Shown here one piece after another: positions 1-54,160 of a stretch of 54,160 nt of DNA. Within the stretch, counting starts at the first letter, position 1; each line of letters begins with the position of its first letter. The notes under the pieces were generated by a model, which ran no database searches, had not been told where the DNA came from, and saw only the letters and a list, made by a program, of their open reading frames with translations. This stretch comes from Sebaldella termitidis ATCC 33386. Its GTDB lineage: Bacteria; Fusobacteriota; Fusobacteriia; Fusobacteriales; Leptotrichiaceae. The position numbers and the translations under genes were made by a program. The stretch spans positions 1 through 54,160 of the forward strand of contig NC_013518.1 of the NCBI RefSeq assembly GCF_000024405.1. Reading direction: 5' to 3'.

Positions 1-239
1 TTTTTCAGTTTTTTATTGTATATTTATTTGTATATGCACATTTTTATGTAAGACAATTATTTTTTTGTTGTTTACTCAAGATATTTCTCTTTAAACACTG
101 ATATCGCTTTTAATTTTACAGCTATTTTCTTATCTTTATGTAATATTAGCATATTTTTATGATTTCTAATGATACATTTTTCAATCAGATTTTTTTACTT
201 TATATGATAATTTTTAGCTGAATAAATAAATTTATAAAA
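1..239. other. AT-rich intergenic stretch across the circle junction
   Basis: If the molecule is circular, this joins to 53990-54160 and makes about 400 bp without a convincing gene. The only thing seen is a 36-codon open stretch on the minus strand ending near position 77, which has no ATG and no ribosome binding site. I regard it as non-coding or decayed. Confidence 0.5.
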
Positions 240-267
240 AAAACTACTCTTTTTTCAAAAGTAGTTT
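240..267 (-). terminator. Rho-independent terminator
   Basis: AAACTACT and AGTAGTTT pair across an 11-base loop and a run of T follows on the minus strand. It closes the small gene and resolvase transcription unit. A look-alike hairpin lies at 43803-43822 beside a fragment of the same small gene. Confidence 0.75.
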
Positions 268-277
268 ATATAAAAAT

Positions 278-481
278 CTATATCTTCAACCAATTCCTAT
301 AAATAGTTAATTCTTCACCATTTTCTTTTCTGGATATTTTATAGTATTTATTTTTTCCAATCCTTTTTAAATAATAAGTAATTTCATCAGAAAATATCAA
401 TTCAAATTTTTCAGAATTAAGATTGAATTCTATGTGATTTAATCTTTCTCTACATAATAGATTATAAAATATTCTTTTCAA
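278..481 (-). CDS. Small hypothetical protein (67 aa)
   Basis: I do not recognise this protein. It is small, basic and rich in Tyr, Lys and Asn, with no signal peptide, membrane segment or Cys motif. Its start overlaps the end of the resolvase gene by 20 bases, so the two are probably co-transcribed and translationally coupled, and a terminator follows closely. The last eight residues (IYRNWLKI) and the following hairpin recur at about 43.84 kb as a gene fragment, so the gene family has been copied and broken elsewhere on this plasmid. Real gene likely; function unknown. Confidence 0.6.
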   Translation of the reverse strand: MKRIFYNLLCRERLNHIEFNLNSEKFELIFSDEITYYLKRIGKNKYYKISRKENGEELTIYRNWLKI

Positions 482-1115
482 GTTCCACCTCTTTTTCCAT
501 TTTATAAAACATTGGTCTTGAACATCCTATTTCTTTACATGCTTTTGTTATACTAATATAATCCGGATTATCCTTATCTCTTGTCAACCTATAAATCTCT
601 TTAAACTTTTCCCGGTATTTTTCTTCTTTATTTCTTCCTAGGTGTTGTCCTCTGGCTTTAGCCCTTTCAATTCCTTCTTGTTGTCTTTTTCTAAGTTCTC
701 TTCTCTCCCATTCTGCTCTTAAAAGATCTACTTCCAACATTGTATCAAGCATGGCATTTAACATTGCTTCTGCTAATGAGTCTGCTGTTTTGTCTACTAA
801 TTTAGTCTTCAAGAACTCGTTTAAATATTCCTGATCTATTGATTCTACTATCACTTTTTTATCTGCTAGCTTTACCAGACATTCTCTCACTTCTTTGGCA
901 TTTCTACCTAACCTGTCTAAGTTTTTTACTACTATTACATCATTTGATCTTACACATTCAATTAATTCATCCCAAGCTTCTCTATCTTCAAAATTTGCTC
1001 CTGATCTCTTTTCTTCAAAGATAGTTCTTTTATTTCCACCAAGTTCCTTAAATAATTCTATTTGTCTTGCTAAATTCTGTTTTGCAGTTGACACTCTGGC
1101 ATAATAATATTTCAT
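462..1115 (-). CDS. Serine recombinase, resolvase/invertase family
   Basis: A site-specific recombinase of the small serine family (Tn3 resolvase/Hin type), about 217 aa. The N-terminal catalytic domain starts with YARVST, in which Ser9 is the expected nucleophile, and contains the conserved DRLGRN motif near residue 70. The C-terminal region (about 165-210) has a helix-turn-helix, ISITKACKEIGCSRPMFYK. I chose the ATG at 1115 rather than one four codons upstream because GGAGG (1121-1125) sits five bases before it. On a plasmid such an enzyme usually resolves multimers or cointegrates. Three copies of a 14-base motif resembling a resolvase half-site (2275, 19243, 31561) may be its targets, which is inference. 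It could instead be a DNA invertase. Confidence 0.9.
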   Translation of the reverse strand: MKYYYARVSTAKQNLARQIELFKELGGNKRTIFEEKRSGANFEDREAWDELIECVRSNDVIVVKNLDRLGRNAKEVRECLVKLADKKVIVESIDQEYLNEFLKTKLVDKTADSLAEAMLNAMLDTMLEVDLLRAEWERRELRKRQQEGIERAKARGQHLGRNKEEKYREKFKEIYRLTRDKDNPDYISITKACKEIGCSRPMFYKMEKEVELEKNIL

Positions 1116-1242
1116 AATATCCTCCATTATTACTTTATAAAATTATTATACCTTAAGTAATCAAAAATGTAAATATTTATTCTAAACTATTTTTTACATA
1201 TTTATATAAATAAGAAATAAAGGATTTTTTTACATAAAAATA

Positions 1243-1269
1243 TACCTCTTTTACACTGTAAAAAAAGGT
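1243..1269. repeat. Inverted repeat upstream of the resolvase
   Basis: TACCTCTTTTACA and TGTAAAAAAAGGTA pair across one base with a single mismatch, in the 250-bp gap between the divergent resolvase and Shedu-like genes. Several TTTTACAT-like words lie nearby. It could be a regulatory site or part of a resolution site. No T-run follows on either strand close enough for a clear terminator. Confidence 0.3.
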
Positions 1270-1380
1270 AGACTATTATTTACATTGCTATGTTTTTTAA
1301 ATCTATTATTAAAAAAACTTTCTTTTTCTACAAGATTATGCTATCTTTTAAGAATATCAATTTAAAAGAAGGGATTTTTT

Positions 1381-2127
1381 ATGACTGAAAAAGAAATTTT
1401 AATAGAAAAATTTTATCAATTACTTAATTCATCTTCAACTTCTGAAAATGATATTCAAACATTTTTAGAAACGAATTCTTCATTAATTCCATTACCTTTT
1501 ATACTTAACCATGCTTTAAACGGTAACTCTGTCATTTCTAAATTAAATCTTGGTAATACTTATGTAACAGATTTTGCATACCTAACTAAAAGTACTGTAA
1601 AATGGCAATTAGTGCTTATTGAATTAGAAGAATCAAAGAAAAAATTTTTTACTAAAGAAAATTTATTTTCTGCTGAATTTAACAGAGCTTTGGCACAAAT
1701 TGATGATTGGAAAATTTATTGCGATAAATACAAAGATAGAATTATGAAGCAAACTAATGCTCTTAGGAATCCATTAAACGGTAATCCTGTTGAAATTTTT
1801 TATGTTTTGATATATGGACGTAATGAAGAATACCAAAATGACGAATATCGAAGTGCAAAAATTGCTGAACTTGAAAAAAATAGTAATTTAAGAGTAATGT
1901 CTTATGATTCTCTTGTTTCAGAATTTAGATATAAGACAGCTCATTATGAAGATAAAAATAAAATAATTTTATCGCCTCGTGGAGATGAAAAATTTTCTTT
2001 AAAATATCACTCTAATGTCTATGGCAGTTTTTTATTTGATCGTATTGATCCTAACTATTTAGAAATCCCTAAAAATTTCCATTCTGAATTATTAAATCTT
2101 GGGTATGATATAAAGAAATGGCTTTGA
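1381..2127 (+). CDS. DUF4263 (Shedu SduA-like) putative nuclease
   Basis: This 248-aa protein matches the single-domain DUF4263 pattern, the family of the Shedu anti-phage effector SduA, a PD-(D/E)XK-type nuclease fold. Visible elements in order are TDFAYL (about 61-66), the central strand VLIELEESKKKFFTK (about 80-94) with the acidic E-x-E and following lysines, and AQIDDWK (about 112-118) with the family's conserved Gln-Trp helix. GAAGGG precedes the ATG. It lacks a long N-terminal sensor domain, so it is a short form. It is a lone gene on the plus strand ending at a strong bidirectional hairpin, next to a resolvase. Family assignment is fairly firm; the defence role is inferred. Confidence 0.7.
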   Translation: MTEKEILIEKFYQLLNSSSTSENDIQTFLETNSSLIPLPFILNHALNGNSVISKLNLGNTYVTDFAYLTKSTVKWQLVLIELEESKKKFFTKENLFSAEFNRALAQIDDWKIYCDKYKDRIMKQTNALRNPLNGNPVEIFYVLIYGRNEEYQNDEYRSAKIAELEKNSNLRVMSYDSLVSEFRYKTAHYEDKNKIILSPRGDEKFSLKYHSNVYGSFLFDRIDPNYLEIPKNFHSELLNLGYDIKKWL

Positions 2128-2274
2128 TTATAAAAAAATATTAATTTAGTTTTCTCTTTTCAAGCTTTGTCTGTATTCTTATGATTCTTTATATATGATT
2201 AAATAAATCAAGGAATAAAAATGGACATTCTCCTTAAACAAGGACATATTTTTTAATGAAATCCTAACTGATAT

Positions 2275-2288
2275 TAACGTCCGATAAT
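2275..2288 (+). repeat. 14-bp dispersed repeat TAACGTCCGATAAT, copy 1
   Basis: Exact copies occur at 19243-19256 and 31561-31574, all intergenic and in the same orientation. GTCCGATAAT resembles the GTCTGATAAT half of Tn3-type resolvase crossover sites. It is a possible target of the resolvase encoded at 462-1115. Confidence 0.5.
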
Positions 2289-2311
2289 GTTGCTTATGAA
2301 TAAACAAGAAA

Positions 2312-2363
2312 AAAATTGACCTATTTTTTAATCATAATGACTAAAATTTAATAGGTCAATTTT
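2312..2363. terminator. Bidirectional terminator
   Basis: AAAATTGACCTATT (2312-2325) and AATAGGTCAATTTT (2350-2363) are perfect 14-bp arms, with T-runs on both strands. It separates the convergent Shedu-like gene and the 105-aa gene at 2457. Confidence 0.8.
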
Positions 2364-2456
2364 CGTGATTTAAGTTAAACATTACATTAAATTTCTTGTT
2401 TTGTATGGAATTTTTTTCTATATTTCATTGTACCATATAATTTTTTTTTGTAAAGA

Positions 2457-2774
2457 TTATTTTTTCATAATTAGTTCATTGACTTTATCAAATTGTTCTA
2501 AATATTCAATATATTTATTACTTAACTTCTTAAAATCATCGTTAGTACTTAATATATCTTCTTCACATTTAATGTTATTAGCTTTTTCTAGTGAAGCATC
2601 TCGAAAACTTATAACCTCTGTTGCTAGATCAATTAACTTTTGTATCTCATCTGCATGCTTTTTATGTATAGTTTTGTTTTGAACTAGCAACGGTATTACA
2701 CTATCCGGTTTGTATCCTCCTATTGATGATTTTAATACCTCTATTCTAATTTCATTTGCTTTTTCTTGGTTCAT
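2457..2774 (-). CDS. Hypothetical protein (105 aa)
   Basis: No family recognised. The protein is soluble, helix-rich and strongly charged, without Cys, signal peptide or membrane segments; the second half (about 45-105) reads as amphipathic helices. A good ribosome binding site, AGGAGGAAATT, lies directly before the ATG. It converges on the Shedu-like gene across a shared terminator and seems to be its own transcription unit. The upstream 400 bp hold two long palindromes. Function unknown. Confidence 0.7.
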   Translation of the reverse strand: MNQEKANEIRIEVLKSSIGGYKPDSVIPLLVQNKTIHKKHADEIQKLIDLATEVISFRDASLEKANNIKCEEDILSTNDDFKKLSNKYIEYLEQFDKVNELIMKK

Positions 2775-2828
2775 AATTTCCTCCTAATTTGTTTTTTTTC
2801 GTAACTTCCGTAATTCATTTTTAGCCTT

Positions 2829-2866
2829 GTTTAATATATTTCCTTCCGCGGTGAAATATATTAAAC
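2829..2866. repeat. Perfect 14-bp inverted repeat around CCGCGG
   Basis: GTTTAATATATTTC and GAAATATATTAAAC pair perfectly across a 10-base centre containing CCGCGG. No T-run follows on either strand, so it is more likely an operator or other protein-binding site than a terminator. It lies about 55 bp upstream of the 105-aa gene. Confidence 0.55.
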
Positions 2867-3026
2867 ACAATATATGAAATACTTTTAAAATTACTTTATT
2901 ATATTAAACCTTAATCTAAAAATAAGATAATTTAATATTCAATGAAAACATGAAAAATAACTAAATGCTTTAGTATTTTCTGATGTCTTTATTATTATAT
3001 GAAAATATTATATCATATACTTTAAA

Positions 3027-3067
3027 AAATGTCAAGTTAAATTTTATCAATAATTAACTTGACATTT
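3027..3067 (-). terminator. Long hairpin, terminator-like on the minus strand
   Basis: AAATGTCAAGTTAA and TTAACTTGACATTT are perfect 14-bp arms around a 13-base loop, with TTTTTT following on the minus strand. No minus-strand gene ends just before it, so it may be a back-up to the terminator at 3471 or a regulatory site. Confidence 0.5.
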
Positions 3068-3126
3068 CTAATTTTATGTTTTTTCATTTCTTTTTGGAAA
3101 TATAAATATACTTTAATTTTTTTATA

Positions 3127-3155
3127 TTGATTTTTTGCAATAAAAAAGGTATGAT
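3127..3155 (+). promoter_or_regulatory. Promoter for the 93-aa gene
   Basis: TTGATT (-35), a 17-bp spacer and TATGAT (-10) lie about 35 bp before the ATG at 3190. Confidence 0.55.
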
Positions 3156-3189
3156 TTGTCTAACAACAATTAACAAGGGGTAAAGAAAT

Positions 3190-3471
3190 ATGAACTATAA
3201 TTATTATTATTTTTTTAAAGGAATTAGAAAAATTGAGAAGATCAATGAATGGTTTGAATACGTATTTAGTAAAAACCCACGTATACTTTTAGTACACACA
3301 GCCCCTGTTACCTTTAATATTGACAACACAACTTATACAATCAGATACAAGGAAAAGTGGGATTTAATTTATTGTATAAAACTTCATGGTGTAACTTCAT
3401 ATATCGAACATTCACATTATTTACTAAAAATTGAAAATTTTTTAAATAAATTAAAGGACACAAAATATTAA
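3190..3471 (+). CDS. Hypothetical protein (93 aa)
   Basis: Not recognised. It begins with a Tyr/Phe-rich stretch (MNYNYYYFFKG) and has a mixed strand/helix composition, with no Cys, signal peptide or membrane helix. A ribosome binding site (AAGGGG) precedes the ATG, a -35/-10 pair lies just upstream and a strong GC-rich terminator overlaps its stop codon. It is therefore a complete, independently transcribed plus-strand gene among minus-strand neighbours. Function unknown. Confidence 0.65.
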   Translation: MNYNYYYFFKGIRKIEKINEWFEYVFSKNPRILLVHTAPVTFNIDNTTYTIRYKEKWDLIYCIKLHGVTSYIEHSHYLLKIENFLNKLKDTKY

Positions 3472-3491
3472 GCCCCGTAAGGGGCTTTTTA
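3471..3491. terminator. GC-rich terminator shared by convergent genes
   Basis: AGCCCC-GTAA-GGGGCT followed by TTTTT on the plus strand. It ends the 93-aa gene, and with A-rich flanking sequence it may also stop the minus-strand unit ending at 3500. Confidence 0.85.
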
Positions 3492-3499
3492 AGTTTATT

Positions 3500-3748
3500 T
3501 CATTCTCTGATAGTAAAATCTCTTTTGTCTACGTACCAATCAATATTAAGCTCTATATAATATGAGGGAATTTCTTCAAAATCTAATAGTATACTTTCGT
3601 AGTGTTCCGCCCAACAAGGGTGTAAATTTTGATATCCCATTTCTATTTCTTTATCCTGTCTCAAAAATTCTTCTCTTAAAAATTCTTTTAAAGTCTGATT
3701 TTTGGATAACTTTCCAATTACTTCATTATTTAAATAAACTACATACAT
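3500..3748 (-). CDS. Small protein paralogous to its upstream neighbour (82 aa)
   Basis: Function unknown. It is a short relative of the N-terminal part of the 205-aa protein encoded at 3739-4356. Both begin with a strand such as MYVVYLNNEVIGKL versus MIVLYLGNLLIGQI, then a helix ending in FLKEE/FLREE, a Gly-Tyr turn, a Trp-Ala pair and a strand with RDF/KEF near residue 78. Its ATG lies inside the last codons of that gene (10-base overlap), with GGGAGGG before it, so translation is coupled. It looks like a tandem duplication of one domain. Confidence 0.65.
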   Translation of the reverse strand: MYVVYLNNEVIGKLSKNQTLKEFLREEFLRQDKEIEMGYQNLHPCWAEHYESILLDFEEIPSYYIELNIDWYVDKRDFTIRE

Positions 3749-4356
3749 AAATTGCCCTCCCAGACTTTTACAAATTTTATATCACTATTAAAATATTCAA
3801 CATTCTTTATTTTTATATCAAGTTGTATAAATCTTTCCGTTATTATATCAGCTACTATTTGAAAATTACTTATATCTTCTGCATAAACAACATCATGATT
3901 ATACATTTCTGTTATTTTTTTATCTTTAGAAATGTATTCTTTATTTTTAAGTAATGTTACATAACTTCTGCCATGAATCCCTTTGCCGTCAGGATTTTCA
4001 TAAATTTCAAAAGAGTTAAGAGATATTTCTACCTGATCGTCATTTTCAAAATTTAATTTGGCAATTTTTTGATATCCGACAAAATTGCTTATTATTGGCT
4101 CATACCCATATTTATTTTTTTTTGACATAATCAAAAATTCTTTTCTTTCTGCAAATCTATCAGAATTTAATGTTATAGAATTTTCAGGTAAAATTTTATA
4201 ATCTTTTTTTAGTTTCGCCCATTTTGGAAATCGTACATAATAGCCTTTATTTCTCAATTCATTTATTCTTTCTATCTCTTCTTTCAAAAAATCATTTAAT
4301 TCTTCAATATTTTTTATTTGCCCGATTAATAGATTACCCAAATATAAAACTATCAT
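3739..4356 (-). CDS. Hypothetical two-part protein (205 aa)
   Basis: No known family. Residues 1-80 form the same domain as the downstream 82-aa protein. Residues about 85-205 form a second, beta-rich region with charged loops and no Cys clusters. There is no signal peptide. The ribosome binding site AAGGAGTGAT is of the extended type (pairing beyond GGAGG) shared by the next genes upstream, so 3500-5272 probably forms one operon: LPD25 protein, this protein, small paralogue. The company of LPD25 and ArdC suggests a mobile-element accessory role; this is inference only. Confidence 0.65.
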   Translation of the reverse strand: MIVLYLGNLLIGQIKNIEELNDFLKEEIERINELRNKGYYVRFPKWAKLKKDYKILPENSITLNSDRFAERKEFLIMSKKNKYGYEPIISNFVGYQKIAKLNFENDDQVEISLNSFEIYENPDGKGIHGRSYVTLLKNKEYISKDKKITEMYNHDVVYAEDISNFQIVADIITERFIQLDIKIKNVEYFNSDIKFVKVWEGNLCM

Positions 4357-4387
4357 TTTTTTATCACTCCTTATAATCTCTTAATTT

Positions 4388-5272
4388 TTATATTTTCTTT
4401 TCTGCCAACACCTTTTCAAGTTTTCTAAATGCTTCTTCTGAAGTCTGAAAATTCTGTTTTTCTGGCTTATATTCTTTCATTACATCAAACAGTCTTTTAT
4501 AATTCTTCTGAAAATCATCTATTACTTTATCCTGAATAATCCCTCTTAATTTTTCTATTTCATTTGATAAATCTTTAAAGCTTTCTTCTCTCTCTATAGT
4601 AAATGACTTTAAATTTTTGTAAATTCCGTCACCTAGATCAATTCTTTCAATATCATATTTTAGCCCGCTGTACTCTATTGCTAGTTTCGTTTTGTAATAT
4701 GGCAGATAGTATTCTTCGGAATCCTGATCGTTTATTTCCCTTTCTTCGTGATAAATATTATCGGCTTCTATTAATTTATTAAGAAACTCAATCGCTTCTT
4801 TTCCCTTAAATATAAGATTTTCCTGTAAAAATCTTTCGCTCCATTTAAAATACACTTTTAAAGAATCTATTCTATTATCAGAATTTTCAACTTCACAGTT
4901 TCCTTTTTCTAAATCCTGAATAGTTTCATTTAAACCATCTTTAGTCATTTCAGTGGATTTTATTTTTATATCTGCTATATCGTATACAGATATATATTCA
5001 TTTTGATTGTTTTTAAAAACTCCCATATCAAGACCCATTGACGGAAACTTTTCTAATTCTTCATTTGAAAGATTCCCCTGAATTTCCTTTGTCTGCTCAT
5101 AATCATAATATTTCAAATACATATATTTTCTCCCAAAATCATATGTATTTATCTTGTCATTTCCGAGTAAGTTTTTCATTAATTCTGTACTAACTCCTAT
5201 AGTAATAGCCTGTTTTTCTTTTTCCCCCTCTGTTAACACTCTACCCATTATCTCGTCTTTTCTTATTTCCAT
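4388..5272 (-). CDS. LPD25-domain polyvalent-type protein (294 aa)
   Basis: The central part resembles the Large Polyvalent Protein-associated domain 25: KVYFKWSERF (about 145-155), a helical stretch, then YYKTKLAIEYSGLKYDIERI and DLGDG (about 200-220), matching the family's pattern of Y-x-K-T-x-F strands followed by a DxGDG turn. LPD domains occur in proteins that conjugative elements and phages use on entry, often beside ArdC. The N-terminal 130 residues and the coiled C-terminal part are unassigned. I chose the ATG at 5272 because GGGAGTGAT sits at proper distance. It lies directly downstream of one copy of the 418-bp repeat; ardC follows the other copy in the same arrangement. Role in transfer or anti-defence is inferred. 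Confidence 0.6.
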   Translation of the reverse strand: MEIRKDEIMGRVLTEGEKEKQAITIGVSTELMKNLLGNDKINTYDFGRKYMYLKYYDYEQTKEIQGNLSNEELEKFPSMGLDMGVFKNNQNEYISVYDIADIKIKSTEMTKDGLNETIQDLEKGNCEVENSDNRIDSLKVYFKWSERFLQENLIFKGKEAIEFLNKLIEADNIYHEEREINDQDSEEYYLPYYKTKLAIEYSGLKYDIERIDLGDGIYKNLKSFTIEREESFKDLSNEIEKLRGIIQDKVIDDFQKNYKRLFDVMKEYKPEKQNFQTSEEAFRKLEKVLAEKKI

Positions 5273-5342
5273 TTTCATCACTCCCATATAATATTTTTAA
5301 AAACAAAACTAAATTTCTAAGGACACTCACGAACCACACACA

Positions 5343-5378
5343 TTAGCCCGCATTACCAGTAGAAGCCATTGAGTACAT
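5343..5378 (-). CDS. Conserved micro-ORF ending in MASTGNA-G
   Basis: An 11-codon frame, ATG to TAA, reads MYSMASTGNAG; the other repeat copy reads MHEMASTGNAS at the same position although the DNA around it has diverged. GGAGG lies about 16 bases upstream, which is far for initiation. It could be a leader peptide controlling the LPD25 gene, or the conservation may be of DNA/RNA structure rather than coding. Confidence 0.25.
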   Translation of the reverse strand: MYSMASTGNAG

Positions 5379-5401
5379 GCAATTGTCCAGAGTTCCTCCA
5401 A

Positions 5402-5555
5402 CAATTTTTTTTGTTTTTTTTCATAAACGAATTTTTGCATACAAGATTTTCAAGGTTTTGCGTAGCAAACACGGAGTGCTTGACCTTGAAAACTTGAATC
5501 CCGCTGGGATTTCGCAGTATGCTATAATTTGAGTTGAAAAAAAAGAAAAAAGATT
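5402..5555. other. Structured repeat core; candidate oriT or single-strand promoter, copy 1
   Basis: TTTTCAAGG (5447-5455) pairs with CCTTGAAAA (5484-5492) and encloses two small hairpins, TTTGC-GTA-GCAAA and CAC-GGA-GTG. A fourth hairpin, AATCCC-GCT-GGGATT (5497-5511), follows, then TGCTATAAT, a perfect extended -10 on the plus strand (TATAAT at 5523-5528). Such clusters are typical of transfer origins and of single-stranded promoters in plasmid leading regions. No relaxase gene is present to support this. Copy 2 is at 9579-9732. Confidence 0.4.
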
Positions 5556-5559
5556 AATA

Positions 5560-5588
5560 AAAAAAGAAAAGCTGTTTAGCTTCTCTTA
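5560..5588 (-). terminator. Terminator of the GIY-YIG gene
   Basis: On the minus strand an eight-base stem (AGAAAAGC/GCTTCTCT, one mismatch) is followed by a long T-run. The equivalent in repeat copy 2 (9743-9764) is a perfect stem. Confidence 0.65.
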
Positions 5589-5691
5589 TCATTCCCGGAA
5601 TAATAAAATTGTTTTTTTTCTACTTGCATTGTCCTAATTTGTGACAGTGCAATAAATTTTTGTAAAAAATTTTGTAATAAAAAATTTCATA

Positions 5692-6522
5692 TTAATTTAA
5701 GTTTAGTCCATGTGTTCTACTATTTAAAACACGTTTCCACCAACCTTCTCTCGTTATAATTATTTTATCATCAATTCGGGCATTATAGTTTTCTAAAATA
5801 CTATATTGAAAATTTTCTTTTATATAGTTAAATCCTTTTTCATTTATAATATCTTTTAAAAGTTCATTCCCTCCATGTCCATTTTTAATGTAAGTTGTCC
5901 ATCTTGTTAATAACATTCCCTCGCTTTCAGTTGCTGAACCAATATAATGTTTTCCACTCTCTTTATCAGTAATTAGATAAACTGCTTTTTGATTTTTAAG
6001 AGCATTTATCCAATCTCTTTTGTGCTTTGTTATAATTATTTTTAACTGATTATATGATAAACTAACATTATCATAGCCTGGAAATTCTTCTCCGTCATAT
6101 ATAGTAGGCAATATTTGAGAAACTTCTAAATCTTCTATTATCATTTTAAATTTTCTAACTTGATTTTGATACTTTTTGTGATGTTTTACTATGACTCTTC
6201 CATAATAAGCACTATACTTTTCTAATTCTTCACCTTCATAATTTATACCATTTTTTTTATTCAATTCTTTTGTTACAAGTTTGATTGTAGAAAGAACCCA
6301 TGTATCTTTACCTAACTTAAAAAAACAAATTGCTATTTCACCCTCATTAAAATACCTTTTTTCTTTTCTCCAAAATAACCATCCCGTATTTATAGCTTCA
6401 GGATTTTTTATATATTCTTCCATAGGATTAGTATCACCATTATGTTGATTAAATTTTACTTTTACTTTTTCTATCTGTTCACTCGAAAAGTTTAACAAAT
6501 CTTTTAACAATATTTTTTTCAA
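5692..6522 (-). CDS. GIY-YIG family nuclease (276 aa)
   Basis: The C-terminal half is a GIY-YIG endonuclease domain: AVYLITDKESGKHYIGSA (about 182-200) supplies the two Tyr-containing strands, an Arg follows in LLTRWTTY, and ENFQYSILEN plus a late EGWWKRVLNSR supply the expected Glu and basic region. Residues 1-175 form an unassigned N-terminal domain, probably for DNA or target recognition. The start codon is TTG (6520-6522) preceded by GGGTGGTAT; no better start is available. It sits between a terminator in repeat copy 1 and a palindrome of the par locus. It may be a stand-alone restriction-like or homing-like nuclease; target unknown. Confidence 0.75.
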   Translation of the reverse strand: MKKILLKDLLNFSSEQIEKVKVKFNQHNGDTNPMEEYIKNPEAINTGWLFWRKEKRYFNEGEIAICFFKLGKDTWVLSTIKLVTKELNKKNGINYEGEELEKYSAYYGRVIVKHHKKYQNQVRKFKMIIEDLEVSQILPTIYDGEEFPGYDNVSLSYNQLKIIITKHKRDWINALKNQKAVYLITDKESGKHYIGSATESEGMLLTRWTTYIKNGHGGNELLKDIINEKGFNYIKENFQYSILENYNARIDDKIIITREGWWKRVLNSRTHGLNLN

Positions 6523-6571
6523 ATTATACCACCCATATCATATTTCCTTTCTTATATAAAAATAAGTTTAA

Positions 6572-6590
6572 GTGTCGCAAGTTGCGACAC
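6572..6590. repeat. Palindrome GTGTCGCAAGTTGCGACAC, candidate centromere (parS) site 1
   Basis: Eight-base arms GTGTCGCA/TGCGACAC around AGT. A nearly identical palindrome lies at 8469-8487, so the pair brackets the three-gene par operon, and CCAAAA follows both. Neither copy has a T-run on either strand, so they are not ordinary terminators. A binding site for the 6596-7225 protein or the 63-aa protein is the likeliest reading. Confidence 0.55.
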
Positions 6591-6595
6591 CAAAA

Positions 6596-7225
6596 TTATA
6601 ATTTTTGTTCAAGACTATTTTTTTCTACTTCTAGCTTTGTTATTTTTTCTGTTAACTTTACTATTTCTTTATCAATTTTTTTTAATCTTTTTTCTATTTC
6701 TTCCAGGCTTTCAATTACTATCACATTACCGTCTTCTTTTGTTTCCTTATACTCTTTTAGCTTTTCTTCTACATTTTCAGATTCTAATATTTCAACAATC
6801 TCAATTATTTTCTCGTTCTCATCCTCTTTTTTTAATTCCTGAACTTCTTTTTTTAAATTTTTGACAGTACTATGTGGTAATTCAAATACCTTTGCCTGCT
6901 TTGTTTCCAAAAAAAGATTCCATTTATCTATAAATCTATATGCGGTATCTTTTGATATATTTATATATTCTAAATAAGCTCTAAATCCACCTTTTTTATT
7001 ATTAACTAAAAGTTGTTGAATTTCATATAAACTTTTAGATAATTCTCTAGTATTCCGATCTAATTGTCTCAAATTATTTCTTATAGAGCCTTCTTTTCTG
7101 ATAATCTTCTCAGCAGTTTCTTTTTCTATATTATAATCCTGAAAATTAAAATAAGTCTGCTCTTTTTCTTCTTCTAATGATATTACTTTTTCTTTTTTTT
7201 CTTCTCGCATATCAAATACACTCAT
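6596..7225 (-). CDS. Partition partner protein with HTH and coiled coil (209 aa)
   Basis: The gene following parA in the operon, likely the adaptor or centromere-binding component. Residues about 45-105 hold a region with a helix-turn-helix (FRAYLEYINISKDTAYRFIDKW), resembling DUF3102-type plasmid proteins. Residues about 120-209 are a highly charged coiled coil (repeated EEIEKRLKKID-like heptads), as in KfrA/ParB-type partners. The ATG at 7225 is chosen over one three codons upstream because GAGAGTGGT precedes it at correct distance and it then starts just after the parA stop codon. Likely it binds the flanking palindromes and stimulates ParA; this is inferred from position. Confidence 0.7.
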   Translation of the reverse strand: MSVFDMREEKKEKVISLEEEKEQTYFNFQDYNIEKETAEKIIRKEGSIRNNLRQLDRNTRELSKSLYEIQQLLVNNKKGGFRAYLEYINISKDTAYRFIDKWNLFLETKQAKVFELPHSTVKNLKKEVQELKKEDENEKIIEIVEILESENVEEKLKEYKETKEDGNVIVIESLEEIEKRLKKIDKEIVKLTEKITKLEVEKNSLEQKL

Positions 7226-7227
7226 TT

Positions 7228-8022
7228 TTACCACTCTCTTTCTGCTTCTTCTTCCAAAAATTCATCAGCTAAGTTTCTATAATCTATCGCAGCATTTGAC
7301 GAATTTTTGTAATTTATTATATCTAATCCATTATTCATAGCATTTACTATATTTTGATCATCTCTTATATTTGATTCTGTATAATTATACTGTGATTTAT
7401 TAGAAAAATAATTTTCAAAATCTTCTTTCGCTTCCTTATAGGCTTTTGTTCTTTCTTTTACACATACTAAGAAAATTTTTCTAATCTCTAATTTTTTATT
7501 TTTCTTTTTTGCTATATCGTATGTGTCTAAAAGATCAATAACACCTTTTAAATCGACATTTGAAGCTCTGGAAGGTGTAAAAATATAGTCCGTACAATTT
7601 AATATAGCTGAATTAAAATCATTAACAGTTCCCTCTGTATCAAAAATCACATAATCGTAATCCTCGAATAAATATAATAAATTTTCTATACAACTATATA
7701 TCGCTTGGTTATCCTTTTTTTCTAACACAAAATAACTATTTAAGTTTATAAGTTCTTCAGATGAAATAATAATATCCAATCCATTTTTTTTAGTTATATA
7801 ATTATCAAAATCAGTTACTATGACATCATTATATTGCTTTAGTATGAGTTTAACTAAATTATGTTCATTATTTATTTTTAAATGAACTTGAATTGAACTT
7901 CTAGGGTCACTGTCTATTAATAAAACTTTCTTCCCTCTTTTTACTAAAGCATATGCAAAAGTAATTGCTGAAACTGTCTTAGCAGCTCCCCCTTTTGGAT
8001 TAACAAAACTCAAAATTTTCAT
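7228..8022 (-). CDS. parA: ParA-family partition ATPase (first par locus)
   Basis: A 264-aa Walker-type ATPase. The deviant Walker A is at residues 9-16 (PKGGAAKT), followed by LLIDSDPRSS (about 35-44) and FDTEGTVNDF (about 128-137), the Walker A' and B regions. It lacks a long N-terminal HTH, so it is a short ParA (type Ib-like) and probably does not autoregulate alone. AAGGAGTGAT precedes the ATG. The order is 63-aa DNA-binding-like protein, parA, coiled-coil partner. It differs clearly from the second ParA at 14146-14922, so the plasmid has two partition systems. Confidence 0.92.
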   Translation of the reverse strand: MKILSFVNPKGGAAKTVSAITFAYALVKRGKKVLLIDSDPRSSIQVHLKINNEHNLVKLILKQYNDVIVTDFDNYITKKNGLDIIISSEELINLNSYFVLEKKDNQAIYSCIENLLYLFEDYDYVIFDTEGTVNDFNSAILNCTDYIFTPSRASNVDLKGVIDLLDTYDIAKKKNKKLEIRKIFLVCVKERTKAYKEAKEDFENYFSNKSQYNYTESNIRDDQNIVNAMNNGLDIINYKNSSNAAIDYRNLADEFLEEEAEREW

Positions 8023-8036
8023 AACATCACTCCTTG

Positions 8037-8228
8037 TTATTTGTCTTTTTTTATTTTTATTTCTTTCAATATAGGATTATATATAATTTCAATATTTCTG
8101 TTTTCTCCGCTTATTTCCATGTCTTCGATTATATCTAATGGAAATGACAAAGAATATTGCCCCCCACGTTTTGAGTTAGGCTGCCTATATTGTAATTTTC
8201 TTTTTTTTACTATTATTTTTTTTTCCAT
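8037..8228 (-). CDS. Small DNA-binding-like first gene of par operon (63 aa)
   Basis: A 63-aa basic protein starting MEKKIIVKKRKL with a short strand/helix body (QYSLSFPLDIIEDMEIS) and a C-terminal strand IEIIYNPILKEIKIKK. This pattern recalls AbrB/MazE-like swapped-hairpin DNA-binding proteins, though the match is weak. GGAGG precedes its ATG by four bases and parA follows after 14 bp. As the first gene of a par operon it is a reasonable candidate for the operon repressor. Its 5' leader is about 150 nt long and overlaps a possible antisense RNA. Confidence 0.6.
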   Translation of the reverse strand: MEKKIIVKKRKLQYRQPNSKRGGQYSLSFPLDIIEDMEISGENRNIEIIYNPILKEIKIKKDK

Positions 8229-8261
8229 TTATCCTCCTGTATTAAGTAAGGAAAATAAGAT

Positions 8262-8352
8262 TTGCTTTTATTCTCCTTAAAGCGTATAATAACAATAGCT
8301 GTAGTGTTTCATACACTTCAAGAAAGTATTACTTGTTAATGCTTTCTTTTTT
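8262..8352 (+). ncRNA. Candidate ~55-nt antisense RNA to the par operon leader
   Basis: TTGCTT, a 17-bp spacer and TATAAT (8262-8290) form a plus-strand promoter with no gene after it. A short hairpin (AGTGT-TTCAT-ACACT) and then a strong terminator (AGAAAGTATTA/TAATGCTTTCT plus TTTTTT, 8321-8352) follow. The RNA, about 8297-8352, would be complementary to the leader of the par operon. Confidence 0.45.
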
Positions 8353-8385
8353 TACCACCTCATTTTTCTTCTATATTATAGTAAC

Positions 8386-8414
8386 ATTTTATCATAGTAC
8401 ACGTACAAAGTCAA
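8386..8414 (-). promoter_or_regulatory. Promoter of the par operon
   Basis: On the minus strand TTGACT, a 17-bp spacer and TAAAAT with an upstream TG (extended -10). The spacer contains the symmetric word GTACGTGTAC, a possible operator. Confidence 0.7.
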
Positions 8415-8468
8415 CGATTTCTATTAATTTTATTGTCTTTACTTCAAGAAAAAACTTTTATTTTCTTG

Positions 8469-8487
8469 GTGTCGCAAGCTGCGACAC
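8469..8487. repeat. Palindrome GTGTCGCAAGCTGCGACAC, candidate parS site 2
   Basis: Same arms as 6572-6590; with flanking GG/CC it extends to 21 bp (8468-8488). It lies about 55 bp upstream of the par promoter, on the other side of the operon from site 1. Confidence 0.55.
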
Positions 8488-8557
8488 CAAAACTAAATTT
8501 TGTATTCAGTTTCTGAAAAGGTGCATAAGACTGCTGTCTACACACCCTTTTTATATA

Positions 8558-9448
8558 TTATTTCTTTGCAAATTTAAGTATATAATCGCTTGCTTTTTCA
8601 GCTTCTCTTATAACATTAAATAATATACTCGGTGTTTCTTTTAATAACTCTATATAATGTTTTATATATGCCTTATGATTTTCAAAATGATTCTTATTAT
8701 TACTTATTTCAATTCCTAATTCCAATTGTAAAAACATTGAAGAAATTTCAGCGATTAATTCCTCTTTGGCATACTTTTTGTCAAATTGCCTTTTAGGCAT
8801 TTCTCTGTTTAATCTGCTCTCATGCCCTGTACTATGTGCCATTTCATGAAATATTACAGCATAAAAATCGTCTTCAGTTTTAAAGTATTCCCGGTTTGGC
8901 ATAACAATTTTATCTTCATATCTCGAATAATAAGCATTATGAGTAAAAGCATAATTTATTTTCGCTTCTGAATTATTTATAAGTTTTTCGGCTAACTCAT
9001 TATTTCTAAAAATTTCATTAATTGATGTGTTTTCAGGTATATTTTCAATCTGTTCAGCATTAAATACATTAAAATATGATGCTATAGGACTATTTAATTC
9101 TTCTGTTATTTCTTTTTCTTTTCCGTTTTCATCTTTGACTTTTTTTGTTATATCCCATTTCCAAAATTCCAACCTTATGGATTTAGCACCTTTTTTTATT
9201 TTCCACTTTTTAGATTCAGCCTGCTTGTATGTTAACCAACGATTATCTTTAAAGCCCATTCTTTCAGCTGCCATATATAGCTTTATTAAATTAATTCCTC
9301 TATAAGATACACCATTAGTCGGATTTATCGGCTTGGCAGTTAACCACCCTTTCTGCCAAAAAGTTTTTTCTCCATTTTCTAAATCTTTAATAATTGTATC
9401 AACTAACTCTTTTCTTTCTTCAAAAACTCTTTCTCTAGCTTTTCCCAT
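8558..9448 (-). CDS. ardC: ArdC-type antirestriction protein
   Basis: A 296-aa protein with both ArdC domains. The N-terminal ssDNA-binding domain (residues 1-135) has the family signatures FWQKGW, YRGINLIKL, WLTYKQA, KGAKS and YFNVFNAEQ. The C-terminal zincin-like metallopeptidase domain has HEMAHSTGH at 201-209 and EELIAEISSMF at about 231-241, giving the HExxH pair and the following acidic ligand. ArdC proteins protect incoming plasmid DNA from restriction. I chose the ATG at 9448 because GGGAGTGGT precedes it, exactly as in the LPD25 gene. It lies directly after repeat copy 2, which suggests shared control with the LPD25 gene. Confidence 0.93.
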   Translation of the reverse strand: MGKARERVFEERKELVDTIIKDLENGEKTFWQKGWLTAKPINPTNGVSYRGINLIKLYMAAERMGFKDNRWLTYKQAESKKWKIKKGAKSIRLEFWKWDITKKVKDENGKEKEITEELNSPIASYFNVFNAEQIENIPENTSINEIFRNNELAEKLINNSEAKINYAFTHNAYYSRYEDKIVMPNREYFKTEDDFYAVIFHEMAHSTGHESRLNREMPKRQFDKKYAKEELIAEISSMFLQLELGIEISNNKNHFENHKAYIKHYIELLKETPSILFNVIREAEKASDYILKFAKK

Positions 9449-9863
9449 TTTGACCACTCCCATAAAATAGTTTTTAAAACAAAACTAAATCTATAAGGAC
9501 ACATAAGAGACAATTACACATTAACTCGCATTACCAGTAGAAGCCATTTCATGCATACAATTGTTCAGAGTTCCTACACAATTTTTTTTGTTTTTTTTCA
9601 TAAACGAATTTTTGCATACAAGATTTTCAAGGTTTTGCGTAGCAAACACGGAGTGCTTGACCTTGAAAACTTGAATCCCGCTGGGATTTCGCAGTATGCT
9701 ATAATTTGAGTTGAAAAAAAAGAAAAAAGATTTATAAAAAAAAGAGAAGCGGTTTAGCTTCTCTTATCATTCCCGGAATAATAAAATTGTTTTTATCTGC
9801 TTGCATTGCCCTATTTGTTGCAGTGCAATAAATTTACAGCATAAATTTTGTGATAAAAATTCT
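9446..9863. repeat. ~418-bp direct repeat, copy 2 (upstream of ardC)
   Basis: Homologue of 5270-5686 in the same orientation, with the 154-bp exact core at 9579-9732, micro-ORF at 9521-9556 and a perfect minus-strand terminator at 9743-9764 that would end the RelE-type operon. Recombination between the copies would excise the 4.2-kb block with the GIY-YIG gene, one par locus and ardC. Confidence 0.9.
9521..9556 (-). CDS. Conserved micro-ORF ending in MASTGNA-S
   Basis: Counterpart of 5343-5378, reading MHEMASTGNAS, between the structured core and ardC. AGGAA lies about 15 bases upstream. Possible leader peptide; weakly supported as a translated gene. Confidence 0.25.
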   Translation of the reverse strand: MHEMASTGNAS

Positions 9864-9907
9864 TAAACGATTTAAAATAAACTTATTATATTCAAGATTG
9901 TATATAA

Positions 9908-10183
9908 TTATAAATCTTTATAAATTTCACCCCGACTCCCAATATTAATAACTAAAATTATTAATTGGTCATCTCTCTTAGAAAATAAAGCCCTAAATTT
10001 CCCAATTCTAAGTCTAAAAATATTTTCTTTTGTTTTCAAATTTTTTATATCATAATATTTAATATTTTCCAAATCTTGAGAAATTTCATCAAAAGCTTTA
10101 AAAAATTTCAATCCATCTTTTTTATTTTTCTCAATAAATTTTTTTGACTTTTTACTATAAATTACCTTTAATAATTTGCTCAA
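9908..10183 (-). CDS. RelE/ParE-family toxin, module 1
   Basis: A 91-aa toxin of the RelE/ParE superfamily, likely an mRNA interferase or gyrase poison. Signatures are KVIYSKKSKKFIEK at the N terminus, IFRLRIGKFRALF in the middle with the conserved arginines, and LVINIGSRGEIYK near the end with the usual Arg and Tyr. I propose TTG (10181-10183) as the start: GAGGGGAG precedes it and module 3 has the same TTG in the same context; the alternative is ATG at 10204. It overlaps the antitoxin by 29 bases, so the two are translationally coupled. Confidence 0.85.
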   Translation of the reverse strand: MSKLLKVIYSKKSKKFIEKNKKDGLKFFKAFDEISQDLENIKYYDIKNLKTKENIFRLRIGKFRALFSKRDDQLIILVINIGSRGEIYKDL

Positions 10184-10436
10184 TAGTAAGTTCGCTCCCC
10201 TCATTAGGGTCTAAATCAGGTTCATCAATCCAACTTAATAGTTCTTTTTCTTCTTCATCAGAAACATATCCACAATTTTTTTTAATGTATTCCACAAGAC
10301 TAATATCTTCATATTGATTAATATATATATTCATTGCTTTTCTTATAACCTCTGAAAAAGAAATTTTTTCTCTATGAGCTATATTATTCAATTTTTCATA
10401 TTCCGCTTCGTCTATTGTTATTGATTTTCTAATCAC
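10155..10436 (-). CDS. RHH antitoxin, module 1
   Basis: A 93-aa ribbon-helix-helix antitoxin that should neutralise the downstream RelE-type toxin and repress its own promoter. The N-terminal 45 residues fit the RHH pattern (RKSITIDEAEYEKLNNIA, then SFSEVIRKAMNIY); the acidic C-terminal part (SDEEEKELLSWIDEPDLDP) is the likely toxin-binding tail. GTG at 10436 is the better start because AAGGAG is nine bases upstream; a TTG three codons earlier would overlap the site. Closely related to the module 3 antitoxin, including the ending II-GNL. Confidence 0.85.
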   Translation of the reverse strand: MIRKSITIDEAEYEKLNNIAHREKISFSEVIRKAMNIYINQYEDISLVEYIKKNCGYVSDEEEKELLSWIDEPDLDPNEGSELTIEQIIKGNL

Positions 10437-10475
10437 ATAAATCAACTCCTTTTTATATTATAGTAATATAGTATT

Positions 10476-10504
10476 ATTATAGCATAATAATACCTAAATA
10501 TCAA
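10476..10504 (-). promoter_or_regulatory. Promoter of RelE module 1
   Basis: TTGATA, a 17-bp spacer and TGCTATAAT (extended -10) on the minus strand. The region to the start codon is full of TA-rich symmetric words such as TATAGTAATATAG, likely antitoxin operators. Confidence 0.65.
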
Positions 10505-10669
10505 ATACTAGAAACATAATTCTTGTCAGGAATGTGAAAATAACTAGTTTTCTTTCTTTTAAGATGCTTTATATTAGTGGCCTAATACTTGGTTGTCACT
10601 AGTAAAAAAACTCTCTTAATCGTAAATTTGAACCTCGAAAGATTGTATAAATTATTCATTATAAAATAA

Positions 10670-10701
10670 AAAATTCTCCTGATAGATTACCGGAGAAAAT
10701 T
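10670..10701 (-). terminator. Terminator of the frameshifted gene
   Basis: TTCTCC and GGAGAA pair across a 12-base loop and TTTTTT follows on the minus strand. Confidence 0.7.
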
Positions 10702-10710
10702 AAAAAAAAA

Positions 10711-11063
10711 TTACTTATTCAAAATTTCTAATATATCTTTCTTATCAATATAAATTAAATCAGATTCTTTTATTCCAAAGTTATATAAAACATTCTATTA
10801 TAAAATCCTAGAATAGGTTCAATAATAAAATAAACCTTTGAAAATTTAGTTATTCCCAATTCTTGAATATTCTTATCAATACCTTTATAATAACCAAAAG
10901 AACCTCTAACTGTTGAATTTAAATCTAAATTATCAATTGGAGAGTTAAGAAATAAACTACAAGTACCTGTTAACTCTTTATAACAAGTGTAAGAATCTCC
11001 TTTTAATCTCCAATCAATTCTAAAATCCTCTTTTAAAGGATCAAATAATACAAGTATATTCAT
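10711..11063 (-). pseudogene. Hypothetical protein with a C-terminal frameshift
   Basis: The open frame 10770-11063 (97 aa, MNILVLFDPLKEDF at its start) stops abruptly after FYNRMFYITLE. In another frame the DNA continues without a gap as NVLYNFGIKESDLIYIDKKD and on to a stop at 10711-10713, just before a terminator. A single indel near 10796 would restore a protein of about 116 aa. Either the gene is a recent pseudogene or the sequence has an error. The ATG overlaps the stop of a small upstream frame in an ATGA arrangement. No family recognised. Confidence 0.6.
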
Positions 11064-11200
11064 AACACACCTTTCTTCATATCAAAAACTGCTAATTTTA
11101 CCGGGATAATTTTCAGATAAAACCCGCTATTAATACTTGTACAAGACACCATTTCAGTAGCCTTTTTTTTCTTAATTTCTCCAAAATCCTTTAAATTCAT
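11060..11200 (-). CDS. Small ORF coupled to the next gene (46 aa)
   Basis: The frame begins MNLKDFGEIKKKKATEM and contains the peptide SCTSINSG, which also appears in two other repeat copies on the plasmid (near 11.75 and 19.58 kb). Its TGA stop overlaps the ATG of the frameshifted gene (ATGA), a coupling that argues it is translated. There is no good ribosome binding site before the ATG, and it may be the remnant of a longer gene. Confidence 0.35.
   Translation of the reverse strand: MNLKDFGEIKKKKATEMVSCTSINSGFYLKIIPVKLAVFDMKKGVL
11101..11167. repeat. Repeat with CCCGCTATTAATACTTGTAC, copy 1
   Basis: About 67 bp, nearly identical to 11729-11797, with a shorter version at 19576-19600. The centre holds the palindrome CTTGTACAAG. 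On the minus strand all three copies encode SCTSINSG in an open frame. Confidence 0.75.
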
Positions 11201-11452
11201 TGCTTTTGAAGCTTATTTTTTTGTTCTCCTATTTTACTTTTTACCGAATATTTTTTTTTATTTGAAACTGGCAATTTTTCTTTTATTTACTTATGTTGAC
11301 AGTCTCTATTTTTCAATAAAATCTTCAACTTTGGTGGTAAATTTTCAAAAAAACGCACCTACCCCAATAATAAAAAAATACGTTCAAAGTACTTTTAATA
11401 CCAACGCATTTTTTTCAGTTTGCCCCTGATCGCTCCTATGAGGGAACTCCCC

Positions 11453-11692
11453 CTATTTATTTAAAATCTCTAATAATAATTTTTCTATTTTATCAATTTT
11501 AAAATGTAAATATTCAAACTGTTTCTCAAACTCTTGGTTTTTATTGTGGGATTCTAACATACTTTCAACTAAGATTCTTTTTAAAAGATCGTGATTTTCA
11601 ATTATTTTTTCTGTATCATTTTCTATATTGGAAACACTTTCTCTATGTTTATGTTCATAATATTCATCTATAATATCACCAATAATACCCAT
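11453..11692 (-). CDS. Small coiled-coil protein, paralogue of 18909-19151 (79 aa)
   Basis: Function unknown. The C-terminal 45 residues (KRILVESMLES, then heptad-like KIDKIEKLLLEILNK) match the plus-strand protein at 18909-19151, which has KKILIENMLDS and KISGMEKLLLEILESKK. The N-terminal parts differ. GGAGG lies four bases before the ATG. The shared tail suggests an oligomerisation or partner-binding helix; one copy lies near each replication gene, so a role in plasmid maintenance is possible. Confidence 0.65.
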   Translation of the reverse strand: MGIIGDIIDEYYEHKHRESVSNIENDTEKIIENHDLLKRILVESMLESHNKNQEFEKQFEYLHFKIDKIEKLLLEILNK

Positions 11693-11728
11693 AATTCCTC
11701 CATATTTTTAATTCATTTCTTTATAATT

Positions 11729-11797
11729 ACCGGGATAATTTTCAGATAAAACCCGCTATTAATACTTGTACAAGACACCGTCTCAGTACCCTTTTTT
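11729..11797. repeat. Repeat with CCCGCTATTAATACTTGTAC, copy 2
   Basis: Matches copy 1 apart from a few changes (GTCTCAGTACC for ATTTCAGTAGC). It lies between the 79-aa gene and the membrane-protein gene. Confidence 0.75.
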
Positions 11798-11911
11798 CAT
11801 TTCCAACCCATTTGAACCTCAATATTAACAGTGATTAATCCATGTTTTTAAGTGTATCAATCCACTTTCATTTTCTTTTTTCTTCAGACAGCTTTTTTAT
11901 AATCCACATAA

Positions 11912-12685
11912 TTATGGTGCTACCCCTTTAACAGTGATAATTAAGAGATCATCGTCTTCATTATAGTATAAGTAATACTTATAATTTTCATAAATATAAT
12001 TTCTTGTAATTATATTTGTTGTCATTTTAAACATAATATTAAGCCCTGTTACTAAATTATCTACATCATTAAAATTAACATTTGGTTTTGTCATTCCTAA
12101 AAATAAGCAAATATGATTTCTGAAATCATCAATTTGTTTTTTTGTTTCAGGATATTTAAAAGTCATTTGTAGAAGTAATACTTTTTCAGTTTTTAACTCA
12201 TATGTTATGTAATAACATGTTTTTTTAGCCACACAAAATTCTTCTCTTCCAGTACCAGATTTTTTGTATAATCTTGAAGTTGTTATTGTAGAATCATTTA
12301 TCTTATAACGTTTTAAAAAAGTTTCTAAATTATTTTTTACAGTTGTTAAAGTGATATCTACCTTTCGGCTATTTTCAATTTTTTCGGCTTGACTTTTTTT
12401 TAATTTATCTATTACCTGATCTTCTATTTTGTTTTTTTTATAAGTATAAGTTGTCTTTTTTGTTGTATTTCTCCCTACACATGATTTCATCATGCCAGTT
12501 ATAATCAGTGAGATATATAAGAAAGAAAGACATTTTACACATATTTCAAACAATCTATCTACTATATTATTAATTTGTTTGTATTTATGAATCTGTTTTT
12601 TTAATATTAAAGATATTATAAATAGTATTGTTATAAATATAATAATAAAAAATATTATTTTTAGTAAAATTAGAAATATATTCAT
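11912..12685 (-). CDS. Membrane-anchored hypothetical protein (257 aa)
   Basis: No family recognised. A long hydrophobic helix at residues about 3-30 and a second at about 48-66 anchor the protein. A Lys-rich linker (about 75-105) leads to a soluble domain (about 108-257) of alternating strands and helices ending NEDDDLLIITVKG. AAGGAG lies about 13 bases before the ATG. It follows the secreted protein gene at 12720 after 34 bp and probably belongs to the same transcript as parAB upstream. Confidence 0.65.
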   Translation of the reverse strand: MNIFLILLKIIFFIIIFITILFIISLILKKQIHKYKQINNIVDRLFEICVKCLSFLYISLIITGMMKSCVGRNTTKKTTYTYKKNKIEDQVIDKLKKSQAEKIENSRKVDITLTTVKNNLETFLKRYKINDSTITTSRLYKKSGTGREEFCVAKKTCYYITYELKTEKVLLLQMTFKYPETKKQIDDFRNHICLFLGMTKPNVNFNDVDNLVTGLNIMFKMTTNIITRNYIYENYKYYLYYNEDDDLLIITVKGVAP

Positions 12686-12719
12686 ACTAATAATATCTCC
12701 TTATTTTATAGACTTAATT

Positions 12720-13211
12720 TTAATCATTATTAGTAAAATTAATAAATAAAACTTTTTCTTTTGGGTTATCTAAAAATAAGTTTTGATTTTTAGCAGCCAT
12801 ACTTTCAATTCCTTTAATAAAAGTATACTTTAGTTTCACTTCATTAATCTTATGATTTTTAAAAAGAAATAATTTATACTCTGCTTTACTTTCACTTTCA
12901 ATAATAAGCTCTTGTAAGCTCTTCTCGATACCTTGTTTTTTATTCAATATATTTTGCACCATTATGTCAGTTACAACCGATGTCCTATAATACATATCAT
13001 AATTAGTTCTTATTTCATCAATGTTAATATAAAAAATAAGCTTATTCTCTTCTCCTGGTATAATAATAATAGACGAACTATCATCAATATTTTTTCCAGA
13101 ATAGAAATTAAAAGCTTTAAATTTATTAATATCATCATATTTAGGCATATATGGTCCGGCCAAAATTATGATATTCATAATGATAAAAAGTAAAAAAATT
13201 GTTTTTTTCAT
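12720..13211 (-). CDS. Predicted secreted protein (163 aa)
   Basis: The N terminus MKKTIFLLFIIMNIIILAG is a typical signal peptide; the mature part has no Cys lipobox and would be periplasmic. It contains two beta-rich stretches (SSIIIIPGEENKLIFYINID and VLFINFTN) around a helical middle. GGGAGTTGA precedes the ATG. Together with the membrane protein downstream it may form an envelope pair. Function unknown. Confidence 0.65.
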   Translation of the reverse strand: MKKTIFLLFIIMNIIILAGPYMPKYDDINKFKAFNFYSGKNIDDSSSIIIIPGEENKLIFYINIDEIRTNYDMYYRTSVVTDIMVQNILNKKQGIEKSLQELIIESESKAEYKLFLFKNHKINEVKLKYTFIKGIESMAAKNQNLFLDNPKEKVLFINFTNND

Positions 13212-13259
13212 ACGTCAACTCCCATAGATTGTTTAATGATATTTATTTAAAACCAGATC

Positions 13260-14153
13260 TTATATAAACTTATTTATAAACTCTTTTATTTTTTCAATAT
13301 CTTCATCACTTAAAAGGTTTGCTATTTCAATAATTGTAGATTTCTTTTTAGTTTTTATAGAAATTTTTTCAGAACGCCCGGCGGGCGTTTTGATAATTTT
13401 TTCAATTTCTCCAACTTCTAAAGGTAAAACTTCATTTATAATTTTAGAAGAATTAGAAAAATTCTTCTTTTTCAACAAGCTATAAATTGTATCAGCCTTC
13501 CGTATATTGATTTTGTCCATAACTTCTAAAAGTTCTTCTGGATATTTTTCAACTCTAAGATATCTATTGACAGAACGCTTAGAAATTCCATAATCCTCTG
13601 CAATATCTTCGATTTTTTTATTTTTATGTCTGCTTTCTTTCCATATTTTTAAAGATAGTTCTAAAGTTGTTAAATCTTCCCGTAATGTATTTTCATGTAA
13701 AGATATAGTGTCTAGCAATTCATATGGAGCATTCCTAGGGATAATAACTAAATTATTACCGCCAACAATATTATAGTCTTCAATGTTTTCAAAACCCCAA
13801 AAAATAGCTGTACTTCTTCTAAAACCACTTAAAATCTTGTAGCCTTCTACTTTTTCAATTAAGTATATAGGATTTATTAGACCTATAGTGCCTATAGATT
13901 TTGATAATTCATGAAGTTTTTCATCTTTTAATAAATCATCAAAAAGAATTTCTCTGTTAATAAACTCTCTGTCAGAAAAATCAATCTTTGATAATATTTC
14001 TTTATCAATTTTAGTTAATTTAGCACCCTCAAGTTTCATTATTTCCTGTTTGATGAGATCATCATTATCTAATTTTTTCATTAAATCTTTTGCTTTACCG
14101 CTATTGATATTATCAAGAGGATTTCTATTACTAAATATACTTTTCTTAGCCAT
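13260..14153 (-). CDS. parB: ParB-family partition protein (second par locus)
   Basis: A 297-aa ParB/Spo0J-type protein. The N-terminal ParB/Srx-like domain (about 60-155) has the box GLINPIYLI, SGFRRSTAI (the GERRxxA-like motif) and HENTLREDLTTLE. The central HTH (about 175-200) reads EDIAEDYGISKRSVNRYLR. The C-terminal part is basic and presumably dimerises. It overlaps the upstream parA by eight bases. Its coding sequence contains an unusual GC-rich hairpin at 13373-13389 that might double as a binding site. Expected role: binding parS sites and activating the neighbouring ParA. Confidence 0.92.
   Translation of the reverse strand: MAKKSIFSNRNPLDNINSGKAKDLMKKLDNDDLIKQEIMKLEGAKLTKIDKEILSKIDFSDREFINREILFDDLLKDEKLHELSKSIGTIGLINPIYLIEKVEGYKILSGFRRSTAIFWGFENIEDYNIVGGNNLVIIPRNAPYELLDTISLHENTLREDLTTLELSLKIWKESRHKNKKIEDIAEDYGISKRSVNRYLRVEKYPEELLEVMDKINIRKADTIYSLLKKKNFSNSSKIINEVLPLEVGEIEKIIKTPAGRSEKISIKTKKKSTIIEIANLLSDEDIEKIKEFINKFI
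13373..13389. repeat. GC-rich hairpin AACGCCC-GGC-GGGCGTT inside parB
   Basis: Seven perfect pairs, nearly all G/C, in DNA that is otherwise strongly AT-rich. It encodes part of KTPAGRSEK in ParB. It is a candidate parS or other protein-binding site. Confidence 0.45.
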
Positions 14154-14922
14154 TTGTATTTAACCCCTCTCTTTCTAAAATTTCAAGAGCTAAAAATTCA
14201 TAATCTTTTGCCCCATTACTGTGCGGAGCGAAAGTGAAAATATCCTGTGCCAATGCAGGGGCTTTACCTAAATCAACGTTCTGTCTAATTTTACTTTTCA
14301 TTAGAGAGCTGCCAAAGTAATTTTCTAACTCATTTTGTGTATCTGAGGATAAATTCGATCTTATATCATATTGTGTGAGTATTATTCCGTTAATTTTCAG
14401 ACTACTATTAAGTTCATCTTTTAATTGTTCAATTGTGTCAATTAACATTCCTGCACCACGAAGTTCAAAATACCCAGCTCTAAGAGGAATATAAATACTG
14501 TCTGCAGCTGCAAGAGCATTAAAAGTTAAAACAGATAAAGATGGTGAAGTATCTATCAGACAGATATCAAAATCATCTTCTACATCTTTTAAAGATTTTT
14601 TCAAAAGTGTTTCTCTGCTCACCTGACTAGCAAGATTTAAATTAGCTGCTTCACTTTCTAAGTTTGAAGGTAATAAATAGAAATGATCATATTGAGGAAG
14701 TTTTATAAGAAAGTCCTTAGATTTTCTATTAACTAAAACATCATAAATTGTATTATCCAGAGTGACAGGATTTATTCCTAAAGAATCAGTTAGATTTCCC
14801 TGTGGATCCATGTCAACTACTAAGACTTTAAAACCATTTTTTGCATAGTATGAAGCTAGATTATAAACTGTAGTTGTCTTTGCAACTCCTCCTTTATTAT
14901 TTGCTATTGCAATTTTTCTCAT
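14146..14922 (-). CDS. parA: ParA-family partition ATPase (second par locus)
   Basis: A 258-aa ParA/Soj-type ATPase: Walker A NNKGGVAKTT at residues 8-17, LVVDMDPQGNLT (about 34-45), and Walker B-like FDICLIDTSPSLS (about 115-127). It ends within the start of parB (eight-base overlap), a standard parAB arrangement, and begins ten bases downstream of the rep gene, so rep-parA-parB form one operon. A signature closer to chromosomal Soj than the first ParA, with TT after KGGVAK. It should move plasmid copies apart on the nucleoid. Confidence 0.95.
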   Translation of the reverse strand: MRKIAIANNKGGVAKTTTVYNLASYYAKNGFKVLVVDMDPQGNLTDSLGINPVTLDNTIYDVLVNRKSKDFLIKLPQYDHFYLLPSNLESEAANLNLASQVSRETLLKKSLKDVEDDFDICLIDTSPSLSVLTFNALAAADSIYIPLRAGYFELRGAGMLIDTIEQLKDELNSSLKINGIILTQYDIRSNLSSDTQNELENYFGSSLMKSKIRQNVDLGKAPALAQDIFTFAPHSNGAKDYEFLALEILEREGLNTNG

Positions 14923-14931
14923 ATAATCCTC

Positions 14932-16104
14932 CTAAATAATTTCATATTCCTGTAATAAATAATTTTCTGTCTGCTCTTTGGTTGGCTTAACTTTTATGTT
15001 CATGTTGTTTGTTTTTTTCATTTGCTCTATAACCAGGTTATTAAATTCTTCCAATGTTATTTTCTGTTTATCAGAAGTTATTTCTGCAGTATATTTAAGC
15101 TTGCTTTTACTTAAATTTTCTGTCCCGGAAATTTGAAGTTGTTCTTGCCCTGTTTTATGTGTTAAAAATAAATTTTTATTATGACCTTTTTCAAAAAATA
15201 TTTCAAAATAGGAATTTTCATATTTTTTATTTTTTTCAAAATGATATCCGGAAATCAATTTTTTTTCTTTTAATTCATCAAAGGCCTTTATTATACTTTT
15301 TACACTTTTATTAATATTTTCTTTTTTCCAGGATAATGGTATTCTTGAAGCAAGAAAAGAAGAGTATCTTTTTATATATAATGCTTTATTTCTCCATTTT
15401 GTAATCATTGTATATAACGATCGAGCTATATCGTATTCGATCAGCTGCAGATCAGCCGCATTAAAATATAAAAACCCTTTACTTATAATATTATCAAAGA
15501 TTTTTTCATCAAATGTAACTTCTATAAGTTCTTTTATTTTATGATGATAAAAATATTCAGATAAATTATTACTGACCTTTATAGCTTCTTCAAAGGTAAC
15601 AGTATCAATAGAAAGCATTTTAGTTTTTATTTCCCGATTTAAAATGTTAGCATTTGGATTATAATAAAAACAATTGTTAAAAGTGTAACTTGTTGTTGCT
15701 AATCTATTTAGACTCTCTTTAACTGCTTTTAGGGTTCGCCCATTGTATTTTATTCCTGATTTTTCCATTAATAATTTGTAATAAAAGTAAACTTTCCTAT
15801 TATATTTTTGATCTCGTAATAGTGACATTAGTCCATGAAAAATTCTCTCATCAAATTCATGAGGAATTTTAGAGTTTAAAGCAGGTATAACTTCAATAAA
15901 TTGATTTTTTTTATCATTAAAAATATATTTTATCCCAGTATTGATATCTATTTTTTTATTTTTGGTAAATAAAGGATATTCAATAGTATTCATTTCAATT
16001 CTTATAATATTTTTAGTTTCTTCCATATCAAGAAGTTTTTCGGTTTCATAATTTTCTTCTTCTATCCTAATTTCACTAATTGGTTTTATAAGTTCAGTTT
16101 TCAC
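14932..16104 (-). CDS. repA: Plasmid replication initiator, RPA/RepA-like (390 aa)
   Basis: Probable initiator of this plasmid's replication. Residues about 80-330 resemble the replication initiator protein A (RPA) family: IPHEFDERIFHGLMSLL, KVYFYYKLLMEKSG, LKAVKESLNRLATTSYTF, then a second winged-helix-like part with AADLQLIEYDIARSLYTMI and FDELKEKKLISGYHF. GTG at 16104 is the likely start, since GGAGG lies five bases upstream; an ATG four codons earlier overlaps that site. The gene heads the rep-parA-parB operon and lies beside five 22-23-bp iterons, the expected binding sites. The second initiator gene (18091) is broken, so this is probably the working one. Confidence 0.8.
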   Translation of the reverse strand: MKTELIKPISEIRIEEENYETEKLLDMEETKNIIRIEMNTIEYPLFTKNKKIDINTGIKYIFNDKKNQFIEVIPALNSKIPHEFDERIFHGLMSLLRDQKYNRKVYFYYKLLMEKSGIKYNGRTLKAVKESLNRLATTSYTFNNCFYYNPNANILNREIKTKMLSIDTVTFEEAIKVSNNLSEYFYHHKIKELIEVTFDEKIFDNIISKGFLYFNAADLQLIEYDIARSLYTMITKWRNKALYIKRYSSFLASRIPLSWKKENINKSVKSIIKAFDELKEKKLISGYHFEKNKKYENSYFEIFFEKGHNKNLFLTHKTGQEQLQISGTENLSKSKLKYTAEITSDKQKITLEEFNNLVIEQMKKTNNMNIKVKPTKEQTENYLLQEYEII

Positions 16105-16143
16105 TTTTACCTCCATAGTGTCGGTGTAAGTTATTTTTAATTA

Positions 16144-16172
16144 ATAATAACCTGTAGCGACATTTTTGTCAA
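16144..16172 (-). promoter_or_regulatory. Promoter of rep-parA-parB
   Basis: TTGACA, a 17-bp spacer and TATTAT on the minus strand, about 40 bp before the GTG start. The spacer holds TGTCGCTACA; related TGTC words flank it. Confidence 0.75.
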
Positions 16173-16280
16173 CTAGATTTTTTAAGGGAGTTTTTGTTCG
16201 TATATAGTTTAAAGAATATTGATCTTTATTAGTATGCATGCTGAAAAGCAATAATTTAAATACTTTAATACTATTATCTT

Positions 16281-16415
16281 AACTTCATTGAACATATAAA
16301 ATAACTTCAATACACATATAAAATAACTTAGATGAACATATAGAAATAACCTCAATACACATATTTAGTGAAAAAAGGAAATAATAAAAAAATAACTTCA
16401 TTGAACATATAAGAA
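16281..16415. repeat. oriV: Five ~22-bp iterons; replication origin
   Basis: Repeats of the form AACTTCATTGAACATATA begin at 16281, 16303, 16325, 16348 and 16394. Spacing is 22-23 bp, and the last gap is two periods, so all sites lie on the same helical face. They sit 110 bp upstream of the rep promoter. Variants are TTCAATACACATATA and TTAGATGAACATATA. No clear DnaA box was found. Confidence 0.85.
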
Positions 16416-16544
16416 TGACAAGAAAATTGCTGTTATATTGTTTAGCATATTATTTTACTAGTAGAGTGTTTTTTTAATAACAATAAATTTCTAAAATCAT
16501 AGTTAATAGTACTAATAACTTGAAATATAGGTAATATAAAACTG

Positions 16545-16565
16545 AAAGGTGATACTAATCCGAAA
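16545..16565 (+). repeat. AAGGTGATACTAATCCGAAA site, copy 1 of 3
   Basis: Shares GGTG-ay-AcTAATCCGA with 17948-17967 and 18052-18074, the latter just before the Rep_3 gene. These look like binding sites (iterons) of the second, degenerate replicon; copy 1 is about 1.4 kb away, across two TA modules. Confidence 0.55.
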
Positions 16566-16587
16566 GATAGAAATTTGACTAAATAAA

Positions 16588-16619
16588 AAATACAGAACAG
16601 CAATTATTGTTCTGTATTT
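16588..16619. terminator. Strong terminator of RelE module 2
   Basis: AAATACAGAACA and TGTTCTGTATTT form perfect 12-bp arms with an eight-base loop, and a T-run follows on the minus strand. Confidence 0.85.
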
Positions 16620-16624
16620 AGGGG

Positions 16625-16891
16625 TTACTTATAAATACCGCCTCTGCTATCTATATTAATAACTAATATAATGAGTTCATCATTTTGAATTGTAAATATA
16701 GCCCGGTATTTTCCAATTCTTAATCTAAAAAAATCAGAATTCCCTTTAAGCTTAACGATATCATAAATTTGAAAACTACCTTTGATGTCCTTTGAAATTT
16801 CCTCAAAAGCTGATAAAAATCTTTCAGCTGACTTTTTGTTGGCTAAAATCCATTTTTCAGCCTTTTTTTGGTAATATACCTCGTAGTTCAT
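16625..16891 (-). CDS. RelE/ParE-family toxin, module 2
   Basis: An 88-aa toxin, clearly related to the module 1 toxin: NYEVYYQKKAEKWI at the start, DFFRLRIGKYRAIF in the middle and LVINIDSRGGIYK at the end, so the conserved arginines and the terminal Tyr are all present. It is expected to be active. It overlaps its antitoxin by 35 bases and ends at a strong terminator. Whether the target is ribosome-bound mRNA or gyrase cannot be told from sequence. Confidence 0.85.
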   Translation of the reverse strand: MNYEVYYQKKAEKWILANKKSAERFLSAFEEISKDIKGSFQIYDIVKLKGNSDFFRLRIGKYRAIFTIQNDELIILVINIDSRGGIYK

Positions 16892-17162
16892 CTGTGCTTA
16901 TCTTCCTTCCCCTATCACCTGGGTCAAAATCTTTAATGATCTCAAGAATATCATTTTCTTCTTCTAAAGTAGCAAAATCACAATTCTCAAGTAAAAATTC
17001 TTTTAATTCAAGATTTTCCTGCATTTTTATATATTCTTTGGCAGCATATCTCAAGAATTCTGAGAATGTTTTTCCAACTTTTTTTGTATATCTTTCAATC
17101 ATTTCAAAATCTTTCTCAGGGATAGTTATATTTTTAGTAATACTTACTCCCTGATTTTTCAT
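16857..17162 (-). CDS. RHH-type antitoxin, module 2
   Basis: A 101-aa antitoxin. The N-terminal 50 residues carry a ribbon-helix-helix-like pattern (SITKNITIPEKDFEMIERY, then TFSEFLRYAAKEYI), and the acidic C-terminal tail (EEENDILEIIKDFDPGDRG) should bind the toxin. GGGAGG lies eight bases before the ATG. It is transcribed divergently from module 3, with about 180 bp of operator-rich DNA between them, so cross-regulation between the two related modules is possible. Confidence 0.83.
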   Translation of the reverse strand: MKNQGVSITKNITIPEKDFEMIERYTKKVGKTFSEFLRYAAKEYIKMQENLELKEFLLENCDFATLEEENDILEIIKDFDPGDRGRKISTDELRGILPKKG

Positions 17163-17193
17163 AGTTAATTCCTCCCAAAATTATTTTACATAC

Positions 17194-17224
17194 ATAGTAT
17201 ATACTATAATCATATTTAAGTCAA
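17194..17224 (-). promoter_or_regulatory. Promoter and operator of RelE module 2
   Basis: TTGACT, a 17-bp spacer and TATACT on the minus strand; the -10 lies in the perfect 14-bp palindrome ATAGTATATACTAT (17194-17207), a likely antitoxin operator. Confidence 0.7.
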
Positions 17225-17284
17225 GCTTTTTATTATGATCTAAAAAGTAGTTTTTTTGTTCACTCAAATACTAAAATATTATAT

Positions 17285-17313
17285 TTGACAAAAAAATATA
17301 TATAGTATATATT
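17285..17313 (+). promoter_or_regulatory. Promoter of RelE module 3
   Basis: TTGACA, a 17-bp spacer and TATATT. The spacer and -10 contain ATAGTATATATT, sharing ATAGTATATA with the operator of module 2. Confidence 0.7.
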
Positions 17314-17344
17314 GTATATCATGATTTATAATTTGGAGGTTTTT

Positions 17345-17644
17345 ATGGCAAGCTTAAGGAAATTAATTTCAATAAAAGAAGATGAATATAACAAAATAAA
17401 TAATTATGCACAAAAAGAAAGAATTACTTTTTCAGAGTTTGTAAGAAAGGCAGCTAATTTCTATATCGATAAGCAAGAAGAAATAGAATTAGGTCAGTAT
17501 TTAAAAGAAAATTGTGATTCTGTTTCTAAAGAGGAGCAAGCAGATATAGAAAATTGGATAAAAGAGTTAAAAAATCATACTGATTATGATTTTAATGAGG
17601 GGAGTGAAATAACTCTTGAAAAAATCATACAAGGTAATCTATAG
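17345..17644 (+). CDS. RHH antitoxin, module 3
   Basis: A 99-aa ribbon-helix-helix antitoxin closely related to module 1 (LISIKEDEYNKINNYAQKE, ITFSEFVRKAANFY, then an acidic tail ending IIQGNL). The ATG at 17345 is favoured because GGAGG sits five bases upstream; the frame opens earlier but that part has no ribosome binding site. It is paired with a toxin that appears degenerate, so it may persist for regulation or as an anti-addiction function against modules 1 and 2. Confidence 0.82.
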   Translation: MASLRKLISIKEDEYNKINNYAQKERITFSEFVRKAANFYIDKQEEIELGQYLKENCDSVSKEEQADIENWIKELKNHTDYDFNEGSEITLEKIIQGNL

Positions 17645-17870
17645 TAAACAGGTTAAAGGAATTTTTTCAGAAGAAAAATTTTTAGCATTGAATTTTTTTA
17701 AAGCTTTTGATGAAATTACAAAGGATTTTACAAATATTTCATATCATAATATAAAATATATCCGGGATAATTATTATGTTTTAAAAATTAATAATTACAA
17801 TGCATTATTTCAGGTTTTAAAAAATAAAAATTTGGTTTTTGTTATTGGTCTTAAGGAATCAAAAAATTAA
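17616..17870 (+). CDS. RelE-family toxin, module 3, apparently degenerate
   Basis: An 84-aa relative of the module 1 and 2 toxins, starting at TTG after GAGGGGAGTGA and overlapping the antitoxin by 29 bases. The start KKSYKVIYSKQV aligns well. The core that reads FRLRIGKFRALF in module 1 has become YVLKINNYNALF, losing the arginines, and the C terminus stops at VIGLKESKN without the Arg and Tyr of the others. It is therefore likely inactive or altered in target, though the frame remains open. Confidence 0.7.
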   Translation: MKKSYKVIYSKQVKGIFSEEKFLALNFFKAFDEITKDFTNISYHNIKYIRDNYYVLKINNYNALFQVLKNKNLVFVIGLKESKN

Positions 17871-17947
17871 TATATATATTTATAATATTTTATAATACTT
17901 TATATGCTCTTGGGAAAGGCTTATCGTTATTGATTTTCAGAAGATAT

Positions 17948-17967
17948 AAGGTGACACTAATCCGAAA
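17948..17967 (+). repeat. AAGGTGACACTAATCCGAAA site, copy 2 of 3
   Basis: Second copy of the presumed Rep_3-type binding site, about 125 bp before the Rep_3 start. Confidence 0.55.
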
Positions 17968-18051
17968 ATGAAAATAACTAAGCTTATATAGTGTTTTCAA
18001 GTCTTCTGATAATAAATAAGTATTATAGGTGCTATTTTAGGCGTAAAAATG

Positions 18052-18074
18052 AAAGGTGTCATAAATCCGAGAAA
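18052..18074 (+). repeat. AAAGGTGTCATAAATCCGAG site, copy 3 of 3
   Basis: Third, more divergent copy, directly upstream of the Rep_3 ribosome binding site. Its position would allow autorepression by the initiator. Confidence 0.5.
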
Positions 18075-18090
18075 ATGGAAAGGAGTACTA

Positions 18091-18867
18091 ATGGCTTTAG
18101 TTCCACTGAATAATGATGATTTAAAAGAATATGCAGTTTTACATAATGACATTGTAGATAAATACTCTTTCAAAGATTTAACTGAAAGAGAAGAGAACAT
18201 TCTCATTGTTCTGTTATCAAAACTTCAAAAGCAAGAAGCATTTAGCAAAATAAGTTTAAAAGAAATAAAAAATATGATAGATAAAAGCATGACTTATAAA
18301 ACACTGTCGGAAGAAATACTAAAATTAGGCAACAAAAGATTATTTTTAATTGCAGAAAAAGAGATAAAAGACAATAAAGGAAATGTAATAAGTAAGAAAA
18401 ATGATCTATGGCGACCTGTTATTTTTTCTACAGTCATAATCCATGATGATGAAAAAAATGTAAGTGTTCGTTTTAACCCGGATATAGAATATCTTTTTTG
18501 GCAGATGAAAGAAGAATTTGAGAAAGTAAATCCTCATCACTATTTGAAAATAAAGAGTCAAAATTGGAAAGCATTCTACAGACTATGCAAAAGGTGGGAA
18601 AATTACCCTAGCCGAGTTGAAATTACAGTGGAGAATTTGAAAAGAATACTTATGTATGGTGAGGAAATGGAATATAAGACCTTGAAAAGACGGCTAAATG
18701 CTGTTAAAAATTAATGAAGTTACAAGCCTGCACGTAGAATTTGAAGAAAAATAAATTCATTGATTTTTTCAATTAAAAGCTTAAAAGATCAAATAAGAGA
18801 AAGTATACCTAATAGTGATTTAGAGAATAAATATTTACAGATGTCGAAAAAGTTTACCAAAGTCTAA
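18091..18867 (+). pseudogene. Rep_3-family replication initiator, two frameshifts
   Basis: The intact frame (18091-18714, 207 aa) begins MALVPLNNDDLKEYAVLHND and shows the Rep_3 pattern: LTEREENILIVLLSKL, VRFNPDIEYLF, then QNWKAFYRLCKRW and TLKRRLNAV. It stops short. One base removed from an A5 run near 18708 lets it continue as KINEVTSLHVEFEEK, the expected next family motif; a second shift in another A5 run near 18750 continues INSLIFSIKSLKDQIRES to a stop at 18865-18867. GGAG precedes the ATG. Either the second replicon is dead, or the runs are sequencing errors. Confidence 0.75.
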
Positions 18868-18908
18868 AAATCCGGGTAAATTACAAATTGAATGTATTAG
18901 GAGGAATA

Positions 18909-19151
18909 ATGAGTTTATTTGAAGATTTATTTTTTGATGATGCTTATCTAGCACAGAAATTTTCAAGAAAAGTATTAAAACATTCTGATGAGTTAAAAAA
19001 TGACAATGAAATAATAAAAAAAATTCTAATTGAAAATATGTTAGATTCTTTAAAAAATGCAGAAGAAATAAAAAATGAAATCAAAATTCTAAATGATAAA
19101 ATTTCAGGAATGGAAAAATTACTATTAGAAATTTTGGAAAGTAAAAAATAA
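18909..19151 (+). CDS. Small coiled-coil protein, paralogue of 11453-11692 (80 aa)
   Basis: Function unknown. The ATG at 18909 follows AGGAGGAATA. The N-terminal 35 residues (MSLFEDLFFDDAYLAQK at the start) are unlike the paralogue, but the C-terminal 45 share the KKILIENMLDS and MEKLLLEILE blocks. It lies 41 bp after the broken Rep_3 gene, and its relative lies in the rep-par region too. Each copy may have belonged to one of the two ancestral plasmids. Confidence 0.65.
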   Translation: MSLFEDLFFDDAYLAQKFSRKVLKHSDELKNDNEIIKKILIENMLDSLKNAEEIKNEIKILNDKISGMEKLLLEILESKK

Positions 19152-19242
19152 ATGGTAAAATGAAAAAATTTTTTAAAAGGGGTTTTGTCAAAAAAGAGAG
19201 AAAGCCCCTAAAGAATTGTTAAATATATGGTTTTTTAACTCA

Positions 19243-19256
19243 TAACGTCCGATAAT
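19243..19256 (+). repeat. TAACGTCCGATAAT dispersed repeat, copy 2
   Basis: Exact match to 2275-2288, followed by AAATTGTT. Candidate resolvase half-site, in a 1.2-kb region without clear genes. Confidence 0.5.
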
Positions 19257-19575
19257 AAATTGTTAAATTAAAAAACTTGCGGTAATATCTATTCTTTTGC
19301 TTTTAGAGCTTTTTTACCCCTTGTCCAAAGAAAGTTGTTGCTTGAGTCAAAAAAAACTCTTTAAATCGAAAATTTGAAGCTTTGATTATCATGAAAAAAC
19401 AGTATTCATAAAAAAGAAAAATATGACGGGAATTTTAAGAATTTAATTTTATAATTCATAGTAATTTATATAGAATGAATTATAAAATTTACCTGCAAGT
19501 CACCAGGGAAATCTAAAAAATAAATAATTTTATTATTTGGCATTTTCCTTTGCTGCTTCTCTTTAAGGATAAATA

Positions 19576-19600
19576 CCCCGCTATTAATACTTGTACAAGA
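19576..19600. repeat. CCCGCTATTAATACTTGTAC repeat, copy 3
   Basis: Shorter third copy of the element at 11101 and 11729. Identity runs from CCCGC to TACAAGA; outside that it diverges. Confidence 0.65.
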
Positions 19601-19979
19601 AGACATTTCGAGAGTATTTTTATATGTTTTATACTCACAAACTATTAAAAACATTAGCTTTAAGTTGTTATTTTTTGCTTTCCATATAAGCTTTTTTTCT
19701 ATTAGAGCTTAGCGTACAAAATTTCCGAAATGTTGGCGGTATCCCTATTAAAATTTATTTTATATTCAAGAGGAATTTCTCTATCCAAATAATTATACTG
19801 TTCTAACAGAAATTCTAAAATTATCTGCTATTTTCTTTCTCGTAAGATTTTGAATATAATAACTATCTAATATCAAATAAGTGTTATCTTCTTTGCTCTA
19901 CTCTCTAATAGTTATTTTCTTTATTTTATATTTGCAAAGAAAAGGTTGACAAGAATCGGAAAATTTGTGATTTTCTTTG

Positions 19980-20370
19980 AATGAGGGGTTAGAGGGAAGC
20001 CTAGTTATCCTCCTGCGTTTTAACAGAAGAATATTTTGACGTTTTCCCGTCATTTCGGGGAATCGGTCGCAAGTCTTAAACTTTTTTCTGCTTCTTTGCC
20101 CACAGAATCGCTTTTTCAGCTTCGTTTAAGTCCTCCCCCGCAGTTAAATTATGTATTATCTAATCGCAGGCAACAAAGAACCTTAAACCCTATTTCTAGG
20201 GTTTATAACCACTTATTTTTTTACGTTGCTAGCCACAACCCCCTCTGATTACGTCGTTTATATGCCACTTACGGTAGGATTCCGCCGACTTATTTATTTT
20301 TACAACCGCCTGTATGTCTGCTAGTTTCGGCAAGGCTGTTGTCCATGATGTAGGATATTCAGTTTTATAT
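19980..20370. other. GC-richer structured non-coding block, possible oriT or RNA
   Basis: Much richer in G and C than its surroundings, with several hairpins: AAACCCTA-TTTC-TAGGGTTT (near 20187-20206), GACG-TTTTCC-CGTC followed by CCCGTCATTTCGGG, and CGG-TAGGATT-CCG. On the minus strand GGAATCCTACCG loosely resembles MOBP-type nick regions (ATCCTG/C). A 19-codon minus-strand frame (DLNEAEKAILWAKKQKK) is isolated by stops. Function not established. Confidence 0.35.
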
Positions 20371-20378
20371 TAATATAG

Positions 20379-20735
20379 TTAATCTGTTGTTATAGTTGTA
20401 ACAGTATTGTCTTTTATAAGAATTGAGAACTCCCCCCTGCATATTTTGCTAGGTCTCAATTCCATTATAATTTTTTCTGTTTCTTCATCTACAATCTTTT
20501 TTTCGATTTCTTTAATATCAATTCCTAAAACTCTTTCTATATATCTTATTACAGCATGTTCTGAAATAATTACACTTTCCTGTGCATTTGCTATTTTAGC
20601 TTTTACTCCCTCTAATTTTTTTCTTTTAATTTCTAAATTTTTATCTATTTCTTTCTTCTTTCCTTTTATATCCTCAATTTCACTGACTAACTCTTTTTCT
20701 CTTCTAAGTAATGTTTTTATACTCTCGTTTTTCAT
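20379..20735 (-). CDS. Coiled-coil hypothetical protein (118 aa)
   Basis: The N-terminal 55 residues are a charged coiled coil (LLRREKELVSEIEDIKGKKK and following heptads). The C-terminal half contains the conserved-looking stretch SEHAVIRYIERVLGIDIKEI, then strands rich in Ile and Thr. That HAVxRYxERVxGIDI pattern recurs in small plasmid and phage proteins of unknown function. The ATG at 20735 follows GGAGGG. It stands alone, 250 bp downstream of the topB operon end. No function assigned. Confidence 0.65.
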   Translation of the reverse strand: MKNESIKTLLRREKELVSEIEDIKGKKKEIDKNLEIKRKKLEGVKAKIANAQESVIISEHAVIRYIERVLGIDIKEIEKKIVDEETEKIIMELRPSKICRGEFSILIKDNTVTTITTD

Positions 20736-20988
20736 TGAACCCTCCGATCTATGATTTTTTAATTTTATTTTATACAAAAAGTATTAATCAGTTTTTTTCT
20801 TAATTTTTTTATCAAATAAATCGAAAAAATAAAGTCAATATTTATAGTATTTAGAACAAATTTGAGATTTTTTCCTGGAAGAGGAAATTTTTTCCTGAAG
20901 GATTTTTTTCTTTAATCTTATTTTATATAAAAATCATTTTACAGGACTAAGAAAATATAAAATCTCTCAGTCCTGATCTTATTAATTT

Positions 20989-21264
20989 TCACTTACTCTT
21001 TTTATATTCTGCTTTATTTCCAAACCTTTCAAGATTCAAAATCAGATTTTTAGCAGTTTTTTTCACAGTATAAACTACATAAAACACTTCTTTGTTCTTT
21101 TTTATGCATATTTCTGCTATCATTGAACAATCATAAGATGTACCATAATTGTTTATGTCTATTTCAAGTATTATTTTTATAGCTGTATAAATATCTGATT
21201 TTCTCTCTTTAAAATCTGATAATTCGCCTGTAAATTGTGGAGATTTAATAAATTTTACTTTCAT
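20989..21264 (-). CDS. Hypothetical protein in the topB operon (91 aa)
   Basis: Not recognised. ATG at 21264 follows GGGGAGAAT. The protein begins MKVKFIKSPQFTGELSDF and has a strand-rich core (MIAEICIKKNKEVFYVVYTV) with a basic C-terminal tail. The layout vaguely recalls small RelE-like folds, but no partner antitoxin is present and I do not assign it. It starts eight bases after the topB stop codon and so ends the operon 24139 to 20989. Confidence 0.6.
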   Translation of the reverse strand: MKVKFIKSPQFTGELSDFKERKSDIYTAIKIILEIDINNYGTSYDCSMIAEICIKKNKEVFYVVYTVKKTAKNLILNLERFGNKAEYKKSK

Positions 21265-21272
21265 ATTCTCCC

Positions 21273-23567
21273 CTATTTTTTTATTACCCATTTTTTTATA
21301 CTTTCATCTGCTTGTTCAAAATATTTACTATTACATTTTTCACAGCAAAGCATTATTTTATTTGGGTCTTTTTTTGTTGGTATTTCTGTTAAGAATTCTC
21401 CGCAATCACATTTTTGAGCTGATTTTTTCATTTCCTTTTTAGGAGATAAATCAGGCTTACCATTACTATCCTTGTAATTCTGTTGACATGTTTTGCATTT
21501 CCAAAAATCTCCATATTTCCCCTTAATTTTATATAATATACCACCATCTTTTGGACAAGGGATTTCTGATTTTTCTGCAGGTCTTTTTTCAGTAAAATCA
21601 GGTTTTCCTTTATTATCATTGAAAGTAGAACCACACTTTTCTTCTGAACAAGCCCAAAAATTATACTTTGATGTTTTTATATTTTTTAAAAATCCGTCAT
21701 TGCATTTAGGGCAGATCACATCATCTTTATGTCTTATTTTTATATCTTTGTTTGTTTCCATAGCTTGAATAACCGACTTAAATACACTATCTGTTAAATC
21801 TGTAATTGTTTTTGTTCCTGCGATTATATCTTCCTGGATTACCCACCATAAAGCTGTTAAATCTGCTGTTTTTATTTCATCAGGCAAGACATTATTATAA
21901 AAATTTTTACCTTTTTCTGTTGCCCTTATCTGCTTTCCTTTTCTTTCTAAATATCCGTCGTTAATCAATTCTTCAACGGTGCTTGCTCTTGTTGCAGGCG
22001 TTCCGATACTTCCTTTTGCTCCCTCTTTGTCCTTATCTTTCCTTAACAGAATCTCTTTAATTTCAGGGTTTTTTATATATTTAGCAATACTTGTCATATC
22101 TGATATTAAAGTAGCTTCTGTGTAAGGTTTTGGTGGTTTTGTTTCTCTTGTATCTATCGGTGTAGCAAAATTTACAAAGTCATAGAGTCTGTCTTCAAAT
22201 TTAGATATATTACTTTTTTCTTCCTCTTCTTTTTCTTCATTTATACTATTAAGAAACTTTTTATATCCTAAATCCTGTACAGTTCTATCTGTAGTCTTAA
22301 AATCATAATCTTTAACTTTAAATATTCCTGTTGTTTCTTTAAGTTTTTCCGGCGGCATAAATTGCACTAAATAAAATTCTGCTATAACCTGATATACATT
22401 TCTTTCTTTTTCTGTTAATTTTGACAGATCAAATCTTGTATGTGTTGGTATTATTCCATGATGTGCTGTTACTTTTGAGCTGTCAAATACTTTTGATTTT
22501 CTGTTTGTATCAATATTATCAAGTGATAAATTTAAATTTTCTTTTATAATCTCAATTAATTGAGGTGCTTCCTGAAAATGTTCCTCATTCAAATACTGAC
22601 TATCTGATCTGTTATATGTAATTATTTGATGTGTCGCTTGCAAGACCTGTGTTATTTCCAAAACTTCCTGGGCTGTATAAGAAAATTTATTGTTACAGTA
22701 TGCCTGCAGCTTATCAATATTGAATACTAAAGGCGGATTTTTAGTTAATATCTTTGATGTAACATTAACTTTATAATCTTTTATGTCAGCTATCTCTGCC
22801 TGTACTTTTTCAATATAATCTAAATCAATGATAAGTTTATCTTCATTGACAGGTGTATTAGCATTTTTTTGGAAAGTAAAAGTAATGTTATTATCCTTAT
22901 CATTATTATTTGCTATTATTCTAAGAATATAATGTAATTGTTTTATATGGTTTTCTATTGCATAATCTCTATTAACTACCAGACCAAGCGTAGGGGCTTT
23001 TACCCTCCCTACATGCAGAGTTTTTGAGGACTTACAACTATAAAATCTTGATAAGTTTATCCCGATAATTGCGTCTGCTATTCTTCGTGCTGCAGCACTT
23101 ATTCCCAAGCTTTCATATTTCCTGTTATCTTCTAATTTAGTAAATAATTTTCTTATATATTCAGTATTATTATCATTTATCAGCATTCTTTCTACAGGCT
23201 TTTTATAGTCATGGTATAATAAAATTTCATCTCCGATCAACTGACCCTCATCATCAGGATCACAGGCATGAATAACACCAGAACATTCTTTCAGAAGATC
23301 TTTTATAATATTCAATTGTTTCTTAGAACCTGCATTTATAGGTTTCAATTCCCAATTAGGAAAATTGAAAGGTAAGTCCGGGATATTCCATTTTTGAAAT
23401 TTTGGGTCATAATCTTCCGGCTCTTTTAAACTTAACAAATGCCCCGAAGCCCATGTTATATAATAATCTCCTTTTTTTACATAACCGTCTTTTGTTTCCT
23501 GAGCTCCATCTATTGCAGTAGCAATTGCCGTTGCAACATTACGCTTTTCTGCTATTATTAATTTCAT
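21273..23567 (-). CDS. topB: DNA topoisomerase III (type IA), plasmid-borne TopB
   Basis: A 764-aa type IA topoisomerase. The N-terminal Toprim domain has IIAEKRNVA with Glu7 and CDPDDEGQLIG at 102-112. HVGRVKAPTLGLV follows at 185-197. The catalytic Tyr is Y318 in ITYNRSDSQYL, equivalent to the E. coli TopB motif. The C terminus carries three Cys4 zinc ribbons (CPKC...C...C, CPKD...CKTC and CDCG...CEKC). Such enzymes are common on conjugative and large plasmids, where they unlink replicating or transferring DNA. It lies in a four-gene operon with small unknown proteins, starting 17 bp after the 87-aa gene. Confidence 0.95.
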   Translation of the reverse strand: MKLIIAEKRNVATAIATAIDGAQETKDGYVKKGDYYITWASGHLLSLKEPEDYDPKFQKWNIPDLPFNFPNWELKPINAGSKKQLNIIKDLLKECSGVIHACDPDDEGQLIGDEILLYHDYKKPVERMLINDNNTEYIRKLFTKLEDNRKYESLGISAAARRIADAIIGINLSRFYSCKSSKTLHVGRVKAPTLGLVVNRDYAIENHIKQLHYILRIIANNNDKDNNITFTFQKNANTPVNEDKLIIDLDYIEKVQAEIADIKDYKVNVTSKILTKNPPLVFNIDKLQAYCNNKFSYTAQEVLEITQVLQATHQIITYNRSDSQYLNEEHFQEAPQLIEIIKENLNLSLDNIDTNRKSKVFDSSKVTAHHGIIPTHTRFDLSKLTEKERNVYQVIAEFYLVQFMPPEKLKETTGIFKVKDYDFKTTDRTVQDLGYKKFLNSINEEKEEEEKSNISKFEDRLYDFVNFATPIDTRETKPPKPYTEATLISDMTSIAKYIKNPEIKEILLRKDKDKEGAKGSIGTPATRASTVEELINDGYLERKGKQIRATEKGKNFYNNVLPDEIKTADLTALWWVIQEDIIAGTKTITDLTDSVFKSVIQAMETNKDIKIRHKDDVICPKCNDGFLKNIKTSKYNFWACSEEKCGSTFNDNKGKPDFTEKRPAEKSEIPCPKDGGILYKIKGKYGDFWKCKTCQQNYKDSNGKPDLSPKKEMKKSAQKCDCGEFLTEIPTKKDPNKIMLCCEKCNSKYFEQADESIKKWVIKK

Positions 23568-23584
23568 ATTTTCTCCTTTTAGCT

Positions 23585-23848
23585 TTAATAAAATACATCA
23601 AATTCAAAATTATATTTTTTCAATATTATATTTTTTAACTGATCTGATAATTTTGAATTTTCAATGAACTTCTTTTGGTCTTTGAAAAAATTTATTTTAT
23701 TTTTATATTTTTCACTATGTTCTTTCATATCTGATATATGTATTTTTTCCTCTAATAAATAATAGTAATCAGGGAAAAGTTCCATATTATTACTATATTC
23801 TTGATAGTTTTTTTGCTTTTTTATATTTAGTTTTTCTATAATTTTCAC
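23585..23848 (-). CDS. Hypothetical protein (87 aa)
   Basis: Unknown, helical and Lys-rich (IEKLNIKKQKNYQEYSNN, then KNKINFFKDQKKFIENSK). It starts at GTG (23846-23848) after AGAGAAT, because no in-frame ATG is placed better, 12 bases after its upstream neighbour and 17 bases before topB. The tight spacing makes it a member of the topB operon. No motif suggests a role. Confidence 0.6.
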   Translation of the reverse strand: MKIIEKLNIKKQKNYQEYSNNMELFPDYYYLLEEKIHISDMKEHSEKYKNKINFFKDQKKFIENSKLSDQLKNIILKKYNFEFDVFY

Positions 23849-23860
23849 ATTCTCTATTTT

Positions 23861-24139
23861 TCAGCAATATTTGCATAAAATTTTATTTAGAAAATTGTCT
23901 TCCCGCTCTAACTGTTTTTCTTCTTTTCTGATAATTTCAGATATTATTGTTTTTTCTTCTGATTTTATATCAGGATAACTTTTTATTATTTCTTTTAAAT
24001 ATAATATAATTGTAAAGGTCGCATTATTCATATGTGTTTTATAATTTATAATAAATGTTTCTACTGAATCAGCCCCCTTATAATGGCTGTTAAAGTCTGC
24101 AATCTCATATTCTAGATTGTCATCTTTTTTATCTAACAT
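23861..24139 (-). CDS. Hypothetical protein, first gene of the topB operon (92 aa)
   Basis: Unknown, soluble, acidic at the start (MLDKKDDNLEYEIADFN) and mainly helical afterwards, ending LNKILCKYC. AAGGAG lies six bases before the ATG. The gene is divergent from 24221 with an 80-bp promoter region between, and heads the operon ending at 20989. Confidence 0.6.
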   Translation of the reverse strand: MLDKKDDNLEYEIADFNSHYKGADSVETFIINYKTHMNNATFTIILYLKEIIKSYPDIKSEEKTIISEIIRKEEKQLEREDNFLNKILCKYC

Positions 24140-24220
24140 TCTTTCTCCTTTTATATTTTTATAGAAAAAATTTTAATTTTAGATTATACTATTTATATAT
24201 TATTTTTAGGTGGTGTTTAT

Positions 24221-24928
24221 ATGGCTTATTATGCTTATTCAGATTTTGAAAGAAAAAAAATTGTTTTGGCAAGTTCCTGTACTATCATTGATAAACATAA
24301 AGAGTTTTATTGTGAAAATCCTGAATGTAATGCCAAACTAAAACTAAAAGCTTTAAATTCCAATATTGTAAATAAATATTTTTCTACTTTAAAAAATTTT
24401 CCTCATATTGAAAATTGCTATTTTAAAAAAATAACTACTAATAATTTTAATGAAATCGACTATAATGAAGACTTATTTCAATTCAATGAAATTATTGAAG
24501 AATATCTCAATAATAATATTCGTAATGTAAACCGAAGGCTTTCAACCCTATCTCAAATTTATTATATGTGTAAAAGTAGAGATATATTTATGAAATATAA
24601 CGATTTCCAAGTTGGAAAAATACTTTGTGACACTCGTTCTAATCATATATACATTAAAGGAATTTTTGGTTATCGTCTCATTGAATGTAAATTTTATTCT
24701 TATAGAGACCAGGATAAAACACTTTACTTTAAATATCCTTTAAATGATTCCCTTATTAACACATTTTTATTAAAAATAGTATTTCAAACCGAAGAACTTT
24801 ATTTAAATATTAAAAATACTTTCTGTAATTTTAAAGGATATCCTATAGTTATAGCCGGTCAATGGTATAAAAATGAAAAATATTTTTCAACTAACGTCAC
24901 AAATAGAAATCAATTTTATGCTCCTTAA
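24221..24928 (+). CDS. Zinc-ribbon hypothetical protein, CoiA-like N terminus (235 aa)
   Basis: Residues about 30-70 read as a zinc site: CENPECNAKLKLKA, then YFSTLKNFPHIENC, matching the C-x4-C...H-x3-C layout at the start of CoiA-like and related nucleic-acid-associated proteins. The remaining 165 residues are strand-rich (IYIKGIFGYRLIECKFYSY) and unassigned. AGGTGGTG precedes the ATG, and a strong terminator overlaps the stop codon. It runs opposite to both neighbours. A role in handling DNA is possible but unproved. Confidence 0.6.
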   Translation: MAYYAYSDFERKKIVLASSCTIIDKHKEFYCENPECNAKLKLKALNSNIVNKYFSTLKNFPHIENCYFKKITTNNFNEIDYNEDLFQFNEIIEEYLNNNIRNVNRRLSTLSQIYYMCKSRDIFMKYNDFQVGKILCDTRSNHIYIKGIFGYRLIECKFYSYRDQDKTLYFKYPLNDSLINTFLLKIVFQTEELYLNIKNTFCNFKGYPIVIAGQWYKNEKYFSTNVTNRNQFYAP

Positions 24929-24953
24929 CAAGTTTTTATAACTTGTTTTTTTT
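24927..24953 (+). terminator. Terminator of the zinc-ribbon gene
   Basis: AACAAGTT-TTTAT-AACTTGTT followed by TTTTTT. It overlaps the last codons of the convergent 326-aa gene. Confidence 0.8.
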
Positions 24954-25916
24954 ATCATTATTTTCACTCCATATTTTTTCGTACTTTCTAGTTACATCAT
25001 ACATTTCCTTTTCCGTTTTTATATTAAAATCCATTTTTTTATTTAAACAATACAGCATAGATAAATAATCTTCTGGCAGTTCTTCATCTATTATTTTTAT
25101 ATTATTTTTTAAGAACTCAATTAATAAAAACATTCCTTTAAATTGGAAAACTCTGGGTTCTTTTATATCATAATTATTATAAATACTTTTTGAAAAGTCA
25201 TAAACTTTGCTAATATACCTTTCTTCTAAAAATAAGATTACAGCCTGGATAAGTTCATACCCTATATCAAATTTTAAACTGTTTAAATCATACGGAAAAG
25301 CCTTTCCTAAAATATATTCAAGTACATCTTGTTTTGTTTTATATTTTGATAGATTTTCTATACTATCTTCTAAATAAAATGGCATAAGAGACTTTTCGCT
25401 TATACAATCTAATAAAAAATTCCAATCTTTATGAACTAATTTTAAAAGCTCTAAACACACTTGATATTCCTCATCTGTTGTATTTTCTCTCATTAGTATA
25501 AAATTTTTGAAAAATATTTCTTCCGGATAAGGTATGTCAGGAAGTTCTATTTGTAAGTGAATTTCATTGTTTTTTATATGAAATTCATTATTAATTGCAT
25601 GACTATATTTAATATAGACATCTTTATCTTTTAGTATTTCTGTCCTTAGAAACCCTATCTTTCCTATCTCTCCATAACAATTAGACATTGAAAAAATTTC
25701 AAATTCTTCACCCTTAATAGTAAAATCAGCATTTATTTGTTTCAAATCCCGCATTTTCTTTTCTATATCAGGATTACAGAAATAAAAAACATCATAGATT
25801 TTATCTTTAAAAAACATATATTTATCTTTGATTTGATTAACAAATTCACACCTAAATTGATTATCTGTTTCCAATATTTTTTTATATGATATAATATCTT
25901 CTATTTTTAAATTCAT
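24936..25916 (-). CDS. Hypothetical protein (326 aa)
   Basis: Family unknown. No signal peptide or membrane helix. Residues 1-120 mix strands and helices (FTIKGEEFEIFSMSNC); from about 150 the protein is mostly helical (QVCLELLKLVHKDWNFLL, YELIQAVILFLEERYI), suggesting a helical-repeat C-terminal domain. AAGGAG lies five bases before the ATG. It stands alone between the zinc-ribbon gene and the Thoeris genes. It could be part of the defence region, but nothing in it proves that. Confidence 0.6.
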   Translation of the reverse strand: MNLKIEDIISYKKILETDNQFRCEFVNQIKDKYMFFKDKIYDVFYFCNPDIEKKMRDLKQINADFTIKGEEFEIFSMSNCYGEIGKIGFLRTEILKDKDVYIKYSHAINNEFHIKNNEIHLQIELPDIPYPEEIFFKNFILMRENTTDEEYQVCLELLKLVHKDWNFLLDCISEKSLMPFYLEDSIENLSKYKTKQDVLEYILGKAFPYDLNSLKFDIGYELIQAVILFLEERYISKVYDFSKSIYNNYDIKEPRVFQFKGMFLLIEFLKNNIKIIDEELPEDYLSMLYCLNKKMDFNIKTEKEMYDVTRKYEKIWSENNDKKNKL

Positions 25917-26068
25917 TTAAACTCCTTGATTTTTATTTCATTTTAATCGGAAAATCTTTTAAATAAAATTTTTTCTGATTGACCGTAGGATTTTAGTACA
26001 GAACATATATAACCTTAATTTAGTTACGTCCATTTAGAGTATACTCTATTGGTACTCAATTAAACAAA

Positions 26069-26110
26069 AAAATATACCACTTCTTTAAGCCTTTTTGTGG
26101 TATATTTTTT
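26069..26110. terminator. Bidirectional terminator after thsA
   Basis: AAAATATACCAC and GTGGTATATTTT are perfect 12-bp arms, with T-runs on both strands. Confidence 0.8.
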
Positions 26111-26149
26111 CAATATTATCTTTTTTTATAATTTATTTATACTTACTCC

Positions 26150-27589
26150 TTATTTTTTAACAGTTATATCAATAAAATTAATAATGTCGTTGATTAGTTC
26201 ATCTTCTTTTTCATAATTATGATTAAATTTTTGAAATAATTGTTTTAACTTATTAGAAGAGTTTTTGAAATAACTTTCAAAATCATTATTTATTATATTC
26301 CAAATAGTTTTAGAAGCTCCACCAGTACATCCTATTGGAATTATAATATTATTATTGTCATGGGCTATTTTGAATTCTTCCAGAACTCCAGAAGCTTCAA
26401 TTATTTCAGTATTTTCTCCTATTTTATTTCCAAAAATAAATATTGATATTCCAACTCTTGATATCATATCTTTTCTATATTTTTTCCATAATTCAACCCT
26501 ACTTTTTTCATTTTCTATTCCTTGAGGAAATGGTCTCAATAATAACCTATTGTCATTAATAGTTTTACTTTTTAAATAGATTTCCTCTAATGCACCTTTT
26601 ATGACATAACTTCCGACACCTAATCCAAATCCAGAAACAATATTGTAACCTTTTCTTATTAATTGTTTGGATAAATTTTCAATAAAATTTACAGATTTTT
26701 CTTCTTTAAAATCACCATAATCAACAGCACTGCCAGAAATGAAAACATTGTTTCGATTTATTTTTTTTTCAATATTTCTTAATATATTAGTTATCGTTTT
26801 ATAACTATCTATTTCTAAAACTTGTATATTGTATCTTCTTAAATCGTCAATTAATAATTTCTGTTTTGTTTCTCTATAAATAAAATCTCCCTCATCTTCA
26901 TTTTGTTCTTTGGCTACTTTTTTCATAAGTGCATAATGAGTTTTTTGAGTATCATTCCCATAGTCTACTTTCATTCGACTTAAAATATAATTTAAGTTTG
27001 GATCAGAAAAGCTGAAGCCAATAAATAAAAAAGTTTTTGTTATCAAATCACCATTTAATGCCGTAATGAAAGGAGCATATTTAACATGGTATTCTTCATA
27101 ATCTTCTTTTAAAATAATCGTGTCATTTGAATGATTTCTATCGCCATGCATTTTATAAATAATGGAATCTCTTTTAGGTTCTGTTTGCGATAAATGGGCA
27201 TTAGTATATTTAACATCAGGAATTTTTTTAATTTCTTTTAAAGAATCTTCAATTAAGGAATCATAATTAGTAGTCCAAAATGTAGAGATGGGTAATCTTG
27301 CTAATATTCTATGATTTTCACTAATATCTTTTCCACCATAAGAATTTAATATTAGTTGATTGATTTGTGATCTATTTCCAAGTGTATTTTTATGATACTG
27401 TGCTAAGGAAATTAAATCACTTTCTTTTTCAATATCTAATCCTAAGTCCTCAGCAATATCTTCTAATAACTCTTTCCAATTAATACAGCCAGAATCAACT
27501 GAAAAACCAGCTCCTAAAAAAATAGCGGCATTACTTTCATTGATTTCTTTTACATATTTATCAATAAATTTTAATATTTTTCTATCCAT
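26150..27589 (-). CDS. thsA: Thoeris effector ThsA (SIR2 + SLOG-like)
   Basis: A 479-aa Thoeris effector. The N-terminal SIR2 domain (about 1-270) has FLGAGFS (24-30), TTNYDS with Asn108 and YKMHGD with His148, matching the catalytic Asn/His pair of Bacillus ThsA (112/152). The C-terminal domain (about 285-475) is SLOG/STALD-like (VFISGSAVDYGDF, IVSGFGLGVGSYVI, GVLEEFKIAHDNNNIIIPIG) and senses the cyclic ADP-ribose-type signal made by ThsB. Activation depletes NAD+ and aborts infection. The ATG at 27589 is preceded by GAGG; a TTG five codons earlier is less likely. It lies 20 bp after thsB. Confidence 0.93.
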   Translation of the reverse strand: MDRKILKFIDKYVKEINESNAAIFLGAGFSVDSGCINWKELLEDIAEDLGLDIEKESDLISLAQYHKNTLGNRSQINQLILNSYGGKDISENHRILARLPISTFWTTNYDSLIEDSLKEIKKIPDVKYTNAHLSQTEPKRDSIIYKMHGDRNHSNDTIILKEDYEEYHVKYAPFITALNGDLITKTFLFIGFSFSDPNLNYILSRMKVDYGNDTQKTHYALMKKVAKEQNEDEGDFIYRETKQKLLIDDLRRYNIQVLEIDSYKTITNILRNIEKKINRNNVFISGSAVDYGDFKEEKSVNFIENLSKQLIRKGYNIVSGFGLGVGSYVIKGALEEIYLKSKTINDNRLLLRPFPQGIENEKSRVELWKKYRKDMISRVGISIFIFGNKIGENTEIIEASGVLEEFKIAHDNNNIIIPIGCTGGASKTIWNIINNDFESYFKNSSNKLKQLFQKFNHNYEKEDELINDIINFIDITVKK

Positions 27590-27609
27590 AAATTCCTCAT
27601 TCAACTATT

Positions 27610-28218
27610 TTATTTTTGTTTTTTTAATTTAAAATCGCTTAATCTATTACTTTTTTCATAAGCTTTTTCAATATATTTATTGGGGTCAAGTAAGAAGTCA
27701 TCTTCTTTTATGTAGCTTATATAAGAACCTAAATCAGCTTCATAAGTTTTACATTCTGAGCAATGATACTTAGGTGGAATTGAGTTAAAATGGTTTTCTG
27801 ATATTATTGAATATAATTTTGAGTCATCATATTTTAGGGTACTAGTCCCATGACAATTTTCGCTATTAGTTATAAACCAATCATAGCTTTTATTATATTT
27901 CATCACAACTGCAACAATTCCATTGCTTTTTGATGTTCGATCTTCTCTTTTAATTTCTTTAAGAGAATATTCTAATTCCCAATCTATCCATTCACTTTCT
28001 TTTATTTTAGGAGATAATATAACAATTAATACCGAAGTTCCATATATCATATCCTTTAAAATTTCTTTAATTGTTTCTGTCTTTTTATCTGTTAAGTCAG
28101 GTGAATCACTTGTTTCGCCATTGTAATATTTAGCATCTTCACCCAATGAATCTAATATCTTATCTCTTAAATCACAAGCTTCGGAGTATTTATATGAGAT
28201 AAAAGTTTTTCTTGCCAT
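27610..28218 (-). CDS. thsB: Thoeris sensor ThsB (TIR domain)
   Basis: A 202-aa TIR-domain protein (DUF1863/ThsB type). ARKTFISYKYSEACDLR is the first TIR strand and helix, SVLIVILSPKIKES the fourth-strand region, and WIDWELEYSL carries Glu81, the expected catalytic residue for signal synthesis from NAD+. Residues 100-202 form an unusual tail with CHGTS and a CSEC pair (about 150-153) not typical of short ThsB proteins. ATG at 28218 is chosen because the TIR domain begins there; a GTG three codons upstream is an alternative. It lies upstream of thsA in the usual operon. Confidence 0.9.
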   Translation of the reverse strand: MARKTFISYKYSEACDLRDKILDSLGEDAKYYNGETSDSPDLTDKKTETIKEILKDMIYGTSVLIVILSPKIKESEWIDWELEYSLKEIKREDRTSKSNGIVAVVMKYNKSYDWFITNSENCHGTSTLKYDDSKLYSIISENHFNSIPPKYHCSECKTYEADLGSYISYIKEDDFLLDPNKYIEKAYEKSNRLSDFKLKKQK

Positions 28219-28368
28219 ATTTTCCACTTATCCTTCCTTATATTTTAGTAATAAATCATACAATAAAATTTTAAATTAATAAATAGTTATTTTTGAAAAA
28301 ATACTTTATTGTAAATGTACGCATAGTTTTTTTGACATTCACATGAGTTTTATTATTAAAAAGAACTT

Positions 28369-28598
28369 TTATAATTTTTCATATAATCTAACACTATTTT
28401 TATGACTTGAAACTACAAAATTATCTAATCGTTTTGCAATTTCTCTTGCATGTTCTGCAAATTTTAAAGATGCTTGCCCATGTTTTTTTATTCCTTCCAT
28501 TCATCATTGGAAAAAATATTTTCAAAGCTAAATATAGTACCTTTTTTATACTTCTGAACTCTTCTTAAAGCTAGTTCAATATAATCGCGGTCTGTCAT
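28369..28598 (-). pseudogene. Frameshifted small gene between Thoeris and the lipoprotein
   Basis: AGGAGG and an ATG at 28598 open a frame MTDRDYIELALRRVQKYKKG that continues to FSNDEWKE and a stop. The next frame continues as EGIKKHGQASLKFAEHAREI to a stop at 28369-28371. Joined, they give about 77 aa with the GTIFSFENIF...EW pattern of DUF1413-like proteins. A second ATG within the overlap could alternatively start a separate 43-aa protein. Most likely one gene broken by a single indel near 28495. Confidence 0.55.
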
Positions 28599-28619
28599 AA
28601 ATCCTCCTTTATAAAAAAA

Positions 28620-29504
28620 TTAAAAGTTATTATATTTTTTCATATATATAAACCACTCATCATCTTTATTTTTTATTGATATTTCATTATTACTCAAAGT
28701 TGTACTAGGTTCATACCAAGACTGATTTTCAAAATATTCTTTTAATTCTGGAGTTTCAAAAACATACCCATCTTTAGCAAAAGGATAATTTTGTAAAATT
28801 TTTAACTCTATTTCATTAAGTTTAGATAATTTAGAAGTATCTTTAGTATTATAAATTTCCTCTAAATTAATTTCAGTCTCTTCATCAGAGCTTGCATCTT
28901 CGTTTTTTGAAGTTTCACTTTTAGTTTTTTCTTTTACCTTTTCTTTATATTTAGCTTCATCAATAACATACCATCCAACAATATAAGATGGTCTATCAAG
29001 TTTTTTATATTCAACAGAAAAATCTTCATAGTAATTGTATGTGTAAAAAGATTTTAAAGATTCAACTGATAAATCATTTAAATCAACACTAACAAAATTT
29101 CCTTCTGTGTAAAAAATTATTCTAGCGATATAATCACCATAAGAAATAGTTGCCATCCATTTGTCATTTGTCATTTTATCAATTTTCCATTTGGATTCGT
29201 TTTTTATACTTTCGAGTATTTTTAAATAATCAGAAATGTAATACTCAGAATTATAATTACCTTCAAAATCAACATATTTCTTATCATTTCCATGTGCAAA
29301 ATCTTCAAAAGTAGCAAAAGCGATAGTATCATAAATAATATCTTCTAAATAGATATCTTTTTTCAAAAACCAACCAGTTTTACTTACATCTGTAAGCATA
29401 ATTGGTTTATCAAATTTAACTTTTTTTAAAGTTTCAATATAACTTGAATTCTTGTTACAAGATAAGATTAATAAAAAGAAAATTAGTAAAAAAAATTTTT
29501 TCAT
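28620..29504 (-). CDS. Lipoprotein with YARHG domain (294 aa)
   Basis: The N terminus MKKFFLLIFFLLILSCNK is a lipoprotein signal with lipobox LILSC. Residues 20-185 form an unassigned strand-rich domain; 190-215 is an acidic/Lys linker (ETSKNEDASSDEETEI). The C-terminal 70 residues match the YARHG domain (LNEIELKILQNYPFAK, then YVFETPELKEYFENQSWYEP), an extracellular module often found next to peptidases or as a peptidoglycan-linked lipoprotein domain. AGGAGG precedes the ATG. It stands alone, 20 bp before the broken DUF1413-like gene. Surface role likely; exact function unknown. Confidence 0.8.
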   Translation of the reverse strand: MKKFFLLIFFLLILSCNKNSSYIETLKKVKFDKPIMLTDVSKTGWFLKKDIYLEDIIYDTIAFATFEDFAHGNDKKYVDFEGNYNSEYYISDYLKILESIKNESKWKIDKMTNDKWMATISYGDYIARIIFYTEGNFVSVDLNDLSVESLKSFYTYNYYEDFSVEYKKLDRPSYIVGWYVIDEAKYKEKVKEKTKSETSKNEDASSDEETEINLEEIYNTKDTSKLSKLNEIELKILQNYPFAKDGYVFETPELKEYFENQSWYEPSTTLSNNEISIKNKDDEWFIYMKKYNNF

Positions 29505-29555
29505 GAAAACCTCCTAAATATTATATGTATATTCCCCAAAGGGGTGAGGAATGTC

Positions 29556-29615
29556 TTAATGCAATACTTTAGTTATAACCATATATAATATGATTACTAC
29601 AAGGAGTCTTGTCAT
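29556..29615 (-). CDS. Candidate type I toxin peptide (19 aa)
   Basis: The frame encodes MTRLLVVIILYMVITKVLH: a basic start, a single hydrophobic helix and a basic end, the form of Fst/Ldr/TisB-like membrane toxins. GGAGG lies six bases before the ATG. In the mRNA, GAGGAATGT over the ribosome binding site is perfectly complementary to ACATTCCTC just after the stop codon, so the transcript could fold back and hide its start, a hallmark of type I toxin mRNAs. A promoter (29663-29691) and an overlapping antisense RNA are also visible. No homologue is recalled; expression is untested. Confidence 0.5.
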   Translation of the reverse strand: MTRLLVVIILYMVITKVLH

Positions 29616-29664
29616 AACATTCCTCCAATCATATAAAGTATAGGCTTGCGAAAGCCTATTTAAT
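29596..29664 (+). ncRNA. Candidate antisense antitoxin RNA
   Basis: A TATAAT -10 at 29584-29589 (with only a weak -35) would start a plus-strand RNA near 29596, ending at hairpin ATAGGCTT-GCGA-AAGCCTAT plus TTTAATT. It would cover the 5' end, ribosome binding site and start codon of the 19-aa toxin mRNA. Confidence 0.4.
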
Positions 29665-29691
29665 TATAATAAAAAGCCGAACCTAAGTCCA
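29663..29691 (-). promoter_or_regulatory. Promoter of the candidate toxin mRNA
   Basis: TGGACT, a 17-bp spacer and TATAAT on the minus strand. The predicted RNA would begin with the hairpin AGGCTT-TCGC-AAGCCT, a typical protective 5' structure. The element overlaps the MazF terminator. Confidence 0.5.
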
Positions 29692-29698
29692 GCTTTTT
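29671..29698 (-). terminator. Terminator of mazEF
   Basis: AAAAAGC and GCTTTTT pair around a loop and end in a T-run on the minus strand. Confidence 0.6.
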
Positions 29699-29847
29699 TC
29701 GCAATTTATACTTTTATGATTGTTTTTCAAATATATTATATCATATCTCTCAGAAAATTCAAGTTTTTTAATCCAGTGTAATATTACATTGTTTAATCCT
29801 TATTTCCCTGGATCTTTATATCCCAAAAACGGTTTTTCTTCCTAAAT

Positions 29848-30171
29848 TTATTCAAAAATTATTTCTACTGTTTCTTCTATTCTTTTTTTTGTATCTTCAT
29901 CCTTTAAATTTTCTAATTTTTTCACTATCCTGGTTGAACTTATACTTCTCATCTGATCCAAGGCTATCTGTCCTTTAGTGTTTTTAGTATCTATATCTAT
30001 TCTCGTCCCCCATTTTCTTATAACACTTGTGATTGGTGCCACTATTACCTGATTTGACAATTTATTATATATATTTGAACTTATCACTATACTTGGTCTT
30101 GTTTTCGTTATCTCCGTCCCTACTGAAGGGTCGTAGTTTACCAAAATAATATCGTATTTTTTATAACTCAT
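29848..30171 (-). CDS. mazF: MazF/PemK-family endoribonuclease toxin
   Basis: A 107-aa MazF-type mRNA interferase. Diagnostic blocks are YDIILVNYDPSVGTEITKTRPSIVIS at the N terminus (the G-x-E-x-x-x-x-RP motif), VIVAPITSV in the centre (catalytic Thr region) and GQIALDQMRSISSTRI. I start it at the second of two adjacent ATGs (30171), seven bases after AGGGA; the frame is open further upstream inside mazE but without support. It overlaps mazE by 11 bases and ends at a terminator. Confidence 0.92.
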   Translation of the reverse strand: MSYKKYDIILVNYDPSVGTEITKTRPSIVISSNIYNKLSNQVIVAPITSVIRKWGTRIDIDTKNTKGQIALDQMRSISSTRIVKKLENLKDEDTKKRIEETVEIIFE

Positions 30172-30403
30172 CATCAAATCCCTGCCATTCTTCCCAATCT
30201 TTTTCATCATTTATTATTCCATTATCCTGGAAACTTTTTATGAACTCTTCTCTAAAAGCTGCTTTATCATGTTTTTTTATTAAGATTCCATTATCCTTAA
30301 TTTCAAAATCAATTTCATCTCCTAATTTTATATTCAAACTATCTAAAATCTTTTTCGATATCAAAGTCCCATAAGAGTTTCCTATTTTTATTATATTTGA
30401 CAT
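30161..30403 (-). CDS. mazE: MazE-family (AbrB-like) antitoxin
   Basis: An 80-aa antitoxin. The N-terminal 45 residues form an AbrB/MazE swapped-hairpin DNA-binding domain (IIKIGNSYGTLISKKILDSL, LGDEIDFEI, NGILIKK); the acidic C-terminal tail (DEKDWEEWQGFDDEL) should wrap around MazF. GAGGTGAG precedes the ATG. With MazF it likely represses the strong promoter at 30422-30468, which contains a perfect palindrome. Confidence 0.92.
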   Translation of the reverse strand: MSNIIKIGNSYGTLISKKILDSLNIKLGDEIDFEIKDNGILIKKHDKAAFREEFIKSFQDNGIINDEKDWEEWQGFDDEL

Positions 30404-30421
30404 TTTCTCACCTCTTTAGTT

Positions 30422-30468
30422 ATAACATGTTATTACTTAATTATACTTAAAAAATTAAATAATGTCAA
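30422..30468 (-). promoter_or_regulatory. mazEF promoter and operator
   Basis: Consensus TTGACA, a 17-bp spacer and TATAAT (30440-30468) on the minus strand, with the 12-bp palindrome ATAACATGTTAT (30422-30433) at the start of the transcript. Confidence 0.8.
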
Positions 30469-30479
30469 CTCTTATAAAA

Positions 30480-30660
30480 AAATATTTCAGCAATCCATTA
30501 CCAGACTCCCTCTGAGGTAATTTTGAGCCCGTAGAGTGTTTTTTCTGAAAAAGACTATCTGATCCTTGTCTCTGAAATTTGAAGAGCTTAAAATGACTCT
30601 GAGAAAAAAGGAAAGGATAACATCAAAATGACATTATCCCCATTAACCTTCAAATTAAAA
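30480..30660. repeat. Intergenic repeat downstream of an immunity-type gene, copy A
   Basis: Shares GAGCCCGTAGAGTGTTTTTT, AAAGACTATCT and GGATAACATCAAAATGACAT with 31606-31790; a degenerate third copy is at 42775-42910. All three lie downstream, in the minus sense, of an immunity-type gene. The last shared block forms a hairpin. Confidence 0.75.
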
Positions 30661-30700
30661 AATGATGTTGTTACTAAAACATTACTTTTAATTTCTTTTT

Positions 30701-30865
30701 TCATTCAATCTTTTTATCTGCTAACTCTTCACATAGATGTTCTGCTTCTAGAAAAAATTATATATTTGGTGACTTTTTTTGGAAAAAATGGAGCTACCCC
30801 TTCTATTTCCATCATTTCCTTTTCTACTTTAATCTTATTATTCCAGCATTTCTTGCTAAAATAAA
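30701..30865 (-). pseudogene. Remnant of a small gene after the orphan immunity gene
   Basis: Two minus-strand frames read like real protein: EKEMMEIEGVAPFFPKK, then after a frameshift LEAEHLCEELADKKIE and a stop at 30701. No start codon with a ribosome binding site is seen. Perhaps a decayed toxin or immunity fragment between copy A of the repeat and the 158-aa gene. Confidence 0.3.
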
Positions 30866-30904
30866 ACTTAAAATCAATTATTTTGTTAGTATCTGTTACA
30901 AATT

Positions 30905-31381
30905 TCAAATCGTAGAATTAATATCTGTTTTTATTATGGAGGTATCCTTAATAACTCCTAATTTTTTTTTATCTTCTAAATTTTTTAAAAAAAACATTTG
31001 TTTATTTTTATTAAAAAAAATTTCATCATTTCCTAAAAACAGCCTGAAAATTTTTATTTCTTGGTTATCAGACTTAATACTAAAATAATAATCAAATCCT
31101 AAAAATCTATCTATTGAAGTTTTAGAAAATTCTATATTTTTTATTTCAAAATCTTTATAATTGAAATAATATCTTTCTTTTTTAAATAAAAATGTCTTCA
31201 CTATAATTATATTTTCATTTTCCAATCTTATGCTTTCTTTTATTTCAAAATAAGTAAATTCTACAATTAAAAATAAAATAATTAGTATAATTAGAAGATA
31301 ATATTCTAATTTTAGAGAAAAAAATAAACATAATAGAATAATAGGTAATTCTTCAATACCATAATTTCTTTTAAATTCCAT
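30905..31381 (-). CDS. Putative membrane immunity protein of the orphan toxin (158 aa)
   Basis: Two adjacent hydrophobic segments (about 12-27 and 28-46) followed by a strand-rich cytoplasmic domain (about 50-158, including FLGFDYYFSIKS) resembling small bacterial PH-like proteins. AAGGAG lies just before the ATG. The gene starts 18 bp after the stop of an orphan toxin C-terminal fragment (31400-31535), the place where a cognate immunity gene is expected, and is followed by a remnant gene and repeat copy A. The immunity role is inferred from position; no family recognised. Confidence 0.55.
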   Translation of the reverse strand: MEFKRNYGIEELPIILLCLFFSLKLEYYLLIILIILFLIVEFTYFEIKESIRLENENIIIVKTFLFKKERYYFNYKDFEIKNIEFSKTSIDRFLGFDYYFSIKSDNQEIKIFRLFLGNDEIFFNKNKQMFFLKNLEDKKKLGVIKDTSIIKTDINSTI

Positions 31382-31399
31382 AACTCTCCTTAATCAATA

Positions 31400-31535
31400 T
31401 TAGTATGGTTTCTTATATCCATGACCTATCCCTAGCTTTTTTAATTCATTATAAGCTTGTGGTTGTAAAGTCTTATTATAATGTGGGTGAGACCCCATTT
31501 ATGAGTAAGGATATACATTAACTCCATCCTAGGTA
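31400..31535 (-). pseudogene. Orphan CdiA-type toxin C-terminal fragment
   Basis: A continuous minus-strand frame interrupted by one in-frame TAA reads DGVNVYPYS, stop, MGSHPHYNKTLQ, then AYNELKKLGIGHGYKKPY and a true stop at 31400-31402. It looks like the tail of a nuclease-type polymorphic toxin and is not related to the C terminus of the intact exoprotein upstream. An upstream stop (near 31528) shows further decay. Such orphan toxin/immunity pairs commonly accumulate behind CDI loci. Confidence 0.6.
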
Positions 31536-31560
31536 TTAAATTTTTAATGTTCTTAAGCTA

Positions 31561-31574
31561 TAACGTCCGATAAT
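31561..31574 (+). repeat. TAACGTCCGATAAT dispersed repeat, copy 3
   Basis: Lies exactly between the orphan toxin fragment and repeat copy B, which makes it a possible cassette boundary. Confidence 0.5.
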
Positions 31575-31605
31575 AAAGTGTTGAATTTTTATTTCAATTT
31601 ATCCT

Positions 31606-31790
31606 GGATAATCTCACTCAATTTATTTCCTGAATCTAATCGCCAGACTCTTTCTGAGGTCATCCTGAGCCCGTAGAGTGTTTTTTATGTAAAAGACTAT
31701 CTCTTTCCCTATCTTTGAAACTTGAAGGGCTTAAAACGAAGCTGAGGAAAAAGATAAGGATAACATCAAAATGACATTATCCTCACCTAT
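31606..31790. repeat. Intergenic repeat downstream of an immunity-type gene, copy B
   Basis: Closest match to copy A (30480-30660), in the same orientation. It lies 57 bp beyond the end of the putative CdiI gene. The 1.1-kb unit between corresponding points of A and B contains the orphan toxin tail and its immunity gene. Confidence 0.75.
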
Positions 31791-31846
31791 CTTCAGTTAC
31801 TCATTTTAAATAATCGAATCTCTGTTGAAGATTTGATCTGTAAAAA

Positions 31847-32173
31847 CTAAAATATAATATTATAATTTTTTATAATAAAATAAAAAATTATAATGAACGA
31901 AATGGAGTAAAATATAAAATAGATGATATTATTTAATTTTCTTAGAAACAACATTTCAAACATACAAAATAATAGATAAAATGCATATATAAATATATAT
32001 GGTATCAAATATATATATTTAATACTTTTGTATACGATATTTCCAATGAATCTAACTCTTATATTCATTATTATTGGTAAAAACGCAATAAATTGAATAA
32101 ATAAATAAAAATATAAATTATTTACTAGCTTCGATACTTTATTAAAAATAATTTTGATTTTAGTCGTTTTCAT
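31847..32173 (-). CDS. cdiI: Putative CdiI immunity protein (108 aa, membrane)
   Basis: A small integral membrane protein with about three hydrophobic segments (near 19-37, 50-73 and 83-107). Its ATG follows immediately after the exoprotein's TAA with no gap, so it is translationally coupled, exactly where CdiI genes sit. A membrane immunity protein suggests that the cognate toxin acts at or through the inner membrane. The family is not recognised; call rests on position, size and topology. Confidence 0.6.
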   Translation of the reverse strand: MKTTKIKIIFNKVSKLVNNLYFYLFIQFIAFLPIIMNIRVRFIGNIVYKSIKYIYLIPYIFIYAFYLLFCMFEMLFLRKLNNIIYFIFYSISFIIIFYFIIKNYNIIF

Positions 32174-35100
32174 TTATTTGACTTTCCTTTCTAAGCTCCT
32201 CGGCTCAAGATAATAATCCGGATTTCCAGAGCTCATATAATTATTCAATCTCCATATCCTATCTTTTATCTCTTTTTCACTTAATACAGATTTTCCAAAA
32301 ATTTTTCTTCCTGCATTGTATGCTTTCATTTGTCTTTCAGAAAAATAAAGTGTTCCATTACTTGAAAATAACTCATAAAATTCATGATACTCTTTAGAGT
32401 AAATATCTGCTGCTACACGACTTCTTTCCAGTTCAATCTTAGCTACTGTCAATTTATAGAGTTCCTTTCTAGTGTTATCATCCATTATAATATCTTTGGC
32501 ATCATAAATAATTTTTGCTACAGATCCACCTGATGATATTACTTTCGATACTGTTATAGTTTTTCCTGCTATTACAAATGATCCAGGAATAAATGCTGTC
32601 AAACCACCTATTAAAGCTGTCTCAGCTAAATCAGCAGTAAAAATAAGAAGATTATTTTCATTATTCTTTTTATTTGCATCTTCTTCTTTAAATCCGTATA
32701 ATTCACCAAGACATTCTGCTCTTCCACTGCAAACTTTATCTAAAGTTGATTGTGCTGCATCAAAATATTTACTATTTTTAACATCAACAACCTTATCTAA
32801 CAAATTTCTAATATCTCCATTTTCAACAGCCTTATTATAAGCATCTGTTCCTTCTTTAATTTTATCTTTTATACTCTCATCAGCAATTAAATTTGATTCC
32901 GTTCTATCTCCATTAATCTGTCCTACTTTCTTTGCTGAATCTTCGTCTACATCTTTATTAACATAAGTCCCATGAGATCCATCATGTTGCATATTCTTTC
33001 TCATTTCTTCAGCATTACCTGCTCCATGACCATTTACATTAATATAAACTATACCATTTTTATCATCTACTCCCATTATTTGATCAGGATCACCTTCAAA
33101 AAATTCTATTTTATAGTCACCCTTCCCAAATTCTTCTAAGGTTTGACGTAAACTATCTTCAATCAGTTTTTGAGCATCTGCATCCATTACAATTTTCCCA
33201 TCTTCATTTTTATACTTATCTAACTGCTCTTGTAGCTTCTTATCTCTTCCTTCAACAAAAGCCTTTATATCATCTGATCTCTCACCCATATTATTTGATA
33301 TTTGACCTAGTATTGTCTCTCCTTCATTCTTAGTTCCTTCTTGAATCCCCTGCACTATTTCTGGAACTAATGATACTGTTTTTAATATATCCTCCACAAA
33401 CTGATCTCTTACCTTTTGATTCCCTAAATCTGTGTGTAGTACTGTATCGATCTGCTCTACAACTTCATCTTTTGTTATTACCTGAGCCTTATTTATATCT
33501 GTATTTATTCCCAGTTCATCCAAATCAAGTTTTTTTCCTGCTTCTGTTACTTCAGTATTTACAAATGTTGCATTACTATCCTGCTGTTTATCATGACTTC
33601 CATATTGTATTCCTGTTTGTGGTATTAAGGTATCTTTACTTATTCCACTTAACTGGATTCCAGAATTTTCTCCATTATCATGGTCTTTTAAATTTTCTAC
33701 TACCACTTTATTTGCATCAATACTCAATTTTTCATTTGGATTTAAACTTCCTATTATTGATCCTACGTTAGTTAAAGTTTCACCAACCTTTATGCTTCCA
33801 CCATTTTCTGCTATTATTGATGTCTGGTTATTCACCCATTTAGAATCTGCACTATCCTGACTATAACTTCCATTTAATGATGGTATTGCATATCCTTCTT
33901 CCTTATTACTTCCTGGCATTTTCCCTGAAACATCTACACCTACGCCATAGCTACTTCCATTTGATTTATATTCATCCTGCAAAGATATTATATTCAAATC
34001 CTTACCTATATCAAAATTAATTTTATCAGCTGTTACATTAGCTCCAGCAAAAGTTGCATCCTCTTTAGTTGTAAGCTGGAATGTTCCTCCTACATTTATT
34101 GTTGTGTTATCATAATACTTAGAATCTGTATTTGATTTTCCACCAGAGATATTCGCTCCACCTATTACATGATTATTAACTATATCATAACCTGCATTTA
34201 TTCCACTAGAACTTGATTTTGTATTATTACTATATGTATTTTCTCCAGCTAGTGCTACAAAATTCTTAGCATCTACTATAAAATTATCTCCTACTGTCAC
34301 TTTTTGATTTACTAATTTTACATCTCCTTCTGATTGTATTATAAAGTTATTTCCTACGTTAATGACTCCTGCCACTGAATTTGTTCCGTTTTTATTTGAT
34401 TCATAGCTACTTTGATTATAACTCGCACTTACACTTGCTGATACTAAATTACTCAATGCATTTTGTTTAGCATTTTCCATAACTCCCATGTTCATATGAC
34501 CGTTTAAATATTGGCTGCCATATCTTATTCCTTCATATAAATTTCCACCTAATTGGGTTACATTTCTTAAGTCCTGTATCCCATTTCCTATTGTATTTAT
34601 ACTTTGCGAACTATTTCCAAATCCATAGTCTTTTACATTATCTGCTACATCACTTATTGTACTTGCCAGTTGAGCAGGAGTAAATCCTACATTTACATTC
34701 ACTCCTATAGTTGTACTCTTCTGTTTTACTTTTTCCTCATATACTTCTTTGGCATCCAGAAGTTCTACTCCGTTTGTCCCCCTTATTACAAGGTTTTCTC
34801 CAATATCAGCCTGCATTGCTTCTGTTCTTACTCTGTTTCCTGCTTCTAATACTGTATTTCCTTCTGACATTATACTTGATACTGCCACTGTGGTGCTGGT
34901 GTTGTTTACTTCAAGACTACTTCTGCTGTAACTCACTCCTGCTGATATACCACCGCCTCCTGTTGAAAAGCTTGAACTAAATCCACTTCTCTTTTCTGTC
35001 AGAGAATATTCATTATTCATGTCATCTGTTGTTATATTTATATCATTTCCCGCTGTTACTATTATATTTCCACCACTGTTTTGAATATTGTCATTTTTTA

Positions 35101-38100
35101 CTGCTATAACATTTGATGCTTTTATATTTACATCTTTCCCTGCATCCAGTATTACATTATTCCCTATTAATGTACTTCCCACTGCACTTTCACTGTAATC
35201 CGTCTCATATCTGTAATAACTTGAAAATGTTCCTTTCTTCTCTTCCTTTTCCTCATGATACATTGTATTCTTATCATTTGATATATTTATGTTATTTTCT
35301 GCTGTTAACTGTACTGTTCCGTCTGATGCTACCGTACTTCCCTTTATATTTATATCATTTCCGGCATTCATTATAACATTGTCAAGACCTGTTACCTCCG
35401 AACCTAATTTCTGATTTACTTCTGTATATTGATAACCGTTCTTTATTCCTTCTCTTTCTGATTCTCTCAGATTTATTGTATTTATTGATATATCTTTCTT
35501 TGCTTCTATATATGTTGTTCCACCTGATTCTGTTACTGCTCCTCTTGATACATAGTTTTCTCCACTGATATATGTTATATTTCCTGAGCTTATTACTCCT
35601 GCATTCTGAACACTATCTGCTGTATAATTTCTTTCTTCCCCTCTTAATCTGTCATTTACTACTGTTTCTACACCAGTTGTTATATTGCTTATCGTTCCCC
35701 CTGCTGTTAACATTAAGTCTTCTTTCGCTGATATTACTGCCCCTATATTCAATATATCATTTTTTGCATCTATCTGTATATTTGTTCCTGTTATCTCTGC
35801 TGTTAATGCTCCTACACTCTTATTTATCAGATTATCTGTATTTACATATACTGTATTTCCTGATAATCTTCCCTGATTTACAAGACTGCTGCTGTTTATT
35901 GCAAGTGTTTCCTGTGCTGATATTGTTGTTGTAGGACTCTTTATATTCTCCAATGTTGCCTGACTTAAATATACCTGTGGTACCAATACCTTTTCACCAT
36001 TTACTTCCTGTTCCACATACCAGATTATATCACTCTTCAATGCTGCTATCTGATCTCCTGTTAAAGCTACTCCTATTGTTAGCTGTAAATCTCCGCTTGT
36101 TGCCACTGCATTATCAAGCATTTCCTTCATTAACTCTGTATCTGCTTTTCCATTTATGAATCTTGTACCTAATGTCTCTAATAAAAGATTATTCATATAC
36201 TTTGTTTCATAATATGCATCCCCTAATCTTCTTGCCATATTCCAGTCTTTTGATTCGTTGTATCCTATTTTACTTAAGAAATAGTCACTTCCAAAAAATC
36301 TTGATAAATCTATGTACTGTGATCTTGTTTCCATTAAATACTTGGATGTCGGGTCTTTACTTTCTGCAAATAATTTACTCTGTGAACTTGTAAATACTCC
36401 CGGATTAAATGGTATTGTTCCTGTTGTTATTATATCTATTACTGCTGTTCTGTCTACATGTACTGTTACAGGATCATAATATAAATCTACATCTACATCT
36501 TTTGATGTTATTGTACTTGGATCTATTACAATTCCTGTTCCTATTTTACTGTAATCATAACCATTGTTTATTGTCGGTGTTCCTTCTATTATTACATTAT
36601 TTCCTTCTATTACTGATGCACTGTCTGCTATGTTATAGTCTCTTGATGTACTTTCAAGATCTCTTCTTACTCCTATTGCATCACCATATACTGTATTTCC
36701 ACTTCCGTTTGTCCACATTGTCTGCCATAATGATAATCTTTCAGTTCCGTCATATACTTTTATTGTCGCTACATCTGTTACATTCTCTATTTTTTCTACT
36801 TTATTTGTTATTCTTAATGTCCCGCCTGAACTTATTTTTGAATTTCTATTTTCTATTTCTTTTACATCAAGTGTCAGATTTCCTCCTGATAATATTCTTC
36901 CGCCTTCTGTCACAAGTCTGCTTGTATCTACATAACCTTTTAATACCTGTGTTTCATATGTTGCATTTGAAGCTGTAAGGTTTCCTGACATATATCCATA
37001 ATATAAATCATAATCTGTTGAATCTTTTATTTTTGTAAATTCTTTTTCCCTGTTTATTCCACCATTTATATTAGACTTTGCTATCCCTATTTTCCAATCA
37101 TCCAGTCCTGTTATCAAACTACTGTTTCCTGTCTGGGCATATGCATCATCAAGCTCTCTCCATACATCATCATAAATATACTGTCCGTCCCAAGTTATCC
37201 AGTATAATCTATATTGTCCCGATACTTCTCCGCTGTTTAAAAGCTTATTCCCGCTTAACAGTATATTTCCTCTGCTGTCTATTATTCCCTTCGTATTATC
37301 AAGTAAATTAAAGCCTGTTATATTCAGTGTACTCTGTCCTACTATTTCTCCACCAGTATTATCCACATCTCCTGCCACAATATTCAGCTCATTATCACTA
37401 TATACTGACGCATCTTTATTTACAAGCTTTGTTCCTTCTATATCAAGTTTATCAAGAAATATTATCAAATCCTTGTTTGTTATATTATTTCCTGATAACT
37501 TTCCACTTTCTCCTTCCATCATGGAATTATTCAGTATATTTCCTGTTGCCAGTAATTCCACATTACCTGCTGATATTGTTAAGTTATTCGTTATATCTCT
37601 TCCAGATAATCTTAATAACCCTGAGCTTATTGTATTTCCATTGTTTGTTATATCAAATCCTGATATTAACAAGTTATTTATTCCCTGTATTTTACCTTCA
37701 AGAAGTAAATTCCCTGAAGATGTTAATGTTATGTTATTTCCTCTTATTATCCCAGTATTATTATCATAAGAAAATATATTTTGTAAATTTATTGTTGTTG
37801 ATTCTATTGAACTTCTATTTACTATTGATGTATTATTTAAGTTTATACTGCCATTTGATGCCAGCTTTCCTGTATTTGTTAAACTTGTATTATTAGCTGT
37901 TATCACTTCTTCTGCTAATATCTGACCGCTATTTGTTAATACTGGTGTTGTTATCTCTATATTTTTTGAAGCTATTGTTCCTTGATTATTTATATTGCTG
38001 CTTCCTTTTAATTTTGATGTCTCTACTACTGTTATCTTATTTGTATTTATGATATTTGTACTATCCACATCTAAATTTACTGTTACTATTTCTCCAGTGT

Positions 38101-39817
38101 TACTAAAACTAAAGCCTTTTGACACTATTTTATCTGATACTTTTAATACTCCTGTATTTGCTAAGTCTTTTGTATTTACTAATCCTCCTACATTAATTAT
38201 ATTGTAGTTTTCAAGATTAGAAGATATCACAAAATTACCATTTGTATTTATTTGTCCATGGTTCACTGCATTTCCTGCTGTATCTATTCCTTCTCCTGTT
38301 GTTATCTTTCCTGTACTTTTATTTTCAAGGTTTTTTGTAACAAGTTTTTTATTTGTTATTATTTCCCCATTATTATCTAAATCCTCTACATTGACATTAC
38401 CTTCTGCAGTTAACTTCCCTGTATTGACAGTATCTTTAGCTGTTAAATCTCCTGTTGTTTGAACACTTCCTGCATTTGTTAGATTTTTATCTATTGTAAC
38501 TCTGTCTTTTCCATAAAGTGTTCCCGCATTATTTACATTTCCTTTTATAGTTAAATCCTTATCAGATATAACTTTTCCGGTATTTATTACATTACCCTCT
38601 ACAGCAATCCCGTTCTCGCTTTGTAAATCCGATTTATTAGTTAAGTCTTTCCCTACTTTTACAGAATTCTTTCCGTATACTAATGAATCTGATTCTAGAT
38701 TACCTTTTATTTCTAAGCTTCCTTCTGATATTAGCTGTCCTTTATTTTTAGTATCTCCGCCTACAGTCACATTGCTCTTTGAATAAAGATTACTCTCATT
38801 ATTTAAATTTCCACTTATTTCTATTTCCTGTGCTTGTGTTCCTGTTCCTTTTAATATTGTATTATTTGCTTCTATTGTTAATTTTCCCTCAGTATATGTT
38901 GAACCTTCCTGAATAAATTCTTTTGCCTTTACCTCGACTTCCTCTAAGCCTTGGCTTCTCTCAGTCACAACTGTACCGTCAGCATTCAATTTCAAAACTT
39001 TTTCACTTACCAATGATCCTTTTACCGCTAAATCCCCACCTACAGCCTTTAAGTAAATGTTACGACCATAAATACTTCCTACTACTGAGGCTGATACTAA
39101 TACCTCTCCTGGATTATCCCCCTGTTTTACTGTTTCTTTTGTTCCTGTGTTATAATCATACTGTCCACCTATTAATGTTAAATCATTTCCATTCAATTGT
39201 CCATTTACCTGAATACTTCTTGCTAGCAGACTTAAATTTTCTGCTGCATTTCCATTGAAACCAGCACCTATCTCTATCCTACCATCCCTTACCATAACTG
39301 TCATTAAATCATCACTTACATGACCTGTTGTGAAGGTTACATTTCCAAATCTCCCTACCAAACCGCCATTTAAGTATATTCCATTGGGATTACTTAGAAA
39401 CATATCTACTTTTCCCGTACTTGCTGCTTCTATAAAACCGTTTATTACTGACGGATCTTTATGTACTCTTAACAAAATTGCTCTTGCAGGATTTCCTGTG
39501 TAATTTTCATTTGGAGCTATTATTCCTCCAAGTTCACTTCTATATCCAATTCCTTCTTTGGATGAGATATTATTTAATATCAGGTTTTTCTCATCTACAC
39601 TTAGTCTGTCAAAATCATTTACTGACACACCTGAATTTCCCGGATTCGCCAGTTCAATCATTGGGGTTCCATTCGGTGCTGTTATTACTCTTGCTGTTGA
39701 GCCATCTCTTGTTTTTATTAATGAATTTGCAAAACTCATGCTATTCAAAAACATACCCAATAATATACTTAGCGCTATATTCCTTTTTACAATGTTATAT
39801 CTTTTCCCTTTCTTCAT
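32174..39817 (-). CDS. cdiA: CdiA/FHA-type two-partner secretion exoprotein (2547 aa)
   Basis: A filamentous haemagglutinin-type TpsA protein. An extended signal peptide (residues 1-30) is followed by the TPS domain (about 32-260), with AANSLIKTRDGSTARV-like start and the marker NPNGIYLNGG. Residues about 300-800 are NxGxI-type beta-helix repeats (NTGKVISDKDLTIKGN); later repeats include GNDINIKGSTV and SSFSTGGGGISAGVSYS. The C-terminal ~250 residues begin after a KKNNENN motif, a possible VENN-like boundary, with a hydrophobic segment and then an unrecognised domain ending YLEPRSLERK, the likely toxin. The ATG at 39817 follows GGGAGG. Secreted by the transporter at 39845 and paired with the immunity gene at 31847. 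Confidence 0.88.
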   Translation of the reverse strand: MKKGKRYNIVKRNIALSILLGMFLNSMSFANSLIKTRDGSTARVITAPNGTPMIELANPGNSGVSVNDFDRLSVDEKNLILNNISSKEGIGYRSELGGIIAPNENYTGNPARAILLRVHKDPSVINGFIEAASTGKVDMFLSNPNGIYLNGGLVGRFGNVTFTTGHVSDDLMTVMVRDGRIEIGAGFNGNAAENLSLLARSIQVNGQLNGNDLTLIGGQYDYNTGTKETVKQGDNPGEVLVSASVVGSIYGRNIYLKAVGGDLAVKGSLVSEKVLKLNADGTVVTERSQGLEEVEVKAKEFIQEGSTYTEGKLTIEANNTILKGTGTQAQEIEISGNLNNESNLYSKSNVTVGGDTKNKGQLISEGSLEIKGNLESDSLVYGKNSVKVGKDLTNKSDLQSENGIAVEGNVINTGKVISDKDLTIKGNVNNAGTLYGKDRVTIDKNLTNAGSVQTTGDLTAKDTVNTGKLTAEGNVNVEDLDNNGEIITNKKLVTKNLENKSTGKITTGEGIDTAGNAVNHGQINTNGNFVISSNLENYNIINVGGLVNTKDLANTGVLKVSDKIVSKGFSFSNTGEIVTVNLDVDSTNIINTNKITVVETSKLKGSSNINNQGTIASKNIEITTPVLTNSGQILAEEVITANNTSLTNTGKLASNGSINLNNTSIVNRSSIESTTINLQNIFSYDNNTGIIRGNNITLTSSGNLLLEGKIQGINNLLISGFDITNNGNTISSGLLRLSGRDITNNLTISAGNVELLATGNILNNSMMEGESGKLSGNNITNKDLIIFLDKLDIEGTKLVNKDASVYSDNELNIVAGDVDNTGGEIVGQSTLNITGFNLLDNTKGIIDSRGNILLSGNKLLNSGEVSGQYRLYWITWDGQYIYDDVWRELDDAYAQTGNSSLITGLDDWKIGIAKSNINGGINREKEFTKIKDSTDYDLYYGYMSGNLTASNATYETQVLKGYVDTSRLVTEGGRILSGGNLTLDVKEIENRNSKISSGGTLRITNKVEKIENVTDVATIKVYDGTERLSLWQTMWTNGSGNTVYGDAIGVRRDLESTSRDYNIADSASVIEGNNVIIEGTPTINNGYDYSKIGTGIVIDPSTITSKDVDVDLYYDPVTVHVDRTAVIDIITTGTIPFNPGVFTSSQSKLFAESKDPTSKYLMETRSQYIDLSRFFGSDYFLSKIGYNESKDWNMARRLGDAYYETKYMNNLLLETLGTRFINGKADTELMKEMLDNAVATSGDLQLTIGVALTGDQIAALKSDIIWYVEQEVNGEKVLVPQVYLSQATLENIKSPTTTISAQETLAINSSSLVNQGRLSGNTVYVNTDNLINKSVGALTAEITGTNIQIDAKNDILNIGAVISAKEDLMLTAGGTISNITTGVETVVNDRLRGEERNYTADSVQNAGVISSGNITYISGENYVSRGAVTESGGTTYIEAKKDISINTINLRESEREGIKNGYQYTEVNQKLGSEVTGLDNVIMNAGNDINIKGSTVASDGTVQLTAENNINISNDKNTMYHEEKEEKKGTFSSYYRYETDYSESAVGSTLIGNNVILDAGKDVNIKASNVIAVKNDNIQNSGGNIIVTAGNDINITTDDMNNEYSLTEKRSGFSSSFSTGGGGISAGVSYSRSSLEVNNTSTTVAVSSIMSEGNTVLEAGNRVRTEAMQADIGENLVIRGTNGVELLDAKEVYEEKVKQKSTTIGVNVNVGFTPAQLASTISDVADNVKDYGFGNSSQSINTIGNGIQDLRNVTQLGGNLYEGIRYGSQYLNGHMNMGVMENAKQNALSNLVSASVSASYNQSSYESNKNGTNSVAGVINVGNNFIIQSEGDVKLVNQKVTVGDNFIVDAKNFVALAGENTYSNNTKSSSSGINAGYDIVNNHVIGGANISGGKSNTDSKYYDNTTINVGGTFQLTTKEDATFAGANVTADKINFDIGKDLNIISLQDEYKSNGSSYGVGVDVSGKMPGSNKEEGYAIPSLNGSYSQDSADSKWVNNQTSIIAENGGSIKVGETLTNVGSIIGSLNPNEKLSIDANKVVVENLKDHDNGENSGIQLSGISKDTLIPQTGIQYGSHDKQQDSNATFVNTEVTEAGKKLDLDELGINTDINKAQVITKDEVVEQIDTVLHTDLGNQKVRDQFVEDILKTVSLVPEIVQGIQEGTKNEGETILGQISNNMGERSDDIKAFVEGRDKKLQEQLDKYKNEDGKIVMDADAQKLIEDSLRQTLEEFGKGDYKIEFFEGDPDQIMGVDDKNGIVYINVNGHGAGNAEEMRKNMQHDGSHGTYVNKDVDEDSAKKVGQINGDRTESNLIADESIKDKIKEGTDAYNKAVENGDIRNLLDKVVDVKNSKYFDAAQSTLDKVCSGRAECLGELYGFKEEDANKKNNENNLLIFTADLAETALIGGLTAFIPGSFVIAGKTITVSKVISSGGSVAKIIYDAKDIIMDDNTRKELYKLTVAKIELERSRVAADIYSKEYHEFYELFSSNGTLYFSERQMKAYNAGRKIFGKSVLSEKEIKDRIWRLNNYMSSGNPDYYLEPRSLERKVK

Positions 39818-39844
39818 TTTTCCTCCCATTTATCTATTATTTTT

Positions 39845-41623
39845 TTAAAATTTTATTCCAAATGTCACATATACCTCATCTTCAGGCTTGCTTACATATC
39901 CTGATGCCTTATCAGGCTTCGTATATGCTATATCAAAATTAAATATTTCCCCGTAATACTTTACTCCTACTGCAAATCCCCTCATATATCCATATCTGTA
40001 TATATCATGCACCTCATTATTCCAGCTCTCTCCAAAATCATAGCCTATATACGGCGATATACTTCCTATCTTGGATATATTTAAGTTATATGACAGCTCA
40101 TTTTTTACATAATATCCTTTATCTCCTGATATGGAATCTCCTTTATATCCTCTTATTGTATATTCATCTCCCATACTTATCTTTTCACTTCCATAAAGCA
40201 CATCCTGTGTATATTGTCCTACTCCTACCAGTCTATATGTAAATCTTTGCTTTCCTATTGTCATCGGCTTATACCAGTTTATATTAACTCCATACTTGTC
40301 AAATCTTCCCTTTGGATCATCGATTTCTTTTTCATGATCATCTGCTGATCTGAACCACGGCAGTCCTCTGTCATATGAAACATCAAATCCCAGTATTCCT
40401 CCAAAGAAGCCTCTGCTGTAATTTATTCCAAGACTTCCTATTGTCAGTCTCCTGTCTACAAGCTGGACATCTTCAAAGTAATTCTGGTTTGTCTTTAGCT
40501 TTAGTCCTCCGTTTATACTTATCTTACTCATTTTATTTCTGTATACCACTCTGTCTGCATTCAGATTAAACTGGGTTGATCTCCCGCTTGTATCATACAG
40601 TCCGTTATATCCTTCACTGCTGCTTATATAGTAGGAATGACTGTAGCCTGTACTGAATGTCCAGTATCTGAACGGAAATGAATAGTTCAATGACCAGTCC
40701 TCATTGAACTTTTCCGGTTCCGCTTCTGTATCTGCTGGAAGAAGATCATCCTTATCCTTGATTATCGTTCCCGGCGGTATTGATGACGAGCCTGTATAAT
40801 CATTTCTCAAGGGTCTCTTATTCCTCCCTCTCTGATATGAAGCATAAAAACTGTCATTTATTCCCAAAAGATTATCCTTCGTAATATCTATCTTTGCTCT
40901 GTCTCTTCCTGTTGATTCATCTCCATAGTTATTATATGAGATATTTGCACTGAATGTCCTGCTCTGCTGGTTTTCTATCTGTAGTATAGAGCCTCCTGCT
41001 TCCTGTCCTGGTGCTATTTTTATCTCTACATTATTACTTGATACCCTGTTAAACTGATCTGTTGCCTGTTCTGTATCCTGTAATCTTAATATTCTCTTCT
41101 TATTCTTTGGAACTGACATAAATACCTTCATCCTGTCAGAGAAGGTATTTTCATTCAGGCTCGCTCCCTCTACTGTTCCGGGCAGAGTTATCAGTCTTAT
41201 CGTTCCCTCACTTAGGTTTTGTGTTTCGTCAAGCCTTACCCTTGTTGTTATATATCCCTTTTCTATATATTTATTATTAAGATCTGTCATAAGTTTGTTT
41301 ATATCCTTGGAGCTCAGCTTTCTGTTCAGATATTTCTTCGTTACGGCTTTTATCTCAGCTTTATTCAGAAGATTATATTCATCCTGCACTTCTATCTTTC
41401 TGATAAAGAACCTTACACTTGTATCGACCTCATCAGTACCATCTATTATTTGAGGTTCTTTTCCAAAATTTTCACGTTCTAACTCCCTTTGTCTTCTCTC
41501 TAATTCCTGCTGTCTTCTTTCATTTTCTATCGCAGCATTATTTCTTTCTATTATATCTCCCACTCCTGCTGAAAATACAATGCTTCCTAATAAAAAAAAT
41601 GCTAATATTATACTTTTATTCAT
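39845..41623 (-). CDS. cdiB: CdiB/FhaC-type outer-membrane transporter (TpsB)
   Basis: A 592-aa two-partner secretion pore. Signal peptide at residues 1-19, then a periplasmic charged helix (NNAAIENERRQQELERRQRE), POTRA domains (about 68-215, with FFIRKIEVQDEYNLLNKAEI) and a 16-strand barrel (about 225-592) ending in Phe. The conserved loop motif appears as TIRGYKGDSISGDKGYY (about 500-516), matching the RG[FY] motif of Omp85/TpsB proteins. AAGGAG precedes the ATG. It heads the operon cdiB-cdiA-cdiI and exports the adjacent exoprotein across the outer membrane. Confidence 0.93.
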   Translation of the reverse strand: MNKSIILAFFLLGSIVFSAGVGDIIERNNAAIENERRQQELERRQRELERENFGKEPQIIDGTDEVDTSVRFFIRKIEVQDEYNLLNKAEIKAVTKKYLNRKLSSKDINKLMTDLNNKYIEKGYITTRVRLDETQNLSEGTIRLITLPGTVEGASLNENTFSDRMKVFMSVPKNKKRILRLQDTEQATDQFNRVSSNNVEIKIAPGQEAGGSILQIENQQSRTFSANISYNNYGDESTGRDRAKIDITKDNLLGINDSFYASYQRGRNKRPLRNDYTGSSSIPPGTIIKDKDDLLPADTEAEPEKFNEDWSLNYSFPFRYWTFSTGYSHSYYISSSEGYNGLYDTSGRSTQFNLNADRVVYRNKMSKISINGGLKLKTNQNYFEDVQLVDRRLTIGSLGINYSRGFFGGILGFDVSYDRGLPWFRSADDHEKEIDDPKGRFDKYGVNINWYKPMTIGKQRFTYRLVGVGQYTQDVLYGSEKISMGDEYTIRGYKGDSISGDKGYYVKNELSYNLNISKIGSISPYIGYDFGESWNNEVHDIYRYGYMRGFAVGVKYYGEIFNFDIAYTKPDKASGYVSKPEDEVYVTFGIKF

Positions 41624-41777
41624 TTCTCTCCTTAAAAAAATAAAGCAAAAAATAAATGAGATATCCAGTAATTGTAATTAGTTTATTTAACTATGTACCA
41701 TTAATATTTCTTTTATTTGTTGCTTTTTATATTTTATATATTTCTTTTTTTAAACTTTGATTTACCTTAGTTTACTC

Positions 41778-41807
41778 ATTATACATTAAAATATCTCTTA
41801 TTGTCAA
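41778..41807 (-). promoter_or_regulatory. Promoter of the CDI operon
   Basis: TTGACA, an 18-bp spacer and TATAAT on the minus strand, leaving an AT-rich leader of about 145 nt before cdiB. Confidence 0.7.
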
Positions 41808-41850
41808 TTTATTTTTACTTTTTTGAGAATCTGTATCTAATCTTTTTATA

Positions 41851-41886
41851 ATAAAAAAGATAGTCCGTTTTATAGGAACTATCTAA
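41851..41886 (-). terminator. Terminator of the beta-barrel gene
   Basis: AGATAGTCC/GGAACTATCT hairpin followed by TTTTTTATT on the minus strand. Confidence 0.7.
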
Positions 41887-41920
41887 ATTACATGTTAACT
41901 ATATGTTATTATAAAGGGTC

Positions 41921-42592
41921 TTAAAAATTAAACTGATAACCAAATGATAAAGTCAGCTTTTTTATATCAAAATCATAGTCATTGTTAAAACCTTCTTTAT
42001 CCTCATAATTATATATTTTTTCTTCTGCTTCTGATTGTGTAATATCATAAGTAAGATCTACTAAAAAATTCTTATACTCTATTCCTACACCTATTCCATA
42101 ATATATTTTATCTTTCATTTTTGAATTATATTCTTCTACCAATTTTCCTGAATACATATTATTTAATTTAACATTTGTATCCCCTGAATTTATTGAGTAT
42201 CCTAAGTTAGCTTTCACATATGGTGTTATAGATGTAAAATTTCTGAAATTGTATCTTGCTGTAATATATACAGGAATGCTGTTTAAACTATCTGAATCAT
42301 AACTGTAATCAATATTTTCAGAATATACTCTTCTGTTTCCTGGCTGATCCATATCACTTTTTCTATACTCTAATCCTGCACCTATTTGAAAGTTAGTTAG
42401 TATTTCCCTTCTGTATTCAACACCAAAATGAAACCCATTTTCTACAAATTTGTCCAAGTCATATTCAGAATAAATATCTTTATCAAAACTCGTAGTACTT
42501 GACAAATCATATCCTCCTCTTATTTCAATTACATTCTGTCCCGCAAATGATAATGAACCTATTAAACCAATAATAAGCAATATCTTTTTCAT
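41921..42592 (-). CDS. Small outer-membrane beta-barrel protein (223 aa)
   Basis: Signal peptide MKKILLIIGLIGSLSFAG, then about eight predicted amphipathic strands (VIEIRGGYDLS, FHFGVEYRREI, FQIGAGLEYRKS, VYITARYNF, SITPYVKANLGYSI, YYGIGVGIEYKNF, LVDLTYDIT and KLTLSFGYQFNF) and a C-terminal Phe. This is the layout of OmpW/OmpA-like eight-strand barrels. AGGAGG precedes the ATG; it has its own promoter and terminator. Lying just upstream of the CDI operon it may be a surface cofactor, but it could be independent. Confidence 0.8.
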   Translation of the reverse strand: MKKILLIIGLIGSLSFAGQNVIEIRGGYDLSSTTSFDKDIYSEYDLDKFVENGFHFGVEYRREILTNFQIGAGLEYRKSDMDQPGNRRVYSENIDYSYDSDSLNSIPVYITARYNFRNFTSITPYVKANLGYSINSGDTNVKLNNMYSGKLVEEYNSKMKDKIYYGIGVGIEYKNFLVDLTYDITQSEAEEKIYNYEDKEGFNNDYDFDIKKLTLSFGYQFNF

Positions 42593-42631
42593 GTTCCCTC
42601 CTCATATTATAAAAAATTTAGTAACAAAGTA

Positions 42632-42661
42632 TTAATATCACATATTATATACAATTGTCAA
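42632..42661 (-). promoter_or_regulatory. Promoter of the beta-barrel gene
   Basis: TTGACA, an 18-bp spacer and TGATATTAA (extended -10) on the minus strand. Confidence 0.65.
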
Positions 42662-42774
42662 TTTTTTTAATTAGGCGAAATAACTATATTTTTCTTTTTC
42701 TATGAAAGACATACCTTAAATCCCGCTTTTAAAAATAGAGGGGGAGGTAAAAGGGATCACCCTTAATTTTTAGT

Positions 42775-42910
42775 AAAAATCAGTTTAAAGGACTCTATTT
42801 AAGAACTTTAAAGTTCCCTAGAGCATTTTTCACACGAGAGAAACCTTGTCCTTCCTCTCTTAATTTTAAACAACTCAAAGGAAAAAGAAAACATCAAATT
42901 AATGATGCTA
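42775..42910. repeat. Intergenic repeat downstream of an immunity-type gene, copy C (degenerate)
   Basis: Shares the order GACTC, CCC-AGAG-TTTTT, AGA, TCCTT, GGAAAAAG and ACATCAAA with copies A and B, but with many changes. It lies directly downstream of the Imm33-like gene. Confidence 0.5.
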
Positions 42911-43264
42911 TCTTTTTTTATTTATTCGATTTAATATTTCAGAAATAGAAAATTCCCTTTCAAGTTTAAGGTCATAAAAACCAACATGAATATCATTTTC
43001 ATACAACCAACATAAATCTGTTCCATAGGGAGCATGAAAAAGTGCTAAAATTATTGGATTAATATCATACATTGATTTTGCACTTAAAATTATAAAATTG
43101 TCACTGTTACTTATATATTCTTCGTCTTCATCAATTGCATAGAAATTCCAACCATTTAATTGAGGAATAGAACTTTTTTCCCTAAAAGAATATCTAATAG
43201 ATTTCCCATAAATTATATTTTTAGAAACAATAAAACCACCATAATTTTCATTTTTTATTTCCAT
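42908..43264 (-). CDS. Imm33-like (DUF2185) immunity protein (118 aa)
   Basis: Matches the DUF2185/Imm33 pattern: NYGGFIVSKNIIYGKSIRYSF, then QLNGWNFYAIDEDEEYI and MYDINPIILALFHAPYGTDL. Such proteins act as immunity proteins in polymorphic toxin loci. The ATG at 43264 follows AAGGAG at seven bases. No matching toxin is intact nearby, so it is an orphan. It overlaps the end of an ankyrin-repeat fragment, suggesting a stack of immunity genes left from earlier toxin cassettes. Confidence 0.75.
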   Translation of the reverse strand: MEIKNENYGGFIVSKNIIYGKSIRYSFREKSSIPQLNGWNFYAIDEDEEYISNSDNFIILSAKSMYDINPIILALFHAPYGTDLCWLYENDIHVGFYDLKLEREFSISEILNRINKKR

Positions 43265-43413
43265 CTTCAAACTCCTTTATAATTTTCAAAGCATCATTTC
43301 TCCATGATAATTTTTTCATATAATCAATACATGTTTTCCCGAAACTATCTTTCATGTTATAATTTACTCCACTTTTTAATAAACATTTATAAACCTGTTT
43401 TAATTCAATTGTT
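43248..43413 (-). pseudogene. C-terminal fragment of an ankyrin-repeat protein
   Basis: The minus-strand frame reads TIELKQVYKCLLKSGVNYN, then KDSFGKTCIDYMKK and LKIIKEFEDG, an ankyrin-type repeat (LL..G.N.N..D..G.T..D). A stop codon lies directly upstream and no start is present. Its TGA lies inside the Imm33-like gene. Probably the end of a former ankyrin-type immunity protein. Confidence 0.55.
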
Positions 43414-43425
43414 TATACCCTGTTT

Positions 43426-43731
43426 TCAAGTATTATATATCGTTATTTTCTGCCAATGTATAATGGTTGACATTTCACAAAAATCTTCCCAAGTTTCAAA
43501 AATATCTATTATTAATTTTGAATTTATAAATGTTTCTCTACAAAAATCTTCCATTGTTATTTCACTATTTTTATATTTTTCTTTTTTTCTCAATCTTCTA
43601 TACTTACCTATTAATTCTGCTATTGTATATTTTTTTTCTCTTTTCTTTGTTATCTTTCCATTTCTTTTACAATGATCCTTCAATTGATTCAATATATCTT
43701 TATCACTATATTTATCCCTAGAATTAGCCAT
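43426..43731 (-). CDS. Hypothetical protein with HNH-associated repeat-like pattern (101 aa)
   Basis: A basic 101-aa protein. ILNQLKDHCKRNGKITKKRE at the start and NSKLIIDIFETWEDFCEM near the end fit the layout of the homing-endonuclease-associated repeat (L..L....G..P... then ...I...FG.W..F), a DNA-binding module. GGAGG precedes the ATG by six bases. No HNH catalytic part is present, so this is either an accessory protein or a truncated remnant. It lies directly upstream of the ankyrin fragment. Confidence 0.5.
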   Translation of the reverse strand: MANSRDKYSDKDILNQLKDHCKRNGKITKKREKKYTIAELIGKYRRLRKKEKYKNSEITMEDFCRETFINSKLIIDIFETWEDFCEMSTIIHWQKITIYNT

Positions 43732-43795
43732 ATCATCCTCCTAGTTTTATATTACATAACTTAACACAATTTTCCTTTTTATTCAAACTTATAAA

Positions 43796-43822
43796 TAAAA
43801 AACTACTTCAGCATTGAAGTAG
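43796..43822 (-). terminator. Terminator beside the gene fragment
   Basis: CTACTTCA-GCAT-TGAAGTAG with TTTTTT on the minus strand; similar to the hairpin at 240-267. Confidence 0.7.
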
Positions 43823-43835
43823 CACTCATTTTAAT

Positions 43836-43868
43836 TTATATTTTTAACCAATTTCTATAAATATCCAA
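43836..43868 (-). pseudogene. Tail fragment of the 67-aa gene at 278-481
   Basis: Ten codons read LDIYRNWLKI plus stop, matching the last eight residues of the 67-aa protein (IYRNWLKI), followed in both places by a terminator. The upstream part is gone, replaced by insertion-sequence debris. Confidence 0.6.
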
Positions 43869-43921
43869 ATACTAAAAAAAAAACTGTCTAAATTTTTGTT
43901 GCCATTCCAAAATGAAAAAAT

Positions 43922-44269
43922 ATGCTTAGAAGTATTATAAATACTAGTATATTTTTACAGCTTACATCTAGTAACACCAATACTGGTACTACCCCTAATA
44001 AATACGATTTGGTAATATTGGATAAACTGGACTATATATCATTTGATAAAGAAGGGAGTAAAATACTTTTTAATTTACTATCGGATAAAAATGAAAATGG
44101 TTCAATAGTAATAACAACCAATTTAGTATTTGAAAGGTGAGATGAAATATTTAAAGATCCTGTATTGACAGGAGCAGTGGTAGACAGGCTTGCTCATAAA
44201 GCTCATATTCATAATCTTTCAGGAGAAAGTTATAGAATTAAAGAAACTAAAAAGTTACTTAAAAAATAA
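43922..44269 (+). pseudogene. IstB-like ATPase fragment (IS21 family)
   Basis: The frame contains the IstB/DnaC-like signature KYDLVILDKLDYISFDKEG, then LFNLLSDKNENGSIVITTN and FER, a TGA where family members have Trp, and continues in the same frame as DEIFKDPVLTGAVVDRLAHK to a stop at 44267-44269. The N-terminal half with Walker A is missing, as is istA. It is the 3' end of a dead IS21-family element. Confidence 0.8.
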
Positions 44270-44487
44270 TTGGTACACTTTTAAATTGACAAATACACGT
44301 ATAATTTCGTTTCATTATTCAAGGTAAATTCCAGCTGTAAAAATATGAAAAAACAAGAAACCCTGTTAAATCAGCCTTTCTTGTTTTTATTCATTTCTCA
44401 TACCGTATAATTCCGTTTCGTTGTTCTAATAGCACACATTTTTTTATGACTATATCTTTTTTGATACAGCCTCTTTTTATTTTAAAA

Positions 44488-45039
44488 TTATTTAGGTGTT
44501 TTTGATTTAATCTCTGCCATTTCTTTTTTTCTTTGAAATAGTATTTCTTCTCTTTCTAATTGTTCTAGCTTCTTTCTTTTTTCTTCATCATCATGATAAT
44601 CATCTGTTAAAGTTCTCAGATCTTTCAAGTCTACATCTTTATTTACTTCATAATTCATTTTCTCTTTTTGATGTAGATTTATTTTCCCTTTATATTTTTC
44701 CGAAATTGTACCATTATCTATGTTTATTTTTAATTCTGTTCGACATTCATCACATTGTTGATCAACTATTCCATGATTTTGATCTGAACTTAAGTATAAC
44801 TCTCCATTACATACAGGACAGACTGAAATAATTTTGTATTTTAATTTAGTTTTATCTTTTTTCAATGTTATTAAAATTAATATTATTCCTATAATTGTTC
44901 CGATAGGAATAAAAAATAATAAAATTATTCCTATTAATCTTAATGTAAAAGTTTTAGTTTTATACCAAAATCTCCCTGTTGTTTTTTGTTTTTCAACTGA
45001 GACGTATCCCTTCCTTCTTAGTGTTTGTTTATCTTCCAA
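44488..45039 (-). CDS. Membrane protein with a zinc ribbon (183 aa)
   Basis: Two closely spaced hydrophobic stretches (about 33-60, TLRLIGIILLFFIPIGTIIG and following) form one hairpin or two helices. Then comes a Cys4 site (CPVCNGELYL and CDEC, about 74-103) and a charged C-terminal coiled coil (KKLEQLEREEILFQRKK). TTG at 45039 is the likely start, 11 bases after GGAGG; a TTG seven codons earlier would overlap that site. It lies between two insertion-sequence fragments. Function unknown. Confidence 0.6.
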   Translation of the reverse strand: MEDKQTLRRKGYVSVEKQKTTGRFWYKTKTFTLRLIGIILLFFIPIGTIIGIILILITLKKDKTKLKYKIISVCPVCNGELYLSSDQNHGIVDQQCDECRTELKINIDNGTISEKYKGKINLHQKEKMNYEVNKDVDLKDLRTLTDDYHDDEEKRKKLEQLEREEILFQRKKEMAEIKSKTPK

Positions 45040-45082
45040 TGTAAAATCTTCCTCCTTCAAACTTATTGTATTTTTAATTCAA

Positions 45083-45331
45083 TTAAAACTTATAAAAACG
45101 TACTGTAGTTACTTTTTCCATGCGTAGTAGGTTAATATAAAGTGATTTTATCACAGTTTCTAAATAACTTGTTTCATCTTTATACTTCTCTTTTATTTCT
45201 TTTTTCTCTCGTTTTAACCATTCTCTTATTGTATTTGAACTTACTCCATACTCCTGGGATAGATACTTTTTCGTCTTCTCTTGAATATACAGTTCTACTA
45301 TCATTTTCTTAAATTCTTCTGCATACCTTTT
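45083..45331 (-). pseudogene. IS3-family transposase OrfA fragment
   Basis: KRYAEEFKKMIVELY, then KYLSQEYGVSSNTIREWLK is the N-terminal helix-turn-helix of an IS3-type OrfA. The expected leucine-zipper end is replaced by unrelated residues, no proper start is present and there is no OrfB. It is a degraded element. Confidence 0.7.
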
Positions 45332-45391
45332 TCCTAAGTTTTTCCATTCCTGCCACTCCCAATTTTTAGTTTATCACAACTTCACTTTTCT

Positions 45392-45964
45392 TCACAATCG
45401 TTGTCCTAAAATTTGAGTCCGATCCATATTATTTCCCCAAAAAGATTCTGAAATTTCTTGTATTTCTTCTTCATTTAAATTCTTCTTTTTTACTAATTTA
45501 TTTATATACAATACTTCGTATATTGAGCCCATAAACATACTTAACTTTAATAATATTTTATTTTCCTCTTCCAAACTATCTTTCTCTTCTAACAATAATT
45601 TCTTAAACTTAATCAGAATATCCTGAGATTCCAGCTCTTTATCCAAAAAACATGTTCCTTTCATACTTAATAAAAAGCAAAGTATCTCTTCGCGTTCCTC
45701 TAAAAATTTTATCAGTGATTTCGTCAGATTGTATAAATAGTCCCTTTTGTTCTCTTTTTTCCTTACTTTATTTAAATTTTTTATTATTTCTTCAGCCGAA
45801 TAATCTGCTGCCTCTTTATATATATCACTTTTATTTTTAAAATGATAATACAGATTTCCAGGACTTAATTCCAGCCTCTTTACTATTTCTCCTATCGAAG
45901 CTTTCTCCAGTTTCTTCTCTTTTATCAGTTCCAACGTTATTTTAATTACATCCTTTTTATCCAT
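45392..45964 (-). CDS. TetR/AcrR-family regulator (190 aa)
   Basis: The N-terminal HTH domain is typical TetR: MDKKDVIKITLELIKEK, SIGEIVKRLELSPGNLYYHF, KNKSDIYKEA. The rest is a helical ligand/dimer domain with no assigned effector. ATG at 45964 follows AAAGGATAAG; the frame extends 17 codons further but without a ribosome binding site. It lies downstream of the large autotransporter, whose operon it may control: a 20-bp inverted repeat flanks that operon's promoter (53832-53986). That link is inference. Confidence 0.88.
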   Translation of the reverse strand: MDKKDVIKITLELIKEKKLEKASIGEIVKRLELSPGNLYYHFKNKSDIYKEAADYSAEEIIKNLNKVRKKENKRDYLYNLTKSLIKFLEEREEILCFLLSMKGTCFLDKELESQDILIKFKKLLLEEKDSLEEENKILLKLSMFMGSIYEVLYINKLVKKKNLNEEEIQEISESFWGNNMDRTQILGQRL

Positions 45965-45993
45965 TCTTATCCTTTCAGAGATAAGAAAAGAGT

Positions 45994-46030
45994 GTTTCCG
46001 GTGTGAACATACCAAGTTTTTTCCGGAAAC
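45994..46030. repeat. Inverted repeat between the autotransporter and tetR genes
   Basis: GTTTCCGG and CCGGAAAC pair perfectly across 21 bases. It lies 25-60 bp downstream of the autotransporter stop and 30 bp before tetR, so it may be a terminator, a TetR operator, or both. Confidence 0.55.
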
Positions 46031-46053
46031 CCTCTACTTTCTCTTTTTATTAA

Positions 46054-49000
46054 TTAAAATACTGCCTTTAAAGTTACTCCTGCTCTGTAATCATTTTCCT
46101 TATCATTTCCTGTTGAGTACTCTCCTGTAAGGAATATTCCATATCTGTCTTCTACCTCTACTCCTATTGCCGCTTTTGTTCTGAATGTTCCTTTTTCATC
46201 TTCCGGCTTCGACAATTTATGATAGCCGTCTTCTATGGCTACCAATCTTGCCTTTTCTCTTTCATTAAGGTCTGCAAGCTCATATTCATATGCAAGGTCA
46301 AGTGTTCCTTTCAGCTGCCATGCTGTCTTAGCTCCTAAAGGTATTGCCCCTTTCAGCTCTACCCCGGCTCTAGGCTTCGCACTCCATGCATCATTTCCTT
46401 CCACCTCAAGGGCTTCCAGTCCGCTTTCATTAAATGTAGGTCTTGTCACATACATTGCTCTGAATGCTCCATATGGCATTATACTTGCTTTTTTTCCTAA
46501 TCCGAATTCTTTCCCGAGTATATTGTCACTTGTTATACTGTATGTTTCATATGTCCCGTTCATTTCTGATCTGCTGTTTGGGCTTGGCCAGTCTATATTT
46601 CTGTCCACATTATGGATACTTGCTCTTCCTGTCAGGTCATTTACTATTTTCCATCCATTTGATCTATACTTGTTATGTACTCCCAGCTGGATTGTATCTA
46701 CCCATTCTTCACTTTCATTTCCGTCTTTGAATTCAAAGCCTGTATGAACATATCCTAATGAATAACCGAATGTATGTTTATATGTTCTTTCCACTTCTCT
46801 TAATGCCAGTACTCCTGTTGTCGTATAATCATAACCTGTTGCTCCGTCAGTTTCTTCTTTATTTTTACCTTTTCCTGCTATTACACTTATTTTTACATTT
46901 TCTTTTGTATTATTTGTTGAATCCTGTAATAAATGTAATGAATTTTCAAATGTTTTTGCTATGTCGTCTTCTCTTTGGTTTATATTAGCATATACATTTC
47001 CTGCAAGACTTGCCATTACTCTTCTGAATTCCGGTTCTTGATCTGTTTCAATCATATCTATTTTGTTGAATATTTCTATCGCTTTGTCAGATATTCCATC
47101 GGTTCCATACTTTGAATCTAATGCTAATCCAAAATCTTCATACCATAAACCGTTAGTAAAATCATCATAAGGTATTTTTTCCATCCATATATCTATATTC
47201 CCTAAAGAATTTACTTCTGGTGTTGCTCTCCAAGTAAGTGATTTACTTATTACATGAACTGTTCCGGAATTTGGTCCTCCTCCCGGAGTTGTCGGGTTAA
47301 ATACATCTTTTAATTTATAAACATTTGCATTAGTTCCCTGTGTAAAACTTGCCAGTATCTGAACAGGATTTTCTTCACTTACACTAAAATATGGTGCATT
47401 TATCTGTACAGAATCTGCTACAAATTTTGCTCCGTCATCTGCTGAGCCTGCAGCTGCCGGTCTTATTGTAGAAGGATCTACTTTTATTGCTACTACTACT
47501 CCCTCATTTGAAAAATATTCACTTACATTTATCACTCCGGAATTAACTATACTAGGTGTTGGATAGCTATTCCCCATACTTGAGATCACTTTATTTCCAT
47601 TTATAGTTGTATTTCCCAGAACTGTTCCTTCTCCAAACAATCCACCTGCACTTACTATATCAGTCCCGCTCCCTTTTCCTATTCCTATATTGTTATTCCC
47701 AGAACCAATATTTATTGTTCCCTTATTTTCTATACTTCCGCCAGTATTTCCATATATCCCAATACCATTATCGGCATTTAAATTTATTATCCCGCTATTT
47801 CCGTTTATTAATGTTGAAGTAACACCAGCCATTCCTATTCCGTCATTACCATTTACATCGATAGTTCCTTCATTTATAATTATTCCATTCTCTGCATATA
47901 AACCTATTGCTCCAGCTCCGTTCAGTATTATATGTCCATAGTTTTCTGCAATGGTTGCTGTATTATTATCTTTTATATAAATTCCAATTCCGCCTGCTCC
48001 TACTTCTATGTCTGAATGGTTTTCTATTTTTGCTCCTTCACCATAGAGCCCTACTGCATATTTATTACTTGGATCTGAAGGGTTACTTGGTACAGGTACA
48101 TTAGAATTCCCTACATATATTTTCCCGGCACCAGTACTTAATATATAACCATTTTTATTATAAATACCTATATTTCCTATTTTACCTGTAGCATCTATAA
48201 CTGAAGTATTTGATACATATTCTCCATTTGTGGCATAAACCGCCACATTTTCGTCACCAGTCATAGTTATAGGAAAATTATTTGTTATTGTTCCCCCGCC
48301 AGTTGAATAGACCAGAACCTCATTTGTCCCCATATTTATAGCGGCATTATTTACGAAACCTGCTCCTGTTTCTAATACTACACCATAGTTATTACTCCCT
48401 ATACTAAGATTAGAGCTTGTATTTGTTATAACAGAATTATTTGTCCCATATACTCCGACTGCTTCATTATTACCCTGCAACATGATCTGTGAAGTTGGTG
48501 ATAATGTAACTAGATCTCCATTACTATATATTCCGACTCCTCCGCTTCCAACTGTTATTTTTCCATTCTGTTGAATAGTTCCACTTAAAGTCGGATGCCC
48601 AAACTTATATATTCCCAGAGAACCTGACCCTACTTCTATTTCTCCGTCATTTATGATAACTTCATCTTCATTTTCACTGTATATCCCTACTGCCGGATTA
48701 GAAGGATTAGTCGAATTTCCTATTTTTATCTTTCCAGTTCCAGTATTCCAAATGACTGCCGTACTTCCCGGAGAAGCTACAGAGAACATTCCTATTGAAT
48801 CTACTCCGCTTAAATCAATCGTCCCGCTGTTCAACATAGGAGTTACGCCGGATGCATACATTCCCACTGAATTTGCCATAGTTCCGTTAATCATATTTGT
48901 ATTTTCTACCTGTGCTATACCTTCCGCATATAATCCCTGCGAACTCTGGCCTACTGTTATAACTCCATTATTTTTTATAGTTCCCATTCCGTTTTTACCA

Positions 49001-52000
49001 AAAATTCCTACTGAATTATCTCCTACAGTTATATTAGCACTGTTTAGTCCACTGGCACCATTAGATACATAAATAGCTGCTGAATTATCTCCTAGCGCTA
49101 TAGTCCCCTGATTTTCAGCTTCTACACTATATGGTAATATTAATGGAGGAGTGGATACCTGATCAGCTGACAATGCTACACTATTTGTACCTGTAGATGT
49201 TACAACTGTTCCTGCTCCTATCATCACACCAGATTTAGTTCCTGATATTAAAACAGAATTTGCGCCAGCTGTTAAAGTTCCTGCTCCTGTTGTAAATAAG
49301 CCTTCATCTATATTAGCTAAAATATAAGTTGATCCTGCCGTAGGATTTATTGTTAATCCGTTTGGAATTGGTGCACTTGAGCCTTTTATATTAAATATTA
49401 CTATATCAGTACCATCTACATTAACTGTTCCTGTCGCACCTGTAATATTACTTCCGTTTTCTAAATGAAACCCTACAGCTTTATTTCCTGTCAAATTTAT
49501 AGTACCGCCAGACATATTTACATCAGTCATATCTGCCAATACTGCTATTCCATTTGTTCCTACGCTCATACTTCCTGTATTTGTAAATGTTCCACCTGAT
49601 ATATAAGCACCTATAGAATTTAATGAATTTCGCAGATCAACTGTATTTGAATTTGTAATATTAGCATCAGCTCTATTTAAAGAGCTATTATTTTGAGCAT
49701 ACATTCCTATTGGCGCAGTTGCTCCATTAGAAATTATATTTCCAGAATTTGTCATATTAATAAGATTATTTCCAGCTATACTTAATGTTCCTTCTTGTGT
49801 TTTTGCAGCTAAACCTATACTGTTATTACCCAGATTGATCGTCCCCACATTGTTAATTTGTGTATTATTAGTTCCATATATACCTATTGCTCCATTTGAA
49901 CTATTTATTATATTATTATTTGTGACAATTCCATAACGTGAATAAAAAGATATTGAGTTTGTTCCTGACATATCTATATTTCCATTATTAACAATTGCTA
50001 TTTTCGCCTGCCCTGCTGCTGTATTATCAGGATTAGCCATTTTCGCCAATATCTGTCCAGCCAATGTTCCTTTTACATAAGTTCCGGAAGTAACTTCTAT
50101 TTCTGAACTGACCACTGATACTTTATTGGTAGAATCTAGGGGATTATCTAAATTATACGGATTAGAAACTGATCCTATGGAAGAATCATTATCAATATTT
50201 AATTTTCCGTTTGCTACTAAACCAAACCTATAATTTCCACCTGGATTTATTGATAACCCCAAACCAGCTATTGACCCTATCGCTGTATTAGCAGTTGTTA
50301 AATTAAAAATTGTTTTGTTTAATACAAATAAATTACCGTATTCTCCTGCTGTAGTCGGCATATTTATATTAAGATTTGATATATTAGTAAATGTATTTGT
50401 AATATAATCACTGAAATCTGTAGCTGAATATGTAAAATATGCTCCGCTAGGTGTACCATCAAAATTAAATACCGTTCCTCCGTCTTCTACTGTTATTCCA
50501 GCTCCTGAAGCAATATTGAATTTTCCATATGTTCCAAGTGCTGCACCTGTTTTATATTGATTATAAAACATCAGTCCGCCGTTCATTATTGTAGTATTGG
50601 TTCCAGAAACTGTTATATTCCCAGTTGAAACTCCTGTATTAACTCCTGAATAATAAGCGATTCCGCCATTATCTGCTATTATTCCGGTATTCTTAGTTCC
50701 GTAATCTGCATGGTAAGCTGAATATGGAACTCCTGATAAAGAACTTAAAAGAACTCCGCCATTTATTACTGGAGCAGCAGTTATATCAGAATAAACACCT
50801 GCTGAACCATTTTTTGTAATAATAACTCCGTTAGCAGTATTTGTAAAGCTTCCTCCTGACAAAATTACAGCTCCGCCATTATTACTTTTTTCTATTATTC
50901 CGTTATTCGTTACAATTCCAGAAGTTCCGCTAATAATTGCATTCGTCCCAATTCCTATTGACTTAATAGTACCATTATTAATAATATTTCCATTATTTTG
51001 TGCATAAGCTCCACTATTATTAGAATTAGTTATTATATTTCCAATTGTATCTGTCCCGCCTGAAATGAGTAAAGTTCCTGTTGAAGCTAAAGTTACAGTT
51101 CCTGTTCCCGTTGCCACCATTCCTAAATTACTTGTTCCTGCATCAACTTCCGCTATTCCCATTATTGTCATTGTTCCACCATCTGCTCTAAATAGAGAAC
51201 TTTGATTAGCAAAATTTCCAAAGAAAACATCATGTTCGCCTATATTTTTACTCGCTTTATTGTTATCTGCTGTAACAGTTAATGTTGCTCTATCTGTAAA
51301 TATTCCCACAGCTCCCTCTACTAAATTAACATTATTTCCTAATGCATTTCCTATAGTTGCCGATTTATTAGCAGTATTTCCTATATTTATATTTATTGAT
51401 GATAAACTTGGGCTAAAAGAAGAATTATTTATTACTGCACCAACAGTATTATCTCCTGTTAACTCTATAGGTTTAACAAAATTAATATAGGATCCCCCCA
51501 TTGTACGAATATCATTCACAACTATACCTAAAGCACCTAATCCATTTATATTTATATTACCTGTGGAACTATTCAAAAAATAAGAACCTCCATTTACTGC
51601 CCCATTAACATCATATATTCCAAGTATATCAATTGGCCCATCTAAGTCTATTATTCCATTATTTTCAAAATATAAATATCTATTTGGTGTTCTTCCATCA
51701 TCAATTGTATAAAAAATTGTTCTATCTCTTGGATCTATAGTATATGTAGTTGCATTATAAATATAAGATGTATCTGTATCTGCCCAGATATGTCCATTAT
51801 TAACCATTCCTGAATCAGTGACATTGCCATGATATTGCACACCAAACATCAACCCATTTTGTCCTTTCATACGAACATTTGTACTTGAAGTTAATATCCA
51901 ACTGGAAGATCTGTAAAGACTAGAATTATCATTATAGTTATTATGAGCATCGGTATGAAATAGCATCATATTACCTGCTGCACTATTTGATCCTACAAAA

Positions 52001-52986
52001 TTAATATCCATATCTGAAATTGTTATATCATGACCACCTACTAATTTCATTGCAGATCTCTGAGTTTGATTTGTAAAATTTATATTTTGTATGCCATAAT
52101 TTGTTACAACATGTGCCTGTTTATCCACTCCTTTTGCATCAGTATCTGCTAAGTGTAAATCAAAATTCCAATTTGTATTAGTAGTACTTCTACTAATGAC
52201 ATCCATGCTTCCCCTTGTCCCCATACCTTGACTACCATCTAAATTAATTTGTGATAATGGTCCATTTGAGCCATTATTTGTTATCCATTGAGCATCACCA
52301 TTTCCAGAGGGACCAAATACAAAAGTTTTTGTAGTTATTGTATTTGTAGTTACAGGTTGAACATTTACTGTCACCGGTGTAAAAACAGGAACACTTATAG
52401 TCGGAATTGATACAAACGGAGCAGTAATATTAACTCCTGTCGGTGTAACTATATTAGGAACCTGTGGAGTTCCAATATTTAAATTTAAAGGCTGTCTATT
52501 TGTTCCTTTTAAAGGTATCCGTATTCCTAATTCAACTTCTTTTGGTACTTGATCAGGAGTCAGTGGCTTACCACTAATTCCATTTTTCAAATAACTTGTA
52601 ACTATATAGTCACCATTTGCATCATAATAGCCACTTTGTGCATACAATGGATTAGAGTGATACTTTGCATTTTCTTTTGTATTATCCACTCCTTCATTAT
52701 ATTCTTCATAAAACCCTGTAAAAAATACCTGCCATTCCAGATATTCAGGCTTTACTATATAATCTCCCTGTAAATATAAATCCTTTAATTCTTTATTTTT
52801 CTGATTCAGTATTCTCTGTATCGTCTGGTAAGTCTGTTCGTTCGAACTTCCTTTTTCCATATTTTTTACTATACTGTTATACATTCGCTCATATCTTGCC
52901 GATTGTACTGTTTCTGCCTGTGCATAAGATGTTAGTATCGCATTCAGTGCTAGAAATGATACTAATAATTTCTTATTTCTTTTCAT
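46054..52986 (-). CDS. RadD-like type Va autotransporter adhesin (2310 aa)
   Basis: Signal peptide MKRNKKLLVSFLALNAILTS with cleavage after AQA. An N-terminal region (about 30-240) leads into a very long beta-helical passenger (about 240-1960) built of N-G-x-I and GIGIY-type repeats (NNGVITVGQSSQGLYAE). The C-terminal 280-300 residues form an autotransporter barrel (YKHTFGYSLGYVHTGF to YRAGVTLKAVF, ending in Phe). GGGAGG precedes the ATG. It is the last gene after three small secreted proteins, the layout of the Fusobacterium radABCD operon, whose RadD mediates coaggregation. It is shorter than RadD. Adhesion role inferred. Confidence 0.85.
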   Translation of the reverse strand: MKRNKKLLVSFLALNAILTSYAQAETVQSARYERMYNSIVKNMEKGSSNEQTYQTIQRILNQKNKELKDLYLQGDYIVKPEYLEWQVFFTGFYEEYNEGVDNTKENAKYHSNPLYAQSGYYDANGDYIVTSYLKNGISGKPLTPDQVPKEVELGIRIPLKGTNRQPLNLNIGTPQVPNIVTPTGVNITAPFVSIPTISVPVFTPVTVNVQPVTTNTITTKTFVFGPSGNGDAQWITNNGSNGPLSQINLDGSQGMGTRGSMDVISRSTTNTNWNFDLHLADTDAKGVDKQAHVVTNYGIQNINFTNQTQRSAMKLVGGHDITISDMDINFVGSNSAAGNMMLFHTDAHNNYNDNSSLYRSSSWILTSSTNVRMKGQNGLMFGVQYHGNVTDSGMVNNGHIWADTDTSYIYNATTYTIDPRDRTIFYTIDDGRTPNRYLYFENNGIIDLDGPIDILGIYDVNGAVNGGSYFLNSSTGNININGLGALGIVVNDIRTMGGSYINFVKPIELTGDNTVGAVINNSSFSPSLSSININIGNTANKSATIGNALGNNVNLVEGAVGIFTDRATLTVTADNNKASKNIGEHDVFFGNFANQSSLFRADGGTMTIMGIAEVDAGTSNLGMVATGTGTVTLASTGTLLISGGTDTIGNIITNSNNSGAYAQNNGNIINNGTIKSIGIGTNAIISGTSGIVTNNGIIEKSNNGGAVILSGGSFTNTANGVIITKNGSAGVYSDITAAPVINGGVLLSSLSGVPYSAYHADYGTKNTGIIADNGGIAYYSGVNTGVSTGNITVSGTNTTIMNGGLMFYNQYKTGAALGTYGKFNIASGAGITVEDGGTVFNFDGTPSGAYFTYSATDFSDYITNTFTNISNLNINMPTTAGEYGNLFVLNKTIFNLTTANTAIGSIAGLGLSINPGGNYRFGLVANGKLNIDNDSSIGSVSNPYNLDNPLDSTNKVSVVSSEIEVTSGTYVKGTLAGQILAKMANPDNTAAGQAKIAIVNNGNIDMSGTNSISFYSRYGIVTNNNIINSSNGAIGIYGTNNTQINNVGTINLGNNSIGLAAKTQEGTLSIAGNNLINMTNSGNIISNGATAPIGMYAQNNSSLNRADANITNSNTVDLRNSLNSIGAYISGGTFTNTGSMSVGTNGIAVLADMTDVNMSGGTINLTGNKAVGFHLENGSNITGATGTVNVDGTDIVIFNIKGSSAPIPNGLTINPTAGSTYILANIDEGLFTTGAGTLTAGANSVLISGTKSGVMIGAGTVVTSTGTNSVALSADQVSTPPLILPYSVEAENQGTIALGDNSAAIYVSNGASGLNSANITVGDNSVGIFGKNGMGTIKNNGVITVGQSSQGLYAEGIAQVENTNMINGTMANSVGMYASGVTPMLNSGTIDLSGVDSIGMFSVASPGSTAVIWNTGTGKIKIGNSTNPSNPAVGIYSENEDEVIINDGEIEVGSGSLGIYKFGHPTLSGTIQQNGKITVGSGGVGIYSNGDLVTLSPTSQIMLQGNNEAVGVYGTNNSVITNTSSNLSIGSNNYGVVLETGAGFVNNAAINMGTNEVLVYSTGGGTITNNFPITMTGDENVAVYATNGEYVSNTSVIDATGKIGNIGIYNKNGYILSTGAGKIYVGNSNVPVPSNPSDPSNKYAVGLYGEGAKIENHSDIEVGAGGIGIYIKDNNTATIAENYGHIILNGAGAIGLYAENGIIINEGTIDVNGNDGIGMAGVTSTLINGNSGIINLNADNGIGIYGNTGGSIENKGTINIGSGNNNIGIGKGSGTDIVSAGGLFGEGTVLGNTTINGNKVISSMGNSYPTPSIVNSGVINVSEYFSNEGVVVAIKVDPSTIRPAAAGSADDGAKFVADSVQINAPYFSVSEENPVQILASFTQGTNANVYKLKDVFNPTTPGGGPNSGTVHVISKSLTWRATPEVNSLGNIDIWMEKIPYDDFTNGLWYEDFGLALDSKYGTDGISDKAIEIFNKIDMIETDQEPEFRRVMASLAGNVYANINQREDDIAKTFENSLHLLQDSTNNTKENVKISVIAGKGKNKEETDGATGYDYTTTGVLALREVERTYKHTFGYSLGYVHTGFEFKDGNESEEWVDTIQLGVHNKYRSNGWKIVNDLTGRASIHNVDRNIDWPSPNSRSEMNGTYETYSITSDNILGKEFGLGKKASIMPYGAFRAMYVTRPTFNESGLEALEVEGNDAWSAKPRAGVELKGAIPLGAKTAWQLKGTLDLAYEYELADLNEREKARLVAIEDGYHKLSKPEDEKGTFRTKAAIGVEVEDRYGIFLTGEYSTGNDKENDYRAGVTLKAVF

Positions 52987-52998
52987 TATTCCTCCCTG

Positions 52999-53265
52999 TT
53001 ATCTTATATTATTTGCTGCCTTGTACTGCTCTATTCTGAATAATAAATCTTCTATTTCCTGTATCTCACTTACCTTTTTATCTATCTGTTTATCTACTTT
53101 TATAAGCTCTTTTTCCAGCCTTTGACCGCTGTTCAGGTGTTTTCTCAGATTTGTCCATTTTCCTCTTGCACCTTCCCTTAATTCTCTTTTATATTCATAA
53201 GTCGGCGCTGAATAAAGCATCGTTCCCATTACTGTCAAAAATATCAAGATTATTGTTTTTTTCAT
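52999..53265 (-). CDS. Small secreted helical protein, RadC position (88 aa)
   Basis: Signal peptide MKKTIILIFLTVMGTMLYSA, then a mature helix of about 68 residues with heptad spacing (LRKHLNSGQRLEKELIKVDK, VSEIQEIEDLLFRI). This is FadA-like in character but too short for FadA. GGGAGG precedes the ATG; the autotransporter follows 12 bp later. It occupies the place of radC in radABCD-type operons. Probable periplasmic or surface helper of the autotransporter. Confidence 0.7.
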   Translation of the reverse strand: MKKTIILIFLTVMGTMLYSAPTYEYKRELREGARGKWTNLRKHLNSGQRLEKELIKVDKQIDKKVSEIQEIEDLLFRIEQYKAANNIR

Positions 53266-53281
53266 TTTTCCTCCCTAAGTG

Positions 53282-53560
53282 CTACCTTCTTCTCATTCTG
53301 TTAATTTCTTCCGGCATCAGTTCCTCTTCCTCTGCTTTTACTCTGTCCAGTATTGTATACCAGTACCCTCTTTTTTCAGGAAGCTTTACATATACTGACT
53401 CCTGAGCTCTTCTTAAGGCCTTTTCATATGAGGAATAAACTCCGTCCTGATCATAGTCCTTTGTTATACTTTCTTCCACTGATCTGTCTACTTTTACTTC
53501 CTCGCCAAAAGCCATTAATGACAGTGTTAACAGTGAAAAAATCAAAATTATCCTTTTCAT
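53282..53560 (-). CDS. Small secreted protein, RadB position (92 aa)
   Basis: Signal peptide MKRIILIFSLLTLSLMAFG, then a charged mature part with an EF-hand-like loop (DYDQDGVYSSYEKALRRA) and the stretch LPEKRGYWYTILDRVKAEEE. AGGAGG precedes the ATG. It starts eight bases after its upstream neighbour and ends 16 before the next gene. By position it corresponds to radB. Calcium binding is only suggested by the DxDxDG-like loop. Confidence 0.7.
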   Translation of the reverse strand: MKRIILIFSLLTLSLMAFGEEVKVDRSVEESITKDYDQDGVYSSYEKALRRAQESVYVKLPEKRGYWYTILDRVKAEEEELMPEEINRMRRR

Positions 53561-53568
53561 TCTGCCTC

Positions 53569-53778
53569 CTACTTTCTGGATTTATTAAGATATTTCAGTA
53601 CCTTGTTATATTCTGTTTTATGCCATGCTACATCTTTCTTGGCTCTATAGTTTTCTATTTTATCTGCTTTCTCCATTTGTGCTTCCATATTCGGAACTTC
53701 AATTTCCTGCTTATTTTTCTTAGCTGCTATTGTAAATATAGACATGGATACCAATAATATGACTATTACTTTTTTCAT
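53569..53778 (-). CDS. Small secreted helical protein, RadA position (69 aa)
   Basis: Signal peptide MKKVIVILLVSMSIFTIAA and a short, highly charged helical mature part (MEAQMEKADKIENYRAKKD, then EYNKVLKYLNKSRK). AAGGAGGG precedes the ATG. It has no lipobox, unlike F. nucleatum RadA as I remember it. It is the first gene of the operon, about 75 bp downstream of the predicted transcription start. Confidence 0.7.
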   Translation of the reverse strand: MKKVIVILLVSMSIFTIAAKKNKQEIEVPNMEAQMEKADKIENYRAKKDVAWHKTEYNKVLKYLNKSRK

Positions 53779-53828
53779 ATTTCCCTCCTTTCTAATACAT
53801 TAATAATTTAAAAATATTTTTAAATATT

Positions 53829-53989
53829 CGCATTAGTTAAATTTTACGAATGAAAAAGAGGTATTTTATACTAATTATATAAGTAGGACAAATGATTGAA
53901 TTAATATTTTATCTTTATTAAAATTGACATTAAGCTTTAATTTTAGTAAAATATTTATACCAATGTATTCGTAAAATTTAACTAATACG
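53829..53989. repeat. 20-bp perfect inverted repeat flanking the rad-like promoter
   Basis: ATTAGTTAAATTTTACGAAT (53832-53851) and ATTCGTAAAATTTAACTAAT (53967-53986) are exact reverse complements; with one mismatch they extend to 23 bp. Each arm is itself partly symmetric (ATTCG...CGAAT). One arm covers the transcription start and the other lies about 80 bp upstream of the -35, an arrangement fitting repression by looping. Confidence 0.75.
53863..53891 (-). promoter_or_regulatory. Promoter of the radABCD-like operon
   Basis: TTGTCC, a 17-bp spacer and TAAAAT on the minus strand. Transcription would start near 53855, within or beside the left arm of the inverted repeat. A plus-strand TTGACA/TAAAAT pair (about 53922-53950) points the other way, towards no gene. 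Confidence 0.6.
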
Positions 53990-54160
53990 ACGTTTTTTTT
54001 AATTATATTTATTTTTTTTTATAACTTTTTATTTTTTTATTTTTTTAAATATAAATTTAATATCTATATTTATAAATATTTATACATGTCCCTTTTAAAA
54101 GTTATATTATAGATTTAATATTAAAAATATTAATATCTTTATCTATTATGATTTTAATTT

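Follow-up and report, generated by a model that had tools for sequence, protein, structure and literature searches.

A folding element before ardC and a second gene of a Sebaldella termitidis plasmid: a likely promoter of single-stranded DNA, with relatives in other phyla

Why does one stretch of structured non-coding DNA stand, almost unchanged, in front of two different genes of the same plasmid? The question is raised by the window analyzed here, a plasmid of Sebaldella termitidis (genome paper PMC3035275) covered over its full 54,160 bp. The two long direct repeats that an earlier note on this DNA had set at 418 bp are real, and correspond to positions 5270–5690 and 9446–9859, which share 89.5% identity over 421 aligned positions by BLAST. 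A repeat search delimited within them a block of 165 nt (5401–5565 and 9578–9742, 99% identity), and the 154-nt core claimed earlier (5402–5555 and 9579–9732) is indeed identical in the two copies. When the whole genome was searched (4,486,650 bp), the core was found at these two sites only, both on the plasmid, and the 3' part of the repeat, which includes a terminator, was found once more, at chromosome position 3774601.

Both downstream genes lie on the minus strand, and the + strand is the template strand of both. Copy 2 is followed by ardC (8558–9463), coding for a protein of 301 aa with ArdcN and MPTase-PolyVal domains (PF08401, 106 bits; PF18818, 117 bits), whose identity as ArdC is certain. 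Copy 1 is followed by a gene (4388–5287) coding for a 299-aa protein of unknown family. Of the two gene names proposed in the earlier note, ardC stands; LPD25, assigned to the 299-aa gene, is not supported, since no match was obtained in NCBIfam, nor in Pfam at E values up to 1.

Folded as DNA, the + strand of the element is stable well past chance (z about -5.5 for 150 nt, 0 of 200 shuffles being as stable), and the hairpin cluster noted earlier is real. The overall shape is a long imperfect stem capped by a three-way tip. From the outside, an imperfect A/T-rich base stem carrying an extended -10 is followed by a side hairpin, by the stem TTTTCAAGGT/ACCTTGAAAA, and by the tip. In copy 1 the tip spans positions 5447–5492 of the + strand, and is made by an outer stem, TCAAGG/CCTTGA, two mini-hairpins, TTTGC-GTA-GCAAA (5457–5469) and CAC-GGA-GTG (5470–5478), and, after the latter, an unpaired CTTG (5479–5482); the copy 2 tip (9624–9669, + strand) has the same sequence. 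The side hairpin, ATCCC-GCT-GGGAT (5498–5510, + strand), is located between the -35-like and -10 hexamers, and its pairs co-vary in relatives. The 5' arm of the base stem (5417–5442, + strand), which pairs with the arm bearing the -10, is the proposed template arm.

In an alignment of 12 diverse sequences, 12 of the 22 tip pairs are changed on both sides and 92.9% of the cells are paired, values reached by none of 500 shuffles; sliding the alignment by one column reduced pairing to about 40%. Compensatory changes mark also 13 of 29 pairs in elements of Bacteroidota, and z values of about -5 or stronger were obtained for most family members. Triloops on the folded strand conform to GNA in 90 of 104 predicted cases, a count partly biased because some seeds were found by a pattern requiring CGNAG, and members found by BLAST feature GNA loops as well. 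C-GNA-G loops are known to form exceptionally stable DNA mini-hairpins (PMC4686876). Prediction plus covariation together show that the element, as modelled, folds as a single strand.

The extended -10, TGCTATAAT (TG-C-TATAAT), resides on the + strand at positions 5520–5528 in copy 1 and 9697–9705 in copy 2, and is invariant in six Fusobacterial copies. Its presence had been reported correctly, and its direction has to be amended, since on duplex DNA the box is oriented rightward, and the minus-strand genes lie behind it. After folding it is found on the 3' arm, directed towards the genes, and in copy 1 is predicted to pair with the 5' arm around 5431–5439, with two T-T mismatches. The -35-like hexamer TTGACC (5480–5485, + strand) is 37 nt away from the -10 on the linear strand, and 17 nt away along the 5' arm. 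In a Sebaldella relative the hexamer is TTGACA, and the partner arm carries a compensating change. Because the -10 lies on the 3' arm of the folded strand, the 5' arm would be the template, and a transcript would run leftward into the gene. Because the direction of the -10 flips on folding, the promoter would aim at its own gene only when the strand is single; in duplex DNA, with the -10 turned from the genes and 37 nt between the hexamers, it should be off.

We regard it as likely that each copy is a promoter which depends on folding, and exists only when the + strand is single-stranded. Once single, the strand folds, and the -35-like TTGACC and the extended -10, both on the 3' arm, are held in an imperfect duplex-like stem, mismatched at the -10. 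Host RNA polymerase may bind the folded stem and copy the 5' arm, moving towards the 5' end of the strand, and the mRNAs of ardC and of the 299-aa gene would be made before the second strand exists. We infer transcription from single strands from the sequences compared, the features of which are described in the following.

The element is separated from each start codon by a conserved stretch, the putative mRNA leader (5288–5400 and 9464–9577, minus strand), as denoted by comparison of the copies. At the opposite side intrinsic terminators, of which 0.1 are expected in shuffles, are found on the minus strand at positions 5564–5587 and 9742–9765; the terminator at copy 1 ends the upstream gene and insulates the element. 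Sigma-70-like sites were not found on the minus strand around either gene start. A terminator upstream of each copy, and the lack of such a site, argue for a promoter in the element itself. An ordinary structured mRNA leader or attenuator, acting as RNA, would agree with the conservation of the adjoining leader, and with the folding of the minus-strand stem (z -4.7), but is very improbable: the terminator separates the upstream gene from the element, the GNA loops are on the + strand, covariation in the leader alignment is slight (2 of 23 pairs), and a covariance model, built from the + strand, scored copy 1 at 70.5 bits on the + strand and at 17.2 bits on the minus strand. Copy 2 is also matched by this model, and folds as DNA. 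No Rfam family was found at the gathering score, and a lax scan gave nothing near threshold. Taken separately, the leader was discarded both as a leader peptide, since the small ORF is missing from some copies, and, for its slight covariation, as a structured RNA.

Is the element peculiar to this plasmid? When plasmids were searched by BLAST, the tip turned up in one cyanobacterial plasmid, in small RepL plasmids, and in plasmids of Pasteurellaceae, where both mini-hairpins show compensatory changes. A pattern scan of 84,980 genomes found true members in Leptotrichiaceae, in Rodentibacter, and in one Bacteroidales, one gammaproteobacterial and one deltaproteobacterial assembly; about 14 of 20 pattern matches in genome contigs lacked the fold, and were dropped as chance. 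The covariance model suggested in the earlier note was built and run, and members were found in Fusobacteriota, Pasteurellaceae, Bacteroidota and a deltaproteobacterial class. Of 98 Fusobacteriota genomes 7 gave matches, four of which were weak and uncounted afterwards; the figures were 3 of 140 for the Pasteurellaceae family, 13 of 295 for Bacteroidales, and 23 of 199 for the class to which the deltaproteobacterial assembly belongs. A second model, made from the Bacteroidales matches, identified elements in 20 of 395 Bacteroidota genomes. The Fusobacteriaceae matches L040, L041 and L043, weak and made by long hairpins without the full tip, are not included among members. The tip is absent from E. 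coli genomes. The strict pattern gave no match in IMG/VR, the Bacteroidota pattern matched two contigs there, a 4.3-kb viral contig bearing the element, and matches to phage records were due to chance.

Single replicons may carry two to four copies. The earlier note had envisaged that the core could be a private duplication on one plasmid. This is contradicted by the recurrence of the tip with strong covariation, also beside ardC elsewhere. We give hardly any credit to the idea that the repeat is mobile, or was duplicated passively (a MITE or an IS end), and that gene conversion keeps its copies alike. The identical core between differing flanks, and the single terminator half on the chromosome, could be so accounted for; compensatory evolution across phyla, the fixed position relative to genes, and a promoter box matched to the host could not.

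The genes found next to the relatives are informative. In all Fusobacterial copies (8/8) the next gene is on the opposite strand, in the proposed direction, and in the six typical copies the gene starts 151–163 nt from the element. In a second Sebaldella genome the element directly precedes ardC at two loci, one of the ardC genes being truncated. In a conjugative contig of Leptotrichiaceae it precedes two cassettes, of which one has a DUF4942/methyltransferase gene and the other a fragment of an N6-methylase; a diverged variant precedes an uncharacterised gene amid conjugation genes. In P. multocida pFJ6683 the element is followed by an operon containing ardC. The first gene on the predicted side has the predicted strand in 26 of 29 Bacteroidota elements, and downstream genes code, among others, for SSB, DUF932 (ssb-DUF932), ArdA, AbiEii, PcfK and a Mob relaxase. 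XRE plus N6/N4 DNA methylase genes are found on the predicted side in the deltaproteobacterial class. In 8 of 8 Fusobacterial copies and 26 of 29 Bacteroidota elements, the downstream gene is hence templated by the folded strand. Placement before ardC, ardA, ssb-DUF932, PcfK, AbiEii and DNA methyltransferase genes argues for the promoter. Among the 28 ardC genes of Fusobacteriota, only three, all from Sebaldella, are accompanied by the element. The notion that it marks ardC in general was rejected on this count, which indicates that the element belongs to certain replicons rather than to ardC.

Promoter boxes vary with the host. Typical Fusobacterial members carry TATAAT, and Pasteurellaceae members TTGACA-N19-TAAAAT or TTGACA-N19-TAAACT. 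In Bacteroidota TATAAT is replaced by a -7 box, TAnnTTTG (PMC7366714). Of 29 Bacteroidota elements, 24 have TAnnTTTG on the folded strand beyond the tip, where two distances are preferred; it was found in 0 of 29 at the mirror side, in 0 of 29 on the opposite strand, and in 6.7% of random 75-nt windows of the same loci. The model by which these elements were found excluded the TAnnTTTG stretch. The stem extends past the box in 23 of 23 elements, usually with a small bubble adjoining. The host-matched box is the strongest evidence for the putative promoter function, to which the stable fold, the compensatory changes across phyla and the near-constant gene spacing also point. Members from the deltaproteobacterial class feature CTTGGCC in place of TTGAC, and their -10 is not clear. 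Which of the TTGA units acts as -35 is ambiguous between groups.

Some observations count against the promoter: no relaxase was found, 25 of 28 Fusobacterial ardC genes lack the element, one copy is inverted in pVT745-type plasmids, and the deltaproteobacterial boxes deviate as described. A scan of plasmid proteins gave no relaxase among those covered, and the relaxase of a relative, used as query, was unmatched in this S. termitidis genome. The earlier note had offered two functions, a single-stranded promoter and a transfer origin. The former is well supported by covariation, strand logic, host-matched boxes and recurrence at ardC and other entry genes; the latter is not. A transfer origin is suggested by the occurrence of hairpins on mobile elements, at times only some hundred bases away from a gene for a relaxase. 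Yet one site per element beside the relaxase is not the pattern observed, as copies may number up to four per replicon, the 1.7-kb plasmid pHha1733 carries the element with repL as its sole annotated gene, and the plasmid in the window has two copies where no relaxase was found. We consider a transfer origin highly doubtful.

Folded single strands on which the host RNA polymerase makes RNA are found also at the single-strand origins of rolling-circle plasmids and at the complementary-strand origin of M13. By analogy with Frpo, and given the presence of the element on small RepL plasmids, the RNA predicted here could also prime second-strand synthesis, and the element is probably a primer site too. 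It could be mainly so, as an ssi/sso site which recruits RNA polymerase or primase to the folded strand for a second-strand primer, gene expression being secondary or absent. The element is found on RepL plasmids of 1.7 and 2.4 kb, as on the 4.3-kb viral contig, and the part conserved throughout is the tip, not the -10. Moreover, pVT745-type plasmids carry two copies, one per strand; the inverted copy would read antisense, and a primer site fits it better than a gene promoter. We nonetheless think it rather unlikely that priming is the main role, because it leaves unexplained the near-constant distance from genes on the proposed side, the choice of ardC, ardA, methyltransferase and ssb genes downstream, and the presence of several copies in the same direction per replicon. 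Unlike the origins mentioned above, described as primer sites, this element precedes genes with a constant orientation, and its distance from them is nearly fixed in Fusobacteriota.

To our knowledge, single-stranded promoters have been demonstrated for few enterobacterial plasmids only, and larger surveys are predictions from those sequences. In the Frpo and ssi elements of plasmid F and ColIb-P9 the single strand folds, rebuilding -10 and -35 boxes before anti-restriction, ssb and DUF932 genes (PMC9849209, PMC11541004). A stem with both boxes on the single strand is likewise supported for the Sebaldella element by prediction and covariation. On contigs G089:C65 and G067:C38 of relatives the relaxase gene is on the side expected of a putative leading region. 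Frpo1 and Frpo2 of plasmid F lie about 5 kb from each other and are 92% alike (PMC9849209). The earlier note was right that a pair of copies serves two genes, which resembles this arrangement; the Sebaldella element features boxes predicted to be built by the fold, anti-restriction placement, and near-identical copies some 4–5 kb apart. Genes downstream of Bacteroidota elements cover much of the repertoire of the F leading region. The tip model found nothing significant in the F leading region (50–68 kb), the best E value, 0.048, being away from Frpo1/2. The fold predicted for the F region differs, and the three-way tip with GNA loops belongs to the Sebaldella-type family, which occurs in Fusobacteriota, Pasteurellaceae, Bacteroidota and a deltaproteobacterial class. 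The best reading of sequence and fold is that the element would work like Frpo without being an Frpo homologue.

Samuel et al. 2024 used BLAST with known Frpo/ssi sequences, and the TTGACA/TATAAT consensus, to predict ssDNA promoters, the candidates Frpo' and Frpo*, upstream of leading-region anti-defence genes (PMC11541004). Such a search would miss TAnnTTTG members. Open-access literature yielded no description of the element outside Frpo-derived sequences. We lean, by a little, towards a broader view, in which ssDNA promoters of a single structural family, with no relation to Frpo, reside on mobile elements in four or more phylum-level groups, and keep the GNA-loop tip while the box is swapped to that of the local host (TATAAT or TAnnTTTG), expressing anti-restriction and ssb genes from incoming single strands. 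If so, a separate covarying family reaching gut Bacteroidota would turn expression from the entering strand into a general strategy among mobile elements, explain how anti-restriction proteins are made before restriction acts, and provide a marker for leading regions and for new anti-defence genes. The question is directly testable with short single-stranded templates.

A ParA-type ATPase gene (7228–8022, minus strand) sits between the two copies of the plasmid, and a ParA-like gene is located between two element copies also in a Leptotrichiaceae relative.

The tip of the folding element, a conserved three-way part made by an outer stem and two mini-hairpins with GNA-type loops, is present also in Pasteurellaceae plasmids of 1.3–2.4 kb (loci L010, L033, L034; in L034 it is incomplete, as it runs into the end of the record), and these tips are candidate single-strand origins. 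Long hairpins found in Fusobacteriaceae contigs L040, L041 and L043 have CAAGG/CCTTG and one GNA-like loop in common, lack the second mini-hairpin, and are perhaps reduced relatives of the folding element. Elements of the deltaproteobacterial class (L184–L202) reside in chromosomal contigs, at most 4 per genome, next to XRE-methyltransferase, integrase or relaxase genes. Bacteroidota elements feature downstream DUF6943/DUF6266 genes in L125 and L104–L118, a setting possibly denoting a small element, of mobile or ssDNA-phage nature, not described before; L125, an IMG/VR contig of 4,277 bp, carries a phage-type holin gene as well.

The mRNA leader, spanning from the element to the start codon (5288–5400 and 9464–9577, minus strand), is kept in six Fusobacterial copies, among which neither convincing RNA covariation nor a conserved leader peptide was found. 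In the chromosome, the half of the repeat that holds the terminator is present a single time, at C1:3774601–3774685 (L003), and lacks the folding core there.

Upstream of folding-element copy 1, the gene at 5692–6522 (minus strand) matches UzuA (PADLOC, 164 bits), and the C-terminal part of its product is group I intron endonuclease-like. The plasmid encodes also the Shedu defence protein SduA (1381–2127, plus strand; PF14082; PADLOC, 245 bits) and a complete Thoeris pair (26150–28227, minus strand), made by ThsA (PADLOC, 649 bits) and ThsB, which has a TIR-like domain (PF08937). The stretches 32174–41623 and 46054–52986 (minus strand) encode a two-partner secretion transporter of the ShlB/FhaC type, accompanied by two very large proteins, of 2551 and 2310 aa.
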